Made by a program: the position numbers and the translations under genes
Notes under the pieces: generated by a model
What the model was told of the DNA's origin: nothing
Seen by the model: the letters and a program-made list of their open reading frames with translations, nothing else
Databases searched by the model: none
Origin: Natrinema halophilum
GTDB taxonomy: Archaea; Halobacteriota; Halobacteria; Halobacteriales; Natrialbaceae
Reading direction: 5' to 3'
NCBI RefSeq assembly: GCF_013402815.2
Contig: NZ_CP058601.1
Location: 1,736,001-1,800,000, forward strand
DNA length: 64,000 nt
Shown here: piece by piece, positions 1 to 64,000 of the stretch
Layout: each line of letters starts with the position of its first letter
How positions within the stretch are numbered: position 1 is the first letter of the stretch

Positions 1-332
1 CGACGGGCGGGCTGGTCGGGAAGGGGGTCAAATCGGAGCGCGAACGGGTGTACGAGCCGATCTTCGACTGTCACGTTTCACACCCGTCGGACCGCTACGA
101 CTGGTTCGTCGACGACGCCTTCGGCGACCAGCCGTACCCGAAGTTCGGCCTCTCGGTCGACCGTGATCTCCGCCCGCTCGACGCGGTCGGCGATCCCGAA
201 TTTTCGAACCTGCGCGCGGCTGGAGCGGTCGTCGGCGGCTCCGACTTCGCAGCCGAAAAATCCGGGGCCGGCGTCTCGCTCGCGACGGGCTATTTCGCTG
301 GTCAACGCGCCGGCGGGGAGGGCGGAGAATGA
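1..332 (+). CDS. glpB: GlpB C-terminal fragment (anaerobic glycerol-3-phosphate dehydrogenase subunit B), 5' end outside window
   Basis: The frame is open from the window edge to TGA at 330-332, about 110 residues, so the gene starts upstream. The visible part has a GGLVGKG turn, then VYEPIFDCHV and a GVSLATGYFAGQ-like C-terminus, as expected for the FAD-binding flavoprotein end of GlpB. With GlpA and GlpC it forms a membrane-associated complex that oxidises glycerol-3-phosphate to dihydroxyacetone phosphate, feeding glycerol carbon into central metabolism. The identification rests on these tail motifs together with the adjacent glpC. The stop overlaps an ATG at 329 (ATGA), so the operon continues directly. 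Confidence 0.8.
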   Translation, partial: TGGLVGKGVKSERERVYEPIFDCHVSHPSDRYDWFVDDAFGDQPYPKFGLSVDRDLRPLDAVGDPEFSNLRAAGAVVGGSDFAAEKSGAGVSLATGYFAGQRAGGEGGE

Positions 333-484
333 CCGCAGAACCGACCCGCTCGAGCATCGGCGTCGAGCGACGAGCAAGCGAACCGGACAGCAGTGTCGAA
401 CAACGAGCAAGCGAACCGGACAGCAGTGTCGAGCGACGAGCAAGCGAACCGACCGACGACCGATTGACTCAGGTGATTCGATGA
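329..484 (+). CDS. 51-codon ORF built of 11-residue repeats between glpB and glpC
   Basis: ATG at 329 overlaps the glpB stop (ATGA 329-332) and the TGA at 482-484 overlaps the glpC ATG (ATGA 481-484), the arrangement expected of a translationally coupled cistron. The centre of the 51-residue product is almost three copies of VERRASEPDSS, encoded by a 33-bp direct repeat at 362-394, 395-427 and 428-452. No known family is recognised and the composition is low-complexity and charged. It could be a real small protein, a coupling leader that keeps ribosomes moving from glpB to glpC, or a chance frame through an expanding repeat. The doubly coupled junctions are the only positive evidence for translation. 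Confidence 0.4.
   Translation: MTAEPTRSSIGVERRASEPDSSVEQRASEPDSSVERRASEPTDDRLTQVIR
362..452 (+). repeat. 33-bp tandem repeat, about 2.7 copies
   Basis: Units start at 362, 395 and 428 (exact 33-bp period). Each begins gtcgagcgacgagcaagcga or a close variant. The unit length is a multiple of three, so the 11-residue coding repeat stays in frame. Confidence 0.85.
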
Positions 485-1908
485 GCGACGCACACGGACC
501 GACCGACGACGCGACGACCGACGAGTTCGAACCGATCCAGGTCTTCCCGGAGGCCGAGGAGATGGACCTCCGACCGGGTGCAGACAACTGCTACAAGTGC
601 TCGACCTGCGATACGAACTGCCCCGTCGCGGAAGTCGACGACGAGTTCCCGGGCCCGAAGTTTCAGGGTCCAGAGCAGTGGCGACTCAAACGGCAGGACG
701 ACCACGACGTCGACGAGTCGGTGATGAAGTGTTCGAACTGCATGCGCTGCGATAGCGCCTGTCCGTCCGACGTCCCCCTTTCGCAGATGCACAACACCGC
801 TCGAGGGGAGTACGTCGACGAACAGATGGACACGTTCTCCAGGGAATACGTTCGAAACCGGATTCTGGCGAACTACCGGCGACTCGCCCCGCTCGGGTCG
901 ATGTTCCCGCGGACGACGAACTTCGTGATGGGGCTTTCTGTGACGCAGTGGCTGGGCGAGAAACTCCTCGGAATCACGAGCGAGCGAGAGTTTCCGTCCT
1001 TCGCGACCGAGACCTTCCGAGAGTGGTGGGAAAGGCGAGGCGGCCACGCCGCCTCGAAAAAACGAGCGCAGGAGGCCCGAGAAAGGCGAGGCGGCGCCGT
1101 CTCGAAAACGCGAGCGGGGGAGGTACCCGGGGCTCGAGGTGACGAACAGGCACGAAACGAGGAGAAGCGTATCGCCTACTTCCACGGCTGCTATTCGAAC
1201 TACAACACCCCCGAGGTGGCGAAGTCGCTGGTCCGCGTCTACGAACACTTCGGCTACGAGATCGTGGTGCCCGACCAGCACTGTTCGGGAACGCCGATGT
1301 TCGCCAACGGGATGCTCGCTGACGCCCGGCGATCGGCCGAGACGAACGTCCGCGAACTCGCCGCGGCCATCGAAGACGGCGCAGACATCGTCGCCTCCTG
1401 CAGTTCGTGTTCGATGTCGCTTCGCCAGGAGTACCCCGAACTGTTCGACCTCGCCGGAATCGAGGACGTGGCCGCGAACACCTGGGATGCCGTCGAATAC
1501 CTCCGAGTTCACGAGGACCTGGAGAGCGAACTCGAGGGAACGACCGTCGACGAAGACCTGTCGTTCGCCTACCACGCACCCTGTCACGCCAGGAATCAGG
1601 GCCTCGACGGCCAGACTGTCGAACTACTCGACCGCATCGACGGCGTCGACGCCCACGACGTCGGCGATTCCTGTTCGGGTATTTCCGGCACCTACGGGTG
1701 GAAAGCCGAGAATTACGAAACCTCCATGAAAATCGGGTCGGAAATGTTCGAGCACATGGCCGACGCGAACGCTGACACCGGACTCACGGAGTGTCCGACC
1801 TGCTCGATGCAGATGGAACACGGAACGGGCTACGACATTACTCATACCCTCGAGGTCCTCGACGCGGCGCTCGTCGGGAGCGCAACGGAGGGTCCCGGTC
1901 GGGAATGA
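481..1908 (+). CDS. glpC: Anaerobic glycerol-3-phosphate dehydrogenase subunit C (GlpC)
   Basis: 475 residues. The N-terminal half has two 4Fe-4S ferredoxin motifs, CYKCSTCDTNCP starting at residue 37 and CSNCMRCDSACP further on. The C-terminal half has the paired cysteine-rich (CCG-type) domains: QHCSGTP and SCSSCSMS in the first, PCHARNQG, DSCSGISG and ECPTCSMQ in the second. This is the iron-sulfur, membrane-associated electron-transfer subunit of GlpABC, passing electrons from glycerol-3-phosphate to the quinone pool. Start at 481 is chosen for the ATGA overlap with the upstream small ORF and because sequence further upstream is only repeat. The linker between the halves contains a 51-bp direct repeat coding for GG-rich basic sequence, unusual for the family. 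Confidence 0.93.
   Translation: MSDAHGPTDDATTDEFEPIQVFPEAEEMDLRPGADNCYKCSTCDTNCPVAEVDDEFPGPKFQGPEQWRLKRQDDHDVDESVMKCSNCMRCDSACPSDVPLSQMHNTARGEYVDEQMDTFSREYVRNRILANYRRLAPLGSMFPRTTNFVMGLSVTQWLGEKLLGITSEREFPSFATETFREWWERRGGHAASKKRAQEARERRGGAVSKTRAGEVPGARGDEQARNEEKRIAYFHGCYSNYNTPEVAKSLVRVYEHFGYEIVVPDQHCSGTPMFANGMLADARRSAETNVRELAAAIEDGADIVASCSSCSMSLRQEYPELFDLAGIEDVAANTWDAVEYLRVHEDLESELEGTTVDEDLSFAYHAPCHARNQGLDGQTVELLDRIDGVDAHDVGDSCSGISGTYGWKAENYETSMKIGSEMFEHMADANADTGLTECPTCSMQMEHGTGYDITHTLEVLDAALVGSATEGPGRE
1030..1137 (+). repeat. 51-bp direct repeat inside the glpC linker
   Basis: Two imperfect copies begin at 1030 and 1081 with gaaaggcgaggcggc. They encode arginine/glycine/alanine-rich sequence (ERRGG...SK.RA) between the ferredoxin and cysteine-rich halves of GlpC. 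Basic sequence is unusual in this otherwise acidic protein. Confidence 0.75.
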
Positions 1909-3083
1909 ACCTTCAGGAACGCATCGATCGGCGGCGGTCAACTCGACACGAGAGACGCGTCGTCACCGATCGCGACTACCTGAGTCCGGTCGTCCACCGG
2001 TCGGAACCTATCGGGCGCGGTTCCATCCTCGAGCAACTACTCGATGCGCTCGAACCGGTCTTCGACGGCGAATTACCGCCGCCGGTCGCAGTGGTCGGTC
2101 CGGCGGGGTCGGGAACGTCCGCGATCGTGGTCGCGCTGTTCGACGCGTTGAACGATCAGTTCGGCGGATCGAGACGGGCCATCCGCACGACGACGCGAGC
2201 CGGGAGGACCGAGCCGGTGACGTGGTTCGTCGTCGTCGACGGCAGACACGTCGAGAGCTCGTTCGCCTTCTATCGGGCCGTTCTCGACGGTATCTCGAGC
2301 GACAGAATCCCGGATAGCGGTGTCGGCACGGACGAACTGCGTGAGCGCCTGTGCGACAGGCTCGCCCGACCGGACCGACGTGCGATCGTCGCGATAGACC
2401 ACCACGACGAACCCGAGACGCTCGATGCCCAGCGCGCCCGGGATCTGCTGGCACCAGTCGCGGATAGCGTCGCCACCGTCGCCGTCGGGCAGCGTGAACC
2501 GGACGATTACCGAGGCACAACCGTTTCCGTTCCGGCCTACCGAGACCACGAACTCGTAGACGTGATCACCGATCGCGCTTCGAACGGACTCGCGGCGGGC
2601 GCGATCGATCACGAGGCCATCCGCGAACTCGCCACCTGGGCGAACGGAAATGCCCACGACGCGCTCGCATCGCTGTTCGGGGCCGCAATCCTCGCGTCCG
2701 AGGACGATGCGGATCGGATCGAGCCCCACCACCTCGAATCGGCTCGCGCCGACGTTCCCGAAGACAGCGTTCACGTCGGTCGGCCGCTCGCGCTCTCCGA
2801 GACTCGCCAGGGGGTGTTGCTCGCACTCGGCAGAATCGATGCCACCGGAAGCCCAATCCGCGAGATAGCGGCCGCCATCGCCGATCGGTCCTCACTGACC
2901 GCGGGCACGGTCAAACGCTTCCTGTACGAACTCGCGGACGAAGGCAGTATCGAACGAATCCCGCTCTCATCCGACGACACCAGCAGCGGTCGACAGCCGA
3001 GTACGGTCGAGTTGCGGTTTCCGTCGATCGCGTTCAGGTCCCTCGCCACGACGACACTCCCCGACGGCGATGGCGTGACCTAA
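1905..3083 (+). CDS. Orc1/Cdc6-like AAA protein with degenerate Walker motifs
   Basis: 392 residues, with ATG overlapping the glpC stop. The layout is that of archaeal Orc1/Cdc6: an N-terminal lead with IGRGSILEQL, an AAA core, then a C-terminal winged helix (from about residue 300, LSETRQGVLLALGRI...REIAAAIADRS...TVKRFLYELADEG). The P-loop, however, reads GPAGSGTS at residues 65-72, with Thr in place of the invariant Lys, and the Walker B segment reads AIVAIDHHDE rather than the usual hhhhDE. ATP turnover is therefore doubtful. No origin-like repeats are obvious beside it, so it is probably not an active initiator; a DNA-binding or regulatory role is more likely. It sits between glpC and a CHAT protein. 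Confidence 0.7.
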   Translation: MNLQERIDRRRSTRHERRVVTDRDYLSPVVHRSEPIGRGSILEQLLDALEPVFDGELPPPVAVVGPAGSGTSAIVVALFDALNDQFGGSRRAIRTTTRAGRTEPVTWFVVVDGRHVESSFAFYRAVLDGISSDRIPDSGVGTDELRERLCDRLARPDRRAIVAIDHHDEPETLDAQRARDLLAPVADSVATVAVGQREPDDYRGTTVSVPAYRDHELVDVITDRASNGLAAGAIDHEAIRELATWANGNAHDALASLFGAAILASEDDADRIEPHHLESARADVPEDSVHVGRPLALSETRQGVLLALGRIDATGSPIREIAAAIADRSSLTAGTVKRFLYELADEGSIERIPLSSDDTSSGRQPSTVELRFPSIAFRSLATTTLPDGDGVT

Positions 3084-3144
3084 CCGTTTGATACAATCCT
3101 TTTTGACCGTGGGGCCGAATAGTTGCGCCATCAACGGGTGAGAT

Positions 3145-5238
3145 ATGACGATCGCGTTCACTGAAACGGCGAACCCGAATGGGATCGAGGTGTATGATTC
3201 GATCGAGCAACGACGCGTCCAGATCGGAACGACAGGGACAGTATCGTTCGATTCCATCGATCCGGAACAGTTCTGCTTTCCGGTCGATCGGACGTGCCGT
3301 GTCGAAACCGACTCCCTCGCGTTCAGTCAGTTGTACTCAGTTACCGTCCACGACGAAACCGGGCGAACGGAGGCGAACTTCGACGCAGGCGAAACGACCA
3401 CGCTCGAGGATCGAACCCAGTTCGTCGGTCTAAGCGGTCCGATCAAACTCTACTGTCGCATCGATGCACCGGGGACGATCGACATCGGACTGACGTCGAT
3501 CCAGATCAGCACCGACCACGAGACCACGATCGAATGTGGCGCGCGGTCGCCACACGATCAGCCGGTGGGGACGATCACCACGTCCCCCGATATCGACTCG
3601 GTGATGGAGGCCGTCGCAGCGCTTCCCTCCGCCCTGAAAACGACGTCGGCCGAGCGGACGTGGCCGACGCTTCGCGGCCATCCGCCGTTGATCGAACTCG
3701 GCGATCACCTCGACATTCCCGACGCCGTCGACCGCCCGAACGGCGACATCACGCTCACCGTCCCTCGAGAGTTCTCGTCGCTGTATCAGGCCGCGCCGCT
3801 CGCGTTTTTCCTGGGGGCCACGATCGAGCCGGGTTCCGACCCAGTACTCGAGACGCCGCGATTCGAGTACCCGCTTTCGACCGTCCGATCGTTCGAAGAC
3901 GAGATTGCCAGTCTCTTAAAGCGGTTCTTCTTTCTGGATTGCCTCACCCGCACGGAAGGCGTCTTCCAGTACGAACTCCTCGAACGGACGTCGTTGGAAG
4001 ACGACCTGCCGTTCGAACTTGCGGACACGTACGAACGCTCGCTTCCGCGCCGGCTCGAACGGTACCTCGAGGTTCCGTTCGATGTGATCGAACCGCACGT
4101 CCCGCGGTGGCCGCTGACCGCCCACGTTCCATCCACCCCGGACAGCGCGACGCTGCTGCCCTTTATCGTCAACGAACTCGGGGTGGTCCGTGACACCAGC
4201 GGTCGGCCGCCGGAATCGCTTCCCCAGCCGGCAACCACGGGATCGGGACTGGTCCGCTCGGCGTCGACGGTTCGTTCGTCGTCGACGGTTCGCTCCACCT
4301 CGCCGCTTCAGGACGAATCGGCGTTCGTCGTGCCGTCGGTGACGGACGAAGCCGTCGAACACGCCTGGTTCGGCGACGGCATCCCACAACAGGCCTCGAA
4401 AGCGACACTCGAGGCCTACCGGAATCAACTGGATCACAGGGAGCCCGGCGAGACGATCGAAATCCTGCTCGTCTGTAACGATGCACGGATGATCGACGAG
4501 CACGACCTCCTCGACGAAACCTACGGCAATCGAGAGCTCCTGCCCTTCGAAATCCACTCCGAGTTTGGCATCGACACGGACCGACTCGCCACCCTCCTCA
4601 CCGACGGCGGCTTCGACTTCTTCCACTACATCGGCCACGCGACCGAAGACGGGATCCGTTGCTCCGACGACGACCTCGACGTCCGAACGCTCGAGTCGGT
4701 CGACGTGGGCGTCTTCTTCCTCAACGCGTGCCGATCGTACGAACAGGGACTCGCGCTCACGCGCCGCGGCGCGTTCGGCGGCGTCAGTACGTACACCGAC
4801 GTAATCAACGAAAACGCCGTTACGGCCGGTCAGACCATGGCCAGATTACTCAACCGCGGCTTCCCGCTCCGGGGCGCACTCGAGATCGCTCGCACGAACG
4901 CGGGACTCGGGGATCAGTATCTCATCGTCGGCGACGGTTCGGCTGACATCGCCCAGACGGACGGCGGCGCACCGATGTTGATCGAACTCGAATCACGCGA
5001 CGAAAATACATTCGACTTTGGCGTCCAGTCGTACTCGACCAAAGAGTTCAAACTCGGAACCGCAACTGCATCGACGCTCGAATCGGTCGCCGACCGGCAT
5101 CTAACACCGGGACGAACGCCGTCCACTCGAGTCGATACGGACCCACTCCGGGAGTACTTTACATGGACGGAACTTCCAGTCCTGTGTGACAATTCCTTGC
5201 ACTGGAACGATGGGGTCGGGACTGCGTTACTCGATTGA
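3145..5238 (+). CDS. CHAT-domain (caspase-like) protein
   Basis: 697 residues. The N-terminal 400 or so residues match nothing I recognise and contain a Ser/Thr-rich linker (near residues 370-390) with repeated STVRSSSTVRS. The C-terminal third looks like a CHAT/caspase-HetF-type peptidase: FDFFHYIGHATEDG with His498, then VGVFFLNACRS with Cys529, then GAFGGVSTYTDV and ALTRRGA-type strands, giving a His/Cys dyad in the expected order and spacing. CHAT proteases in prokaryotes act in signalling and some defence systems after activation by partner proteins. The gene follows the degenerate Orc1-like gene by 61 bp in the same direction, so the two may form a unit. The protease class is inferred from motifs; substrate and partner are unknown. 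Confidence 0.65.
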   Translation: MTIAFTETANPNGIEVYDSIEQRRVQIGTTGTVSFDSIDPEQFCFPVDRTCRVETDSLAFSQLYSVTVHDETGRTEANFDAGETTTLEDRTQFVGLSGPIKLYCRIDAPGTIDIGLTSIQISTDHETTIECGARSPHDQPVGTITTSPDIDSVMEAVAALPSALKTTSAERTWPTLRGHPPLIELGDHLDIPDAVDRPNGDITLTVPREFSSLYQAAPLAFFLGATIEPGSDPVLETPRFEYPLSTVRSFEDEIASLLKRFFFLDCLTRTEGVFQYELLERTSLEDDLPFELADTYERSLPRRLERYLEVPFDVIEPHVPRWPLTAHVPSTPDSATLLPFIVNELGVVRDTSGRPPESLPQPATTGSGLVRSASTVRSSSTVRSTSPLQDESAFVVPSVTDEAVEHAWFGDGIPQQASKATLEAYRNQLDHREPGETIEILLVCNDARMIDEHDLLDETYGNRELLPFEIHSEFGIDTDRLATLLTDGGFDFFHYIGHATEDGIRCSDDDLDVRTLESVDVGVFFLNACRSYEQGLALTRRGAFGGVSTYTDVINENAVTAGQTMARLLNRGFPLRGALEIARTNAGLGDQYLIVGDGSADIAQTDGGAPMLIELESRDENTFDFGVQSYSTKEFKLGTATASTLESVADRHLTPGRTPSTRVDTDPLREYFTWTELPVLCDNSLHWNDGVGTALLD

Positions 5239-5326
5239 TCGAGACCGATATCTCAGCGGCGTCGTGACGACATTTACAAGCGGCGTAATCTGCGGAGAAA
5301 AGGACTACTGCTGCGTCGAATCGTAA

Positions 5327-5461
5327 TTATGGGCCGATCTGAGACGTACTTCCTGCTGCGACTGATCCGGCCTGACTGAGCAGGACGAACAGGGTGAACA
5401 GGGCGCCGATCATTCGTGGGTGCTTTGCGAGGTAGTCTTTCATGCTGTCTTTCGCGGACAT
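5327..5461 (-). CDS. DUF7503-type haloarchaeal membrane micropeptide
   Basis: 44 residues, too short for ordinary gene calling. The minus-strand reading from ATG at 5461 begins MSAKDSMKDYLAKHPRMIG, continues with the hydrophobic stretch ALFTLFVLLSQAGSVAAG and stops at 5327. The pattern of a short charged N-terminus with YLAxHPRMIG followed by one membrane helix and LLSQAGSxAAG is that of a small peptide found in many haloarchaeal genomes (called DUF7503 from memory; assignment by recall, not search). A TATA-like A/T tract lies about 30 nt upstream (5491-5500). The function is unknown; by its appearance it is a single-span membrane peptide. Confidence 0.75.
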   Translation of the reverse strand: MSAKDSMKDYLAKHPRMIGALFTLFVLLSQAGSVAAGSTSQIGP

Positions 5462-5762
5462 TGCATTCCATCGGTTGTCGCCTGTGGAAATAAATTTTTC
5501 TAATAGTTACGTATACGAATTTTTATGAATCAAGGACCGTCTCTGCTGGACAACCGAAAGCACCGTTGAATCGACGTTCTATCGCCGTCCACAGGGGATG
5601 AGGGCCGCAGACGCCACGGCGTCGCGGATTCGTCGCCCGCAGTAGCCGGGCGACTTCGCCAACCTGTTCGGTCGCATCGGCGGTACAGATTGGTAACCGA
5701 TCCGTCCCCGCGCGGATGCACGCATTTCGACCAACAGCGGTGATAGCAACCGTTTAGCCGGT

Positions 5763-5810
5763 CAGCCGACCAGCCGACCAGCCGACCAGCCGACCAGCCG
5801 ACCAGCCGAT
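5763..5810. repeat. 8-bp tandem repeat, six copies
   Basis: Six consecutive copies of cagccgac (last one cagccgat), followed by a diverged cagtcggt. The unit is not a multiple of three and no gene covers it, so it is probably a slippage-prone simple repeat. Confidence 0.9.
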
Positions 5811-6537
5811 CAGTCGGTCACGACAGCTACCGAGCCGCGTGTAGCTACGTAGATCCCCGCGCCCAAACTGCCACGATGTCACTGTTCACGGAGGTATAAA
5901 AATAGTACGGACAGTCACTTGATGCTACGCATCGTCATCAGGGAGTGACATCCTCGTCAGCCTACCAGCGGTCGCTGTAGACGCAACTCATATCATTTGA
6001 CGGGGAGAGGTAACGCCCTCGAGACGCCATCGCGTCTGGTACGGGTCGTCGACGCGGTGTGCGTTTACGAACCCTGCGCCCAACTCGAGAGCATGGTGCG
6101 ATCCCGAGTGTCTGGCGCGGTCTCAATATCGTGGTGTCCCTTCGCAACTACCTAGGTTCGCCAGTTTCGGCTTTAGATGCTGAAACCCACCGAAGCAACG
6201 TTTGCTCGTGGATAGACTCCGTCGACGTATCTCACGATGTACTCGATGTGGTGTCGATGAGTCAGGAGTGGATCGGCGTCGGACCGGGTCAAACACGTAG
6301 TCACGACGATAGTTATCCCTCTTTCAAAACGCTCCCTGTCGCTCTGGACGACACCAGCGACGCGTCACCACACACGAAGACGGCCCATTGTAGACGTGCT
6401 CGAGGCCTGCTCCCACTCATCGTTGCGCCCGTCACCGACGATCCGAAGAGATAGAAGCGACTTGGAATGCCCAATCGTCGTGGCCCGGGATGCCATCCTG
6501 ATACGGAGAAAAGAACGGACGGTACTTGCGCACCGAC
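5811..6537. other. Intergenic stretch without a recognisable gene
   Basis: This lies between the 8-bp repeat and the aglB stop. A plus-strand open frame at 6059-6454 can be translated but shows no family motif. It contains an ETHRSNVCSWID segment that faintly recalls the helix-turn-helix of IS transposases, too weak to call. I see no RNA gene. Confidence 0.5.
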
Positions 6538-9462
6538 TCAGTGTGCTGGTTTAGCCGCAACCGGTGCGACCGTGTTCGTGGTCTCGTCTGCCGTCGCTCC
6601 ATCGTCGGATGAACTGGAGTTACCCGAATCGGTACTGCCGTCCGTTTCGTTGCCGCCAGTCTCGTTCCCACCCGTTTCGTTGCCGCCCGTCTCATTGTTC
6701 GGGGGACTCTCGACTTCCTCGAGGGAGACGTCGATCGACTCGCCGTTTACCACTGCAGTCTCGGGGACGGCCGTCTGGCCGCTGTAGTACGTCGGCTCTT
6801 GGCCACCGGTCGAGAGGACCGTCGCGGTATAGTTGCCGGTCGCCTCGACGCTACTGTCGGTGTATCCGTCCTCGACGCTGAGTTCGTCGTTCGTCGCGTA
6901 CGGGACCGTCACCTCGAAGGAGCCATCATCTGCAAGCTCCGCTTGCTGCCTGTAGATGAACGTCCGACCGGTATCGGTCTCGAGTTCGACTGCGACCACC
7001 GCCGTTGCGGTACCGGCGTCGATCCCAGCTGCATCGTTGACGCTTCCCGTAATCGTCGCACCTTCGACGCGTTCGAACGTCTTTACCGAGGAAACGACGT
7101 GCGCGTCCCACATCGGTGTTCTGAGCCCCTGGAAGACCTGGTTGTTGGTGCGAGCCTGCGTGAGCCCGTCCGAAATTGCTTGCGTCTGATTCGTCCAGCC
7201 GGTTTCCCTGAGCCCCACCGAATGGTGTGGCCGAACCTGTCCCCCGACGGCCATACTGCCGACGATCGCGTAATTGTCGTTCTCGTGGACCAACCGATAG
7301 TGTTCCATCCCGGTTGCATCCTGGAGATACAGCGACGACATCGTCGTATTGTCGTAGTTCGAGTTCGCGCTTGGCAGCGTTCGTGACTGATTCTCTCCGA
7401 GCTGGAACTGCTCGCCACCGTAATAGTGACTGTAATCCGGTCCGGTCCACTCCGTGATCGCGTTGAACTTTCCGCTGGCCATCTGACTGTCGATCATTAC
7501 GTAGCGCATTTCCTCTTGCTCGCTCGAGTCGTTGCCCGACACCGACTGTCGGAGTTCCTCGGTCGACCGACCGACGACGGGCTGGTCCTCGGAAATACCG
7601 TCGAGGATCAGTTCCGCCCGCTCTTCGGACTGGGCAGTCAGGAACGCAGACGACGTTCTGGCGTTCTGCTGGAACGGGTTCGAATGTGGAATCCGCTCCC
7701 CCTGTGTCGTTATCAGGTGGCCGTAGTCCCACCACGACATCACACCATAAGCACCCTCGGGGTATTCGTAGTCACCATCACCGGGCGTGTAAGTCCCGTA
7801 GTAGTCGAGTTCGTCTCCGTTGTTCGCCCCGCCGTAGTTCCCCGGCGTGGGCGTATTGTCTTTGAGCCAGTGGGTCGACTCCTCCCAGAGCATCGCGTCG
7901 GACTGCGGACCCGTCGCCTCCGCGTGATCCCAGGCAGTCGCCTGCGCCAGCGGCGGAAGAAGCGGCGCGAACAGGAGGAGGACGACGAGGAAGACGACGA
8001 TAACCTGGTAGGTTTCTACCTGCTTGACGGACTCGAGACTGCTCTCGAGATCCAGATCGAAGAGTTGGGCGAGTTCGGAGACGAACGCCGCATTGACGAT
8101 CGCGACCGCGAGTACGAGGTAATACATGAAGCGGACCTGCGTCGCGGCCATGCTGATCAGGAAGAGTGTCCAGACAATGACGAGCGTGTGTTCGGTGCGA
8201 TAGTTCCGGCCGAGCAGCGGCCGAATCGCAAGGAAGGCCAGTCCCGCGAGCATCGTGTAGAACGCACTGCCAAACTCGGCGAAGACAGTGTTGAAGAAGT
8301 TATCCGGCGGCTGGGCCTCGACGATGGTGAGGGTGCCCGTACTTGGGTTAAGCGGGAGCAAGCGACTAGTGAGGTTTCCAACGAGCGTGTTGAAGAGACT
8401 AGGTAGCGCAAGCCACATGACGGCCAAGACAGCGATGATAATGCCCCCGACCGCTGCTGGGTAGTAGTGGCGCTCGAGGCCGCGTTTGTTCCACTCGCGG
8501 GCGAGCCAGGCCATAAAGAGACAGCCAGCCGCCACGAAGAGGGCGGCCAGAGGCTGAAGGAAGCTAAAACTCGTCGTGCTGAAACCCGGTTGTTCGATAA
8601 GCAGCATCGTCAAAAACGCAGTTAGACCGAAACTCACCACGCCGGTGAAGGCGATATGATCCGGAGAGATTCCGCGGACGTAGTCGAGAATAAGTTGGAT
8701 GGTAAAGAAGATCCCGAAAATACCGATCAGCAGGATACCAGCAGGCCAGACCCAGATGTACAGTGTCAGTGCAAGGCCAGCAAGTGCGCTATAAATGGCT
8801 GGTGTACGGAGAGCGGTCCAGTCTCGGTCGACGACCAGTTCGTAAACCGGTTTTTCACGTTCGCCCACGGTGAGGGCAACCATCATCGCAACGACAGCAA
8901 TCGCCATGAACAGTACCTCCCCGATGTGGTGATCGAGTTGGCCTACCGTCGAACGCGCGAGGAATTGTCCCTTCGTAAGTGCGAGAACGAGAACTGAGAC
9001 GATTCCACCGAGCGTTCCCCCGAGGCGCCGTCCCGCATAAAAGACGGGGACTGCTACGAGCGCAGCCATAATCGGGATGGAGAGTAGCGATACCGCATAC
9101 AGCGTCTCGGCCGATGGGTCGCCGAGGCCGACGATCATCGCCACAGTGACGATGAGCTGGTCGTACAGCGTCCCGAACTGGCCGACGTAGTTGCCGGTCG
9201 GGAACCCAGTCCAGACCTCGTAGGGCATCGTGTGGGGATAGTTCTCGGCCGTCCAGTTGATCGTTCGCCAGTGATACCACGAGTCGATCCCCGCGAGTGC
9301 AGGTGTGCCGTCGTTGGTAACGAATCGGTCGTACGATTGGGTTCGTACCCAGACCATAAACAGCATCACGAGCCCGATAACGGGAAGGTGATACCAGTCC
9401 CGCCACGACTCGAGGACAGAGGTTACAGCCCCCTCCTCAACGTGTTCGGTGTCTGTACTCAT
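6538..9462 (-). CDS. aglB: Oligosaccharyltransferase AglB (STT3 family)
   Basis: 974 residues. It transfers the lipid-linked glycan to Asn in N-X-S/T sequons of exported proteins on the outer face of the membrane. An N-terminal cytosolic lead is followed by many membrane segments up to about residue 520. The first external loop has GIDSWYHWR (the acidic metal-binding motif), and the soluble C-terminal half has the catalytic WWDYG signature at residues 577-581, within GVMSWWDYGHLITTQGERIP. The tail is Asn/Gly/Thr-rich (four near-copies of NETGG) with a terminal Ser-rich stretch. Start at 9462 (MSTDTEHVEE) is chosen over an in-frame ATG 24 nt upstream because the longer lead has no support. Its neighbourhood is the expected agl glycan island. 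Confidence 0.96.
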   Translation of the reverse strand: MSTDTEHVEEGAVTSVLESWRDWYHLPVIGLVMLFMVWVRTQSYDRFVTNDGTPALAGIDSWYHWRTINWTAENYPHTMPYEVWTGFPTGNYVGQFGTLYDQLIVTVAMIVGLGDPSAETLYAVSLLSIPIMAALVAVPVFYAGRRLGGTLGGIVSVLVLALTKGQFLARSTVGQLDHHIGEVLFMAIAVVAMMVALTVGEREKPVYELVVDRDWTALRTPAIYSALAGLALTLYIWVWPAGILLIGIFGIFFTIQLILDYVRGISPDHIAFTGVVSFGLTAFLTMLLIEQPGFSTTSFSFLQPLAALFVAAGCLFMAWLAREWNKRGLERHYYPAAVGGIIIAVLAVMWLALPSLFNTLVGNLTSRLLPLNPSTGTLTIVEAQPPDNFFNTVFAEFGSAFYTMLAGLAFLAIRPLLGRNYRTEHTLVIVWTLFLISMAATQVRFMYYLVLAVAIVNAAFVSELAQLFDLDLESSLESVKQVETYQVIVVFLVVLLLFAPLLPPLAQATAWDHAEATGPQSDAMLWEESTHWLKDNTPTPGNYGGANNGDELDYYGTYTPGDGDYEYPEGAYGVMSWWDYGHLITTQGERIPHSNPFQQNARTSSAFLTAQSEERAELILDGISEDQPVVGRSTEELRQSVSGNDSSEQEEMRYVMIDSQMASGKFNAITEWTGPDYSHYYGGEQFQLGENQSRTLPSANSNYDNTTMSSLYLQDATGMEHYRLVHENDNYAIVGSMAVGGQVRPHHSVGLRETGWTNQTQAISDGLTQARTNNQVFQGLRTPMWDAHVVSSVKTFERVEGATITGSVNDAAGIDAGTATAVVAVELETDTGRTFIYRQQAELADDGSFEVTVPYATNDELSVEDGYTDSSVEATGNYTATVLSTGGQEPTYYSGQTAVPETAVVNGESIDVSLEEVESPPNNETGGNETGGNETGGNETDGSTDSGNSSSSDDGATADETTNTVAPVAAKPAH

Positions 9463-9633
9463 TAGGTTGCACCAGACCAAAGCCAAGAATAAGCCTTGTC
9501 ATATACTCGCGGTTATTTTGGACCGGTCTAGCAACAGATTGGATACGCCGACTGTTCGATTGAGATTACTAACACGGAAGGCGCTCACGGTATTGGGTAG
9601 AGTAGCTGGTTTCAGTAGAAACCGTATCTCTGA

Positions 9634-9864
9634 AGCCATATTTCGGCGGGCGATCTGCGTTCTCTCGCCGCCGACAAGGGCTACGACAAACGAGTGTTCC
9701 ATGAACTCGATTCAGGCCCATACCCCGCCGTATCTGTGTGTAAGACCGTCTCGAACACGATCAGCACGGACTTGTCGATGTCGTCCACATCCACGGCTTT
9801 TTCTACGCCACCGACCGGGAGGAGTTGTTCCAGAGCCCTGGTGGAGGTATCGTTGAATTTCTAA
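9634..9864 (+). pseudogene. Transposase remnant (IS5/ISH-type, DDE central piece)
   Basis: The frame from 9634 reads SHISAGDLRSLAADKGYDK, matching the hallmark central segment of haloarchaeal IS5-like transposases, where the Asp of AADKGYD is catalytic. No start and no C-terminal Glu region are in frame, and the frame runs into unrelated residues before a stop at 9862. This is an insertion-sequence scar between aglB and the AP-superfamily gene. The rest of 9463-10148 shows no gene. Confidence 0.6.
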
Positions 9865-10148
9865 ACTACGAGTCATTGCTGGGTAAGTTGATGGCACCGC
9901 TCGTCTGGCACCATTCTGGTGCCCGAAGTCCCATGGCCAGCAAAAATGCCCGAAACGAGGGGAAACAGGATGGGAGAGGCCTACCAGAGAAACACCGAGA
10001 ACGATTACCGTCGATTTAGTAAGTATACTAACATGTTCATCTCAGAACGTTTTGTTTGGACGTGCAGTTCAAAATCGCGAATGCCCTCGAGAATCCTCAC
10101 CGACATCGAATAGTCAGTATCTGGTGAATACGTCATGGTACTCGAAAG

Positions 10149-10164
10149 TTTTATCATTTAAAAC
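10149..10164 (+). promoter_or_regulatory. TATA-like element for the 10180 gene
   Basis: An A/T tract (ttttatcatttaaaac) 16-31 nt upstream of the ATG, in the position expected for a leaderless or near-leaderless haloarchaeal transcript. Confidence 0.5.
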
Positions 10165-10179
10165 TGGGGACGGAACAGT

Positions 10180-11754
10180 ATGGAAATACTCGTAATCGGG
10201 CTTGACGGTCTTTCGTATAATATGTTGGACCGTTTTGACGTTTCATTTCCCTATTTGGATTCTGTGAGAGAACAGGGAGTTTCCGGTGACTTGATGAGCG
10301 TCGACACGCCGACGACGATTCCAGCGTGGACTTCGTTTGCGACGGGAAAGGATCCCGGCAGTCACGGTGTCCACAATATGAATCAGGTGTCAAGCGAGTA
10401 CGAGTACGGGCCAGTGAAACCTAATACGAGTGATGCAGCAGTGTACGATTTTCTCGACGACGCTCTCTTTCTCAATCTTCCAGCCTCCACAGGTCGTATT
10501 CCCTGCGCAGACGGTACGCTCGTCGAGTCGTCGTTGCTCGAGAAGACGAAAGCGGAGATGGTCCCCGAACCGTTGCGCGACCTCGATACCTACGAGGCGT
10601 ACAATCCGATGCACGACCACTCGAAGAAGCAGCGACCGAACGTCTACCGTGACCACCTCCGTGACATTATCGCGTCTCGGGAGCGGTTCGCGCGGGAAGC
10701 CTTCGAGACGCACGACCCGCGGTTCGGCTTCGTACTGTTCTCGGCAACTGACTGGGCCGGACATATGCTCTCGAAGCTCACTTCCGAGGCAAAACGCGAA
10801 GAATTCTATCGAACAATTGTCGAAGACATCGGCAAAGCAGTCGAAGAACTCGCCGAGTTGGGGGAAAACGTCGTGCTGATGAGTGACCACGGCTTCGAGT
10901 ACAAACACCATACGATCCACCTCGCTGACTGGCTACACGAACAGGGCTACCTCTCAGTAACCTCAAACGACGATAGCAAGAGTCACGGTGTCGTCGACCG
11001 CCTCGCTGACCGAACGGTTGAATTCGGTGTATCGACCGCACAATCGTTGTCGAGACGGTCCGATCGACTCTACGACTTCTTCCGGTTAGTCCACAACCGG
11101 CTCCTCGGGAGCGGCCTCGGCGACCGGATTCACGAGGCCTCGACGCCGGACGTCGACTACCCCGAATCGACAGCGTGGCAGCTCCGGTACGGCTGTCTAT
11201 ACCTCAACGACGACCGCTTCGAAAGTCCGAAGGTGAGTGCCGACGAACGGGAGCAACTCCAGCGCGAGCTCGTCTCCGGCCTCCGTGAGCTGACCGTCGA
11301 CGGCGAGCGGATCTTTCGTGACGTACTCACTCCCGAGGAGGCCTATGCCGACCCCAGCACCGAGATGCCAGACGTGATCTCACGGCCTGCATCCGGCTAC
11401 CACGCGATCACCCACTGGTCACCGACCGGCGGCTACACGAGTCCGACCGAGAACTTCGAACACAGATACCGTGGTCTCATCGCTGCCACGGGACCGCTAT
11501 TCGGCACTGGCGAAATCGAGGGAATGTCTATCGTTGATTTGCTACCGTCGCTGCTCGCGGCGATGGGTGAGCCGCTCTCGCCGGAATTCGACGGAACGGT
11601 CCAGTCCGAACTGCTAGCGGACGAGCCGGCTGTCGAGTACCTCGATTCGGATGCGATTCCAACTCCACAGGTGCGAGGCGAGAGCCGAGCAGAGCAGGCA
11701 GAGCGCGAGGCGGTCGTCGAGGAGCGACTTGCCGACCTCGGGTATATGGAGTGA
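10180..11754 (+). CDS. AP-superfamily phosphodiesterase/nucleotide-pyrophosphatase-like protein
   Basis: 524 residues of the type I phosphodiesterase branch of the alkaline phosphatase superfamily. Metal-binding Asp9 lies in VIGLDGLSYN. The nucleophile region is TTIPAWTSFATGKDPGSHGVHN, with a Thr nucleophile as in phosphodiesterases. The second metal site is SDHGFEYKHHTIHLADWL, and a later histidine is in GYHAITHWSPTGGY. There is no signal peptide, so it is probably cytosolic. It may hydrolyse or transfer a phosphodiester on a lipid-linked glycan or nucleotide sugar; the substrate is unknown. It ends in RLADLGYME, the C-terminal motif shared by the other AP enzymes and the APS kinase in this island. 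It stands at the head of the sulfation block. Confidence 0.85.
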   Translation: MEILVIGLDGLSYNMLDRFDVSFPYLDSVREQGVSGDLMSVDTPTTIPAWTSFATGKDPGSHGVHNMNQVSSEYEYGPVKPNTSDAAVYDFLDDALFLNLPASTGRIPCADGTLVESSLLEKTKAEMVPEPLRDLDTYEAYNPMHDHSKKQRPNVYRDHLRDIIASRERFAREAFETHDPRFGFVLFSATDWAGHMLSKLTSEAKREEFYRTIVEDIGKAVEELAELGENVVLMSDHGFEYKHHTIHLADWLHEQGYLSVTSNDDSKSHGVVDRLADRTVEFGVSTAQSLSRRSDRLYDFFRLVHNRLLGSGLGDRIHEASTPDVDYPESTAWQLRYGCLYLNDDRFESPKVSADEREQLQRELVSGLRELTVDGERIFRDVLTPEEAYADPSTEMPDVISRPASGYHAITHWSPTGGYTSPTENFEHRYRGLIAATGPLFGTGEIEGMSIVDLLPSLLAAMGEPLSPEFDGTVQSELLADEPAVEYLDSDAIPTPQVRGESRAEQAEREAVVEERLADLGYME

Positions 11755-11891
11755 CGCTCTCGACGTTCAGTCTCCGCCGAGAACCACTCGGCGTTGACCC
11801 GACGACCACTGCCATCCCATCCATCAACCACTACTGGCTCACCTCGCAGAGCTTATAGGTGGGCGTCAGAAGAGGTACTAGCGACAACCGC

Positions 11892-12593
11892 ATGGTCAAC
11901 GAGTCAGAGTTCGAGTCGATACAGAGTCGTAGCCAGCAGCCACACGAAGCCGTCGACCTGGAAACAGTGTTCGAGTCGGCATCGGTCGTCATTCCGACCG
12001 CACGGGAGCGAAACTTCACGGCCGAAAGCCTCCCGAGCTGGATTGATCCGATTATCGCCACCGAGGAGGGTCTCAACGTCGCTCGAAACCGGGGGATCGA
12101 ACGGGCCGACGGAGAGTGGATCGTCCTCGTCGACGACGATGTGACGTTCCCGACTCGACTCACTGCGTGGCTGATCGACAGCATGCATCCGCTACATCTG
12201 GCCGGACTCGAAGACTACTGGCCGATGGACGGCATCCTCGGCCGGTATATGGTGTTCCACAGATCGCTCTGGGAGCAGATCGGCGGTTTCGACGAGTCGA
12301 GACCACACGGTGGGGACACGGATTTCGTCATCCGATGTCGGAACACCGGTGCATCGGTCGTGCGACTCCCCCGTCGGCTGATTCCCCACCATGATGCCGC
12401 CGGGGAGTTTACTACGACCCAACACGTCGAGTGGCTGTGGTATCTCGTCCGACGACACCCACGTCAGATGGTGCCGAAGGCGGCGAAACTCCTACTGCGG
12501 AAACTCGGACTCCTCTCGCCACGCCGTGGCACGTACCCCGACGGCTGGGAAAGTGCTGTCTGGCGCGTCCCCGAGGAGGGTGACGAAGAATGA
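11892..12593 (+). CDS. Family 2-like glycosyltransferase
   Basis: 233 residues of GT-A fold. There is a short N-terminal strand (SASVVIPTARERN), GLNVARNRGIERADGEWIVLVDDDV with the DDD metal motif, then FDESRPHGGDTDFVIRCR, the GGDTD acceptor-site segment of GT2 enzymes. It probably adds a sugar to a lipid-linked oligosaccharide at the inner face of the membrane. The protein is short for GT2 and the N-terminal strand region looks abridged (the usual SxNxxxxL part is missing), so the donor pocket may be unusual. Start at 11892 follows the TATA-like cttatagg at 11850. The stop overlaps the next ATG (ATGA), giving one operon with the sulfatase-like gene. Confidence 0.85.
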   Translation: MVNESEFESIQSRSQQPHEAVDLETVFESASVVIPTARERNFTAESLPSWIDPIIATEEGLNVARNRGIERADGEWIVLVDDDVTFPTRLTAWLIDSMHPLHLAGLEDYWPMDGILGRYMVFHRSLWEQIGGFDESRPHGGDTDFVIRCRNTGASVVRLPRRLIPHHDAAGEFTTTQHVEWLWYLVRRHPRQMVPKAAKLLLRKLGLLSPRRGTYPDGWESAVWRVPEEGDEE

Positions 12594-14041
12594 CGAACGT
12601 CCTGCTGATCGTTATGGACAGCGTTCGTGCGAGAAACACCTCCCTGCACGGCCACACACACGAAACGACACCGTATCTGTCCGAACTCGCCAACGAGGCT
12701 ACCGTCTACGAACAGGCCCGCAGCCCAGGAACGTGGAGTCTTCCCAGCCACACGAGCATCTTTACTGGGTTCCACGTCCTCGAGCACGGAATCACGCGGG
12801 CGCGACACAAACTCGAACCCGGTCACACGATCTTCGAAGAACTCAACGACAACGGGTATACGACGGGTGTGTTCTCCGAAAATACGTGGATCACCGATAT
12901 GGACTGTGGACTCCGTGATGCGTTCGACACCGTCGAGGGGGCTCGGAACCTCCTGTTCCCAGACGCTATCGATCCCTCGAACTTCGTGCTCTCGGAGGGA
13001 CAGGGACAGTACACGCAATTCCTCCGTCGCTGTCTCGACCGCGATGACACGCTTCAATCACTCGCCAACGGTGCGTTCACAAAACTCGCGTGGGACTATC
13101 CGCAACTACTGCCGGATCGGTTCACCTCCTCGACGCCAGCCGAGGTGTACGGCGATCTATTCCTCGACTGGCAGGCCGAGCAGTCGGGACCGTGGGCAGC
13201 GACGATTAACTTCATGGACGCCCACCTGCCGTACCTCCCGGACGCGGAGCACGACAAATGGGGCGGCAAGCGTCTCCGGGCGCTCCAAGACGAGATGGAC
13301 GATCAGGTCTGGGAGTTCAACGGCGGAAAGCGACCGTGGTGGCAACGGAAGGCCCTGGAGGGGCTGTACGACGGGACGATCCACCAGATGGACACACAGA
13401 TCGAACGGATCGTTCGAAGGCTCCGTGAGCGCGGCGTCCTCGACGATACCCTGCTCGTGGTTACCAGCGACCATGGCGAAGGATTCGGCGAACCGAGCCG
13501 TATCCGTGGTGACCGAGACAGCCCACAGCCGAACGCACGCGTCGCCGCCCACGGTGCCGGAATCCACGAAGTGCTCTGTCACGTCCCGCTGCTCGTCCGC
13601 CCGCCGGGCGGTGGTGTCGGCGACCGCGTCGACGAACCGGCGACGCTCACCCAGTTCCCGACCGTGGTAAGGGAAACGCTCGCAGGCACCGCGGCGTCGT
13701 TCATCCCCGACGAGCCGGTCGTGGTTTCCTCACACGGCCTCGAAGAGCCGATGGAGGAACGGGCGTCTCGGTATGCCGGTGATCTCTACCGGTTCAACGG
13801 TGACTGTCGAGCGGTGTACGAGTCCGACGGGGAGACGGTTCGCAAGTTCCTCTCGTGGCGTGACAAGCGGCGACGAGTCGATGTCGCCGATGCGTTCGCG
13901 TCCTGGCTCGCGTCGGATTCGGACGACGACGTCGTCGACGAGCGATGCGACTCGATAACGGATCGTGGCGTGCGAAGGGACTCCGATGCCGAAGTCGACG
14001 ATGCGACTCAGAAGCGACTCGAGGACCTGGGGTATATGTGA
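12590..14041 (+). CDS. Sulfatase-fold (AP superfamily) protein, Ser-type
   Basis: 483 residues. The N-terminal metal Asp10 is in LLIVMDSVRARN. The segment equivalent to the sulfatase C-x-P-S-R signature is SPGTWSLPSHTSIFTG, with Ser50 at the nucleophile position. A C-terminal metal site TSDHGEGFGE follows, then AHGAGIHEVLCHVPLLV. Classical sulfatases need Cys (or Ser) converted to formylglycine; no maturase is visible here, so phospho- or sulfo-transfer by the Ser itself is also possible. It is coupled by ATGA to the upstream glycosyltransferase and sits 123 bp before the sulfate-activation genes. It ends RLEDLGYM. No signal peptide is seen, so the site of action is probably cytosolic. Confidence 0.85.
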   Translation: MTNVLLIVMDSVRARNTSLHGHTHETTPYLSELANEATVYEQARSPGTWSLPSHTSIFTGFHVLEHGITRARHKLEPGHTIFEELNDNGYTTGVFSENTWITDMDCGLRDAFDTVEGARNLLFPDAIDPSNFVLSEGQGQYTQFLRRCLDRDDTLQSLANGAFTKLAWDYPQLLPDRFTSSTPAEVYGDLFLDWQAEQSGPWAATINFMDAHLPYLPDAEHDKWGGKRLRALQDEMDDQVWEFNGGKRPWWQRKALEGLYDGTIHQMDTQIERIVRRLRERGVLDDTLLVVTSDHGEGFGEPSRIRGDRDSPQPNARVAAHGAGIHEVLCHVPLLVRPPGGGVGDRVDEPATLTQFPTVVRETLAGTAASFIPDEPVVVSSHGLEEPMEERASRYAGDLYRFNGDCRAVYESDGETVRKFLSWRDKRRRVDVADAFASWLASDSDDDVVDERCDSITDRGVRRDSDAEVDDATQKRLEDLGYM

Positions 14042-14164
14042 CAGATGCATACAATATGTGGGAAATCGTTGATAAAACCGAGCAGCCATGGTTGTATTGG
14101 TAGATGTAGCCTCAATACGGATGAATCACAGCACTTGTTACGTTTCAGCTCAGGGTGATAAACG

Positions 14165-15316
14165 ATGATCCAACCACACGGCAACACTCTCGTCGACAGG
14201 GTCGTCACTCCACAGAGGGCCGAAGAGATACAGACCGGTTTTGACGACCTCTTTACTGTCGAACTCGACTGGAACCTCTTTTTCGACTTCGCAAACCTCG
14301 CCCAGGGCGTCTACAGCCCGCTCAATGGGTTCATGTCTCGCAACGACTTTATGAAAGTTGTCAACGATATTACGCTCGAAAGCGGCGTCCCATGGCCGCT
14401 TCCGGTCGTCCTCGATGTCGACGCCGAAACGGCAAACGATGTCAAGCCAGGCGAGAGGATCGGGATCACAGTATCTAACGGGACACCTGTCGGGATTTTA
14501 GACGTTGATACCGTCTACCGCTACAACGAAGACGAGGTCTGTACTCAACTGTTCGGAACCACCGACGACGACCACCCCGGCGTGCGGACCATCCAGTCGA
14601 AGGCGCCGTTCTTCATTGGTGGGCCGATCAAAGCGTTTCCGGATGCGATCACCCGGCGGGGAGACCACGACCTCACACCAAAGGAAACGCGCGTCCTGTT
14701 CAAAAAACACGGCTGGGATACGGTCGTCGGCTTCCAGACGCGGAACGTTCCCCACCGTGCGCACGAGTATCTGCAGAAATCGGCTCTCGAGCACGTCGAC
14801 GGGCTTCTAATCCAACCCAAGATCGGAGAAAAGAAATCGGGTGATTACATGAACGGAGCTATTTTGCAAGGGTACCGAACGCTAATCGATAACTACTATC
14901 CGACCGACAGGGTTGCACTTGCGATGTTCAAGTCCAGAATGTGGTACGCCGGGCCACGAGAGGCCATATTCGATTCGATTGTTCGTAAAAACTATGGTTG
15001 TACCCACTTCATTATCGGACGAGACCATGCAGGCGTCGGGAACTACTACGGCGATTTTGAAGCACAAGAACTGTTCGACGCCGTCGGCAATATCGGGATT
15101 GAACCGTTGTATTACCACTATGCCTTCTACTGTCATATTTGTGATGGTATCGTCTCGGAGAAAATTTGTCCACACGACAACGAATACCACCTCGAGCCGA
15201 GCGGTACGAAACTCCGAAATATGCTGTCCGACGGGAAAAAACCGCCCGCAGAATTGATGCGACCGGAAGTTGCCGAAACCGTATTAACACTTGGCGACGT
15301 ATTTGTCGAAAACTAA
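14165..15316 (+). CDS. sat: ATP sulfurylase
   Basis: 383 residues. It makes adenosine 5'-phosphosulfate (APS) and pyrophosphate from ATP and sulfate. Visible signatures are QTRNVPHRAHE (the nucleotide-binding His pair at H197 and H200), IGRDHAGVG, and a C-terminal SGTKLRNMLSDG, all in standard order for the Sat/MET3 family. The protein is full length without a fused APS kinase domain. Its TAA overlaps the ATG of cysC by one base, so the two are translated together to give PAPS. No sulfite or APS reductase lies in the window, and the neighbours are a sulfotransferase and glycan genes, so the product is probably used for sulfation rather than assimilation. Confidence 0.95.
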   Translation: MIQPHGNTLVDRVVTPQRAEEIQTGFDDLFTVELDWNLFFDFANLAQGVYSPLNGFMSRNDFMKVVNDITLESGVPWPLPVVLDVDAETANDVKPGERIGITVSNGTPVGILDVDTVYRYNEDEVCTQLFGTTDDDHPGVRTIQSKAPFFIGGPIKAFPDAITRRGDHDLTPKETRVLFKKHGWDTVVGFQTRNVPHRAHEYLQKSALEHVDGLLIQPKIGEKKSGDYMNGAILQGYRTLIDNYYPTDRVALAMFKSRMWYAGPREAIFDSIVRKNYGCTHFIIGRDHAGVGNYYGDFEAQELFDAVGNIGIEPLYYHYAFYCHICDGIVSEKICPHDNEYHLEPSGTKLRNMLSDGKKPPAELMRPEVAETVLTLGDVFVEN

Positions 15317-15936
15317 TGTTTACACTTTGGTTTATGGGTCGGCCCTCAGCAGGGAAATCTACTCTGGCGAGCCATGTCGAGGACCAACTTGTCGAAGCCG
15401 GCTATCCGATCGAAAATCTCGATGGAGATGACATTCGGAAACACCTCCACCCTGATCTTGGGTTCTCTCGAGAGGACAGGCGAACAAACAATCGGCGAAC
15501 TGCGTACATCGCAAAACTGCTCAATCGTAACGATATCCCTGTTATTGTCGGGATGATTACCCCGTTCCGTGACTCCCAGGAACAGGCCCGCGACATTATC
15601 GAAGACGAGGGGGAGTTCGTCCAAATTTATGTGAAGTGCTCCGTTGAGGCCGCCGAAGAGCGCGACCCGAAAGGGCTCTACCAACAGGCTCGCGAGAAAA
15701 ACATCGAAAAGTTCACCGGTGTGAACCACCCGTTCCAGGAACCGCTCAATCCTGAGATCATCGTCGACACCGAAGCGCAGTCCATCGACGACTGTGTCGA
15801 CGACGTAATGACGCAACTGGAGACACTCGGTGTGCTCGATGAGCGTCTCGACGACGACTACTCGTTTTCGATCACCCGCTCGGAAGAACAGGACATCACC
15901 GAACGACTCGAAGAACTCGGCTATCTCGAAGAGTAA
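15316..15936 (+). CDS. cysC: Adenylylsulfate (APS) kinase with sulfatase-like C-terminal tail
   Basis: 206 residues. It phosphorylates APS to PAPS, the sulfate donor for sulfotransferases. The P-loop is GRPSAGKST at residues 8-16, followed by NLDGDDIRKHL, the LGFSREDRRTNNRR lid, and the FTGVNHPFQEPLNPEIIVDT substrate region. The ATG overlaps the sat stop. After the kinase core a 25-30 residue acidic tail ends in ERLEELGYLEE, nearly identical to the ends of the sulfatase-fold proteins here (for example ARERLEELGYLE at 25709). That tail is not part of ordinary CysC and suggests a shared docking or assembly signal. It is the last gene of the plus-strand block and converges with the DUF4910 gene 12 bp away. 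Confidence 0.94.
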   Translation: MFTLWFMGRPSAGKSTLASHVEDQLVEAGYPIENLDGDDIRKHLHPDLGFSREDRRTNNRRTAYIAKLLNRNDIPVIVGMITPFRDSQEQARDIIEDEGEFVQIYVKCSVEAAEERDPKGLYQQAREKNIEKFTGVNHPFQEPLNPEIIVDTEAQSIDDCVDDVMTQLETLGVLDERLDDDYSFSITRSEEQDITERLEELGYLEE

Positions 15937-15948
15937 ACGACAGCGATC

Positions 15949-17256
15949 TCAGGCAGAGCGATCGGAGTCGGCAAGTGGATCAGCGGTCGTGATGAGTCCA
16001 CAGGCCTCGAACTCTTCGAGATAGCTTCTGACAAACTCGTAGTCAAGGTCGAACTTGTCGGCAATATCGAAGGCGGTGTGTTCTCCATCGAGGTAGCGCA
16101 GAATTCGGTGGCGAAATTCGTGGATGTTCCCCGTGTCCCTCGCCTCGATCTCGTTGGGATCGATATACAGATCGTACTTCGGATTTGCGAGACTCGGCAT
16201 CCCCTCGAAGGTCCGCATCGGAACGAAGTCCGATTCCAGTACTTCGATTACCCGTTCGAGATACGAACAGTAACGTTCGAGCCGATGCTCCGAGATGATC
16301 TCCGGGTTGTCGAAATGTGTGTGATATTCTTCGTAGGGGAACCGTGTGACAGATACTGTCGGAATCTCGAACCCTGGCGATTCGAAGACTATCTCGTCGT
16401 TGCCGATCTGACTCCGGAATGGCCCTACTTCACCGTCGTCGACAGTCCTATTCAGCACGTAGGTTGCAACCCGGTCGAGCCTTGTCTCGCCGGTAAAAGT
16501 TCGCTGGAGCAGGATTCGGTTATCGTTGCCCGGCATTTCGAGGAAGATTCCGTACTGGACGTCGTCAATCTTGTCGCCGTTTGTAGCAAAATACGCTGCA
16601 GAACCGACCAACTCCTGGACGATGAGAAACGTATACGAATAGGTAAGCGACTCCCGCTGCTGGAGGCGGTTCATCAGCTCACAGCCAACAGCGACCCCGG
16701 CGAGATCGTCATTTGCCATCCCTGTATGATCGAGGTGGGCTGCCAGCAGGATCGTTTCGTCGCGCTGGCCCTCGATGTGGTGTTCGCCCACCAGCATTTC
16801 GTCATCTTCGAACTCTGTTTCGATACAGACCTCGTACGTCTCGCTATCGAGGGAATCGACAGTCTCCTGACGGGCACAGAACCCCCACTCGCTGTCCCAC
16901 GGGCGGTAGTTCTGTCGGAAGTGCCACGGGATCGCATCCGACATCTCCGAGTGGGTGTGAACGTGATCGAGGAGTTCCGACTTCGTGATCGTGGCCTCGA
17001 ATGGCTCAGAGTAGGAGATCAGATGCAGCGGGTGGTCGTCGTAATCAATAATTCGGTCGCCATCGACCGCAACGTACGCGTCATTGACGGACCATTTCTG
17101 TGGAACGACCCACGAATCCCAGATTTCGGTGCCGCTTTCGTAGGCGTGGATATCGAGATTGAGTTTGTACTCGTCTATATAGTCGAGACACTGTTCGTAG
17201 TCATCGGTGACGAATCCGCGATTAGTCAGGTACAACTCTTCGACGAGTTCTTTCAT
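15949..17256 (-). CDS. DUF4910-type aminopeptidase-like protein with C-terminal winged helix
   Basis: 435 residues. The centre resembles M28-type zinc peptidases: LLAAHLDHTGMANDDLAGVAVG supplies His and Asp ligands, then VQELVGSAAYF (Glu-Leu) and HFDNPEIISEHRLERY with a late His. The last 60 residues form a winged helix-like domain (HRILRYLDGEHTAFDIADKFDLDYEFVRSYLEEFEACGLI). Such proteins recur in polysaccharide and modified-sugar gene clusters; their reaction is not known to me and may be hydrolysis of an amide on a sugar rather than a peptide. Its start overlaps the stop of the sulfotransferase (17253-17256), so the two are co-translated, and this tie to sulfation is its main functional clue. 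Confidence 0.75.
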   Translation of the reverse strand: MKELVEELYLTNRGFVTDDYEQCLDYIDEYKLNLDIHAYESGTEIWDSWVVPQKWSVNDAYVAVDGDRIIDYDDHPLHLISYSEPFEATITKSELLDHVHTHSEMSDAIPWHFRQNYRPWDSEWGFCARQETVDSLDSETYEVCIETEFEDDEMLVGEHHIEGQRDETILLAAHLDHTGMANDDLAGVAVGCELMNRLQQRESLTYSYTFLIVQELVGSAAYFATNGDKIDDVQYGIFLEMPGNDNRILLQRTFTGETRLDRVATYVLNRTVDDGEVGPFRSQIGNDEIVFESPGFEIPTVSVTRFPYEEYHTHFDNPEIISEHRLERYCSYLERVIEVLESDFVPMRTFEGMPSLANPKYDLYIDPNEIEARDTGNIHEFRHRILRYLDGEHTAFDIADKFDLDYEFVRSYLEEFEACGLITTADPLADSDRSA

Positions 17257-18470
17257 CGGTTAGTACCTGTAAGTCGTTCGACGGCAGCTCGGCAGTCGGC
17301 CGCAAGCTCCGGTTCGAGAAAGAAACTTCGATGGAGACGGCTGTCGAGACTCGCAAAGAGCTCGTCGTCAGCCTGAAGCAGTCGGTGCCGAGCCTCCTCC
17401 TGACCGAGCGTTCCGGTTGTCTCGGCAGCCGTCGACTCGCCGTCGTATGCCAGTATCCACTCTGCGAGTTCGTCGGTCGGGATGGTGGGCGGATCGAGTA
17501 GCTCCGCGTCGGTGAAGCCCGTCTCTGAGACGTACTTGTGTTCGTAGTCGAACAACGCCATCTCGGAGAAACACAACCGCTCGATGTAGCTGACCACGCG
17601 CTCGTTGAGTTCCTGTTCCCACTTCCGAACCGAATCGGTGTTGAACGACGGCTCTTCATCTTCATACGACGTGTTCTGGATCCATGGCTCGCCGCGGCCG
17701 TCGGTGAATTCGCCAGGGTTTAGGATCGATTTATCGAGTTCAATGTCGAGGAAATCACACATTCGCCGCGACGTTTCCTCCGGCGTCGTGACGAGGTCCT
17801 CGTATCGAACCACGAGCACGTCGTCGGAGAGACGCTCGTCGTGTGTCGCATACTGGTGGGTGAGCAGTGCCAGTTTCCGCCACTGGCGAGCGAGGAACAG
17901 CCACGGATATTTCGCGTCACGGCTATATTTCGAAGCACAGACGGCTCGCGGATCTCGAACCACGAGAACGAATTTGCTGTCAGGAACCGCATCTTTCACC
18001 GCTGGTGCAAATTCTGTCGTCCACACCTCCTTCGTTCCGATCCACGCTTCGTCGCCGGTTCCGTACTGGGCCGGAACTTCCGCAAGTAGTTGCTCAAAGA
18101 CATCCGAGAAGGTATCTCCGGTCGTGTGCTCTGGGCCGAGTGCGTTAGCAATGTAGGGAGAGAACGGTTCACAGTGGTCGACAATACGAGACGCCAGTTC
18201 TTCGGAATCGCGGTCGAAAGTCCTCTCGAACGTGGTTGACTGTATAGCGTCGTACAGACCGAGTGCTTTCTCGTCCGCAAAATATGCACCCAACGGATCG
18301 TAGGGCTCAAAGTCGACGCTTTGCTCGGCGGCGACCGAATCCCGTACTGCATTGTAAAACGGACGAATCGGATCCGAGGCACAGACGATATCTTCGTGTG
18401 TGTCAAGCATCCGAGCTAAAAGCGTCGTTCCGGACCGAAACATTCCAAAAACGAACAAATGGCCCCTCAT
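17253..18470 (-). CDS. PAPS-dependent sulfotransferase
   Basis: 405 residues. The N-terminus FVFGMFRSGTTLLARML (residues 6-22) is the 5'-phosphosulfate loop and VLVVRDPRAVCASKYSRD (around residue 170) is the 3'-phosphate site; VRYEDLVTTPEETSRRMCDFL follows as in carbohydrate sulfotransferases. It should transfer sulfate from PAPS to a sugar of a lipid-linked or protein-linked glycan. Sulfated sugars are established on Halobacterium salinarum S-layer and archaellin glycans. Lack of a signal or membrane segment puts it in the cytosol. It is the promoter-proximal gene of a two-gene operon with the DUF4910 protein, facing sat-cysC. Confidence 0.92.
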   Translation of the reverse strand: MRGHLFVFGMFRSGTTLLARMLDTHEDIVCASDPIRPFYNAVRDSVAAEQSVDFEPYDPLGAYFADEKALGLYDAIQSTTFERTFDRDSEELASRIVDHCEPFSPYIANALGPEHTTGDTFSDVFEQLLAEVPAQYGTGDEAWIGTKEVWTTEFAPAVKDAVPDSKFVLVVRDPRAVCASKYSRDAKYPWLFLARQWRKLALLTHQYATHDERLSDDVLVVRYEDLVTTPEETSRRMCDFLDIELDKSILNPGEFTDGRGEPWIQNTSYEDEEPSFNTDSVRKWEQELNERVVSYIERLCFSEMALFDYEHKYVSETGFTDAELLDPPTIPTDELAEWILAYDGESTAAETTGTLGQEEARHRLLQADDELFASLDSRLHRSFFLEPELAADCRAAVERLTGTNR

Positions 18471-18496
18471 ATATGGTATTTTATACTAATTCAGCT

Positions 18497-18504
18497 CTTA
18501 AAAG
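18497..18504 (-). promoter_or_regulatory. TATA-like element of the sulfotransferase operon
   Basis: On the minus strand cttttaag lies 27-34 nt upstream of the ATG at 18470, fitting a leaderless transcript. Confidence 0.55.
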
Positions 18505-18851
18505 CATTTTGAGATCGGGGCCAGTGTAAACCCAGTTACAAGTAAGGGAAAGCGATGGCTGTTGGAGAATGATATACCATAACTAATTGTAAGATTTTCT
18601 TATCTAATTTCCAGTTATCACCATAGAAAGTCGGCAGCTCGTCTCCAGACGATCGCTACAAAACATCGTCAATCCAACATATTCGGCTCAATCGTCGAAT
18701 AATGAGTCAAACGACCCAAGGAGGCGGGTGATTCAGAATTTTGTTAATTACTGTTTGTGACCGTGTGAAACTGCCAGGCATTCAGGACATTATAATGTAG
18801 GACGGTTCACATTGTCGATGAGTTTATCAACTATTTTTATAATTTCATGTT
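18505..18851. other. AT-rich intergenic stretch
   Basis: Clearly lower GC than the flanking genes, with no open frame of interest. A TATA-like tttttataattt at 18833 precedes the broken amidotransferase. Nothing else is seen. Confidence 0.5.
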
Positions 18852-19961
18852 ATGGACTACTACAGACGTTGTGTATATCCAAGAAATACACAACCGACTA
18901 TAGAGTTCGATGATACGAGTGTATGTTCGGGTTGCCGATGGGAAGAACACAAACACAAAATTGACTGGGAAGCCCGCGAAGTCCGACTCAGAGAAATCCT
19001 CGAGGAATACAAACAGATCGCAGACAAACGAAACAACGAATACGATTGTATTGTCGGCGTGTCAGGTGGAAAAGACAGCCACTAGATCGTATATACGCTC
19101 ACCGAAAAATACGACATGAACCCGCTTCTCGTCACGTACAATCATGGATACAATTCGGAAGTTGGCCTCCGAAACCTGCGTAATTTAGTTAGGCAATCCA
19201 ACTGCGATCTGATTCGGTGTACGTCGAAACCGGACACTGTTCGGGAGATCAGTCGGTATATGCTGAAAGAAGACGGTGATATTACGTGGCCGTACCACGC
19301 GGGATTAACGGCATTCCCATTGCAGATTGCGATCAAAAACGACATGCCACTCCAGATATTCGGCGAAGGTCAGACACCACCAGAGGAGCTACAGCTGGAC
19401 GATCTGGATGCGTTGCCTGAAGTGAGTTCGGAGACGATAGAGAACCGTCTTCACGGCCAGAGGCCGAAGAAATGCTCGACAATCCTTACGTCGATGTAAC
19501 CATAACGACCTGTCTCCGTACATCGTGCCAGCCGAGGCGGAATTCGAATCTGTCGGGTTCAGATGGATTTATCTCGGCAGCTATATCAAGTGGGACAAGT
19601 TGAAACAGACCCGACTCCTTGTCAAAGAGTATGACTTCGAGATGAACCGAACAAACGTGAACGTACCTTCAACCAGTACGAACATATCGACAATCATACG
19701 AACGTAGTACACGGCTATCTAAAATTCCTGAAATACGGATACGGACGTGCAACCGATCACGCTCACCATGAAGTGACTGCAGGTCGGATGTCACGCGAGG
19801 AGGCGATTGATCTCGTCGAACAATGGGATCCAATCCGGCAAGACAGTCTCGATTTCTATCTCGACTACCTTGAGATCACTGAAGAGGAGTTCATGGACGC
19901 CATCGAACCGATGCGTGACGAGCGAATATGGGAAAAACAGGACAGAGTGGCAACGAACTGA
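18852..19961 (+). pseudogene. Broken N-acetyl sugar amidotransferase (WbpG/PseA type)
   Basis: The N-terminus reads RRCVYPRNTQPTIEFDD...CSGCRWEE with the zinc-type cysteines, followed by the PP-loop CIVGVSGGKDS. An in-frame TAG at 19083 directly follows, and the same frame resumes with YDMNPLLVTYNHGYNSEVG. Frame is lost near 19450; other frames then carry SVGFRWIYLGSYIKWDKLKQ and, after another shift, GRMSREEAIDLVEQWDP to the stop at 19961. Intact homologues make acetamidino-type modifications of sugars, or supply amide nitrogen, during O-antigen and glycan synthesis. At least one nonsense change and two frameshifts make it non-functional unless sequencing error is involved. The low GC suggests it was acquired with this part of the island. 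Confidence 0.85.
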
Positions 19962-20308
19962 CTCCATCGGACATCACAAAGACGACGCAGGTGTCGATGA
20001 TGTTCGGTTGAACCTTGTTCCGCCGGAAGACCGGACGTTCGGTGAGAACAATACAGGGTTCTATTACTCTGAGGAGTTAGAACCAAAACAATCAGACAAT
20101 CCCCTTCGTTACACTTGAGGACAACTCGACGTTCACTATCTTTTAAACAGTGGTTCGATGATCAACGATCAAATCCGGACAAGGATGCCAAACACCACGT
20201 AAGAAATTGACTCGCGAGATACTCCATTGGAATAATCGACCAAGATGCATATTTGCGTGCAAACAAGCAGAGGTATGCCAAACATTAAAATAAACGAAAC
20301 GACAGTTC
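19962..20308. other. Intergenic stretch with an unidentified coding-like fragment
   Basis: Frame 1 between about 19985 and 20118 reads DDVRLNLVPPEDRTFGENN and NTGFYYSEELEPKQSDN, which looks like old coding sequence but matches no family I know. The remainder is AT-rich with no gene. Confidence 0.35.
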
Positions 20309-20896
20309 TCATTCCGGCTGTTTGTTCAGACATTTGGAATAGGTGTATGTCGGATTCGGCCAGCTAAGGGCTTCGAGGAAGGACAGGATGACGATAATAG
20401 CAGCATTCGGATACCGTTGCCAGCCGGCCATCGTCGGATCATCGCCGTTGTGCAACCGACGATATGAACGAGTAAATTCGTTGTAGTAGTCGGTTCGCTG
20501 AACCGTATCAAACGATTCTTGAAGTCGACTTGCGATCGCCGCCGTTGGAGCATCGTTTGCGAGTTGAAGCAGGAGGCAGCCACCGGGAGTAAGATAATCC
20601 AAGAACAGCTCAAGCACCGGTAGCCGATCGTCAGGAGCAAGGTGTGAAAACGTGTGGGTGGAGACGATCATGCCGATTGAATCCTTCTGAAAGATTGGTC
20701 GGTGAATATCCGCATGGATCGCAGTGTAGTTCGGATCAGTGGCGAAATCCGCCTTTCCCTGACGGAGCCGGTCACGATCGATATCAACTCCGACGTACTG
20801 GTCGGAGCAGAAATATTCGGCATTGGCAAAATGCGAACTCGAGATATCGACTGCGATGTCGAATTTATCACTGTATACTCTGATATCATCGATCAA
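20309..20896 (-). CDS. SAM-dependent methyltransferase, possibly 5'-truncated
   Basis: 195 residues. Class I methyltransferase features are DIAVDISSSHFANAEYF (motif I area), YVGVDIDRDRL (acidic residue after strand 2), IHADIHRPIFQKDSIGMIVSTHTFSHL and LDYLTPGGCLLLQ. The only in-frame start is TTG at 20896. In-frame codons upstream, back to a TAG, encode GNCLFNKVGLHYARTYLHSK, which looks like genuine conserved N-terminus but has no ATG or GTG, so the gene may have lost its start. It probably methylates a sugar or lipid-linked intermediate. Neighbours are a surface-carbohydrate glycosyltransferase and the broken amidotransferase. Confidence 0.65.
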   Translation of the reverse strand: MIDDIRVYSDKFDIAVDISSSHFANAEYFCSDQYVGVDIDRDRLRQGKADFATDPNYTAIHADIHRPIFQKDSIGMIVSTHTFSHLAPDDRLPVLELFLDYLTPGGCLLLQLANDAPTAAIASRLQESFDTVQRTDYYNEFTRSYRRLHNGDDPTMAGWQRYPNAAIIVILSFLEALSWPNPTYTYSKCLNKQPE

Positions 20897-21027
20897 TTTT
20901 GAATGGAGATACGTCCGGGCGTAATGAAGCCCGACTTTGTTGAAAAGGCAGTTCCCGAGCTTTTCCTAAAAGCGTGTCCGTCAATTCACTGGCACTCTAT
21001 GGAGATAATTATGTGTACCGATGATGT

Positions 21028-22371
21028 CTACCGACTACAATGGAGTCGAAAGCCATTGACCATGTAAGGGAGGCGTTCGACTTGCAAGCCAGCCGGTTTG
21101 ATGTCCTCAACGAATCGGTTGACCATAGACTCAACCTCCGCAGTTGAGGTGTAGGGGAATTTGTGCCGGTCCTCCCCACGGAGCCGCTTTACGTATAGGT
21201 CTTCAAACCGTTTCGATCCAACTGTCCGGACGAGTGCCCGCCGGAGACGGAGTTTGTTGTCGACTGGCAGTGGCGTTCGGTCGGCCTCAGTGGCTGTTAA
21301 CGAGTCGACGATGTCAGCGATACGCTCGGCCGATAGATAATCAATATTATCGATATGGCGTCGTATCTTTGACTTTGGAGTACTGCCTAGAGCGAACGAT
21401 ACCTCACTGGAGAGATAGCCCTGTATCGAATCACACACTTCAGATGCGGTCTCACATCGTTCGCTAACTTCGTTTGGAAGGGACGATGCCTCTAAGCCAT
21501 CAGGGACGTATGCAATTACAGGGGTATTAAGTAACGCCGAGGTAACGCCCGTCGTGCAACTGTTGTGGACGACAGTCTCGGCTGCCACTATCCACGGTCG
21601 AACTTCGAATCGGTCCTCGACGTGGACATTGTCATATGCATATAGGCTATTTTCGTAAAACGATGGGTTTTCGCCCGGATGTGGCCTGACGATTATATTC
21701 TTTTCTGGGAGATTTTCTGCCGTTTCAGCAATTAGACGTACGAATTCTGCAAATATTTTTGTCTGTGTTTTTAGAGACTTCATCGCACGCTTCCAGACTG
21801 GATGATCTTCATCGAAATTAGAAGCCATCTCTTTGACCGTTTTCTGCCCATTTGTCCTCGAAAAGTTCGCATTGAACAGAATAAACTCCCCATACTGCTC
21901 GTTGAGTTGAGTAGCACTCTGGTCGTAGAACGTTCGGTGTGGCTCTTGTAACAGATCGAATCGGGGATTGCCGGTTATTTCGACACGTGTATCGGGTGAT
22001 TCTCTTTGAACGACCTCTTTGGCTACACCACCCCACGCACAGTAACAGTCCGCGTGTGTGAGTGTCTCAGGATCCTGTGCTTTCGCGAACTCCTCGGAGC
22101 CAGGAAACGCTGAACCTTCCGTTTCGAGAATGACCGTCTTGATCCCTCTCTCACTGAGTCGTCGTAATCGGTCTTCGTGGTCTCTCGAACCAGTTTCGAA
22201 GTATATGTCCGGATCAATCCCGTCGAGAGCGGTGTGCTGGATTTTGTTGCCGAGATACACATCATACCCTCGGCCAGCAAGTACTACTGCCAAAAATAGC
22301 TTCCCAGACAGTTCGCGGGACTTGATCTCGACTGGCAGAAGTATTTTCTGAGATTTGTTATCTGAAATCAT
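21028..22371 (-). CDS. Surface-carbohydrate biosynthesis protein (CDP-glycerol/capsule glycosyltransferase-like)
   Basis: 447 residues. The N-terminus KILLPVEIKSRELSGKLFLAVVLAGRGYDVYLG resembles the surface carbohydrate biosynthesis (SurB-like) family. ITGNPRFDLL, IIVRPHPGENPSFYE and a later HNSCTTGVTSALLNTPVIAY follow, the donor-binding elements of GT-B fold enzymes of the CDP-glycerol/KdtA/Kps kind. No membrane segment is seen. It probably adds a sugar or polyol phosphate to a glycan at the cytosolic face; donor unknown. ATG at 22371 follows an AT-rich 237-bp intergenic region that it shares divergently with the GT2 gene at 22609. Confidence 0.75.
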   Translation of the reverse strand: MISDNKSQKILLPVEIKSRELSGKLFLAVVLAGRGYDVYLGNKIQHTALDGIDPDIYFETGSRDHEDRLRRLSERGIKTVILETEGSAFPGSEEFAKAQDPETLTHADCYCAWGGVAKEVVQRESPDTRVEITGNPRFDLLQEPHRTFYDQSATQLNEQYGEFILFNANFSRTNGQKTVKEMASNFDEDHPVWKRAMKSLKTQTKIFAEFVRLIAETAENLPEKNIIVRPHPGENPSFYENSLYAYDNVHVEDRFEVRPWIVAAETVVHNSCTTGVTSALLNTPVIAYVPDGLEASSLPNEVSERCETASEVCDSIQGYLSSEVSFALGSTPKSKIRRHIDNIDYLSAERIADIVDSLTATEADRTPLPVDNKLRLRRALVRTVGSKRFEDLYVKRLRGEDRHKFPYTSTAEVESMVNRFVEDIKPAGLQVERLPYMVNGFRLHCSR

Positions 22372-22577
22372 ATTATTACGTCACAGTGAATCGGTTCCTC
22401 TTCTGGAAGGAGCGAGATATACACAAAGAAACCTTTTGGTAAAGAGCTGGTATCATTCCACCGAGACTGTACTGCAACGCGTACATGTCGAACTCTGATA
22501 GTGGTGTATCTATAAAAACTTCGAAGGATAATGCGACAGTCGCCGTTCAAGTAGTGGGATTCATCGGGTAGACAACG

Positions 22578-22585
22578 TATTTATT
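22578..22585 (+). promoter_or_regulatory. TATA-like element for the 22609 glycosyltransferase
   Basis: tatttatt lies 24-31 nt before the ATG, the leaderless position. Confidence 0.5.
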
Positions 22586-22608
22586 GGCAACTATTCCAAA
22601 CGCCACGT

Positions 22609-23520
22609 ATGGTACAGTATTCGATCGCAGTCTGCAACTATAATATGGTCGATACCATCGAGGAGTCGCTCCGGTCGATGGCCGACCAAGTCGACCCCGA
22701 GGCAGTCGAGGTGGTCGTCGTCGACGGAGGATCGACCGACGGCAGCCGAGACGTGCTCCGGGAGTTGGCCGAGGAGTATTCACACGTTCGGGCCGTCCTC
22801 GACCGGAGCGACGAGTGCAACTGGCTCGGCGGCGACCGGAACATTTCGTTTCAGGAGTCTCGTGGCGAGTACGTCCTCGAGTCGATGGACACTGACGACT
22901 ACTACTTCGATGGCATCGTCGACGACTTTCTACGGATCTACCACGCCGTTGAGCGGAACCGTGACGGCGAGTTTTTCTTTTCGGGACGCGGCATCAACGT
23001 CGCACCACGGTCGTTGCTCCTGAACGTTCCGTACTATGATCTCGGGGGAGCCGAAGACCGCGACCTGTGGCGTCGCCTATACGCCCGCGACGCACTGGTG
23101 TGGTTCGACCACGGACAGGTCGCCCGGTCGCTCGGGTACGACTTCGACCTGCGCGGGGAGATAAGCCGCGACATCCATGGGAAGGTCTGTGACTTCCAGT
23201 CGGGTATTTCGTTTCCCTCCGCGCTCCGGTGGGCGCTAGCCCACGAGAAACTCGGCGTATTCGAACGCGACAGATCACTGCCCGCCGAGGTCGCCAAACG
23301 GCTCTATGATCTGGTGACGCTACCGTACGCCTACCTGAAAGCCGCCGGGAAGGTGCGCCACGAAGCCCCATCCGAGTTTCGATGCAAGGGCGCGCTCGAA
23401 CGAAAGATCGTCGAGACGCGAAAAACACTCCCCGAACTCGAAGCAGCGTATGGGTTCGAAATAGACCGCGAATCGTTCAGCGAGGCTGGGTATGAGGCAT
23501 TTGTCGAGTATGGGAAGTGA
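22609..23520 (+). CDS. Family 2 glycosyltransferase
   Basis: 303 residues. The N-terminus YSIAVCNYNMVDTIEESLRSM and VEVVVVDGGSTDGSRDVL form the nucleotide-sugar binding half of the GT-A fold. ECNWLGGDRNISFQESRGEYVLESMDTDDYY carries the DTDD metal motif. The remainder is family-variable with no membrane segment. It probably extends the lipid-linked glycan. It is transcribed alone from its own promoter and converges with the large sulfatase-fold gene. High GC and acidic composition are in line with the core of the island, unlike the AT-rich gene downstream. Confidence 0.88.
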   Translation: MVQYSIAVCNYNMVDTIEESLRSMADQVDPEAVEVVVVDGGSTDGSRDVLRELAEEYSHVRAVLDRSDECNWLGGDRNISFQESRGEYVLESMDTDDYYFDGIVDDFLRIYHAVERNRDGEFFFSGRGINVAPRSLLLNVPYYDLGGAEDRDLWRRLYARDALVWFDHGQVARSLGYDFDLRGEISRDIHGKVCDFQSGISFPSALRWALAHEKLGVFERDRSLPAEVAKRLYDLVTLPYAYLKAAGKVRHEAPSEFRCKGALERKIVETRKTLPELEAAYGFEIDRESFSEAGYEAFVEYGK

Positions 23521-23552
23521 TTGCCAAACCCAGTCAGGACGAATCCAATTCA

Positions 23553-25466
23553 CTATTTATATCCGAGATGTTTAAGCCGTTGTTCGACCTCCCCCGATGT
23601 CTGCACCTCCTCATTAGGAGTAGATGAAAGTATAGCTCTATGTGTGCTGATATGGTTCTCAATGAGGTCTTCAATTTCTTTCACCAGATATTGTGGTGGA
23701 CAGGTGTTGTTTAAAGGTTCTCCAGAAACTCTGGAAGAGGTGTCATAATAACGCACATCAATTGGCCCATTTTCTACTTGAGATTTGGTCGGGTATTCTG
23801 GATAGTTATCATTGTATGTGTATACAGCTTTTACTGAATCTTTCTCGAGCGAAATAGTATACCAGTCTGGGCGCACGCGCTCGGTAATGCGAGGCATATC
23901 TGCTTTTGAAGTATTCTGCCAAGCAACACCATCAGATTGTTTTGGCGGATCTTCGCCAACAAGTTCTGCGATGGTTGGGAGAAAATCAATTATATCAGCC
24001 TCATCTGGAATATTGATATCAGTGTCATCTGGTGGTTTGATTATCATGCCTGGACGGATATTCGCATCTGTGACACTGTTATGTCCAGCAAACTCTCGCT
24101 CAAGGAAGTCTTCGCCGTGGTCTCCAGTTATTATTAGGAACGATTCAGAGTATAAACCAATATGTTTTAGATAGTTAATTAATCGATTGATCTGGTTCGC
24201 TGCATAACTGACAGACTGATAATAGTAGGATTTAATCAAGTTGATTTCATCGTCAGACATTTTTGGAGGGTTTTCAATTACTTCGAGATAATTATCGACA
24301 CTCCGGTAAGAATTTAGAGTTTCTAACGTGTCAAAATCAACTGGTGAAATCTTAGAAGAAACGGTAGGGAGGTATGGATAGTGGGGGTCAAACAAATGAA
24401 GAAAATAGAACAACCGTTTCGAGTTTTCTTCGTGGTCCCTATCTAACCATTGAATCACCTGATCGACGATATCTGCGCCGTCATAATTTGAGTTATTCCA
24501 AGAAATTGGTTTGTATGCGTATCTATGCATACCTCGTCCGAATCCATATTCAACACCTGTTTTGTCTTTTGTTACGCAACCCGAACACTTATACATATTG
24601 TCACTAAGTATTTCAGGTATTGTAACTAGGTCGGGATGTATTCCGTACTGTCCTTTATTTTCTGACCCAGTCCCAACATATCCATGTACGCCTGGGTGTA
24701 CTCCAGTGAACATAGATGCATGTGCTGGTCGGGTCCAGTGTCCCTGTGTACGTGGCTCGCTCGGTATTACTGCATCATCTCCTAGTAACTCCAGTACCGG
24801 CTCAAACTTATCGAGGGCATCATAGCGAAACGTATCAACCGAGATTAAAAATATAGGTGTTCCGTCTTGACCACGTGGTACGGGCAAAGAAAGTTGAGGG
24901 TTTTGATTTGCTTTCCAGTCATACTGTCTGATTTTCTCCGGAAGCACAAACAAACTGCCGACATCGTTCGAAATTTCTTTACGAAGTGTGATATGCGCCT
25001 CTATTGCAGGTTCTGAAACAGAGATTGATACTGGCAGGGTATTTCCCTCATGAAGAGGGGCATCCTGTATATTATATTCTACTGATTTTTCTGAGGTTTG
25101 GCCATTGGGATGAGTAAATATAGCTTCAAGTAATATAGCATCTGCATTTATGATATCAACTATTTCAGCATCTACCCGATTAAACTCTTCTGGAGGGGCT
25201 ATTGAGACAGATTGCTCTCCATTGGAGTGTGTGAATATTGGATAGAGGTCCTTTTTGGTCTGTAGGCTTCTCCTTACTGCAAAATATTCATCATCGGGTC
25301 TTGGCTCAACTCTCACATAGCATTTCGGGCTATTACTTCTGATCCATGAAGGAGCGTATACTCTATCATTTATTTCACGGAAATCAGATGGTGAAAGTGA
25401 CCGTTCAATACCATCTCGAGTATGTCTAGCCCCCCATTTTAGTAAGTGTATAAGACTTCCGACCAT
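23553..25466 (-). CDS. Large sulfatase-fold protein with extra N-terminal domain, Thr-type
   Basis: 637 residues. Roughly the first 200 have no recognised domain. The AP-superfamily part starts at TPIFLISVDTFRYDAL (metal Asp), with GHWTRPAHASMFTGVHPGVHGYVG (Thr at the formylglycine position), ITGDHGEDFLEREFAGHNS (second metal site) and a tail ending RLKHLGYK. The ATG at 25466 is preferred to a TTG nine bases upstream, and the TATA-like tract lies 16-31 nt before it. Codon use and GC are much lower than in the neighbours, and the protein is less acidic, both signs of recent transfer. It may desulfate or otherwise modify a glycan; the substrate is unknown. Confidence 0.8.
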   Translation of the reverse strand: MVGSLIHLLKWGARHTRDGIERSLSPSDFREINDRVYAPSWIRSNSPKCYVRVEPRPDDEYFAVRRSLQTKKDLYPIFTHSNGEQSVSIAPPEEFNRVDAEIVDIINADAILLEAIFTHPNGQTSEKSVEYNIQDAPLHEGNTLPVSISVSEPAIEAHITLRKEISNDVGSLFVLPEKIRQYDWKANQNPQLSLPVPRGQDGTPIFLISVDTFRYDALDKFEPVLELLGDDAVIPSEPRTQGHWTRPAHASMFTGVHPGVHGYVGTGSENKGQYGIHPDLVTIPEILSDNMYKCSGCVTKDKTGVEYGFGRGMHRYAYKPISWNNSNYDGADIVDQVIQWLDRDHEENSKRLFYFLHLFDPHYPYLPTVSSKISPVDFDTLETLNSYRSVDNYLEVIENPPKMSDDEINLIKSYYYQSVSYAANQINRLINYLKHIGLYSESFLIITGDHGEDFLEREFAGHNSVTDANIRPGMIIKPPDDTDINIPDEADIIDFLPTIAELVGEDPPKQSDGVAWQNTSKADMPRITERVRPDWYTISLEKDSVKAVYTYNDNYPEYPTKSQVENGPIDVRYYDTSSRVSGEPLNNTCPPQYLVKEIEDLIENHISTHRAILSSTPNEEVQTSGEVEQRLKHLGYK

Positions 25467-25481
25467 TGGAAGCAATTCTCT

Positions 25482-25497
25482 CTTAAAAATATAAAAA
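25482..25497 (-). promoter_or_regulatory. TATA-like tract for the 25466 gene
   Basis: The plus strand cttaaaaatataaaaa gives an A/T-rich element 16-31 nt upstream of the minus-strand ATG. Confidence 0.45.
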
Positions 25498-25708
25498 TCT
25501 GCTGTAGCAGAACACGATGGGGTCTAAATTGACCCCCAGCCTTGATCAGACCCGCACTCAAATCACGTTAGGATCGCTGCAGTGATAATCCAACTCAATG
25601 ATACATAGGGGCGTCTTGCTTTAGCAGACAAATCTGAAACACAGGTCTTGGGTAGGAAACAAACATAGTCATTGGTAGGACGTTCGATCGACGTCAACGT
25701 GTCAGCAT

Positions 25709-27049
25709 TCACTCGAGATAGCCGAGTTCTTCTAACCGCTCTCGTGCGTTGTCGGTGACATCATCGGGGACACCGCTGTCGCCGTCCTCGAGGAGTCTTC
25801 CTGGGATTTTCGAGCGATATGCATGCCGTTTGGCCGGATTGTCGACCGACAGATCGTGCTGTTCGTCGGGATCGACATCGAGATCGTAGAGCTCTGCGTC
25901 TTCCCCGATGTCGATGTATTTCCAGCCCGCTGCCCTGACGGCGACGACGGGTACGTCGTCAGCGAACGAGCCACGCGTAATCGGCTCACGGGTGGTCGAC
26001 TCCCGAAGATCCTTGCCGAGAAATGCCGCCGGTGGCTCGACGCCGTGGAGCCGACAAACTGTCGGGGCGATGTCGAGCAACTCCCGTTGTTCAGTGACCC
26101 TGGACGGGAGTTCAGGCGTTCCGTCCGGCGTTTTCATGAACATCGGGACCTGAACCAGTTCGTCGTACGGCCGGTTCCGATGGAAATACAGTCCGTGTTC
26201 GCCGAACTCCTCGCCGTGATCCGCCGTGAGGACGACCGAGGTGTCGTCCCACAATCCATCATCCGCCAGTCCGTCGAACAGCCGAGAGACGTGTTGTGAG
26301 GTGTACCGGATCGCCGAGTCGTACAAATCGACGAGCAACGTGCGCTGGTCATCGTCGATCGTCTCCGGTTCGACGCCAGCACTTGCCATCAGATCGAGAA
26401 TCTCCGATCGGCCGAGGTCGGGGGCATAGGCTGGTGAATCCGCATTGATGGCGTACGGGCGGTGAGGGTCCATATAGTGAACCCACAGACAGAACGGTTC
26501 CTCGGCCTGTCGGACGAACTCGAGTGCTCGATCAGTCGTGGTTTCTGCACTCTCGAAGACGGCGACCTCGTGGATGAGCGACGCCGGAACCACGGTCTCC
26601 TGAATTGTACGAGCGACCTCGAACAGCCCGGTTCGCTGGAGGGTTGGACGAACCGTATCGAACAGCCGTCGAGCGAGCTTGTTCGTCGTCGGGACGGCTT
26701 CGTCGTGACTCGCCTGCCCGACGAAATCCTCGTAGACGTCCATCCCGTAAACGTCGTCGAACTTGGAGGCAAAAAACGTATTCGAGTGGATCGCACCAGT
26801 TCGAACATTGTCAGGCAGGGCCGATCCGAGTGTGGGACCGGACCGGACGGCGCTGTCGCCATCGTATCGAGACGTGAGAAGTGACGGGAGCGAAATACCG
26901 GTGTACGTTCCGTTGACGATCGCTTGGTCGAACGTCACACCACCGGCTTTGAGGAGCCGGTCGGCAGCCGGGAGCGTATCCCGATCGTAGCCGTATTGCG
27001 AGAGGTGGTCACGACGAACCGCATCAAGCGTGACGATAAGCGTGTTCAC
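25709..27049 (-). CDS. Sulfatase-fold protein, Ser-type
   Basis: 446 residues. Metal Asp9 is in LIVTLDAVRRDHLSQYGYDRDT. The active-site segment NGTYTGISLPSLLTSRYDG has Ser53-Leu-Pro-Ser in the C-x-P-S-R frame, with Leu replacing the Arg/His. PFCLWVHYMDPHRPY follows, then LTADHGEEFGEHGLYFHRNRPYDELVQVPMFMKTP, the classical second metal site. It ends ARERLEELGYLE, nearly the same as the APS kinase tail. It is transcribed divergently from the tandem pair at 27148 and 28619, with 98 bp between. It is most like bacterial choline/N-sulfoglucosamine-type sulfatases in layout, but the replaced active-site residues make the reaction uncertain. Confidence 0.85.
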   Translation of the reverse strand: MNTLIVTLDAVRRDHLSQYGYDRDTLPAADRLLKAGGVTFDQAIVNGTYTGISLPSLLTSRYDGDSAVRSGPTLGSALPDNVRTGAIHSNTFFASKFDDVYGMDVYEDFVGQASHDEAVPTTNKLARRLFDTVRPTLQRTGLFEVARTIQETVVPASLIHEVAVFESAETTTDRALEFVRQAEEPFCLWVHYMDPHRPYAINADSPAYAPDLGRSEILDLMASAGVEPETIDDDQRTLLVDLYDSAIRYTSQHVSRLFDGLADDGLWDDTSVVLTADHGEEFGEHGLYFHRNRPYDELVQVPMFMKTPDGTPELPSRVTEQRELLDIAPTVCRLHGVEPPAAFLGKDLRESTTREPITRGSFADDVPVVAVRAAGWKYIDIGEDAELYDLDVDPDEQHDLSVDNPAKRHAYRSKIPGRLLEDGDSGVPDDVTDNARERLEELGYLE

Positions 27050-27116
27050 GAGCAGACGGAACGGAGAGTAGGGTAAAGTAACAAACGGTTACGGGTTGAC
27101 TGTTCAGACCACTCAA

Positions 27117-27122
27117 TTTAAG
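27117..27122 (+). promoter_or_regulatory. TATA-like element for the 27148 gene
   Basis: tttaag lies 26-31 nt before the ATG, the usual spacing for a leaderless haloarchaeal transcript. Confidence 0.5.
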
Positions 27123-27147
27123 ATGGTTCCATCGAGAGCCGGAACCA

Positions 27148-28557
27148 ATGCGTAACGTCGTGTTGGTCTGTCTCGATGCGGTCCGGAAAGATGTCTTCGA
27201 CGAGTACGCGAGGCGACTGCGTACCCGGGCCGGCATCGAGTACACGCAGGCCAGAGCAGTCAGTGGCTGGAGCGTCCCAAGTCACGCCTCCATGTTCACC
27301 GGCACATTGCCACACGAACACGGGATCCACACGTTCCACCGCGACTTCTCCGGACTCACTCGCGAAGAGACGTTTCTTGATCGACTCCCCGACCACGAGG
27401 TACTCGGCGCGAGTGCGAACGTGTACGCGAGCGACGCGTTCGGATTCGACGAGTTGTTCGACGCCTATCGGAGCGTCTCCCCGGATCGACGGTTCCCGGA
27501 AGGGCTGGACGCCGAACGATGGGGACAGGAGGCTGACGAGACCGGGATGGCGCGGTACCTCGCGTTCCTACGGTCGGCACTCCGTCACGAGCGGCCCCTT
27601 CCGAGTGTCGCAAACGGTGTGCTCGTTGAACTCGACAACTGGCTCGCGGATGCCCCGTTCGAAAAACCGCTAGACGACGGGGCGAACATCGTCGCCCGTG
27701 AAGCGAAACGACTCGTCTCGGAGGCCACCGAACCGTTCGTGCTCTTCACAAACTTCATGGACGTGCACGGACCGTTGACTCCCGTTCGGTCGTACGACAG
27801 CAGTTTGTACGATGCGCGACCGTCATGGTCCTCACGAGCGTTCGACGGACGGGCCGTCGAACGGGGCGAGATCGACGAGATCAGGGACGATATTACGCAC
27901 CACCGGGAGCTGTATGCCGCCGCAACGGAGTACCTGGATCGGGTCGTCGACAACCTCGTCGACTGGCTTCACTCGAATACAAATAACGAAACGACGGTCG
28001 TCGTCACTGCCGACCATGGCGAAAACCTCGGGTACGAGGCTGATAGGCGACTGTTCGCCCACCGGAGCGGGCTCACCGAGGGGCTGCTGCACGTCCCGTT
28101 GCTCGTGTTGAACCCACCCGAGGTGATGGAGTCGACCGTCGACGACTACGTTTCCCACCTCCGCCTCGGCGAACTCGTGACCGGCCTCGCCACCGAAACG
28201 GTCCCAGACGTGACCGACGACGTGATCCCAGCCGAACGGATCGGCTTCAACGTCCCAGTCAACCCGAACGCGACACCACTCCGCGACGACGACCGTGCGA
28301 TACGCGTCGCCTACGAGGGTGACGCGAAGTATCAGTGGGACACCCTCGGCAACCGCCACCGGTACCGGCTGGATCCCGACAGACCATCGTGGCAGGAACG
28401 CGACGCCCAGGAGGTCGATATCTCAGGGTACGAGACGACGCTGTTCGAGGTCCCGATTGACGAGTATCGGAGTCGCGTCGAGACGTCATCGGCAGAACGG
28501 ACCGCGGCCGTTGACGACAGCGTCGAGGACCGACTCGCGGACCTCGGCTATCGCTGA
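27148..28557 (+). CDS. Sulfatase-fold protein, Ser-type (tandem paralogue A)
   Basis: 469 residues. The N-terminus VVLVCLDAVRKDVFDEYARR holds metal Asp10, SGWSVPSHASMFTGTLPHEHGIHTF has Ser42 at the nucleophile position, PFVLFTNFMDVHGPL and VVTADHGENLGYE complete the site, and it ends EDRLADLGYR. It is closely related to the next gene through its whole length (same opening, same VPSHASMFTG region, same PFDDGA/PLDDGA middle), indicating tandem duplication. No signal peptide, so probably cytosolic. It may act on a sulfated or phosphorylated glycan intermediate. The 61-bp gap to the next gene contains a possible separate promoter. Confidence 0.85.
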   Translation: MRNVVLVCLDAVRKDVFDEYARRLRTRAGIEYTQARAVSGWSVPSHASMFTGTLPHEHGIHTFHRDFSGLTREETFLDRLPDHEVLGASANVYASDAFGFDELFDAYRSVSPDRRFPEGLDAERWGQEADETGMARYLAFLRSALRHERPLPSVANGVLVELDNWLADAPFEKPLDDGANIVAREAKRLVSEATEPFVLFTNFMDVHGPLTPVRSYDSSLYDARPSWSSRAFDGRAVERGEIDEIRDDITHHRELYAAATEYLDRVVDNLVDWLHSNTNNETTVVVTADHGENLGYEADRRLFAHRSGLTEGLLHVPLLVLNPPEVMESTVDDYVSHLRLGELVTGLATETVPDVTDDVIPAERIGFNVPVNPNATPLRDDDRAIRVAYEGDAKYQWDTLGNRHRYRLDPDRPSWQERDAQEVDISGYETTLFEVPIDEYRSRVETSSAERTAAVDDSVEDRLADLGYR

Positions 28558-28618
28558 GGGCGACACGGGGGAACACGTCTCGAAGAGTACTTAGCAATTG
28601 ACTGATCTTCCACAGACA

Positions 28619-30013
28619 ATGAGGAATATCGTGTTACTGTGTCTCGACACAGTACGCAAAGACTTCTTCGACGAGTATGCCCCGCGACTCGTCGACCGGG
28701 CCGACGTCGTCTACGACGGCTGCCGGGCGGCAAGTTCGTGGAGTGCTCCAAGTCATGCCTCGATGTTTACCGGACAGCTCCCGAGCGAACACGGTGTCCA
28801 CGCGTTTCAACGGGATTTCTCGGTCGTCGATCGAGACGACACGTTCCTCGGTGAGCTTCCCGACTACCGGGCCCTCGGTGCGAGTGCGAACGTCTGGGCT
28901 GGCTCCTCGTTCGGGTTCGACACGCTGTTCGACAGCCTCTCGGACGTCTCGCCTGATCAGCGGTTTCCGGAGGGAATCGACGTGGCACGGTTCGGTCAGG
29001 AGACCGAAGCGGCCGGTCTCGCCCGACACCTCTCGTTCCTGCGGAGCGCGTTGGCACACGACTACCCGCTGAAGAGTCTCGCTAACGGTGCGGCAGTCCA
29101 ACTTGACCGGACGTTCCAGCGGCTTCCACTGCCTAAACCGTTCGACGACGGTGCCTCTCTCCTCGAACGGGAACTCATGACGCAGATAGAGTCATCGACG
29201 GAGCCGTTCTTCGGCTTCGTGAATTTCATGGACGCGCACGGCCCAGTCCACCACGCTCGCGGGTATGATCGCTCGCTCCATGACGCGCCGTTGTCGTGGA
29301 CCGCACGCACCGTCGACCTCAACGAACGCATTCAGACTGGCGACGAACAGACACTGGGATGGTACCGAGACCTGTACGGGACTGCGATTGACTACCTCGA
29401 CCGTCGCGTCGTCGACTTCGTCGACCGAATCCAGCGAGTCACAGACCGCAAGACGACCGTCGTCGTCACCGCAGATCACGGCAACGACCTCGCACTCACT
29501 GACGAACGATACTGGGGACACACAGCGACCCGACTTACGGAGGCACTCCTCCACGTGCCACTGGTCGTCCTCAATGCGCCGGGTGAGTACGAGGCGAGAC
29601 AAACAGAATGCGTCTCCCATCTCTCACTGCCGGCGTTGCTTGTCGGGATAGCCAACGAGGAGGTGCCGGATATCACCGGCGAGATGGTTCGCGCCGAACG
29701 GATCGGGAACAGCGGTCCGCCCGGCAAACTCGAAGCGGGCGACGTGCCGCCGGAAGAGAACATGGTGATCCGAGCGCTGTACGGCGAGGGCGAAAAGTAC
29801 GTCTGGGACCACCACGGGAGTGGTGCGACCTACAGGCTCGACCCCGACCGGCCCAGCTGGGAAACGAAAGCATCGGCCGATCTCGACGTCGATCAACTGG
29901 ATGCGGCCTTCGAGACAGATATTGAGACAATTGCAAAGCAAACCCGGTCTACGGACCCGCTCGATATCGACAACGGCACCGCGGACCGACTTCGGGAGCT
30001 AGGCTACCTGTGA
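28619..30013 (+). CDS. Sulfatase-fold protein, Ser-type (tandem paralogue B)
   Basis: 464 residues from ATG 28619, preferred over an upstream in-frame TTG because it aligns exactly with the start of its paralogue. Metal Asp10 is in IVLLCLDTVRKDFFDEYAPR, Ser42 in SSWSAPSHASMFTGQLPSEHGVHAF, then PFFGFVNFMDAHGPV and VVTADHGNDLALTDERYWGH, ending ADRLRELGYL. In the second metal site the usual Glu after HG is replaced by Asn (HGND versus HGEN in paralogue A), which may alter activity. Together with its upstream twin it forms a duplicated pair upstream of the flippase gene. Confidence 0.85.
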   Translation: MRNIVLLCLDTVRKDFFDEYAPRLVDRADVVYDGCRAASSWSAPSHASMFTGQLPSEHGVHAFQRDFSVVDRDDTFLGELPDYRALGASANVWAGSSFGFDTLFDSLSDVSPDQRFPEGIDVARFGQETEAAGLARHLSFLRSALAHDYPLKSLANGAAVQLDRTFQRLPLPKPFDDGASLLERELMTQIESSTEPFFGFVNFMDAHGPVHHARGYDRSLHDAPLSWTARTVDLNERIQTGDEQTLGWYRDLYGTAIDYLDRRVVDFVDRIQRVTDRKTTVVVTADHGNDLALTDERYWGHTATRLTEALLHVPLVVLNAPGEYEARQTECVSHLSLPALLVGIANEEVPDITGEMVRAERIGNSGPPGKLEAGDVPPEENMVIRALYGEGEKYVWDHHGSGATYRLDPDRPSWETKASADLDVDQLDAAFETDIETIAKQTRSTDPLDIDNGTADRLRELGYL

Positions 30014-30185
30014 TTAGACAGTCGACGAGGAGACGTCGAGTCGGCGGCCGGAAGTTCACGTACCAGCGAAGGAGGGAATCCGGCTCTGGCGTCGGGATGT
30101 ACAACCAACGAAGAGGGAGCGCAACCGACAGAGACGTAGTGGCGGCTGCGTTTCTTCCCCCTCACTGGTCGACGAGTGATGTTCG

Positions 30186-31628
30186 ATGATCGGACGAGAC
30201 ACGACCGAACTATCGATTAGCCGAGAAGCCTTTCTGAATGTTGGCGCAAAAGTGATTCAAGCCGTACTAGGGTTTGCCGGCGTCATCATCCTTACTCGGA
30301 TGTTAGGGAGCGAGGGACTTGGGCGCTATCGGACGGTCTTGGCGGCTGCGTTTTTTATTCTAACACTGTCAGAAGATATTGCAGCTGTAATCAGAAAACG
30401 AGTTGCAGAAGTTGATACCAATCCACCGGAGTTTCTAGTGTTAGGACTGGTTGTCCACTGCGGGGTGACGATTGTTACCATATTGGGATTGTTCATCGCT
30501 CGCTCGGCAGCCGTGTCGTACTTTGGATCAGCTGAACTTACAACCGGTGTCGCAATCGTCACAGCATCAGTTGGATTTTTTAGTGTCCTAAATTATTATC
30601 AAGCTGGTATTGGATACCCTGCTAGGGAGACGTGGTTTGATAGTCTTCGGTCGGTTTTTACGCTCGGTGCCCAGGTTGCGCTACTGATATTAGGGTTTCA
30701 AGCGTTTGGCGCTCTGGTCGGACTCGCAGTTGCATCCCTTGTCAGCGGAGTGTTCGTATGGCTCTCAATTCGTCACAAACTGGTAGTCCCTACAGCACGA
30801 ACGGCCCAACGGACATATGATTACGCGCGTCATTCACTACCATCAAGCATAGCAAATAATCTGTATCAGAGAGCAGACCCATTACTAATCCGCTCATTCA
30901 GTGGAGCAGGTGATGTTGGCTTTTACGCACTCGCGTCACAACTTACAATGCCAGGGACGCTCTTTGCAAGTAGTATCACGAGCGTCCTATCTGTCAAGTC
31001 GAGTGGTGTCAGCTCAGTCGATGGGGAGGTTCGACGGGATCTCATTAACTCCACCACATACATCGGCTTAGTATCGGTTCCGATCCTGTTTGGGGTCCTT
31101 TCTATTTCCAACTCAATAATGCAATCAAACTTATTTGGAACAACGTATCGCAATGCCCCCGGGTTGGTTCTCGTTGGCATGGGAACAATCAGGGTTTTAG
31201 ATGGGTTCAAAAAACCATTCAGTGCGGCCGTCAACGGTATCGATCGCCCCGATATCAATCTAAGAGTGAAGCTATTCACCTTACTCGTATATGCTCCCAT
31301 AGCAATTGGCCTCGGTCAAGTCTATGGGCTCTTCGGAGTTGTCGCAGCGACGGTTATCGCTGAGGGAGTTGCTCTCATCTCATACCAATTCGTCGCAACC
31401 CGCCTATTCGATGGGATAGTTTTTCCGAAACCAGTCGGCCACCAGTTCCTCGCCGGTGGCGTGATGTTCGCCGCGGTCGAAGGACTCTCACGAGTGATGG
31501 ATCTCAGCCAGCTCGCCGTGCTCGGGTTCGTCATCGGTGTCGGTGCCATCGTGTACTTTGCGACCCTCCTACTTGTAAGCCAACACTTCCGAAAGACCCT
31601 CGTCCGGACACTCAACGACTTCAATTGA
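30186..31628 (+). CDS. Wzx-type polysaccharide flippase (MATE/MVF superfamily)
   Basis: 480 residues with about a dozen to fourteen hydrophobic segments. The N-terminus ISREAFLNVGAKVIQAVLGFAGVIILTRMLGSEGLGRY is typical of oligosaccharide flippases (RfbX/Wzx; AglR is the haloarchaeal example). GLVLVGMGTIRVLDGFKKPF and the NGIDRPDINLRVKL linker lie mid-protein, a pattern shared with the second flippase at 46629. It should flip lipid-linked glycan from the cytosolic to the external leaflet before AglB acts. Its GC is lower than that of flanking genes, particularly in the first 1.2 kb, while the last 200 bp are GC-rich, suggesting a mosaic or recombined 3' end. Confidence 0.88.
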   Translation: MIGRDTTELSISREAFLNVGAKVIQAVLGFAGVIILTRMLGSEGLGRYRTVLAAAFFILTLSEDIAAVIRKRVAEVDTNPPEFLVLGLVVHCGVTIVTILGLFIARSAAVSYFGSAELTTGVAIVTASVGFFSVLNYYQAGIGYPARETWFDSLRSVFTLGAQVALLILGFQAFGALVGLAVASLVSGVFVWLSIRHKLVVPTARTAQRTYDYARHSLPSSIANNLYQRADPLLIRSFSGAGDVGFYALASQLTMPGTLFASSITSVLSVKSSGVSSVDGEVRRDLINSTTYIGLVSVPILFGVLSISNSIMQSNLFGTTYRNAPGLVLVGMGTIRVLDGFKKPFSAAVNGIDRPDINLRVKLFTLLVYAPIAIGLGQVYGLFGVVAATVIAEGVALISYQFVATRLFDGIVFPKPVGHQFLAGGVMFAAVEGLSRVMDLSQLAVLGFVIGVGAIVYFATLLLVSQHFRKTLVRTLNDFN

Positions 31629-31768
31629 GCTAGCAGCAGACGCAACTCGATGGTCACTCATGCCTCAATTTGCCCTGTCCGACCGTGATCCGTTGCCATC
31701 GTCACGTAATGGACTCCGGCGCTACTGGTTGAAAACCCATATTACCTGCTAGAAAAATTACGAGGGTA

Positions 31769-32704
31769 ATGGGCCTCAGCGAGTTCAGCAAAAACATACG
31801 GTACTATCTCGACCATCAACCGCCAAGTCGTGCGGTACAGAGCATCTTCGGGGAACTCCTCGCTGGAGTTGCACGACGGGTAGGCCCAGCACTCCCAACT
31901 CGAGGAGTCAATTTTTACGACCGTGAGTGGGACGTGCTTATCATACTCGATACGTGTCGGGTCGACGCACTGCAGGAGGTGGCCCCCGAGTACGACTTCC
32001 TCCCATCAGAGATCGACTCGACGCGATCTGTTGGCTCGAAGACCGTCGAGTGGATGCAAAAGACGTTCACCCCGGCGTACCGGGACGAAATGGCCCGGAC
32101 GGCCTACGTGACGTTCAATCCAAACAGCGAGGAGGAACTCGACCCGTCGTGGTTCCAGCACCTCGACGAAGTGTGGCGAACCGACTGGAACGCGGCGGAA
32201 GGTGGCGTGCCACCGCGTCCGGTCACGGACCGCGCTATCGCGGCCCATCGGGAACTGAGTCCTGACCGCCTGATGGTACACTACAAACAGCCTCACACAC
32301 CGTATCCGCAGTTCGAAAAGCTCGATCCAGTTAACGAAGTCGACGACGACGCTAACGACCGAAGCGGACCATTCGGTGCGCTCATCGAAGGCCGCGTGAC
32401 GCGCGAGGAGTTGTGGGGGGCCTACCTCGACGATCTCCGGTTAGCTCTCGACGATATTGCCCTCCTGCTCGAATCGCTGGACGCCGACCGCGTCGTCATT
32501 ACCGCCGATCACGGAGAGTGTTTCGGAGAGTGGGGTCTGTATGGCCATCACGGGTGGGTGCCAGCCCCCGAACTCGTCTCCGTACCATGGGTTGTCACGT
32601 CTGCGGAAAACACCGCTGACTACGAGCCCGAAACGGATCTCAACGCGACTGTCGATCAGGAAGACGTCGACGACAAGCTACGGGCACTGGGGTATAAGGC
32701 GTAG
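31769..32704 (+). CDS. Short sulfatase-like protein lacking the nucleophile motif
   Basis: 311 residues. After an N-terminal extension comes WDVLIILDTCRVDALQEV with the metal Asp. The segment where PSHASxFTG should be reads STRSVGSKTVEWMQKTF, so the nucleophile is not in its usual setting; a Ser or Thr might still serve. MVHYKQPHTPYPQFEKL and VVITADHGECFGEWGLYGHHGWVPAPELVSVPWVV keep the second metal site. It ends DDKLRALGYKA, again the shared tail motif. This is a recognised shorter sulfatase-like subgroup in archaeal glycan clusters rather than an obvious truncation, since both ends are present. The reaction is unknown. Confidence 0.75.
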   Translation: MGLSEFSKNIRYYLDHQPPSRAVQSIFGELLAGVARRVGPALPTRGVNFYDREWDVLIILDTCRVDALQEVAPEYDFLPSEIDSTRSVGSKTVEWMQKTFTPAYRDEMARTAYVTFNPNSEEELDPSWFQHLDEVWRTDWNAAEGGVPPRPVTDRAIAAHRELSPDRLMVHYKQPHTPYPQFEKLDPVNEVDDDANDRSGPFGALIEGRVTREELWGAYLDDLRLALDDIALLLESLDADRVVITADHGECFGEWGLYGHHGWVPAPELVSVPWVVTSAENTADYEPETDLNATVDQEDVDDKLRALGYKA

Positions 32705-32854
32705 TCAGCCGTCTCAGCCTCGTTCCAGACGCCCACACCGACGTTCGGGGCGATATCCCGTCACGGTGTAACAGACTTACATTCTCGACAGCTTCCAAAC
32801 AGTCCTTCTCAGAGTGTCCACAGAAGTTTTAGTAGTACCGGAAAGACAAGAGGT

Positions 32855-33511
32855 GTGAACCCTACTACAGTTCAAATTCAGGCCCGACTCGGATCCACAC
32901 GGTTACCGGGAAAAGTTCTCTATCCACTTGGGGCCAAACGAGTTCTCGGGCTGGTCGTCGACCGCGCTCGACGCGCCGAGAAACCGGACCAGATCATCCT
33001 GACAGTCGGCGACCGCCCTGAAAACGACGCGATCCGTGAGTGGTGTGACCGAAACGGTGTTGCGTACGATACCGGTCCAGAGGAGAACCTTCTGGAACGA
33101 CATTATCAGGCGGCCGTGGCTGCAAATAGTGATCCAGTAGTCCGCGTCACGGGCGACTGTCCGTTCGTCCCGTCAGCCGAAATCGACCGTGTGATCAGCG
33201 AACACGAACACAACGAGGCGCGATATACCACGAACCACTCAGCGGAAATGCCGATCGGAACCGCCGTCGACGCCATCGACAGAGAGGTACTGTCCGAACT
33301 CCGTGACCGTGGAGCGGATCACCCAGTGCGTCGACTACGAGACAACCCCGAAGAGTGGGATGTCGTCGTTACACCGAACCAACGGTGGATGTCGGTCGGC
33401 GATGCCCATATCGCTGTTGACACGCCCGATGACTACTGGACACTCTCCGATGCCGTCGAAGCTGTCGGTGACGAACCACACACGGTGGCCGAATGGGTTT
33501 CGGGACGGTAA
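32855..33511 (+). CDS. pseF: SpsF/PseF-type cytidylyltransferase (CMP-nonulosonate synthetase)
   Basis: 218 residues. VQIQARLGSTRLPGKVLYPLG is the nucleotide-binding loop of the CMP-KDO/NeuA-like family (SpsF subgroup), then DCPFVPSAEIDRVI and MPIGTAVDAIDREVL. It should activate a nonulosonic acid with CTP. The start is GTG at 32855 after agaggt, with no upstream ATG in frame. It heads the plus-strand half of the nonulosonate locus: pseF, FAH enzyme, pseG and formyltransferase follow, the last three packed closely. The gene order resembles Bacillus spsF-spsG. A decayed copy of its first codons exists at 61891. Exact sugar (pseudaminic against legionaminic type) is inferred from the neighbours. 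Confidence 0.82.
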   Translation: MNPTTVQIQARLGSTRLPGKVLYPLGAKRVLGLVVDRARRAEKPDQIILTVGDRPENDAIREWCDRNGVAYDTGPEENLLERHYQAAVAANSDPVVRVTGDCPFVPSAEIDRVISEHEHNEARYTTNHSAEMPIGTAVDAIDREVLSELRDRGADHPVRRLRDNPEEWDVVVTPNQRWMSVGDAHIAVDTPDDYWTLSDAVEAVGDEPHTVAEWVSGR

Positions 33512-33543
33512 ACTATAACAAGTAACCAGCGGATACCTCCACT

Positions 33544-34200
33544 ATGACCGAACTACCATCCGGTGAAATCGGAAAATTCGTTGCTCTCGGCGGGGGATTC
33601 CAGTCACATCTCGACGAGAAAGAACGAACCTACCGGTGGCCGGATCTCTGGGTCGTTCCTGACGAAGCAGTGATTGATGGGGGCGAGCCAATCGAAATCC
33701 CGGATCGGGTCGACGACGTCAAACCCGGCTCAGAGCTCACCGCAGTCATTGGTGAGGATATCTACGAGGCCGACAAAGCGGAGGCGTGGGATGCAATCAA
33801 GGGGTTTACCATCTCTAACGACGTGACAGCCTCGGGGGATTGGCCGGGCTGGTCCGATCCGGACCACGGCATGGTCACCGGCGTCGGCTACAAATTACTC
33901 CCGACGTTCTCGCCAATCCTCAATGAGTACGTCGAGAAGGGCGACGAGGCTGACTACGATGACCTGGCAGTTGAGGTGCACGTCGACGGAGAACCGACCG
34001 TTTCGGGGTCGACCGCTCAGATGACGTTTACGATCCCCGAGATGGTCTCGTTTGCGAGCAACGTCTGCAAACTTCACGAGAACGATGTGGTCGCGCTTGG
34101 AGATCCTGGAAATCCGACCAATTTCCTTGATGACGCAGACTCAGTCACGTGTGAGATAGAGGGGATAGGCAAGCTGACGAACCCAGTCGAACGCGTCTAA
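33544..34200 (+). CDS. Fumarylacetoacetate hydrolase (FAH)-fold enzyme in a nonulosonate operon
   Basis: 218 residues. The fold is suggested by KPGSELTAVIGEDIY, AIKGFTISNDVTASGDWPG (the ...GYTxxNDVSxRD-like catalytic strand), VEVHVDGEPTVSGSTAQMTFTIPEMVSF and VVALGDPGNPT at the C-terminus. FAH-fold enzymes cleave, hydrate or dehydrate 2-keto acids, and haloarchaeal pentose degradation uses one on 3-deoxy-2-keto sugar acids. Nonulosonic acids are also 3-deoxy-2-keto acids, so a role in editing, recycling or modifying the product of PseI is plausible but unproven. The TATA-like ctataacaag about 30 nt upstream gives it a possible own promoter; pseG follows after 7 bp. Confidence 0.75.
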   Translation: MTELPSGEIGKFVALGGGFQSHLDEKERTYRWPDLWVVPDEAVIDGGEPIEIPDRVDDVKPGSELTAVIGEDIYEADKAEAWDAIKGFTISNDVTASGDWPGWSDPDHGMVTGVGYKLLPTFSPILNEYVEKGDEADYDDLAVEVHVDGEPTVSGSTAQMTFTIPEMVSFASNVCKLHENDVVALGDPGNPTNFLDDADSVTCEIEGIGKLTNPVERV

Positions 34201-34207
34201 CGATCCG

Positions 34208-35227
34208 ATGGACGTCGTACTTCGGGTCGACGGGGGGTCCAAGATCGGTTATGGGCATCTCGTTCGTACGGGTGCACTCGCTGACGAGTTACACGCACGA
34301 GGCCATACGATTACTGTCGCAACGACGACCCCAGCACCAGCCCAAGAGGTTTTCCCGTCAGGCAGTACGACCGTCGACCTTCCGTCGAGAGGCGACCCGG
34401 AACCGTTCGTCGAATGGCTCGACTCGACGACAGTCGATGTCGTATTCACCGATGCCTACCCGGTCGATACCGCCTATCAGCAGGCGATTCGACAGCGAGT
34501 GCCACTCGCAGTGCTACAGGACGACGCCCGGCATGCTGTCTGTGCAGATCTGTTCGTAAACGGAAATCTGTACGGCCCAAATCAGAATTACGAGTTCATC
34601 GGCGATCTCCCTGAGACGTGTCTCGGAACGAAGTACGTACTCCTACGGCGCCAGATTCGGAGGCGAGCGGCTGAAGAACCGCCATGGCGGGAGAAGCCTG
34701 AGCGTGCTCTCGTCACGATGGGAGGCAGCGATATCGCAAGTCTGACACCAACTGTGGTTCGTGCGTTCGACGGCCTCGACCTCCGAGTCGATGCGATTGT
34801 CGGGCCAGGGTGCACGGAAGCACAAGAACGGTCAGTTCTCGAGGCAGCGACCGAAATCGAGGCTGACGTGCGTGTCGTGCGGGACCCGGATGATTTGGCA
34901 GACCGTATGCTAGCATCCGACTTCGCGGTGAGCACAGCCAGCAGTACCACCTACGAGCTCCTCGCCCTGGGAACGCCACTCGTAAGTATTGCAGTCGTCG
35001 ACAACCAGGAACCGATTGCGACGGCACTCCGCGAGCAGGATATCGCGACCGTGCTTCCGCGGGATGCCGACGAGACGACACTCCGTTCCGCAATTGAAGT
35101 GTACGTTACCGACGCAGAACGCCGCCAGCGGCGGCAGAAACACGGGAAGGAACTCGTCGACGGGCGGGGGACCGAACGTGTGTGTGCCGAAGTGCTTTCA
35201 ATCGCTGAAAACCATCCCGACACATGA
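34208..35227 (+). CDS. pseG: PseG-type UDP-sugar hydrolase/glycosyltransferase-fold protein
   Basis: 339 residues. The N-terminus VVLRVDGGSKIGYGHLVRTGALADEL is the PseG/SpsG signature. VDVVFTDAYPVD, LVTMGGSDIASLTPTVVRAF and ASSTTYELLALGTPLVSIAVVDNQ are GT-B-like donor-site elements. PseG removes UDP from UDP-2,4-diacylamino-2,4,6-trideoxy-L-altrose to give the free hexose used by PseI. It follows the FAH gene by 7 bp and overlaps the formyltransferase ATG by 4 bp. The residue before the C-terminal third shows AlgE/MurG-like layout, as in the family. Substrate assignment depends on the companion pseB, pseC and pseI genes. Confidence 0.85.
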   Translation: MDVVLRVDGGSKIGYGHLVRTGALADELHARGHTITVATTTPAPAQEVFPSGSTTVDLPSRGDPEPFVEWLDSTTVDVVFTDAYPVDTAYQQAIRQRVPLAVLQDDARHAVCADLFVNGNLYGPNQNYEFIGDLPETCLGTKYVLLRRQIRRRAAEEPPWREKPERALVTMGGSDIASLTPTVVRAFDGLDLRVDAIVGPGCTEAQERSVLEAATEIEADVRVVRDPDDLADRMLASDFAVSTASSTTYELLALGTPLVSIAVVDNQEPIATALREQDIATVLPRDADETTLRSAIEVYVTDAERRQRRQKHGKELVDGRGTERVCAEVLSIAENHPDT

Positions 35228-35901
35228 GCGAGACAATCGACATCGTGTTCCTCGGTATCAACGATGCAGGGATGCGTGTCTACGAGTGGCTCTGTGAACG
35301 CGACGACGTTTTCGTCCACTCCCTACTCACGACACGAGAGCAACTGCAAACCGTTGAGGCCGTCGAACCGGACTACGTCGTCTCGTGTGGCTACCGTCAC
35401 ATCGTTCCACAAGAGATTCTGAAAGTTCCGACCGAAGGCTGTCTGAATCTTCATCCATCGCTCTTACCATACAATCGAGGCGCGAATCCGAACGTCTGGA
35501 GTATCGTTGAGGGTACTCCCGCGGGCGTCACGATACATTATATGGACGCTGGCCTCGACACCGGGGATATCGTCGCCCAGCGGAACGTCGAACAGACGTT
35601 TTCCGACACCGGAAAAACGTTGCAAAAGCGACTGGAGAATGCACAGGTAGCCCTATTTAAAGAATCGTGGCCGGATATCATCGCTGGCGATGTCGTCGGC
35701 GACACTCAAGACCCAAACGCCGGAACGTATCACCGAACAGCTGAATTCGACGGACTCTGCGAACTCGACCCCGAGGAGACAGTGCAGGTAAAGCCGTTTA
35801 TAGACCGCCTCCGAGCACTCACCTATCCCCCATACGATAACGCGAGGATCGAAGTCGACGGTGAAACCTACACGGTCGAGGTCGACATCACAAAAATGTA
35901 A
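35224..35901 (+). CDS. Sugar N-formyltransferase
   Basis: 225 residues of the methionyl-tRNA/GAR formyltransferase fold. VDTGD-type motifs are visible: CLNLHPSLLPYNRGANPNVWS with the Asn-His pair, GVTIHYMDAGLDTGDIVAQ with the catalytic Asp, and a C-terminal small domain (VKPFIDRLRALTYPPYDNARIEVDGETY). It should transfer formyl from N10-formyl-tetrahydrofolate to an amino sugar. No PseH acetyltransferase is seen in the locus, so it may act on the 4-amino group of the PseC product instead. An N-formylated nonulosonic (legionaminic) acid is known from Halorubrum sp. PV6. The stop abuts the stop of the convergent pseI with no gap. A decayed copy lies at about 61990-62569. Confidence 0.85.
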   Translation: MSETIDIVFLGINDAGMRVYEWLCERDDVFVHSLLTTREQLQTVEAVEPDYVVSCGYRHIVPQEILKVPTEGCLNLHPSLLPYNRGANPNVWSIVEGTPAGVTIHYMDAGLDTGDIVAQRNVEQTFSDTGKTLQKRLENAQVALFKESWPDIIAGDVVGDTQDPNAGTYHRTAEFDGLCELDPEETVQVKPFIDRLRALTYPPYDNARIEVDGETYTVEVDITKM

Positions 35902-36951
35902 TTACGTGTCCACGTCGTCCCACTGAATACCGGTGCTCTGCTGAATATCACGGGCGGCTGTTTTACCAACGATGTCGTCGTAGAATTTCGGGTGGAGACC
36001 GGCCGCCTGTTCGCCTGGTCGAAGCACCTTCACGTTCTCGGTTGTGAGTTCCTCGCCAGCCGTGATGTCGTCGACGGCGTGGACCGCGCGTCGAGCCTTA
36101 TCGTGAAGCTCGGACTCGACATCGAGAACCGACTTCTCACTCGTCCCGAGTGCAGCCTCTGTGTCACGAATTGCCGTCACCATAGCGTCGAGTTCGTCGG
36201 GCTCGAGGGCAAACTGATGGTCGGGACCATCCATCGTCTTATCGAGGGTGAAATGTTTTTCGACAATGCTTGACCCCAGTGCGACGGCGGCCATCGGGGC
36301 GGTCACGGGATCGAGAGTATGGTCCGAGAGCCCCGAAGGGACGCCGAATTCGTCTGCGAGCGTTTCCACGACCCGCACGTTGATGTCTTCGAGCGGGGTC
36401 GGATAGGCGGCCACACACTGGAGCAGCGCGAGACCGGTTGTGCCGGCACGCTCTAGAACGTCGACTGACTCCTGCACCTCGTCGAGTTCGTGTGCACCGG
36501 TCGACATGATGATCGGCTTGTCGGTGGCTGCGAGCTCCCGGAGGAACGGGTGGTGGCTGCTGGTGTAACTAGCGACCTTCCAGGCGGGGACGTACTCCGA
36601 GAGCAGTTCGGCCGATCGCTCGTCGAACGGAGTCGACATGAAGTAGATCCCTCGTTCAGTACAGTAGTCGTGAAGCTCTGGGATCCACTCGTGGGGCATC
36701 TCCATCGATTCGATGATGTCGTAAATCGAGCGGTCGTCATCGAGATACTCGACCTCGCCGCTGTCTTCGACGTACATGTCCTCCGCGCGAAAGGTCTGGA
36801 ACTTCACGGCATCGGCCCCAGCGTCGACGGCGACATCGACGAGTTCCTTTGCGGTTGCTAACTCGCCGTTATGATTCGAGCCGGCCTCTGCAATAACGAA
36901 TGTTGGTTTGCCCGGGCCAACAGGTCGGTCGCCTATGGTGAACGTCTCCAT
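35902..36951 (-). CDS. pseI: Nonulosonic acid synthase (NeuB/PseI family)
   Basis: 349 residues. TFVIAEAGSNHNGELATAKELVDVA, VKFQTFRAEDMY and SDHTLDPVTAPMAAVALGSSIVEKHFTLDKTMDGPDHQFALEP are the TIM-barrel condensation domain, with metal and phosphoenolpyruvate residues. A C-terminal SAF domain (AVHAVDDITAGEELTTENVKVLRPGEQAAGLHP) follows. It condenses a free 2,4-diamido hexose with phosphoenolpyruvate to give a nine-carbon 3-deoxy-2-keto acid. Located 38 bp downstream of pseC as the last gene of the minus-strand operon. Family membership is certain; pseudaminate rather than legionaminate as product is inferred from PseB/PseC/PseG neighbours. Confidence 0.93.
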   Translation of the reverse strand: METFTIGDRPVGPGKPTFVIAEAGSNHNGELATAKELVDVAVDAGADAVKFQTFRAEDMYVEDSGEVEYLDDDRSIYDIIESMEMPHEWIPELHDYCTERGIYFMSTPFDERSAELLSEYVPAWKVASYTSSHHPFLRELAATDKPIIMSTGAHELDEVQESVDVLERAGTTGLALLQCVAAYPTPLEDINVRVVETLADEFGVPSGLSDHTLDPVTAPMAAVALGSSIVEKHFTLDKTMDGPDHQFALEPDELDAMVTAIRDTEAALGTSEKSVLDVESELHDKARRAVHAVDDITAGEELTTENVKVLRPGEQAAGLHPKFYDDIVGKTAARDIQQSTGIQWDDVDT

Positions 36952-36989
36952 ACCCCAGTACCACGGTGGAAGGAAAATAAACGCTCCTA

Positions 36990-38177
36990 CTACTGGTGAT
37001 ACGTTGACAGCCGCTGCACTGCAGTCACGACGTCATCGACATCGCTGTCGTCCATCTCGGCGTGGAACGGGAGACTCACCAGCCGTTCGTACACCGCCTC
37101 TGACTCGGGGAACTCACCCGGTTCGTATCCGAACTTCTCCTGGAAGTAGGGGTGGTAGTGAAGCGGAACGTAGTGTACCTGGACACCGACATTTTCGGCG
37201 TGCATTGCGTTAACGAACTCCCCACGGTCACAGCCGAAAGCGTCGCTCACCTCGATTGCGTACAGGTGATACATCGGATCGGCGTCGAGCGGGTTAGGCG
37301 GCGTCCGGATTCCCACGATATCTGCGAACGCCGCATCGTACCGGTCGCGGACCTCGTCACGTCGTTGTTTGAACGCATCGAGGCGCTCTAACTGTGCCAG
37401 ACCAAGTGCAGCCTGGAGATCGGTGAGGTTGTAGTTGTACCCGATCCCCTCGGTCACCTGATACCACGGTTCGTCTTCGTGGCCGTCGGGGTCGTAGTTC
37501 ATATCGAACGACCGGAGCCGCCGAAGCCGGGCGGCGAGGTCGTCGTCGTCGGTAACGACCATTCCACCCTCACCGGTCGTGATGTTCTTGACGGGGTGGA
37601 AGCTGAATATCGCCATATCCCGCTGGGCCCCGATTGGCTCGTCGTGCCATGTTCCACCAAATGCGTGGCAGGCGTCCCAGACCACCGTCAGATCGTGGTC
37701 GTCGGCTACCGAGAGCAACGCGTCGATATCCGCGGGATGGCCGCCGTAATGCATCGGAATCAGTCCCTCGGTATCGTCGGTCACCCGTTCACGAACGGCA
37801 TCTGGATCGAGTGTTCGCCGACGGGGGTCGATATCGGCGAACACCGGCGTGGCGTCGTTGTAAGTTGCCGCGTGGGCCGTCGAGGCGAAGGTCAACGGCG
37901 TGGTGATAACTTCGTCGCCCGGCCCGAAGCCAGCCGCCGCGCCAGCGAGGTGGAGCGCGGTTGTGCCGGAGGTCGACGCGACGGCGTGGTCGACACCGAC
38001 GAGCTCGGCGACGCGGGCTTCGAATTCCTCGACGGTCGGTCCCCGGGTGATGTAATCGCCCTCGAGTGCGTCTCCGACAGCCGCTTTTTCAGCCTCGCTG
38101 ATGCTCTGGCTACCGTAGCCGAGCACGGTCTCACGGACTGGGGTTCCACTGTACAGCGCCGGAATGTCGTTGATCAT
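36990..38177 (-). CDS. pseC: PseC-type DegT/DnrJ/EryC1 aminotransferase
   Basis: 395 residues from ATG 38177, which overlaps the stop of the epimerase gene (ATGA); a longer in-frame start nine codons upstream lies inside that gene. STSGTTALHLAGAAAGFGPGDEVI binds pyridoxal phosphate, VVWDACHAFGG holds the PLP-nitrogen Asp, and FSFHPVKNITTGEGG carries the Schiff-base Lys in a context specific to PseC-like enzymes. It aminates C4 of a UDP-4-keto-6-deoxy-HexNAc using glutamate. It works between PseB and the acylation step. A rearranged, stop-ridden copy lies at 62945-63178. Confidence 0.9.
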   Translation of the reverse strand: MINDIPALYSGTPVRETVLGYGSQSISEAEKAAVGDALEGDYITRGPTVEEFEARVAELVGVDHAVASTSGTTALHLAGAAAGFGPGDEVITTPLTFASTAHAATYNDATPVFADIDPRRRTLDPDAVRERVTDDTEGLIPMHYGGHPADIDALLSVADDHDLTVVWDACHAFGGTWHDEPIGAQRDMAIFSFHPVKNITTGEGGMVVTDDDDLAARLRRLRSFDMNYDPDGHEDEPWYQVTEGIGYNYNLTDLQAALGLAQLERLDAFKQRRDEVRDRYDAAFADIVGIRTPPNPLDADPMYHLYAIEVSDAFGCDRGEFVNAMHAENVGVQVHYVPLHYHPYFQEKFGYEPGEFPESEAVYERLVSLPFHAEMDDSDVDDVVTAVQRLSTYHQ

Positions 38178-39127
38178 CTGTCGCCGTGCTCCGTTTGCAG
38201 CCACTTACGAAGTTGGTCAACCCCGTCTTCGAGAGAGACTTCTGGGTCCCACCCCAGTACCTCCCTCGCTTTCGTCGGGTCACAGCGGAGTTTCTGGACT
38301 TCGCTCTGTGGGTGGTGGTGTTCGACATGATCGATCTCGGTGCCGTCAGTCGCGATCAGTTCGGCCAGTTCGTTGATCGAGATATCCGATCCAGTCCCGG
38401 CGTTGATCACCTCTCCGGTCGTCGCATCGGAAAACGTTCCGTCGACGATGAACCGCGCACAGTCGGTCGCGTACAGCAAATCGCGTGTCTGTGTCCCGTC
38501 GCCGAAAATCTTCAGCGGCTCGTCATTGAGATCACGGCTCGTGAAAATCGAGACTACCCCCCCGGCCATGTCCGTTTTCTGGTATGGGCCGTAGGTGTTG
38601 AACGGACGGAGAATTGTCACTGGCAGATCGTAGCCATAGTAGTAGCTCTCGGCGAGGTTCTCGGCGGCGAGTTTCGTTCCGGCGTACGGTGAGGCCGGTT
38701 TGACCGGATGGGTTTCGTCGATTCCCTCGCCCGAGCCAGCCATGTCATACACCATACACGTTCCGACCAGACCCAGCCGCGTGTCGGTCTGTCGACACGC
38801 TTCGAGAACGTTGTGTGTCCCCGTTACGTTGGTCGAATAGTGGGCTTCGGGATCTTCGAGACTTTCCTGTACGTCGATCTCCGCAGCGAGGTGGAGACAG
38901 GCATCTGTACCGGACGCAACGAGCTCGCCGACGGTATCGCGGTCACGCACGTCACCTTCGACAAACGTGAATCGCGTGTTGTCCCGGAAGGCCTCAATAT
39001 TCCGTTCGGACCCGTTCGAGAGGTTGTCGAGGCCCACGACATCGTAGTCCCGCGAAAGCAGTGCGTCTACGACCCACCGACCGATAAACCCAGCTGCACC
39101 AGTAACGACGACTTGACCGGAAGTCAT
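38174..39127 (-). CDS. NAD-dependent sugar epimerase/dehydratase (extended SDR)
   Basis: 317 residues. VVVTGAAGFIGRWVVDALLSR is the Rossmann loop, CLHLAAEIDVQESLEDPEAHYSTNV the NAD-site segment, and SPYAGTKLAAENLAESYYYGY holds the catalytic Tyr-x3-Lys. It resembles UDP-glucose 4-epimerase and LegB-like enzymes. In this operon it might epimerise the UDP-HexNAc used by PseB, or be a second 4,6-dehydratase acting in a legionaminate-type branch; PseB-PseC-PseG alone would not need it. Stop and start overlap by 4 bp with pseC and pseB respectively, so all are co-translated. Confidence 0.85.
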   Translation of the reverse strand: MTSGQVVVTGAAGFIGRWVVDALLSRDYDVVGLDNLSNGSERNIEAFRDNTRFTFVEGDVRDRDTVGELVASGTDACLHLAAEIDVQESLEDPEAHYSTNVTGTHNVLEACRQTDTRLGLVGTCMVYDMAGSGEGIDETHPVKPASPYAGTKLAAENLAESYYYGYDLPVTILRPFNTYGPYQKTDMAGGVVSIFTSRDLNDEPLKIFGDGTQTRDLLYATDCARFIVDGTFSDATTGEVINAGTGSDISINELAELIATDGTEIDHVEHHHPQSEVQKLRCDPTKAREVLGWDPEVSLEDGVDQLRKWLQTEHGDR

Positions 39128-40146
39128 TGTTCCTCCAAGAGATCCGTGTCAGATCGAATAAAATCAATGATTTCGCCTTTCGTGAGCAGATCCTCGTTCC
39201 CCGAGGATCGAACGATGTCGTCGGCGGGTTCGAAGTCGTCGAGCCCCTCGTAATCGAGATACCCATTCGCATCCGGCGGAATCGCGTATAGCGTCTCGTT
39301 TTCGACTGCGCGTCGGGCCTCACGTTCAGTCATGATCTTTTCGTCGAACGTCTCACCGATACCGCGACCGATCTCCTCTATTTCGATAGCCGATGGATCG
39401 TAATCGTACGTCGGGGCCATCGTCTCGATCATCGCCTCGGCGAGATCTTCGATGCGCATTGCGGGCATCTTGTAGATGAACGTCTCCCCACCGGCCGTTC
39501 GCTCCAGCGCTTCGGTGATGAGCGACGTCACGTCAGTATACGAGAGGAAAAACCGAGTCATCCGCGAATCGGTCAGGGTCACGGGTCCGCCGTTGCTGAT
39601 CTGTTCGTGGAATATCGGAACCACTGACTGTGAGGAGTTGATGACGTTTCCAAAACGAACCGCGGTCAACCGTAGATCACCGCGGCCGCTGTACTTGTGT
39701 GCCGCCGTAACGAGTTTCTCGCCGAGAAGTTTGGTCGTCCCCATCGTATTGACGGGATCAACCGCTTTATCACTACTCGTGAAGACGACTCGTTCGACGC
39801 CGTTGTCGATTGCGGCATCGATGAGGTTCTGGAGTCCGAGGACGTTAGTCTTGACCGCCTCGAACGCGTTGTATTCGCTAATGTCGACGTGTTTCATCGC
39901 GGCCGTGTGGATGACTATATCGACGTTCTGCATCGCCCGCTCGAGCCGAGAATCGTCACGCACATCGCCGATCAGAAACCGACATCGGTCGTCGTCGATT
40001 TCTGCCTGCAACTGGGCGAGTCTCGGCTCATTATTGTCGAACAATCGAACAATGTTTGCATCATGATCAAAACAGTGACGGGCGATCCGTCTGCCGACGG
40101 AACCAGCACCAGTAATGAGCACGTTTTGCTCGGCGATCATTGGCAT
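39124..40146 (-). CDS. pseB: PseB-type UDP-GlcNAc 4,6-dehydratase (CapD-like SDR)
   Basis: 340 residues. NVLITGAGSVGRRIARHCF is the cofactor loop. VIHTAAMKHVDISEYNAFEAVKTNVLG and VFTSSDKAVDPVNTMGTTKLLGEKL contain the Met-x3-Lys variant of the SDR active site typical of PseB/FlaA1 enzymes. RMTRFFLSYTDV and GETFIYKMPAMRIEDLAEAM follow. It should convert UDP-GlcNAc to the 4-keto-6-deoxy sugar (with C5 inversion in the PseB branch). It is the first gene of the minus-strand operon pseB, epimerase, pseC, pseI. The TATA-like element 75-84 nt upstream implies a leader of about 50 nt. Confidence 0.88.
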   Translation of the reverse strand: MPMIAEQNVLITGAGSVGRRIARHCFDHDANIVRLFDNNEPRLAQLQAEIDDDRCRFLIGDVRDDSRLERAMQNVDIVIHTAAMKHVDISEYNAFEAVKTNVLGLQNLIDAAIDNGVERVVFTSSDKAVDPVNTMGTTKLLGEKLVTAAHKYSGRGDLRLTAVRFGNVINSSQSVVPIFHEQISNGGPVTLTDSRMTRFFLSYTDVTSLITEALERTAGGETFIYKMPAMRIEDLAEAMIETMAPTYDYDPSAIEIEEIGRGIGETFDEKIMTEREARRAVENETLYAIPPDANGYLDYEGLDDFEPADDIVRSSGNEDLLTKGEIIDFIRSDTDLLEEQ

Positions 40147-40220
40147 CTACTGATCAAAGACAGAATATGAATCTGTTGAATACCCTTCCAAGGAATATTT
40201 TACTGGTTTGATAAGCAAGT

Positions 40221-40230
40221 ATTTAAATAA
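40221..40230 (-). promoter_or_regulatory. TATA-like element of the pseB operon
   Basis: The A/T palindrome atttaaataa stands 75-84 nt upstream of the pseB ATG. Just outside it lies ctcacgtgag, a short inverted repeat that could be an operator. Confidence 0.4.
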
Positions 40231-40562
40231 TTTCCGTGACTACTCACGTGAGCGGAGCGGGACCATCATGCGTCGATCAGTTAGCAGTGATGAGATGAAA
40301 GCGACGTCACGCAGGAGAAGGACGGGAGAGATGCGCGTTGATAGAACCACGTCTCGAAACCACTCGAAAGCTATACACTGCGACGTGAAGGGTGATGACT
40401 AGGTTCGCGTGTCTGGGAGGACGCTCCGTTCTGGAGTGCGGGCCTGCTCAGGACTGTCGCCTTCTCGACGAACGGATAGATGCACACATCGTCTCGGTGT
40501 GATGCCCGTGAAAGGACGTTTCGCTCGCCCGGACGCTGTCGAGGACCGCCACGGGAAACTCG
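40231..40562. other. Intergenic stretch, no gene seen
   Basis: Between the pseB promoter and the glycosyltransferase stop. Open frames here are unsupported and low in recognisable motifs. Confidence 0.5.
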
Positions 40563-41618
40563 TTATAGAGACGTACTCTGAGCCCGATATTGTTCCTCGA
40601 GTGCGTCAACGGCGTCGTCCCACGTCGGTAGTGTGGTCGGGTCAGTTTCTCGATCGACGACGTCTCTCACCGCCCGTGCGACGGTCGGTGGGGAGACGTT
40701 GCTCACGCTCACACAATCGGCTCTGTGTATCCAGTTTGCGAGCGCGCCGCGCTCTCGAACCACACAGGGCGTTCCGGCTGCAAGTGATTCGGCGACAGTA
40801 ATGCCGTAGGCTTCGAACGACGACAGCGTCACGTACGTGGCTGCTCCTGCATAGAGGCCAGGAATTTCGTCGTCGTCGACGTATCCGAGGAACGTGACCC
40901 GGTCCCGAACGGCTTCGCGTTCGGCAATTCGTTCCAACTCGTCGCGATAGGGACCGGTTCCGGCAACCAGAAGGTCGAACTCGGGCAATTCTGAAAGCGC
41001 TCGAATCACGTGCTGGACGCCCTTGTATTCCTTGAGACGACCAACTGTCACCAGATACGGCCGAGGATGTTCTTTCGGATCGCTCTGGCGGAATCGATCG
41101 ACCTCGATCCCATTTGGAATAACCGTTGTCTCGGCCCCGAAGTCGGCGGCCAACTGTTCTCGTTCCCAGTCACTGACGGCGACGACCGCGTCAGCGTTTC
41201 GAAGTGCCCACCCTCCGACGGGACGGTACAACGAAAGTAGCCGATCTCGAAACGACGACCCGCTTCCGCCGTGATAGTGTGGAGTGGCAACAAACGGCGT
41301 TTCCTGAGCGCTGATCGCCGCAAAGAACAACGGAAGCGAATGGTAGTTGTGCCCGTGCATGATGTCACCATCGATGCGACGAAGCGTCCGGAGGATACCG
41401 GGAGCGATGTGAAATGCACCTCCTGGGTCGAATCCTCTGTGACGAACTACCTCGACGCCATTTCGGGTTTCCCGGCTTGGGATTCCGTCAGCCGCGTCGG
41501 CCGTCACGACGGTGACATCGTGTCCCCGGTCAGCGAGCCGTTCACAGATTGCTTTCATATGCGTCTCGAGACCACCAGTCCAGGGCGGATATCGAGAAAC
41601 GACCTGAATGATGTTCAT
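40563..41618 (-). CDS. Family 4 glycosyltransferase
   Basis: 351 residues from ATG 41618 overlapping the upstream gene stop (ATGA). IIQVVSRYPPWTGGLETHMKAICERLADRGHDVTVVT is the GT-B acceptor domain start. VIPNGIEVDRFRQ, LVTVGRLKEYKGVQHVIRAL and YVTLSSFEAYGITVAESLAAGTPCVV with the E-x7-E donor motif complete the donor domain. It is probably a retaining transferase that uses a nucleotide sugar to extend the lipid-linked glycan. No membrane segment. It forms a two-gene operon with the membrane GT2 upstream. Confidence 0.92.
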   Translation of the reverse strand: MNIIQVVSRYPPWTGGLETHMKAICERLADRGHDVTVVTADAADGIPSRETRNGVEVVRHRGFDPGGAFHIAPGILRTLRRIDGDIMHGHNYHSLPLFFAAISAQETPFVATPHYHGGSGSSFRDRLLSLYRPVGGWALRNADAVVAVSDWEREQLAADFGAETTVIPNGIEVDRFRQSDPKEHPRPYLVTVGRLKEYKGVQHVIRALSELPEFDLLVAGTGPYRDELERIAEREAVRDRVTFLGYVDDDEIPGLYAGAATYVTLSSFEAYGITVAESLAAGTPCVVRERGALANWIHRADCVSVSNVSPPTVARAVRDVVDRETDPTTLPTWDDAVDALEEQYRAQSTSL

Positions 41619-42760
41619 TCGAATACTTTCCGTGACTCTCGGTCGACGGTCCAGATTCCGGTTACGTCGTCGAAGACGAGCCGTAATTGTGCGATGAGCA
41701 GTGAGACCTGTGAATCGACGATTGCATACAGCGGTTGGAGTGGACCAAGTTGGTCTCGTTGTCCGAGGGCGAAGAACACAGCCGCGAGGACGGGAATACT
41801 GATGCCGACTACCCCGACCAACTGGATGATTGCAGCTGTCACAACGAGCGCACTCAACAGGATGAACCAGGGTGACGCGATCATGAACCACCAGTTAAAC
41901 GGGAGGACGAACCGTCCATACCATCCCTTGCGACCAAGCAGATCTCGATTTCGCACGAGAAGTTGTACCAGTCCCATCGCACGCCGGTCCTTGCGAGTCC
42001 GGCGTTTCCCGAACTCAGAGACGCCGGATTCGAAGAAATGAATCGCGGGATCGACGATAACCCGGTTGCTTGACTCCCGACGAATATGTATACCGATCTC
42101 TGTGTCGTCTGCGAGCGAATCGGGTGCGATCGAAGTGAATGCCGACCGTTCGAAGGCGAAACACGGTCCATGACAGATAAACGTCGAATCGAGGTGTGAT
42201 TCTAGCATCTGGACGCGACAGAGGATATCTCGGTAATCCTGTTCGACTCGACTGTCGCCGAGGACATCCGCTTGCTGTCCCGTCACAGCGCTTACACGCT
42301 CGTCAGAGAGGTTTGCAACGGCTTCACGGAGCGCGTTCGGCGCCAGCTTGGAATCACAATCGGTGCGAAACACGACTTCTGAGGTGACCGACTCCATCGC
42401 TTGGTTGACTGCTTTTGCAACCCCGCCCCTGTCCTGTTCCTCGATGAGTGTCAACGACGGTGAGTCGATACCCGTAAAAAAGTCCCGAACGACCGACCGT
42501 GTGTCGTCGGTCGAGGAATCAACGACCACGAGTTCGACCTTCTCCAGAGGATAGTCGAGTTCGATCAGGTCCTCGAGTTTGGTCTCGACGATCTGTTCCT
42601 CATTGTATGTCGGAAGAACGATACTAACGGTGGGTTCGGCGGGCGTTTTGTCAGCTGGCGACCCTTGTGGTCGAACCCATACATACAGCAGGAGAAAGAT
42701 AATGTACGGCGCGGCCGTGATCGCGAGAAGCGAAATTGCAGCCACGGCAAGTAGCGTCAT
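41615..42760 (-). CDS. Membrane-bound family 2 glycosyltransferase
   Basis: 381 residues. An N-terminal membrane helix (residues 2-28) is followed by TVSIVLPTYNEEQIVETKLEDLIELDYP, VELVVVDSSTDDTRSVV, and VVFRTDCDSKLAPNAL with the DCD metal motif. GPCFAFERSAF and DDTEIGIHIRRE (acceptor motif) come next, and two C-terminal membrane helices lie around residues 300-345. It resembles cellulose-synthase-like/dolichol-phosphate-sugar transferases. It probably works at the membrane on polyprenol-linked sugar. It is the first gene of its operon. Confidence 0.9.
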   Translation of the reverse strand: MTLLAVAAISLLAITAAPYIIFLLLYVWVRPQGSPADKTPAEPTVSIVLPTYNEEQIVETKLEDLIELDYPLEKVELVVVDSSTDDTRSVVRDFFTGIDSPSLTLIEEQDRGGVAKAVNQAMESVTSEVVFRTDCDSKLAPNALREAVANLSDERVSAVTGQQADVLGDSRVEQDYRDILCRVQMLESHLDSTFICHGPCFAFERSAFTSIAPDSLADDTEIGIHIRRESSNRVIVDPAIHFFESGVSEFGKRRTRKDRRAMGLVQLLVRNRDLLGRKGWYGRFVLPFNWWFMIASPWFILLSALVVTAAIIQLVGVVGISIPVLAAVFFALGQRDQLGPLQPLYAIVDSQVSLLIAQLRLVFDDVTGIWTVDRESRKVFE

Positions 42761-43127
42761 TGACGGTGGATTGTCACCGGTCCTAATAAACTTCTTTATC
42801 CTGAGACGAACTCTCGAGAGCCGGTTTTAGGTGGTTAAAGTGCTGTTACGGTCGCAATGCGCCACGACGATCAGTGACTTTCCAGCGTCGAGCGATTACC
42901 GACTACCATTTTCAAGAAATAGGCAATCTTGAAGTTGCATCTAGATATTGTCAAACACGATCATCTATATATCAGGTTAGTAAATTTCAATTTTTTATTG
43001 TATTCGCTGAAAGTCGGTATGCATTTCATTTGCGAAGGGAGTCGACAGAAGTTCACTGACTACTTCAATGCGAGCAGTATGGAAATCCGTGTGACGACTA
43101 CGATCGTTCTTACGCACTATTCGTCGA
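42761..43127. other. AT-rich intergenic stretch, no gene seen
   Basis: From the GT2 start to the relic near glmS. AT content rises sharply around 42940-43000 (atctatatatcagg...tttcaattttttattg). No gene or RNA structure is evident. Confidence 0.5.
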
Positions 43128-43292
43128 CTAAAGAGGCGTCAGATCAAAATTCGCCCGGTTCCGCGCTGTGTTTGGAACGAACAGCTGTAGAGAGTCGCCA
43201 GTAGAAACGTACGCATCCCGCTCATTGATGACAGACCGAACGTAGTCCCCGAAAGGTACCTTCTTGCGAATAGCAAATTCACTCTTTTTCAG
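43128..43292 (-). pseudogene. Possible C-terminal coding relic in the glmS frame
   Basis: On the minus strand, between 43292 and a TAG at 43128, the reading frame gives KVPFGDYVRSVINERDAY and STGDSLQLFVPNTARNRANF, ending LTPL. It looks like a well-formed protein end but has no start and lies downstream of, and in frame with, the glmS stop. The family is unknown to me. Either it is a remnant of a deleted neighbour or the end of an ancestral glmS read-through product; the former is more likely. Confidence 0.35.
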
Positions 43293-43295
43293 ATT

Positions 43296-45101
43296 TCACT
43301 CCACAGTTACGCTCTTTGCGAGGTTTCGCGGCTTATCGATCGACCGATCTTTCAGGTTCGCGACGTGGTATGCAAACAGCTGGAAGTACACGTTCGCAAC
43401 CAACGGCTCGAAGACACCCACGCGCGGCACCTCGAGCGCACAGTCGAGCGACCCCGTCTCCGCGCCGTCGGAAACGACGCCGATCGCGGGTGCGCCTCGC
43501 GTCTGCGCTTCGGCGAGATTGTTGACCGTCTCGCTTCCATCGGCCCCGGCGGTCAGGACGGCGAGGACGGGGGTCTTCTCGGTAACGAGTGCCAGCGGTC
43601 CGTGTTTCAACTCGCCGGCGGCGAAGCCCTCGGCGTGATCGTAGGAGATTTCCTTCAGTTTCAACGCGCCCTCGAGCGCAACCGGATAGCCGAACCGCCG
43701 GCCCACGAAGAAGAACGCGTCCGAGCCGAGACACTCGTTGGCGACCTCGGTCACGCGCGCTTCATCATCCAGCACCTGCTGGACGGCGCCGGGTAACCCG
43801 CGGACGTTCTCGAGGACGTCGCGTGCGTCGGCAGTCGAAAGCGATCCCCGGCCCCGTCCGACCGCGACGGCGAGCAGCGCCAGCGTCGTCACCTGCGAGG
43901 CGAACGTCTTCGTGGCGGCGACGCCGATCTCCGGGCCGGCGCGGATGAACAGCGTGTCGTTGGTTTCGCGCGTCACCGTACTTCCCAGCGTGTTCGTCAC
44001 GGCGAGCGTCCGCGCACCGGCCCCCGCAGCGCGTCGAATCGCGCCGAGCGTGTCCGCCGTCTCGCCGCTCTGGGTGACGGCGATCACGAGCGTCCGCCAG
44101 GGATCGCGGCCGCCGTCGAACTCGTACTCGCTTGCGATCTCGACGGTCGCGCGGACGTCCGCGAACTCCTCGAGCAAGGTAGCCGCGTACTGGCTCGCGT
44201 AGTAGGACGTTCCGCAGGCGACGAGTTGGATCTCCTCGAGCGACTCGAGATAGCCCTGGGGAAACGAGAGATCGAGGTCGACGTCTCCCCGGTCGAGGTC
44301 GATCCGGCCGGACAGCGTCTGTCGCAACGCGGTCGGCTGCTCGTGGATCTCCTTTCGCATGTAATGCTCGTAGCCGCCTTTCTCCGCCGCGTCGGCGTCC
44401 CACTCGACGGTCTCGATCTCTCGGTCGACGCGATCGCCGTCGTGATACACCGTCGCGTGAGCGGCCTCGAGCGAGACGACGTCGCCGTCCTCGAGGTAGG
44501 TAACGTCTCGCGTGTGTTCGAGAAACGCGGTGACGTCGCTGGCGACGAACGCGGCGTCGTCGCCGTGGCCGATTACGAGCGGACTCTCGTGTCGGGTCGC
44601 GACGATCCGGTCGCTGCCGGCGCGAACCGCGGCGATGGCGTAGCTCCCCTCGAGTCGATCGACGACGCGATCGACGGCGGACAGCAGGTCGTGGCCGTCA
44701 TTGAGTTCCTGCTCTAGCAGGTGCGGGATGACTTCGGTGTCGGTATCGCTCGAGAAGTCGAAGCCCTCTTTCAGGAGTTCACCTTTCAGGGATTCGTAGT
44801 TCTCAATGATGCCGTTGTGTACGACGGCCACTGACCCATTCTGGCTCGTATGGGGGTGTGCGTTCGCGTCGGTCGGCGGGCCGTGCGTCGACCAGCGCGT
44901 GTGGCCGATCCCGCAGGTGGCATTTGCCACCTCCGGAACGCGTAATTCGCTCACCTCACCAGCCTGCTTCGCCACGGTCAGTTCCTGATCGACGAGCGCG
45001 ACCCCCGCGGAGTCGTACCCGCGATAGTCGAGGTTCTCGAGACCGCCGTACACGATTGGCCCTGCTGGTTCAGTTCCGACGTAGCCGACTATTCCACACA
45101 T
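43296..45101 (-). CDS. glmS: Glutamine-fructose-6-phosphate aminotransferase (isomerising)
   Basis: 601 residues, normal length. The N-terminal glutaminase domain begins MCGIVGYVG with the nucleophile Cys next to the initiator Met, GIGHTRWSTHGPPTDANAHPH binds glutamine. Two SIS sugar-isomerase domains follow (VACGTSYYASQYAATLLEE and FFVGRRFGYPVALEGALKLKEISYDHAEGFAAGELKHGP), and the tail KPRNLAKSVTVE is the conserved end. It makes glucosamine-6-phosphate from fructose-6-phosphate and glutamine, the entry point to UDP-GlcNAc and hence to the nonulosonate pathway here. One base separates its start from the stop of the GlmU-like gene. Confidence 0.97.
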   Translation of the reverse strand: MCGIVGYVGTEPAGPIVYGGLENLDYRGYDSAGVALVDQELTVAKQAGEVSELRVPEVANATCGIGHTRWSTHGPPTDANAHPHTSQNGSVAVVHNGIIENYESLKGELLKEGFDFSSDTDTEVIPHLLEQELNDGHDLLSAVDRVVDRLEGSYAIAAVRAGSDRIVATRHESPLVIGHGDDAAFVASDVTAFLEHTRDVTYLEDGDVVSLEAAHATVYHDGDRVDREIETVEWDADAAEKGGYEHYMRKEIHEQPTALRQTLSGRIDLDRGDVDLDLSFPQGYLESLEEIQLVACGTSYYASQYAATLLEEFADVRATVEIASEYEFDGGRDPWRTLVIAVTQSGETADTLGAIRRAAGAGARTLAVTNTLGSTVTRETNDTLFIRAGPEIGVAATKTFASQVTTLALLAVAVGRGRGSLSTADARDVLENVRGLPGAVQQVLDDEARVTEVANECLGSDAFFFVGRRFGYPVALEGALKLKEISYDHAEGFAAGELKHGPLALVTEKTPVLAVLTAGADGSETVNNLAEAQTRGAPAIGVVSDGAETGSLDCALEVPRVGVFEPLVANVYFQLFAYHVANLKDRSIDKPRNLAKSVTVE

Positions 45102-45102
45102 G

Positions 45103-46269
45103 CTACCCCCTCCTCACGATCGCGTCCGGTTCGATTCGACCGTCGACGCTCGCGCCGTGGTCGACGGTCGCACCGTCGCCGAGTACGGTCCCAGGGGAGA
45201 CCGTCGCACCGCTGCCGACGGTCGTGTTGTCGCCCACGACGGCGCCGAAGTCGACGTCGTCGTAGACGTCACCATCGACCACCATCCTCGTCGGACCGCC
45301 TGCGATCGTCGCGTTCGCACCGATGGTCGCGTTCCCCGCGACTACCGCGTCGCGGACGACAGCACCGGACTCGACGACGGCATCGGCGAAGACGACCGCG
45401 TTCGAGAGGACGGCGTTCGACTCGATGGTGACGTTATCCCCGATCGCGGTGCTGCCGCCGACGGTCGCGTTCGGTCCGATCGTCACGTCGACACCGATCG
45501 TCGTGTCCGGTGCAGTTGCGGTCTCCGTCCGTGGATTCGAATTGCGGTCGGCGCTATCGATGACCGCCGCATTGACGTCGAGGAGATCCCAGAGATGCGA
45601 GACGTCCAGCCAGAGCCCACGATATCGGACGGCCTGAATCGGCTGACTGGCTGCCATTTGCTCGAGGGTCGTCGTAATCGCGAGTTCTCCCCTGTCCGTC
45701 GGCGTCGATCGAATCGCATCGAAGACCGACGGTTCGAATCCGTACACGCCGGCGTTGATGAGCTCGGACGAAATCGGGGCCGTCGGTTTTTCGTCGATTT
45801 CGGTGACGCGGCCGTCTGCCACCGCCACGACGCCGTAGTCGCTCGCACGATCGGTTCGCGAGACCGCCATCACCGGTCCGTCGGCGGTGACGATTTCGTT
45901 TCGAACACGTTCGACGAGCGACGAGTCGACGATCCGGTCTCCGTTCAGGACGAGAAACGAATCCGAAATAGCCGGTTCGGCCTGCAAGACCGCATGGGCC
46001 GTGCCGAGTTGTTTCTGCTGGACGACGTACTCGATATCGATCCCCCAGTCGTCACCGTCGCCGAAGTGATTCCTGATCCGTTCCTGTTGGTAGCCGACCA
46101 CGAGGACGATTCGGTCGATTCCCGCGTCCGCGATCGCAGACACGACGTACTCGAGTATCGGACGGTTCGCGACGGGAACCATCGGTTTGGGACGCCGGTT
46201 CGTAAGCGGCTCGAGGCGGCGTCCTTCGCCAGCTGCGAGCACGACAGCTGACACGTTTTCGGTTGTCAT
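45103..46269 (-). CDS. glmU: GlmU-like sugar-1-phosphate nucleotidyltransferase with left-handed beta-helix
   Basis: 388 residues. VVLAAGEGRRLEPLTNRRPKPMVPVANRPI is the nucleotidyltransferase loop, LGTAHAVLQAE and LVLNGDRIVD the sugar/metal residues. From about residue 255 hexapeptide repeats (TIGVDVTIGPNATVGGSTAIGDN and onward) form a beta-helix acyltransferase-like domain. It matches archaeal bifunctional GlcN-1-P acetyltransferase/GlcNAc-1-P uridylyltransferase enzymes. Together with GlmS it would supply UDP-GlcNAc; the phosphoglucosamine mutase is not in the window. The promoter-like ttataaag is at 46323-46330. Confidence 0.88.
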   Translation of the reverse strand: MTTENVSAVVLAAGEGRRLEPLTNRRPKPMVPVANRPILEYVVSAIADAGIDRIVLVVGYQQERIRNHFGDGDDWGIDIEYVVQQKQLGTAHAVLQAEPAISDSFLVLNGDRIVDSSLVERVRNEIVTADGPVMAVSRTDRASDYGVVAVADGRVTEIDEKPTAPISSELINAGVYGFEPSVFDAIRSTPTDRGELAITTTLEQMAASQPIQAVRYRGLWLDVSHLWDLLDVNAAVIDSADRNSNPRTETATAPDTTIGVDVTIGPNATVGGSTAIGDNVTIESNAVLSNAVVFADAVVESGAVVRDAVVAGNATIGANATIAGGPTRMVVDGDVYDDVDFGAVVGDNTTVGSGATVSPGTVLGDGATVDHGASVDGRIEPDAIVRRG

Positions 46270-46628
46270 ACCAACTGTTTGGTGGATGAATCCTTGAATA
46301 CTTGCTGGTGCCAGGGAGCATCTTTATAACCGATTTCCGCTCGCTCAGAGAGCGTGTCCGCGGTAGTCTCCGACGTTTGATCGGCGCCCTTGAGATTGGT
46401 GGCGCACTGAGAGGGTGTGACGCCAGAGTAGATGGCACACTGAGGAAGACGTCGCACTGGGATTGATGCTACACTGGGGTGAGTTCCGTCTCGAGGTAGG
46501 TGGTGACTCGTTCCGAAGATAGAAGCCGTCGGTTCAGAAAGAATATAATCCGTCACGCTTTCTTCCCAGCAGCGACCGAATTTGGTGCACGGACAGTCGA
46601 CCGGTAGCAAACGAGCGCGAAAAACGAT
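46270..46628. other. Divergent intergenic region between glmU-like and flippase genes
   Basis: Contains a minus-strand TATA-like ttataaag near 46325, about 55 nt before the glmU-like start. Short reiterated words (gcacactgag/gcgcactgag variants near 46397-46480) occur, perhaps decayed direct repeats. No gene seen. Confidence 0.45.
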
Positions 46629-48065
46629 ATGAGAATCGGCCAAACCTCGTTCGTCGTCTTCGCCTCGAAACTCGTCGGATCGGCGCTCGGGTTCGTCGCG
46701 ACGCTATACTTCGCACGGACGCTCGGTGCCGCAGTCCTCGGCCACTACGCTCTCGTCCTCGCGGTCGTTGCGTGGCTTTCACTCGGTGGCAAACTCGGGA
46801 TTTCCTCGGCAGTCGTCAAGCGGGTCAGCGAAGGCGAAGAACCGTCGGCCCACTTCACCGCCGGCATGGTGATCATCGCGACGCTCGGCCTCACACTCGC
46901 GATCGGCATTCTCGCGGTCAGAAACGCCGTAAACGAGTACATCGGCGCGGGGGTCGCGCCGTTCGTCGCGTTGCTGTTAGTGATCAGTCTCTCTTCGTCG
47001 CTCGTCAAATCGGGGTTGAACGGGGAACGAAACGTCCACATCAGCGGACTGCTCATGCCCGTTCAAACCGGCTTTCGGAGCGTGGTACAGATCGGGCTCG
47101 TATTGACGGGATTTGGGCTGGGGGGAATGCTCATCGGCCACGCGCTCGGCGTTTTTCTCGCCGGCCTGCTCGGAGCGGCGTTCCTTTCGGTCGAACTCGC
47201 ACGGCCTCGCCGACGCCACTTCCGGAGTCTGTTCGACTTCGCCAAGTTTTCCTGGCTCAGCGGGCTCAAGTCCCGCTCGTTCAACGACGTCGACATCGTC
47301 GTCCTCGGTGCGCTCGTTCCGTCCGCGCTCGTCGGCGTCTATTCGGTTACCTGGAGTATCGCGGCGTTTCTCACGCTGTTCGACAGCGCCGTCAGTTCCA
47401 CGCTGTTTCCGGAACTGAGTCGCGCGGAGGCGTCAGCGAACCGCGATCGGATTGCGGGATTGATCACCGACTCGCTGACCTATGGCGGTCTCATCGTCAT
47501 CCCGGGGCTGTTCGGCGGCGTCGTCCTTGCGGACCGACTCCTTCGACTCTACGGAGAGACATTCATCCAAGGACGGACCGTTCTCTGGCTGTTAATCCTC
47601 GCGTCCCTCGTCTACGGCTACCAGAAGCAGCTGATGAACGCCTTGAACGCACTGGACCGCCCCGACGTTGCGTTCCGGATCAACGTCGTCTTCATCGCCA
47701 CGAATGCAGTCCTGAACGTCGTTCTCGTTCTCTGGATCGGCTGGGTAGGCGCTGCGATCGCAACTGTCAGTTCCGCCTGCGTCGGACTGGCGCTCTCGTA
47801 CCTATCGCTCCGTCGGCTCATCGACTTTACCGTCCCGATCGGTGAACTCTCACGACAGGTCACTACTGCGGTGGTGATGGCCGGATTCGTTGCAGGCGGT
47901 CGGCATCTCCTCGAGACGCTCGGAGTGAGCCACAACGCGCTTATCGTCGGCACGCTCACGGTGTTCGGAGCCGGTGTCTACTTCCTGGCTCTGTTCGCGA
48001 TTTCCCATCGATTCCGGTCGACGGTCACTGCTAACGTACCGACGTGGCTTCCGTACAGTTCCTAG
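46629..48065 (+). CDS. Second Wzx-type polysaccharide flippase
   Basis: 478 residues with around fourteen hydrophobic segments. TSFVVFASKLVGSALGFVATLYFARTLGAAVLGHYALVL opens the protein. FDFAKFSWLSGLKSRSFNDVDIVVLGALVPSALVGVYSV and NALNALDRPDVAFRINVVF are typical of haloarchaeal AglR-like flippases. It should export a lipid-linked glycan for AglB or the STT3-like protein at 50330. Unlike the flippase at 30186 it has uniformly high GC, so it looks like a long-standing chromosomal copy. Its stop is followed directly by a truncated aglF. Confidence 0.9.
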   Translation: MRIGQTSFVVFASKLVGSALGFVATLYFARTLGAAVLGHYALVLAVVAWLSLGGKLGISSAVVKRVSEGEEPSAHFTAGMVIIATLGLTLAIGILAVRNAVNEYIGAGVAPFVALLLVISLSSSLVKSGLNGERNVHISGLLMPVQTGFRSVVQIGLVLTGFGLGGMLIGHALGVFLAGLLGAAFLSVELARPRRRHFRSLFDFAKFSWLSGLKSRSFNDVDIVVLGALVPSALVGVYSVTWSIAAFLTLFDSAVSSTLFPELSRAEASANRDRIAGLITDSLTYGGLIVIPGLFGGVVLADRLLRLYGETFIQGRTVLWLLILASLVYGYQKQLMNALNALDRPDVAFRINVVFIATNAVLNVVLVLWIGWVGAAIATVSSACVGLALSYLSLRRLIDFTVPIGELSRQVTTAVVMAGFVAGGRHLLETLGVSHNALIVGTLTVFGAGVYFLALFAISHRFRSTVTANVPTWLPYSS

Positions 48066-48070
48066 AGTCC

Positions 48071-48670
48071 GGCAATCGTCGTCCACCATCCGCGTCGGCC
48101 AACTTGTCGCACGAGCGCTACGAGGACGGGGACCCCGGAACCACCATCACCTACATCCATCGGCTCGAACAACTGGGGCTTGCCCACGCCATCCTGCAGG
48201 CCGAACCGCACATCGACGACGATTTCATCCTCATGCTCGGGGAAAACGTTTTCAGAGCGAACCTCGGCGATGTCCTCAACCGCCAGCAGGAAGCTCGGGC
48301 GGACGCAGCGTTCCTCGTCGAGGAAGTGCCCTACGAGGAAGCTTCGAGATACGGGGTCCTCGACACCAACGAGTACGGCGAGATCGTCGAAGTGATGGAA
48401 AAGCCCGACGACCCGCCGTCGAACCTCGTCATGACCGGGTTTTACACGTTCACGCCGGAGATTTTCCACGCGTGCCACCTCGTACAGCCCTCTGATAGGG
48501 GCGAGTACGAACTGCCGGATGCAATCGACCTGCTCATCCAGTCGGGGCGGACCATCGATGCGATTCGAATGGACGGGTGGCGGATCGACGTCGGCTACCC
48601 CGATGATCGTGAGCGTGCCGAGGAACGGCTTGCCGAAGAGGAATCAGTAGTCGCGCAGCCGGAACCGTAG
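48071..48670 (+). pseudogene. aglF: 5'-truncated AglF-type sugar nucleotidyltransferase
   Basis: The reading frame gives ITYIHRLEQLGLAHAILQAEPHIDDDFILMLGENVF, EEVPYEEASRYGVLDTNEYGEI, NLVMTGFYTFTPEIFHAC and RMDGWRIDVGYPDDRERAEERL, the middle and end of haloarchaeal AglF (glucose-1-phosphate uridylyl/thymidylyltransferase). The first 60 or so residues, including the GxGTRLRPLT nucleotide loop and the GYK segment, are absent; the flippase stop lies immediately upstream. Without the nucleotide loop it cannot be catalytically active. A frame does run through from an ATG at 48044 inside the flippase gene, so a shortened protein could still be made. Confidence 0.85.
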
Positions 48671-49067
48671 TTCGCAGGTCAGATACGAGTCGGTTCGTCT
48701 CGTACGGAGAGCGTGAACATCTCCGTGGTCGGAACGATCGTTGCTAGTTTCACGTTCGCATTACTGGTGACGTCCCCAAACACACTCGTCTCTGGCAGCG
48801 TGTATATCCAGTAGCGTCATATATCGCACACCGGCACTATCCCAAAGTCCGGTCAGCGTAGTGAGACTGGCTGTCCCAGTTTATGTAATGACTGACAGTG
48901 GTGACTCAAAACGAGGCGGGAACTACTACCTCTCGAAGACGACACTTTCGAATGCCACCAGCGTTTCCCGCCGGACAAGGGAGAGATTTCGACGACAGAA
49001 GCGACGAGTACGGCCGTGGCATTCGTCGAAAGTCCACGGTGAATGTCGTATTCGAGGATATCGTACG
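48671..49067. other. Intergenic stretch, no gene seen
   Basis: Between the truncated aglF and the uppP promoter. A short frame from GTG at 48714 reads NISVVGTIVASFTFALLVTS and is hydrophobic, but has no support. Open frames across 48853-49194 appear to be chance. Confidence 0.4.
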
Positions 49068-49075
49068 TATTTAAG
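49068..49075 (+). promoter_or_regulatory. TATA-like element that fixes the uppP start
   Basis: tatttaag ends 25 nt before the GTG at 49101. A leaderless transcript from here would begin at or just before that GTG, which rules against the longer open frame that starts at 48861. Confidence 0.55.
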
Positions 49076-49100
49076 TGATAGCGCTGTCGCAGCATCACCT

Positions 49101-49928
49101 GTGAGTCGCGCAGAATTTCTCGTTGCGTTGCTGGCCGGGCTCGTCCAGGGAGTCGTCGAGTGGCTCCCCGTCTCGAGTCAGGGGAATCTGGCACTGTTCT
49201 TGACGCTCGCGGGAACGGACCCGGCGACCGCCGTGCAGCTGGCCCTCTTCTTGCAGGTCGGAACGTCTCTCTCGGCCGCGGTCTACTACCGAAACGATAT
49301 CGCCGACGCTGCTCGAGCGATCCCGGGGTGGCGACCCGGTACTGCCTACGCGGGCGAGAACGCCATTGCGTCGTACGTCGTCGTCGCCACGGTGGTCACG
49401 GGACTCGTCGGCGTTCCGTTGTACGTGTTTGCGGTCGACCTCGCCGGCCGGCTCACCGGTGGCGTCTTCATATCGGGTATCGGCGTTCTGTTAGTGCTCA
49501 CCGGGGTGCTCCAGTTGGCCTCAGAATCAGTCTCGATGGGCGGTCGGGACGTCCCGACGCTGCTCGACTCGGTGCTGGTCGGGGCCGTCCAGGGCGTCGC
49601 GATCTTACCCGGGATTTCGCGATCGGGCGTGACGACGAGCACTTTGCTATTCCGCAGTTACGATCCTCCGGCGGCGTTTCGGCTCTCGTTTCTCCTCGCT
49701 ATCCCCGCGAGCCTCGGGGCGGCAGCGCTTACCGTCGCCGGATCCGGGGGGCTGCCCGGAGTCGATCCAGGCCCCGCCGTCGCCGCGCTCGGTCTGAGTG
49801 CCATCGTTGGCTACTGTACGATCGATGCGCTCATGCGAATCGTCGATCGAATCCCGTTCTGGGTCGTCTGTTTCGGACTCGGCGGACTCGCGATCGTCGG
49901 TGGGGGCGTCGTTTCGCTCTTCGTATAA
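49101..49928 (+). CDS. uppP: Polyprenyl-diphosphate phosphatase (UppP/BacA)
   Basis: 275 residues with about eight membrane segments. The two family signatures are GLVQGVVEWLPVSSQGNLAL near the N-terminus (the E/Q-rich WLPVSSxGH loop, with Asn for the usual His) and VQGVAILPGISRSGVTTSTLLF in the middle. It removes a phosphate from polyprenyl diphosphate; in haloarchaea the likely substrate is dolichyl or related diphosphate released after glycan transfer. GTG start is chosen from the promoter position and because the frame upstream encodes no membrane-like sequence. It stands alone between the truncated aglF and the STT3-like gene, where carrier recycling would fit. Confidence 0.88.
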   Translation: MSRAEFLVALLAGLVQGVVEWLPVSSQGNLALFLTLAGTDPATAVQLALFLQVGTSLSAAVYYRNDIADAARAIPGWRPGTAYAGENAIASYVVVATVVTGLVGVPLYVFAVDLAGRLTGGVFISGIGVLLVLTGVLQLASESVSMGGRDVPTLLDSVLVGAVQGVAILPGISRSGVTTSTLLFRSYDPPAAFRLSFLLAIPASLGAAALTVAGSGGLPGVDPGPAVAALGLSAIVGYCTIDALMRIVDRIPFWVVCFGLGGLAIVGGGVVSLFV

Positions 49929-50329
49929 CGTCCACCGGTGACGGCCGTTTGAGCCACGAAAGAGACGCCTGTCGCGCTGGCCGGGACGGATTTACGGATC
50001 TGTGTGTGCTGTTGGGTTTCCGGTGTTTACGGATTCGTGTCTGTAGCTAGTGTCTGCCGCCCGTCCGGCTGAATTCGTACTCCTCAACAGCTGTTTCCCG
50101 ACACGATTCGGACCCCATCGACTTCCATCCTTTTTGGTCGGTTTCTCGAGAACCCATGCTGACCTAGGTTATTGAATTTCTGTCATATGTTGCCAATCGA
50201 CTACGTCCGATATCGCTGTGACGCACACACTGCAGGTAGGTCGGCTCGAATGCGGGAAGAGCGAACGTTTCCGACATCCAAGTATTCGGAACGAAAGGAC
50301 AATGTGTAATGACTGTAAACTGTCGCTGA
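49929..50329. other. Intergenic stretch, no gene seen
   Basis: A T-run (cctttttgg near 50130) about 200 bp after uppP may serve as a terminator. Nothing else is recognised. Confidence 0.4.
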
Positions 50330-52870
50330 ATGACGGCCGACCATCTCGAGGTGTTACGGGAGTTTCTGGACGACAGACCCGATGGCGAGTCCGTCCTCGA
50401 AACCCTCCTCGAGGTCGACGCAGCTCACGAAACGTGGACGTTCGACGACATTGATCTGGATTCGGGCACGTTCGGAGAACTCGTCTCCCGCGGGATCGTG
50501 GCGAAGGTCGACGGCGCGTACCGAATCGCGGAGCCGGAGACCGTCGAGGCGGTCGTCGCGGACGAGGAACGCGAGCCAACAACGGGAAGGGACGGCGGTG
50601 GACTCGAGTTAGACCCCGATCGGATTAGCAAAGCCATCACCCTCGAGCAGATTCAGGAAGCCATCGCCCTCGAGCGGCTCCGAACTGTCGTCGAGGTTCG
50701 TGCACTGACGGCGCTGATCGGAGCCCTGCTGGTCGTCGCAGCGGCCCGGATGACGGCGTATCGATCGGTATTTCAGCAGGGCTACGTCGTGTCGCCGGGG
50801 AACGATCCGTACTATTTCCGATTCTGGATGGAACAGTTCGTGGCAACGGCTTCGGGACCGACGGATTACGGGGTGGTAAAGGAGATACCACCAGGATCCA
50901 TACGACCGCTCGCGCACGCGACAAACTGGTTCTTCGCCGAGTTGCTCGGCGGGGGACAAGCTGGGGCCGATACGGTCGCAGCCTGGCTGCCCGTCGTCGC
51001 CTCGATCGGACTCGGGCTCGCGATCTACAAAATCAGCGTCTTGCTGACTCGAGACGCCCGCGTCGGCGTCGCGTCGGTGTTGGTCTTTGCCGTGACGCCC
51101 GTCAACGCAGTCTACACGGGACTGGGGTTCATCGACCACCAGCTTCACCAGTACTTCTGGCTTGGAATTACGCTGCTGACGCTGACGTGGCTCGCCGTCG
51201 ACGTCCAGCGGCGTTTCGAAACCGAACCCGATGAGAGCACGGCCGTCGTGGATCACGTTCGGTCTCCGGTCTCGTGGGCCGTCGCCGGCGCCTTCGGCCT
51301 CTCGGTCGCGGCCGGCGTCCACTCGTGGGGCGGTTCGCCGCTGTTGCTGATTCCCCTCGCAGGATACGTCGGGTTACGCGTTGCGATGGATGCCCGATCG
51401 GGGGTGTCGCCCGTGCTCGCGAACCTGCCGTTGCTCGCCGGGCTCGCGCTCGGGACCTGGCTCTCGCTGGCGCTGCACCACCGATGGGGGTGGCAGGCGG
51501 AGTTCATCGCGACCACGCCGGCGCTGGTGCTCGGCGGATCGGTCGCCGTCGTCGCGCTCGGCGAACTATGGCGGCGCCTCGAGGTCCATCTCGGCGGGCT
51601 GATCGCACTCGAGGGCCTCGTTGCCGCCGGCGGCCTCTACGCGTTCAAACGGCTGCAACCCGCTGATTGGGCCGAAGCGATGACCCGCGTCGACGACCTG
51701 CTCTTCCGAACGAGGGCGACCGAGACGGCGTCACTATTTTCGACGGAGTACGCCGTCTTTTTCGGCCCGATGTACCAGCTCGGCATGGGATTTTACGTCG
51801 CGCTCGCGGTGCTGGGGTGGGTCGCGTGGCTCGTCTATCGGCGGTACGAACCCGGCTGGTTGCTCGTCGGCACCTATACGAGCTATCTGCTGGTGTTGGC
51901 GGGGATTCAGGTTCGGTTCGCCGGCCAGTTCGCGATTCCGCTGGCCGTGCTCACGGGACTCGGCGTCGTGCAATTGTTCGCCGTGGTTGATCTGGCTCGA
52001 ACGCCGGTTCCATTTCGCAATTCGGCTGGATCAGCCGGTGCGACTCGAGGGAGTGGGTCAGTAGCCGCCGATGGTAGTGGGAGGATCGACGGGTCGGGGT
52101 CCTCTTCTGAACGTGGCTCCGACGGTGGCAAGGCGCTCGAGCCCTCGATTTCGGTACCGGACGGCCGAAAGCTCGGCTACGTGATCGCCATCGGACTGCT
52201 CGTGTTCGGACTGAATCTCATCTACGTGCCCGGGCTGACCGCAGACCTGACGTACGGCGAGGCGAAGATCGACGCAGTGAGTGCGATCGACGACCACGCC
52301 GACGCAGCGAACCGAACATATCCCCAGAACTACGTGTTGAGTGAGTGGGGGGACAACCGGATGTACAACCACTTCGTCAACGGGAAGTCTCGAAGATACG
52401 GATACGCGCGAAAGAACTACAACGGGTTCCGAGCGGGGACAGATCCGGACAGCCGGTATGACAAGTTTAACCGCCGGGTCGGCTACGTCGTCGTGAACGA
52501 CATCGACGCCGATGCACCGGCCGAGAGCGCGCAAGTACGACTGCTCGAGGAATACGGTGCCGGTGGCAACGGAACCGATGGATTAGCTCACTATCAGGCG
52601 ATCTACATTGACGACGAGGTAGCGGCATTTGCGATCGTGTCCGGAGCGACGCTCAGGGTCCCTGGTGAGTCTGGTGGGACCGTGACTGTACAGACGGACG
52701 TGTCCGTCTCCGGCGAGTCGTTCACCTACGAACGATCGGCGGCGGTTGGAGACAACGGACAGGCGACGGTGACGGTGCCGTATGCCGGCGAGTATACGGT
52801 CGGAAATCGGTCGATGGTCGTTTCCGAGGGAGACGTGCTGAACGGGACTACGGTCGCGGTCAGGGCGTAA
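50330..52870 (+). CDS. Divergent STT3-like membrane protein with N-terminal soluble domain
   Basis: 846 residues. A cytosolic domain of about 120 residues with winged-helix-like character (LREFLDDRPDGESVLETLLEV...TFGELVSRGIVAKVDGAYRI) precedes about a dozen membrane helices. An STT3-like first loop PGNDPYYFRFWMEQF lies around residues 155-169, and GFIDHQLHQYFWL lies in the next luminal loop. In the C-terminal soluble part the WWDYG site of AglB is replaced by SEWGDNRMYNHFVNG (around residue 670), so N-glycan transfer chemistry is uncertain. It may be a glycosyltransferase of GT-C fold with another acceptor. The last 60 residues form a beta-rich tail duplicated as a relic downstream. Confidence 0.75.
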   Translation: MTADHLEVLREFLDDRPDGESVLETLLEVDAAHETWTFDDIDLDSGTFGELVSRGIVAKVDGAYRIAEPETVEAVVADEEREPTTGRDGGGLELDPDRISKAITLEQIQEAIALERLRTVVEVRALTALIGALLVVAAARMTAYRSVFQQGYVVSPGNDPYYFRFWMEQFVATASGPTDYGVVKEIPPGSIRPLAHATNWFFAELLGGGQAGADTVAAWLPVVASIGLGLAIYKISVLLTRDARVGVASVLVFAVTPVNAVYTGLGFIDHQLHQYFWLGITLLTLTWLAVDVQRRFETEPDESTAVVDHVRSPVSWAVAGAFGLSVAAGVHSWGGSPLLLIPLAGYVGLRVAMDARSGVSPVLANLPLLAGLALGTWLSLALHHRWGWQAEFIATTPALVLGGSVAVVALGELWRRLEVHLGGLIALEGLVAAGGLYAFKRLQPADWAEAMTRVDDLLFRTRATETASLFSTEYAVFFGPMYQLGMGFYVALAVLGWVAWLVYRRYEPGWLLVGTYTSYLLVLAGIQVRFAGQFAIPLAVLTGLGVVQLFAVVDLARTPVPFRNSAGSAGATRGSGSVAADGSGRIDGSGSSSERGSDGGKALEPSISVPDGRKLGYVIAIGLLVFGLNLIYVPGLTADLTYGEAKIDAVSAIDDHADAANRTYPQNYVLSEWGDNRMYNHFVNGKSRRYGYARKNYNGFRAGTDPDSRYDKFNRRVGYVVVNDIDADAPAESAQVRLLEEYGAGGNGTDGLAHYQAIYIDDEVAAFAIVSGATLRVPGESGGTVTVQTDVSVSGESFTYERSAAVGDNGQATVTVPYAGEYTVGNRSMVVSEGDVLNGTTVAVRA

Positions 52871-52991
52871 CGATGTCGGCGTATTTCGGATGCATTGGGA
52901 GTCCCCTCCCTTTTCCCGTCTGGGCTTCCACGAAAGCAATGTTGCCCTGGCCGCGTGGGAGAGTCACGTAGTGTGCTTCAGAGGCCCATAA

Positions 52992-53115
52992 TCACGCCAC
53001 CTCTTCGATCAGTTGCTCTGCCTTGTCGCGGAGTTCAGCAGTCATGTGGAGGCTGTTGTCGTCGACACGGCGTACGATCGCTTTCGCCTCGTCTTCGGAC
53101 GAACCATCGACGGCA
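52992..53115 (-). pseudogene. C-terminal relic of an unidentified small protein
   Basis: The minus strand reads DGSSEDEAKAIVRRVDDNSL, then HMTAELRDKAEQLIEEVA and a TGA at 52992. It resembles the end of a small helical regulator or antitoxin, but there is no start and the upstream sequence is not coding. The family is not assigned. Confidence 0.3.
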
Positions 53116-53220
53116 CGGTTCCGTATCCTAGTTCGTCGTCGAAACGGGCGCAGGGAGCGAGCACGGTCACATCCGATGGTGGAAAGTCGTTTATCGGCGT
53201 GCAGTCGCCGGCCGGGGTTA

Positions 53221-53320
53221 ACCTACAGGCGACGGTGACGGTGCCATATGCTGGTGAGAACGAAACAAAAGTAGTCGGGGGTCGTTTCTGAGGCTGACGT
53301 GCTGAACGAGAGTGGGGGTT
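53221..53320 (+). pseudogene. Duplicated, degraded tail of the STT3-like gene
   Basis: The frame reads LQATVTVPYAGE, then after a frameshift VVVSEADVLNE, matching QATVTVPYAGEYTVG and MVVSEGDVLNGT at the end of the 50330-52870 protein. Stops and shifts show decay. It is a scar of a tandem or second STT3-like gene. The surrounding 53320-53640 shows no gene. Confidence 0.7.
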
Positions 53321-53643
53321 GCGCTCGAGGAGAGAGCATACTGCCAAGACAAAACTGGTACCAGAACGGCTCACTGATCTGTTCGGCGAACCGAATAGCT
53401 GCGTTTCCGTTCGAGGGCGGCGAAAACGCGGGATCGAAATCGAGGGAGGAAGCCGTCAATCGTGCCCGTCGACCGAGAATCGCTTTAGTTCTGTGTTCGT
53501 CGTCTGCGCGGTGGATTTCTATCTCAGCGAGGATCGTGTCGGGAACGAAACGCCGTACCTAGCGAAGGGCAGCGGCAAGACGGATCGGCGAGCCGCATCG
53601 GTGCTTGCAAGATACGCGAGCGCGGACGCGTCGGCGACGGGGC

Positions 53644-53949
53644 TCATTCGTCGAGGACGGCCGCGATGTCAGCGCTCAGACGATCGTCCGTTAACTGGCG
53701 CTTGAGCACGCGGAAATTCTGTGCGGTCTCGTCACCGACGATCGCTTTCGTTTGCTCGAAGTCAAGCCTGTCCACGTAGTACGCGTTCGCGATTGCTTGC
53801 CGGACGCGTTCTTCGTCACTCGCGTTCTCGAGATACTCGCGAAGCGCTTCGATGAGGATATCGGTCCGGTTTTTCTCCGCTGCGACCGCATCAGCCTGTT
53901 CGATCAGCCGTTCAAGGGCGCGGAAGTGGACCTGGGTACTCGAGTCCAT
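53644..53949 (-). CDS. Small antitoxin-like helical protein
   Basis: 101 residues from ATG 53949 (MDSSTQVHFRALERL); a longer frame upstream adds unlikely residues. TQVHFRALERLIEQADAVAAEKNRTDILIEALREYLE resembles ribbon-helix-helix/VapB-like DNA-binding folds, and the second half, DEERVRQAIANAYYVDRLDFEQTKAIVGDETAQNFRVLKRQL, resembles the UPF0175/DUF antitoxin type with a helix that follows a target. It is probably a transcription regulator or orphan antitoxin. No PIN or RelE toxin is evident next to it; 54007-54216 has no gene. Confidence 0.55.
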   Translation of the reverse strand: MDSSTQVHFRALERLIEQADAVAAEKNRTDILIEALREYLENASDEERVRQAIANAYYVDRLDFEQTKAIVGDETAQNFRVLKRQLTDDRLSADIAAVLDE

Positions 53950-54216
53950 ACGTACTCGATGGACACGTGGTTGCGTAAGCGTATGGCGTCCGTAGTAACA
54001 TCTCACCTGAGACGGTTCGTCGGTTGGCCACTCCGTGGACAGCCGTCGTCTTCGGACGAGATGGACCGATTGTCTCAGTCGTGGACTGCCGAGAACTGCA
54101 CGAGAGACGGACCAACGGCTACCGGTTAGGCAAACGACCGCTTCTGGGGTGGCGGTTCGGTGGTGGCCTGCGAGACGATGGCTCTCTCGAGGGGAAGTTC
54201 TGGGTGCTGTCCTCGG

Positions 54217-55251
54217 TCAGCCGCGGACGTCAGCTGTCTCCGGGGCCGACCGATCGGTTCCGCTCGTGTCGGTCGTGTTCCCCGGAGTCTCGGCATCCGA
54301 CGGGAGGATGAGCCGCCGTTCGGTGTATTCGAGGCCGTTCTTTCGTTGGGTTCGCTTGTGGACCGCCAGCCGGTGTTTGGAGAGGTCCAGGATCGCGTCG
54401 ATCGTTCGGGAGACGAGTTTCTTCGCGTAGGTCTCACTGGTCCCCGATTCCTGTCGGCGGATCCAGTGTTTCAGGTCACTCGCCTCGAGATATTCCGCGA
54501 CTTCCTTGCAACCCTGTTTCCAGGGATCGTCGCCCACGTTCGGGTCGGTTCGCGCCTGCCAGAGTTTTGCGGCGAGTCGCGTCGGAAGAGCGTTCGTGGT
54601 GGCCCGGCGCATATCCTCGTCCATGCGCGCGAGTTGCTGGATCGGTAGGAGGTCGCCGTGTGCGAGTGCGGTTGTTTCTGATCGGTCCAGTGGATCCGCC
54701 TGGTCGGGCAGACGGTAGTACGTCTGTCCATCCGTCTTGATAACCCGCTCGAGCGTGCCGTCGGGGACATCGATTTCGTGAACGTCGACGTTTGTTTCCC
54801 GGAGGTGCGCGCCCTTCTCGAGTTCGCGCGCCTGCAACTCCTCGAGACGTGCCTTGTTCGCACCCGTTCGGTTGCGGGTGGCCTCCGCAAGCGCCTCGAG
54901 GCGCTCGATCTGGGTTTCGTCCGTCTCGAGGCGGTCTTCGAGTTGGGAGTGGGTGGTGTCGATGTCGTCTACGGACTGCTCAATAGTGCCGGTCCGTGAC
55001 TCGAGCGTTTTAGTCTGGGACTCGAGCCCATCGGTCCGGGTCTCGAGATCATCGACGGAGTTCTCGAGTTCGTCCGCGTCGGCCTCGAGCGATTCGACAG
55101 TCTGCTCGAGTTCATCGATACGCACCGTAAGTCGATCGTTTTTCGCTCGGAGGGCCCGTAGCTCCTCGCAGAACACCTCGAGAAGGTCGTTTTCTAGCGT
55201 CCCGGTGTTCAGGGTCTCGAGTAACCGTTCCGCTTCGGTCGGCTCAGTCAT
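54217..55251 (-). CDS. Long coiled-coil protein of unknown function
   Basis: 344 residues. Residues 20-140 are a near-continuous coiled coil with heptad-like repeats (LEQTVESLEADADELENSVDDLETRT, LESQTKTLESRTGTIEQSV). The C-terminal 200 residues contain a compact domain with LPIQQLARMDEDMRRATTNALP, KLWQARTDPNVGDDPWKQGCKEVAEYLEA and TYAKKLVSRTIDAILDLSKHRLAVHK. There is no membrane segment or signal. ATG 55251 overlaps the upstream gene by 8 bp, so the pair is an operon. The combination suggests a DNA-bound or structural protein of an accessory element, but no family is recognised. Confidence 0.6.
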   Translation of the reverse strand: MTEPTEAERLLETLNTGTLENDLLEVFCEELRALRAKNDRLTVRIDELEQTVESLEADADELENSVDDLETRTDGLESQTKTLESRTGTIEQSVDDIDTTHSQLEDRLETDETQIERLEALAEATRNRTGANKARLEELQARELEKGAHLRETNVDVHEIDVPDGTLERVIKTDGQTYYRLPDQADPLDRSETTALAHGDLLPIQQLARMDEDMRRATTNALPTRLAAKLWQARTDPNVGDDPWKQGCKEVAEYLEASDLKHWIRRQESGTSETYAKKLVSRTIDAILDLSKHRLAVHKRTQRKNGLEYTERRLILPSDAETPGNTTDTSGTDRSAPETADVRG

Positions 55252-55633
55252 CGCTCTCCTCCACCTCGTCGGTCTGGGTTTCGTCGCTGTGTCCGCCATT
55301 GTCGCCCCACTGCACCTGCTCGAGGGCCACCTCGATCGATCCGGTGAGCGACTCGGTCCCATCCGTCGGGTCAGTCTCCCTCGGAGCCCGCCACTCCTCG
55401 GTCTCGAGAAGGTCGCATTCTAGCAACTCGAGTTCCGCCCAAAGCTCGCGACAGTGGCGTTTTGCTCTCAGTCTGGTCCTCGGCTCGAGCGTCTCGTCGT
55501 CTGTGATGGTCTCGAGAAGGTCGGTTATCTTGGTGTCGAGGTGCTCGAGAATCGGTCGGTAGTCGGTTATCTGGTGCTGTGATTCGTCTTTTCGGTCGGG
55601 GCTTTCATTACCCCGTGAATCGTCGTTTGACAT
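55244..55633 (-). CDS. Acidic hypothetical protein paired with the coiled-coil gene
   Basis: 129 residues, strongly acidic. The central helix-rich part (PILEHLDTKITDLLETITDDETLEPRTRLRAKRHCRELWAELELLECDLLETEEW) is flanked by charged disordered ends. There is no recognised family. It overlaps the start of the coiled-coil gene and may be its partner. The sequence just upstream (55651-55695) is a block duplicated at 56248-56290, suggesting a shared promoter region or former duplicate of this gene. Confidence 0.55.
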   Translation of the reverse strand: MSNDDSRGNESPDRKDESQHQITDYRPILEHLDTKITDLLETITDDETLEPRTRLRAKRHCRELWAELELLECDLLETEEWRAPRETDPTDGTESLTGSIEVALEQVQWGDNGGHSDETQTDEVEESDD

Positions 55634-55650
55634 GGCTTCCGTAGGGTTGT

Positions 55651-55697
55651 TACGGGAGCTTCTCGCGGACTGGTGGGGCTAACACCGGTCCGCCGTT
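55651..55697 (-). repeat. Upstream block, copy 1 of 2
   Basis: ttacgggagcttctcgcggactggtggggctaacaccggtccgc is about 80 percent identical by eye to 56248-56292. It sits directly upstream of the 55633 gene on its coding strand. Split as: ttacgggagcttctcg, then gactggtggggctaaca. Confidence 0.6.
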
Positions 55698-55866
55698 CTA
55701 CGACTTACCCCGTTAGAGAGTCGTGTATGCTTCCGTGTTCGATACAATGCTCTTGCATGACATAAATCCTGACTACGAATGTGGTTTTGTACTAACTACG
55801 TAAGTAGTTCTGTCTCCTGTGAATAGTACCGATTTTTCCGTCGTGATAGCGGGATATTGTGAATAG

Positions 55867-56127
55867 ATGGTAGAGCGGGTTCCATGGATGGCTCCTGTCG
55901 ACTACGAGATCATGCTCTTTTTCGACGAGCATCCAATCCAGGTCTCTCCACGGGTTCTCGCAGCAAACGTCGATTACGATCGACAGTATGTGAGCAAACG
56001 GTGCAGGACACTCTCCGACGCCGGATTACTGACAGCAGTCGAGACCGGTCTCTATCAGCTGACAGAAACCGGACAGGAATATCTCGAGGGGGAACTCGTT
56101 GTGAGCGAACTCGAAATTGAAGAGTAA
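55867..56127 (+). CDS. PhiH1-repressor-like winged-helix regulator
   Basis: 86 residues. APVDYEIMLFFDEHPIQVSPRVLAANVDYDRQYVSKRCRTLSDAGLLTAVETGLYQLTETGQEYLEGEL is a complete small winged helix: recognition helix in DRQYVSKRCRTL, beta wing at VETGLYQLTETG. This family is common beside haloarchaeal proviruses, plasmids and restriction or antitoxin genes. ATG 55867 is taken; the ATG six codons later is an alternative. It is divergent from the coiled-coil operon and may regulate it through the 233-bp shared intergenic region. Confidence 0.75.
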   Translation: MVERVPWMAPVDYEIMLFFDEHPIQVSPRVLAANVDYDRQYVSKRCRTLSDAGLLTAVETGLYQLTETGQEYLEGELVVSELEIEE

Positions 56128-56477
56128 CGTCGTTTGACCCCGTTTTAGAAGCCCGAAGGGCTCTGGGATAACTTTGTTCTGATGTATGTAGCCGGTCGGG
56201 ACTTCGTGACTGCGCATGCCAATATTGTACACGCTTTCACCGGGCAATTACGAGAGCTTTGCTCGGGCTGGTGGGGTTAACACTGGCCGCTATTTCAGGA
56301 TTTGCTAGCGACAATTTATACTGTTGCTTCTGGTTGATTTCCCAACGTCTTCTATATACTTACAGATAATCTTGTTTATACCACCATCCGATACAGTATA
56401 AACACTTAATTTAAAACAAGCCAAATTTATGTTCGTCAGTGGGACAACTACTTCGAATGTGACCCCGACCGGAGTGG
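56128..56477. other. Intergenic stretch containing the second copy of the upstream block
   Basis: Copy 2 of the block is at 56248-56292 (ttacgagagctttgctcg, then gctggtggggttaacactgg). On the minus strand it leads to an ATG at 56219 with a short frame that lacks family support, perhaps the vestige of a duplicated gene. Downstream is AT-rich. Confidence 0.5.
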
Positions 56478-56764
56478 ATGTCTCTGAAAGACGGCCTTAT
56501 TCTCGAATTTTTCGCGGAACATGACCTCGAACTGCCCGCAAAACCACTCTATCGGAATCTGAATCGACACGGTCACGAGATTGGGTATTCGACGGTTCGA
56601 CAACGACTTGGAGTGCTTGAGGAGCACAGGCTGATAAAAATGTCGACGAAGCAGGCTATTATCAGGTGAGTTCGAAAGGAGGCGCGTATCTCGATGGCGA
56701 ACTCGATGTGGGTGAGCCCGAGGCCACCGGTGAATCGCTAGACAACGGCGACTTCAGGCACTAG
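56478..56764 (+). pseudogene. Frameshifted winged-helix regulator
   Basis: MSLKDGLILEFFAEHDLELPAKPLY and GHEIGYSTVRQRLGVLEEHRLIK form a complete helix-turn-helix, then the frame shifts near 56640. The other frame continues VDEAGYYQVSSKGGAYLDGELDVGEPEA to a TAG at 56762. Joined, it is a full-length haloarchaeal winged-helix protein related to the one at 55867. One indel separates it from function; a sequencing error is the alternative. Confidence 0.75.
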
Positions 56765-56841
56765 ACACATAGTCCGATCCGCAACTCTGGTCAATTTCGG
56801 CTACAACTTCCAGCGAACACAAGCTGGCGAAGCAATTGAAT

Positions 56842-57135
56842 TCAATCGCAGGCTGCTAATGCGGCGTAACTCAACATCCTATGTCGATTCACCACTGCCT
56901 TCCTGTCAAACGCATTCACTAGCGACGAGTGATCAGGGAGACTGGTCTTCTCGAGGTTGCTCTCCGTCAACATTTGTGGCACCTCGCTCAAGAAATCGAG
57001 TGCTTCGCAGTAGGACTTCGCCAAGTAAATCCGCAGACAATGCAGCGAAACGACCGCGTAGTTGGTGAATCCGCGGCCGCCCTGCAGGGCGGCGGATTCG
57101 CCTCGGACACCAGCAGCACTTTTAGCCAACGTCAC
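56842..57135 (-). mobile_element. Transposase N-terminal fragment (IS5-like ISH element)
   Basis: The minus-strand frame reads GGRGFTNYAVVSLHCLRIYL, then SYCEALDFLSEVPQML, EKTSLPDHSSLVNAFDRK, which is the N-terminal region of haloarchaeal IS5-family transposases. The catalytic part is missing and the remaining sequence up to 57300 shows no continuous frame. It is the scar of an insertion sequence that separates the accessory zone from the GDP-sugar block. Confidence 0.75.
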
Positions 57136-57343
57136 TACTTTCTCCGTGAAGTGGTATTTTTTTGATATTGGATATCAAGTGCTTCCCGCTTCAACTGCAT
57201 CGTTCTAGCGATCGAAGTCCACGCAGTCATGCGATTCACCAGAGCCTGAATCACACCATGTCCGGCGATTCACCACGGCTAATTCGAGTTTAATGTGAGT
57301 TCGGACCTGTCATCAGCCGAATGAGATAATCTACTTCGGGATG

Positions 57344-57808
57344 TCAGCGGGGTAGGCTGTGCCGGTCGAAGTACTCTCGGACGTAATCGTGATACGAGTC
57401 GGTCGCTTCCGTGACGAACCTTGCGTCCGAGTGTTGGTCATCTAAGTCGATTTCTTTATTGGGATACTGTGGTCGAACAAGGAACACGATGTTCACCGTG
57501 TGTCGACTCGGCGCACCAGTTGCATCGCTCGTATCCCAGAAGTGTTCGTGGACGCCGAGTTGTTCGATGATGTCAATCTCGAGTTGAAGTTCCTCGCGAG
57601 CGACCCGGTGACCCGCTTCCCTCAACGACTCTCCTTTATAAAGTCGGCTGCCTGGCCAGAACCACTCCCCTTTGGCCGGTTCGATTGCTCGTTTCACTAG
57701 AAGGATACCCTGGTCTGTGGAGACAACCACTTCCACACAAACCTGGGGCATAGTCTCGAGGAAGGTACAGAACGTGTTGTCCGGGACGTACTCGTCGTGG
57801 ATTTCCAT
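57344..57808 (-). CDS. Nudix hydrolase, GDP-mannose mannosyl hydrolase-like
   Basis: 154 residues. VCVEVVVSTDQGILLVKRAIEPAKGEWFWPGSRLYKGESLREAGHRVAREELQLEID spans the Nudix box, in which the pattern departs from REUxEExGU (RVAREELQL), as it does in Gmm-type enzymes. WFWPGSRLYKGES matches Gmm (the GGR/GGRI region). Such enzymes hydrolyse GDP-mannose or related GDP sugars and are often found with gmd and fcl, as here (gmd begins 250 bp away, divergent). It may balance the GDP-mannose pool or clear unwanted GDP-sugars. Confidence 0.78.
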   Translation of the reverse strand: MEIHDEYVPDNTFCTFLETMPQVCVEVVVSTDQGILLVKRAIEPAKGEWFWPGSRLYKGESLREAGHRVAREELQLEIDIIEQLGVHEHFWDTSDATGAPSRHTVNIVFLVRPQYPNKEIDLDDQHSDARFVTEATDSYHDYVREYFDRHSLPR

Positions 57809-58057
57809 CTCAAATTCCTACAGAGCCGGCGTATTTGGTTGTTTGGAACCGCTGATTATCGCAGAGTTCTCGCTGTTGTATACACTTCTGAGACTATGGT
57901 CCGTTGAATTCACTTCTGGTAGATGAAATAAATCTGTATTTACCAGATAATATAAATTTTGCTGCTATTGTACCTCACTCAGAGTTAACTTTGGCGATCC
58001 ATTCTCGCTTCGGACCGAACAATAAATAAGCTAGTAAACAACACGGGAACGTATTCA

Positions 58058-59119
58058 ATGGATCTCAAAGAGCGGTTTCATGGAAGACCGGTTTTTGTCA
58101 CTGGCGCAGACGGCTTCGTCGGGTCTCATTTGACGGAAAGACTTGTGGAGTACGACGCGAATGTCCACGTTTTCGTTCGAGCGACCTCCAGCGGCGAACT
58201 ACGAAACATACGGCACCTTCAGGATAAGGTGACAGTTCATCGTGGTGATCTGCGAGACAAACACTCCGTAATGGAGGCGCTGCGCACACTTCAGGGTCAT
58301 TCAGATATCATTATCTTTCACCTTGCTGCGCAAGCCCACGTCGGCGAATCTTGGGAACGGCCTTACGAAACAATCGATACAAACGTAACAGGAACGCTCA
58401 ACCTCCTACAGTCCGTCGTCGACCTTGACCTTGATCTCTACAAGTTTGATACAGCAGGTACCTCCGAAGAGTACGGAAACGTCGACCGACAGATGCAGGA
58501 CAAGCACGAGTACGACGATGACGGACGAGTCCTTTTGAGCGAGCGTTCACCGGTGAATCCAACTTCAGTCTATGCGACGTCGAAGCTCGCAGCCGACTTC
58601 CTTACGATGAACTACCATGATGCGTACGGGTTGCCGGGCGTGACCACAAGGATGTTCAACAACTACGGTCCGCGTCAGAATCCACGGTATATCACGGGGA
58701 CTATCGTCACCCAAGCTCTGGAGCGCGATGTTGTTGAACTCGGGAACCTCAGGCCGAAGCGAGATATGTGCTTCGTCGAAGACGGCATTCGAGGACATAT
58801 GCACGTCGCCCTCGAGGGGAACGCTGGCGAAGAATACGTCTACGGCTACGGCGAGAACGTCTCGATGCGGAACTGGACCGAATTGCTTCTTGAAGTCGGA
58901 CGAGAAGAGGACTATTGGGACGAACCCGAAATCATCCAGCGTGACGAACGGTACCGCCCCGGCGACAGTGACGTCGAAGAGTTGCTGGTTGGTTACGAGA
59001 AGCTCAACGAGAAGACCGGCTGGAAGCCCGAAGTGAGTTGGCGGGAAGGGGCCCGCCGAACCATTGAGTGGTACGCGGGGAATACCGAGAAGTGGATGGG
59101 GCGGGTCGATTGGCGATGA
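58058..59119 (+). CDS. GDP-mannose 4,6-dehydratase-like SDR
   Basis: 353 residues. [23 protein letters not shown] is the Rossmann loop. [45 protein letters not shown] and [26 protein letters not shown] give a Thr/Glu/Tyr-x3-Lys site; [23 protein letters not shown] is typical of NDP-sugar 4,6-dehydratases. It may make GDP-4-keto-6-deoxymannose, although CDP- or TDP-sugar dehydratase activity cannot be excluded. TGA overlaps the next ATG, coupling it to the GDP-fucose synthase-like gene. An AT-rich 249-bp region upstream carries its promoter. Confidence 0.8.
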
Positions 59120-60087
59120 CGAACTGGCACCATGGAACCGCCGAGTATTGGAACGGGAAATCAGTGATGGTTACGGGCGGAGCTGGCTTCCTCGGTAGCC
59201 ACCTAGTTGAGGAACTTCGGCGCCGCTCAGGCGACGTAGACGTTTTCGTCCCGCGTAGCGATGACTACGACCTCCGCGAGAAGAACGAGATACAGCAAGC
59301 TTTGGCCGACTCGAACCCCGACGTGGTTTTGCACCTCGCCGCGACTGTCGGCGGAATCGGTGCGAACCGGGACAACCCGGGGAAGTACTTCTACGAGAAC
59401 GCGATAATGGGAATCGAGTTGTTGGAGCAGGCGCACCAGCATGGCGTCGACAAGTTCACCATTTTGGGAACGATCTGCTCGTATCCGAAGCACACGCCGG
59501 TCCCGTTCAGTGAGAAAGACCTATTCAACGGGTATCCGGAAGAGACGAACGCTCCGTATGGTATCGCCAAGAAGGCGTTGCTGACGCAGTCGCGTGCGTA
59601 CCGGAAACAGTACGGATTCAACAGCATCTACCTGATGCCAGTCAATCTCTACGGTCCCCGGGACGATTTCAACCTCGAAACCTCACACGTGATTCCGGCG
59701 ATCGTTCGAAAGTGCGTCGAGGCACGGGAATCCGGTGCTAACGCCATCACGGCGTGGGGTACCGGAGAACCAACGAGGGAATTCCTCTACGTCGAGGACG
59801 CCGCCGACGGAATTCTCACGGCGACAGAGCGGTACGACGAGTCCGATCCGGTTAATTTGGGATGTGGAAACGAATTGTCTATTCGAGCACTTATCGAGCA
59901 GGTCATGGATCTGACTGGCTTCGAAGGAGACATCGAGTGGGATACGTCGAAACCGGACGGCCAGCCTAGGCGGCGGCTGGATACTTCTCGGGCGAAAGAA
60001 CGATTTGACTGGGTGGCCTCAACCGATTTCGAGACTGGACTTAGGCGCACAATCGACTGGTACGAGGAGCACAAAGATGAGCTATAA
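59116..60087 (+). CDS. GDP-L-fucose synthase-like epimerase/reductase
   Basis: 323 residues from ATG 59116, overlapping the upstream stop. [59 protein letters not shown] and [52 protein letters not shown] are diagnostic of the Fcl/WcaG family, with the Cys of GTICSYP and the Tyr-x3-Lys. It should epimerise and reduce the GDP-4-keto-6-deoxy sugar from the preceding dehydratase to GDP-L-fucose or a related 6-deoxy sugar. The pair with the Nudix gene recreates the bacterial gmd-fcl-gmm set. Confidence 0.88.
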
Positions 60088-60147
60088 CCCGTTTCAGATA
60101 GGGTTTCAACCTGACTATCCGAATCAACGATGTCTGATGCGAATCGA

Positions 60148-61761
60148 TTAGAGCTCGATCTTATCGAAGTCTAAGAGATGCTGATGGTCGTCTTCAACGA
60201 ACTTCTCGATCTTCGCCCGCAGTGCTGAATCGTCTACCGACGTCTCCGACAACAGACGTGCTGCGCGCTGCCAGATCTTGTCGACATCGTCTACCTCTGT
60301 CTTTGATATTTCGGGAATGTACTCACTGGGGACACGCATCAGTACAAAGAGCAGGTACGCCATGACGTTGGCGCGCTCCACTTGTCGTTCGGTGAGCGGC
60401 GGGAGGTCTCCAATGGTGTCGAGCAAGTCGAAGTACGCTTGCTTGGAATCCGGTTCATGTGCGAACCCGAACCCGGAGTAGTGACAGTCGCTCGCGACGA
60501 TTGCCGGCGTACCGAGTGCAGGGAACTCGATACCTGCGGAGCCGCGAACGGTGAGAACGACGTCGGCGATTTCGTGGACGGCAGTTGTACTGACGTCGTC
60601 AGGCATGATTCGAACCGTGTGATTGTCGAAACCTGCGACCGCTTGGTCGAACTCGCCGTCGACCGTGTGTTTGCAGTCGAAGCGATCCGAGCCGGGATGG
60701 GGTTTGAGTATCCAGTTCGTGCTCGAGTCAGTGCGGACATGTTGGAGCGTCTCGCGCACCCAGGTGACGTAGTCACGGAACAACGACCCACGGAAGTGAG
60801 CGGCGTCAAGGAAGACGTGGGTCATGAGGACAGCAATCGGTTTTTCGGGATTGAGGTCGAGTTCGTCCACGAGCGTCTCGCGATCGATTATCGACTTGTC
60901 GTTCGAGTACGCTTTCGAGACGATGACATCGTCGTCATCGCCCGAGAGCCGGTCGTCGAAGTACGCACGACTCCGTTCGACTCCTTGTTCTCGGTGTTCG
61001 GTCCAGACACGTTCGAACGCTGCATCCGACGGACGGTTCGCTTGATTGTAGGTCTCGCTGATGTCGGTGAACCGCCGGATTGTGAAGCGCTTGGGTCCGA
61101 AGATGCGCTCGAAGACGTCGAGGTCCTCGTTGAGTGCAAGTCGGAGCAAGACACCTGACTTCGCGTATGACGCTTGGGCACCGATGACGGCCCGGATTTC
61201 GTTGTTCGAAAGCAGTCGGTCGTAATACCGCTCGTAGAGAACGGTGTCGAAGATGACTGGAAGAACGCTCTGAGACAGCGACTCTATTGTCCCGACATTG
61301 TGCTTCTTGAGGTATGTATTGTATATGAGGTCACCGATAAGGATGCCGTCGTATGTGACGTCAACGAGGTCCGCGATGGAGTCGACGGATGCGTAGATAC
61401 GGCGGCTATCAGCGAGTGCGCAAGCGACCAGCGACGGTGACCGGAGACGACCGGCTATTGAGTACGTATTGGCGGATTCGTACGACTGGCAGATGTGACT
61501 AATGTCGCGGTCGTAGCGACGAAAGAGGAACGAAAGGTTGAGGTCCTTTGCTTCGGCGAGGTGCTTTCCTGCAACGGTGCCGGACAGCACGTACCCAGGG
61601 TGGTGCAAGGTGACGTCGGTCAGGAGTTCACCAGTCGATGCGCCGGCGTCAGTCCGACTCCAACTCTGGCGGTTCGCCTGGGCAAACGCTTGCGCTGACT
61701 TGGACAGTGTGACTACGTCGACAGCCCGACGAGGGAGGTCAGAGAGTGAGGAGACGTTCAT
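60148..61761 (-). CDS. Capsule-type glycosyltransferase (Kps/CDP-glycerol-like GT-B)
   Basis: 537 residues. The N-terminal half has no recognised motifs except RRYDRDISHICQSYESANTYSI. The C-terminal half reads PIAVLMTHVFLDAAHFRGSLFRDYVTWVRETLQHV, NWILKPHPGSDRF and VLTVRGSAGIEFPALGTPAIVASDCHYSGFGF, the donor-binding pattern of capsule polysaccharide synthases (KpsC/S-like) and CDP-glycerol transferases. It may polymerise or cap a surface polysaccharide. No signal or membrane segment. It converges with the fcl gene and is divergent from the relic cluster beyond 61891. Confidence 0.75.
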   Translation of the reverse strand: MNVSSLSDLPRRAVDVVTLSKSAQAFAQANRQSWSRTDAGASTGELLTDVTLHHPGYVLSGTVAGKHLAEAKDLNLSFLFRRYDRDISHICQSYESANTYSIAGRLRSPSLVACALADSRRIYASVDSIADLVDVTYDGILIGDLIYNTYLKKHNVGTIESLSQSVLPVIFDTVLYERYYDRLLSNNEIRAVIGAQASYAKSGVLLRLALNEDLDVFERIFGPKRFTIRRFTDISETYNQANRPSDAAFERVWTEHREQGVERSRAYFDDRLSGDDDDVIVSKAYSNDKSIIDRETLVDELDLNPEKPIAVLMTHVFLDAAHFRGSLFRDYVTWVRETLQHVRTDSSTNWILKPHPGSDRFDCKHTVDGEFDQAVAGFDNHTVRIMPDDVSTTAVHEIADVVLTVRGSAGIEFPALGTPAIVASDCHYSGFGFAHEPDSKQAYFDLLDTIGDLPPLTERQVERANVMAYLLFVLMRVPSEYIPEISKTEVDDVDKIWQRAARLLSETSVDDSALRAKIEKFVEDDHQHLLDFDKIEL

Positions 61762-61890
61762 TGTTACGTGAATTCGAAGATATCGGTAGATAGTGCTGTA
61801 GGGCGAATCTTATCAGTTTCGAAAGACAGGTACTTTGGCGACGGGACCAGTCGATGGCGAACGGATTGTACCCGCGAATGTGAATCGCCC

Positions 61891-62569
61891 GTGAAAGTCA
61901 ACTATAGTTAGAATTCAAGCCCGCATAGGTTCGACTCGGCTTCCGGGGAATGCCCCGTGCCACTGAGAGAGGACCGAATCCCCGATTGGATCGTCTGGCG
62001 AGTGAGTACAACGTGGTGGTTTCCGTGGGATACGATCACAACCTTCCCGAATCCATCCCCTCGGTTCGGTCAGAAGGCCGCCTAAGATACATCTGCCGTG
62101 CCTACCAGACAACCGGGGGGAGCCCCCGATCTAATGGAGCATCATCGAAGAACGCCGATAGAGGTGACGTTACACTACATGGATGAATTGTTCGATACCG
62201 GCACATCTCATAGCAGTGCGTCGAGACCGAGTGCTGCGGTTCGAGAAAGGGACTCTACAGGCGACTAAAAGACCTACAGTTCGGCCAGTTCATCGACGTT
62301 TGGCCTGATGTCGATGAGGGATAGTGTCGATGGAACTTCAGCTGAAGGACGAAGGGGCTTACCATATGACTGAGGATTTTTTCGATCTCTGTGAACTCGG
62401 TATCGACAAGACAGTGGCCGTCCACGTATTCTTGAATCGACTGCATGCACTCTCATTTCCGCCGTTCGACAACAACGGAATCGAGGAGGGGGGAGAGACC
62501 TACTCCGTCAACATCTGGAAGGAAACGACTGACGTCGCTCCGGAAGGCAGGCACCTCTTGTCGTACTGA
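61891..62569 (+). pseudogene. Relic of pseF fused by deletion to a decayed formyltransferase
   Basis: From GTG 61891 the sequence follows the first 20 codons of the intact pseF (in shifted frame IVRIQARIGSTRLPGN), then jumps to sequence like the middle of the intact formyltransferase: EYNVVVSVGYDHNLPESI, VTLHYMDE..FDTG, and near the end FLNRLHALSFPPFDNNGIEE. The intact order pseF, FAH, pseG, formyltransferase is reduced to its two ends, with several frameshifts. It is a degenerate duplicate of the locus at 32855-35901. Confidence 0.85.
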
Positions 62570-62944
62570 CGGCGTGAAGTACCGCGGGAATAATCCATAA
62601 GACATCATCACTTAGACCGCACGTCCCAAAACGGGGCATGTGGTTGCAGTTGAATTTAATTCTCCGTGGAATCCTCGAATGGGTTTCCTGGAATTTACAT
62701 CCGAACACCCGCAGAGTGTGTATGATTGTCGGCAGATCCGCCCTGTCCGACAGTACCAATCTCACAACGCCGTTGACGTAGATTTTGAGAAATGCCGCAG
62801 TTCCAACCGAACGACCGCTTCACGTTACGGTCTGTGATGCCTATGACGGCCGTTACTAGTTTGGACGAAAACATGATTTGATGACTCTTTAGAGGGGGGT
62901 TCACCTTCCGAAGTAAAGTCCGGAGGCAATCGCCCTGCTCCACC
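62570..62944. other. Stretch without a recognised gene between relics
   Basis: A plus-strand phrase NLHPNTRRVCMIVGRSALSD can be read near 62690 and looks coding-like, but I cannot place it. In the intact locus this place holds pseI, which is missing here. Confidence 0.35.
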
Positions 62945-63178
62945 GGTAGAAATTGGTCCAGTTGTGCCAGGCCGAGAGCCGCTTGTATGTCGCTGACGTT
63001 GTAGGTGGAGCAGAGTCCTTCAGTGGCCTGATATCAGGATTCGTCCTCATGACCGTCAAGACCACAATTCATGTCGAACGATCGGAGTCGCCGTAGTCTG
63101 GATGCCAGTTCGTCAACGGCAGTTACTACCACGTCCCGCTACGACAGTCATGATATTCTTGACAGGATGAAAGAGAAG
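62945..63178 (-). pseudogene. Relic of pseC
   Basis: On the minus strand, FHPVKNI at 63148-63176 is followed in broken frames by DELASRLRRLRSFDMN, DGHEDES, YQATEGL and NVSDIQAALGLAQLDQF. This is the middle of the aminotransferase at 36990-38177, with stops and frameshifts. Orientation relative to the pseF/formyltransferase relic is the same as in the intact locus. Confidence 0.88.
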
Positions 63179-63259
63179 AAATTGTTACTTATATGACTAT
63201 ATATTGTGGATGAGAGTAATATCCAACAAGCTTTTGTCTTATCTATTTATAAAGTGGAC

Positions 63260-64000
63260 ATGAACTCTCGGAAAACACCCTCTAGATTGAAAAGGAAGCT
63301 AAAACCAGCATATGTCCGTTGGTTGTCGGCAGCGGCTGCCTTATAAGCAGACTTGCCGCCCGCCTCTAACCAACCAAGTGAGAGTGCACCTAATCACATC
63401 GCTGTCCTTGTTGTCGAGGTATTGCGTCCCGATCATATTCCGGATATCGGCCTCGATTTACTACTGCTATCACGCCTGGTACATGGACATTCCCTGCTGT
63501 GACGTGCGTCCACACGGGAACTTATCCTCACGAACACAGGTCGAATACTATCCTCCAATCGGATGGAAATTCATCAAAACAAATACCAGAGCAATCAGAT
63601 AGAGAGTATATTTCGGAACAGTTCGCTTCTTACAGATATGATACATTTGCAGGATGTGGGTTCTTGGTTCCATTCATGGCAATTCGCGGCCGCTACCACA
63701 AACACAAGGTGATGCCCCATTCCCCGGCGAATATGGTGAATTCGGTCTATGAAAAATGGCGAAAAGGTCGAGATCAAACGTTCGCATATCTCCACTATGC
63801 TGATCTTCACAGCCCGTTAGACCCTCCAAAGGAATACATAGCCGACAGAAGCGTCGATAAATCTATACCCAACCTGACCGAGTGGGATTACACCTCTACC
63901 TTTGATAAGAATAGAGAAGACTGTGTGAAATACCGAAAACACCGTCTTCGGTTGTGTGGTGTTGCATTCGATTTCCTCACCGATGAACTCCACTCTTTCC
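63260..64000 (+). pseudogene. Broken sulfatase-fold gene, continues past the window
   Basis: ATG 63260 gives a basic lead (MNSRKTPSRLKRKLKPAYVR), after which frame 2 reads IAVLVVEVLRPDHIPDIGLD from 63398 (metal Asp replaced by Glu). A one-base frameshift around 63455 leads to AITPGTWTFPAVTCVHTGTYPHEH (Thr at the formylglycine position), then GCGFLVPFMAIRGR and FAYLHYADLHSPLDPP with no further stop to the window end. It is related to the sulfatase-like proteins at 10-33 kb. A TATA-like tctatttataaag lies at 63240-63253. Its downstream metal site and tail lie outside the window. Confidence 0.8.

Follow-up and report, generated by a model that had tools for sequence, protein, structure and literature searches.

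The 64,000-nucleotide stretch of Natrinema halophilum DNA analysed here (the window) probably holds a dedicated module for PAPS supply and sulfation, set inside a surface-glycan (aglB/pseudaminic-acid) cluster. We hold this reading, together with the enzyme roles proposed here, with good confidence. Beside aglB, one cluster would encode the full PAPS supply together with a canonical sulfotransferase and transferases of the AP fold (Table 1). In the proposed route, Sat would convert ATP and sulfate to APS, and CysC would phosphorylate APS to PAPS, two activities that are certain at the level of the enzyme families. The convergent Sulfotransfer_3 enzyme may then transfer sulfate from PAPS to a surface glycan, either lipid-linked or nucleotide-linked, and the glycan acceptor would most likely be the N-glycan transferred by AglB. 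The Ser/Thr-type AP-fold proteins may be transferases of the Agl30/Agl31 kind that modify this glycan with sulfate or some other charged group, as their homology and their missing formylglycine (FGly) cysteine suggest. The DUF4910 protein would be a metallohydrolase, and our guess is that it trims an N-acyl group of the glycan.

Table 1. Features of the sulfation module and of the glycan cluster around it. Positions are those of the window, except for the CysD-like protein.
Feature	Position	Strand	Residue at nucleophile place; C-terminal tail	Evidence
AglB oligosaccharyltransferase	6538..9486	-		PF02516, PF22627, PF18079
AP1, phosphodiesterase-type AP-superfamily protein	10180..11754	+	Thr (PTTIPAW); RLADLGYME	PF01663 4e-28
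GT2 glycosyltransferase	11859..12593	+		PF00535 2.9e-6, partial domain match
AP2, sulfatase-fold protein	12590..14041	+	Ser in place of FGly Cys (WSLPSH, alignments); RLEDLGYM	PF00884 'Sulfatase' 5e-32
Sat, ATP sulfurylase	14165..15316	+		PF01747 2.7e-85; NCBIfam sopT above cut-off
CysC, APS kinase, 206 aa	15316..15936	+		PF01583 1.9e-52; apsK above cut-off
CysC C-terminal extension	15844..15933	+	linker, then helix ending RLEELGYLEE	sequence and AlphaFold
DUF4910/DUF2172/M28-like metallohydrolase	15949..17256	-		Pfam 4e-56
PAPS-dependent sulfotransferase (Sulfotransfer_3)	17253..18470	-		PF13469 7e-29
AP3	23553..25475	-	Thr (HWTRPAH); RLKHLGYK	PF00884
AP4	25709..27049	-	Thr (TYTGIS); RLEELGYLE	PF00884 4e-41
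AP5	27148..28557	+	Ser (GWSVPSH); RLADLGYR	PF00884
AP6	28598..30013	+	Ser (SWSAPSH); RLRELGYL	PF00884
AP7, short AP-fold protein	31769..32704	+	tail KLRALGYKA	PF00884 3.9e-4, below curated cut-off
Pseudaminic-acid-like pathway (cytidylyltransferase, FAH-like, PseG, formyltransferase, NeuB/PseI, PseC, LegB-like, PseB)	32855..40146	.		profile matches
Second STT3/AglB-like oligosaccharyltransferase	50330..52870	+		PF18079; TIGR04154 below cut-off
CysD-like protein	L021:1501-2784 (about 1.1014 Mb of genome C1)	-		PF01507

An earlier note, made from the letters of the window, had described sat and cysC as overlapping by stop and start, a sulfotransferase–DUF4910 pair as converging on them, and AP-fold and GT2 genes as preceding sat. 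Pfam and NCBIfam searches bore out this layout, and also the oligosaccharyltransferase placed just upstream, which is AglB; its gene is divergent from the AP genes and lies 0.7 kb from the sulfation module. The true start of cysC is the ATG at 15316, which overlaps the sat stop as TAATG, and the end of the sulfotransferase gene overlaps the start of the DUF4910 gene by 4 bases. The characteristic motifs were intact in Sat (RNVPHRAH, matching RNxPHxxH, and GRDHAG) and in CysC (P-loop GRPSAGKST), as expected of a PAPS-synthesis pair with PF01747 and PF01583 domains. The PAPS loops of the sulfotransferase were also intact (RSGTT in the 5'-PSB, RDPRA in the 3'-PB), and this protein weakly matched NoeE and tyrosylprotein-sulfotransferase as well. 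The H/D/E/H residues of the DUF4910 protein align with structure 3k9t. The glycan cluster extends as far as 52.9 kb into the window, at least. It contains five further AP-fold genes beyond the interval of the earlier note, at 23553-32704, giving seven in the window, and also encodes Wzx-type flippases and a BacA-like protein. A gene for a WbuX/PseA-like N-acetyl sugar amidotransferase is found in pieces at 18852-19707, with frameshifts or stops; it is either a pseudogene or a product of sequencing errors.

The earlier note had proposed that sat and cysC supply PAPS for sulfation and had seen no sulfite, APS or PAPS reductase in the window. Indeed, no such domain was present among the window ORFs scanned; neither a sulfate transporter nor a PAP phosphatase was identified in the window, so that the 'self-contained' supply of the earlier note is unproven. 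A profile search of the whole 4.84-Mb genome returned a single PF01747-type Sat, the window's own. A CysH-type APS/PAPS reductase was sought genome-wide with PF01507, and only CysD-like and TtuA/Ncs6-like proteins were found; the same profile gives 167 bits to a real CysH-type protein in genome G286. The CysD-like protein has one Cys, and its sole solved relative found by a PDB match is sulfate adenylyltransferase subunit 2. Two sirohaem NirA/SiR-like proteins (NIR_SIR) are encoded in the genome, with ferredoxin-nitrite reductase as the best model at a score below its cut-off; they leave a little room for an APS- or PAPS-reducing step of an unrecognised kind. Another CysC-like protein, which is of PRK05541 type and has no tail of the kind described below, is encoded at L011:1417-1938 (-), where it adjoins a nucleotidyltransferase gene and a glutamine-amidotransferase-like gene. 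Weak PF01583 matches occur in nearly all haloarchaea and were at first read as CysC; they were discounted when the weak match of the source genome (L012) proved FtsY-like. A third contig of this genome matched a Natrinema plasmid with 83% identity across 19% of a 20-kb query, in keeping with a Natrinema host.

The distribution of sat was examined in 391 haloarchaeal genomes. Only 12 of them carried it, and a strong CysC adjoined sat in 10 of the 12. Its genus was represented by 22 genomes and its family by about 101, and among these the source genome was the sole Sat carrier; because Sat was absent from all other sampled family genomes (about 100), it is not core to the family. Most of the sat–cysC loci read adjoin sulfotransferase, AP-fold and/or glycan-assembly genes, the last including Wzx and glycosyltransferases. 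Sulfotransferase genes were found near sat–cysC in L003, L005/L068, L065, L066, L067 and L071, and AP-fold genes in L002/L070, L003, L065, L071 and L073. An aglB/OST gene lay in the fetched flank of 4 of the 11 independent loci outside the source genome (L003, from Salinibaculum, L071, L072 and L073), for which the chance is about 4e-7 to 3e-5, assuming random placement and flanks of roughly 8-10 kb. The layouts of the two Sat genomes without a paired CysC, L074 and L075, differ from those of the sat–cysC loci. In L074 (genome G286), which has a PF01747 Sat in common with the window, Sat is flanked by NIR_SIR (sulfite reductase) on one side and by a strong PAPS_reduct match (PAPS reductase) on the other, and there is no CysC. 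A longer APS kinase is encoded in about 19 other genomes, and PF01747 is missing from most of these; the enzyme measures 283-286 aa in L063, L076 and L077, and a Sulfotransfer_3 gene adjoins its gene in all three of these loci. A gene of about 290 codons is convergent on cysC in three loci (L003:11805-12677 (-), L006:11815-12693 and L066:10955-11824). A Pfam scan of the one in L003 identified it as a PHP-domain protein, which is possibly a PAP phosphatase recycling the by-product of the sulfotransferase.

Because the genome has one Sat and no CysH was found, because sulfotransferase and glycan genes neighbour sat–cysC, in many haloarchaea with cysC beside the sulfotransferase, and because the layout of L074 contrasts with this, we read sat–cysC as a PAPS supply for sulfation, as the earlier note did. 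This conclusion is well supported, and the pair most likely decorates surface sugars with sulfate rather than feeding sulfur metabolism. Assimilatory sulfate reduction, with a fortuitous location of the genes in the glycan cluster, would agree with the window Sat being the only one in the genome and with the presence of two NIR_SIR proteins. We nevertheless judge it very improbable, given the failure to find a CysH-type reductase in the genome, the rarity of Sat in the family, the repeated association of sat–cysC with sulfotransferases and with aglB across several lineages, and a haloarchaeal assimilatory operon of different make-up (NIR_SIR-Sat-CysH in L074). A surface glycan is probably the acceptor, and the N-glycan, as the earlier note had it, is likely but unproven: aglB lies near sat–cysC in five lineages, counting the source genome, but the Halovenus sat–cysC loci pair with a sulfotransferase and have no aglB in the flank. 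The Halovenus loci would suit PAPS use for a membrane glycolipid (S-DGD type) or for capsule or exopolysaccharide sulfation instead of the N-glycan. The Wzx-type flippases and Pse genes of the window also suit a surface polysaccharide, and lipid-linked oligosaccharides are substrates of related PF13469 enzymes, NodH among them (PMC11625862). With aglB so close to the module, and flanking sat–cysC at four other loci, a lipid or capsule acceptor seems a real though lesser possibility.

The earlier note had also taken the AP-superfamily genes for enzymes that remove or move the sulfate or a phosphate. The FGly cysteine (C-x-P-S-R) was sought in all seven window AP proteins and found in none, and the Arg that closes the formylglycine motif (C/S-x-P/A-x-R) was absent from the aligned sulfatase-type window proteins. 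These proteins have their fold and Pfam family in common with the S1 FGly sulfatases but lack the nucleophile Cys; because Ser or Thr stands in its place, they are unlikely to be classical FGly sulfatases. Among the AP-fold proteins characterised in haloarchaea, the nearest are Agl30 and Agl31 (VNG1056C and VNG1057C); these are N-glycan sulfotransferases encoded in the aglB cluster of Halobacterium salinarum, and each of them brings sulfation to Haloferax volcanii glycans (PMC11980604, 2025 mBio). The window AP proteins are like them in their AP fold, their aglB-cluster location and their LGY tail (LEDLGYL and LEELGYT in Agl30/Agl31), and a sulfation activity is predicted for them from these features. 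Transferase roles fit them better than sulfatase roles. Hydrolases that edit the glycan by releasing sulfate or phosphate would be consistent with the Sulfatase and Phosphodiest matches in Pfam and with the nearest solved structures, which are hydrolases; this is unlikely, with an FGly Cys in 0 of 7 proteins and characterised relatives that add sulfate (PMC11980604). AlphaFold modelled AP2 poorly, with a mean pLDDT of 54.

Sulfated N-glycans of Halobacterium have been known since the 1980s, and the earlier note had cited them, made via PAPS, as its precedent. This precedent failed at the supply step. In 13 genomes of genus g29 (G018, G094, G246 and others), the genus with the best S-layer match and probably Halobacterium, neither PF01747 nor a convincing PF01583 match was detected; therefore, sulfation in Halobacterium probably does not run on this kind of Sat–CysC supply. 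The Agl30/Agl31 paper nowhere mentions PAPS and does not name a source of activated sulfate (PMC11980604). The Agl30/Agl31 pathway, with no PAPS-type sulfotransferase reported and no sat or convincing cysC in the probable Halobacterium genomes, differs from the window cluster, which has both. The absence of Sat and CysC there raises a testable question, namely, what the sulfate donor for Agl30 and Agl31 is. The CysD-like protein is a possible candidate for an APS source in haloarchaea without Sat: it was found in 384 of the 391 genomes, and in the listed genomes with the highest scores its identity was 73-92%.

The window module resembles the rhizobial NodP/NodQ-NodH system (with NoeE) in its apparent logic. 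In both, an ATP sulfurylase and an APS kinase lie beside a Sulfotransfer_3 gene in a glycan-synthesis cluster, and window CysC matched NodQ by tblastn. The linkage of sulfate activation to a sulfotransferase that marks NodPQ-NodH is seen in the window and again at most haloarchaeal sat–cysC loci, where the acceptor would be a glycan. NodPQ is of the CysD/CysN type and duplicates a housekeeping set. Unlike NodPQ, the window set consists of a PF01747-type Sat and a free-standing CysC, with no duplicate PF01747 Sat in the genome. The likeness would thus be one of logic, with a different ATP sulfurylase and with added AP-fold transferases.

Finally, a C-terminal tail was shared by proteins of the module. 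The C terminus of CysC and of all seven window AP proteins reads [RK]LxxLGY, followed by at most three further residues. A DNA pattern search returned about 20 such C termini genome-wide vs about 0.4 expected from composition among 4,800 proteins. When six AP proteins were aligned, the tail residues L, L, G and Y were invariant, as were a few core residues, although the proteins compared with AP2 were only 23-28% identical to it. The carriers, including those at L020-L039, are mostly AP-fold proteins, plus CysC, the CysD-like protein and two small ribbon-helix-helix-like proteins (L035 and L036); because of the latter two, the tail is not confined to sulfate enzymes. The tail on the PF01507 protein was at first counted as that of a third PAPS enzyme and was dropped as independent evidence, the protein being CysD-like and CysD itself ending in -GYF. 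Translation of the primers published for cloning Agl30 and Agl31 yields HLEDLGYL and LEELGYT, so proven sulfotransferases carry the tail; one frame of the VNG1063H primer reads KELGYIE. Sat-linked CysC has an extension of about 30 residues ending in the LGY motif in most genomes, the exceptions being L008, L009 and L072 (no LGY) and L071 (MGY). In the AlphaFold model of window CysC, a low-confidence linker (178-186) is followed by a helix (189-201). LMELGYL is the natural C terminus of an APS kinase of the Archaeoglobus type (7yq0), and the tail of CysC could therefore be a terminal helix that has been repeated.

The shared tail weakly suggests a docking tag that physically couples APS kinase with AP-fold proteins; the suggestion stays weak because tails occur on unrelated proteins and because 7yq0 has a natural LGYL end. 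In an extended form that we regard as a long shot, the LxxLGY helix would dock APS kinase and AP-fold glycan sulfotransferases on a common partner and so channel PAPS (or APS), and haloarchaea without Sat and CysC, such as Halobacterium, would feed the same enzymes via the near-universal CysD-like protein. No match to the tail sequences appeared in the literature searched. Shared as it is by APS kinase, AP-fold proteins and proven sulfotransferases, the LGY tail offers a cheap handle for pull-downs.
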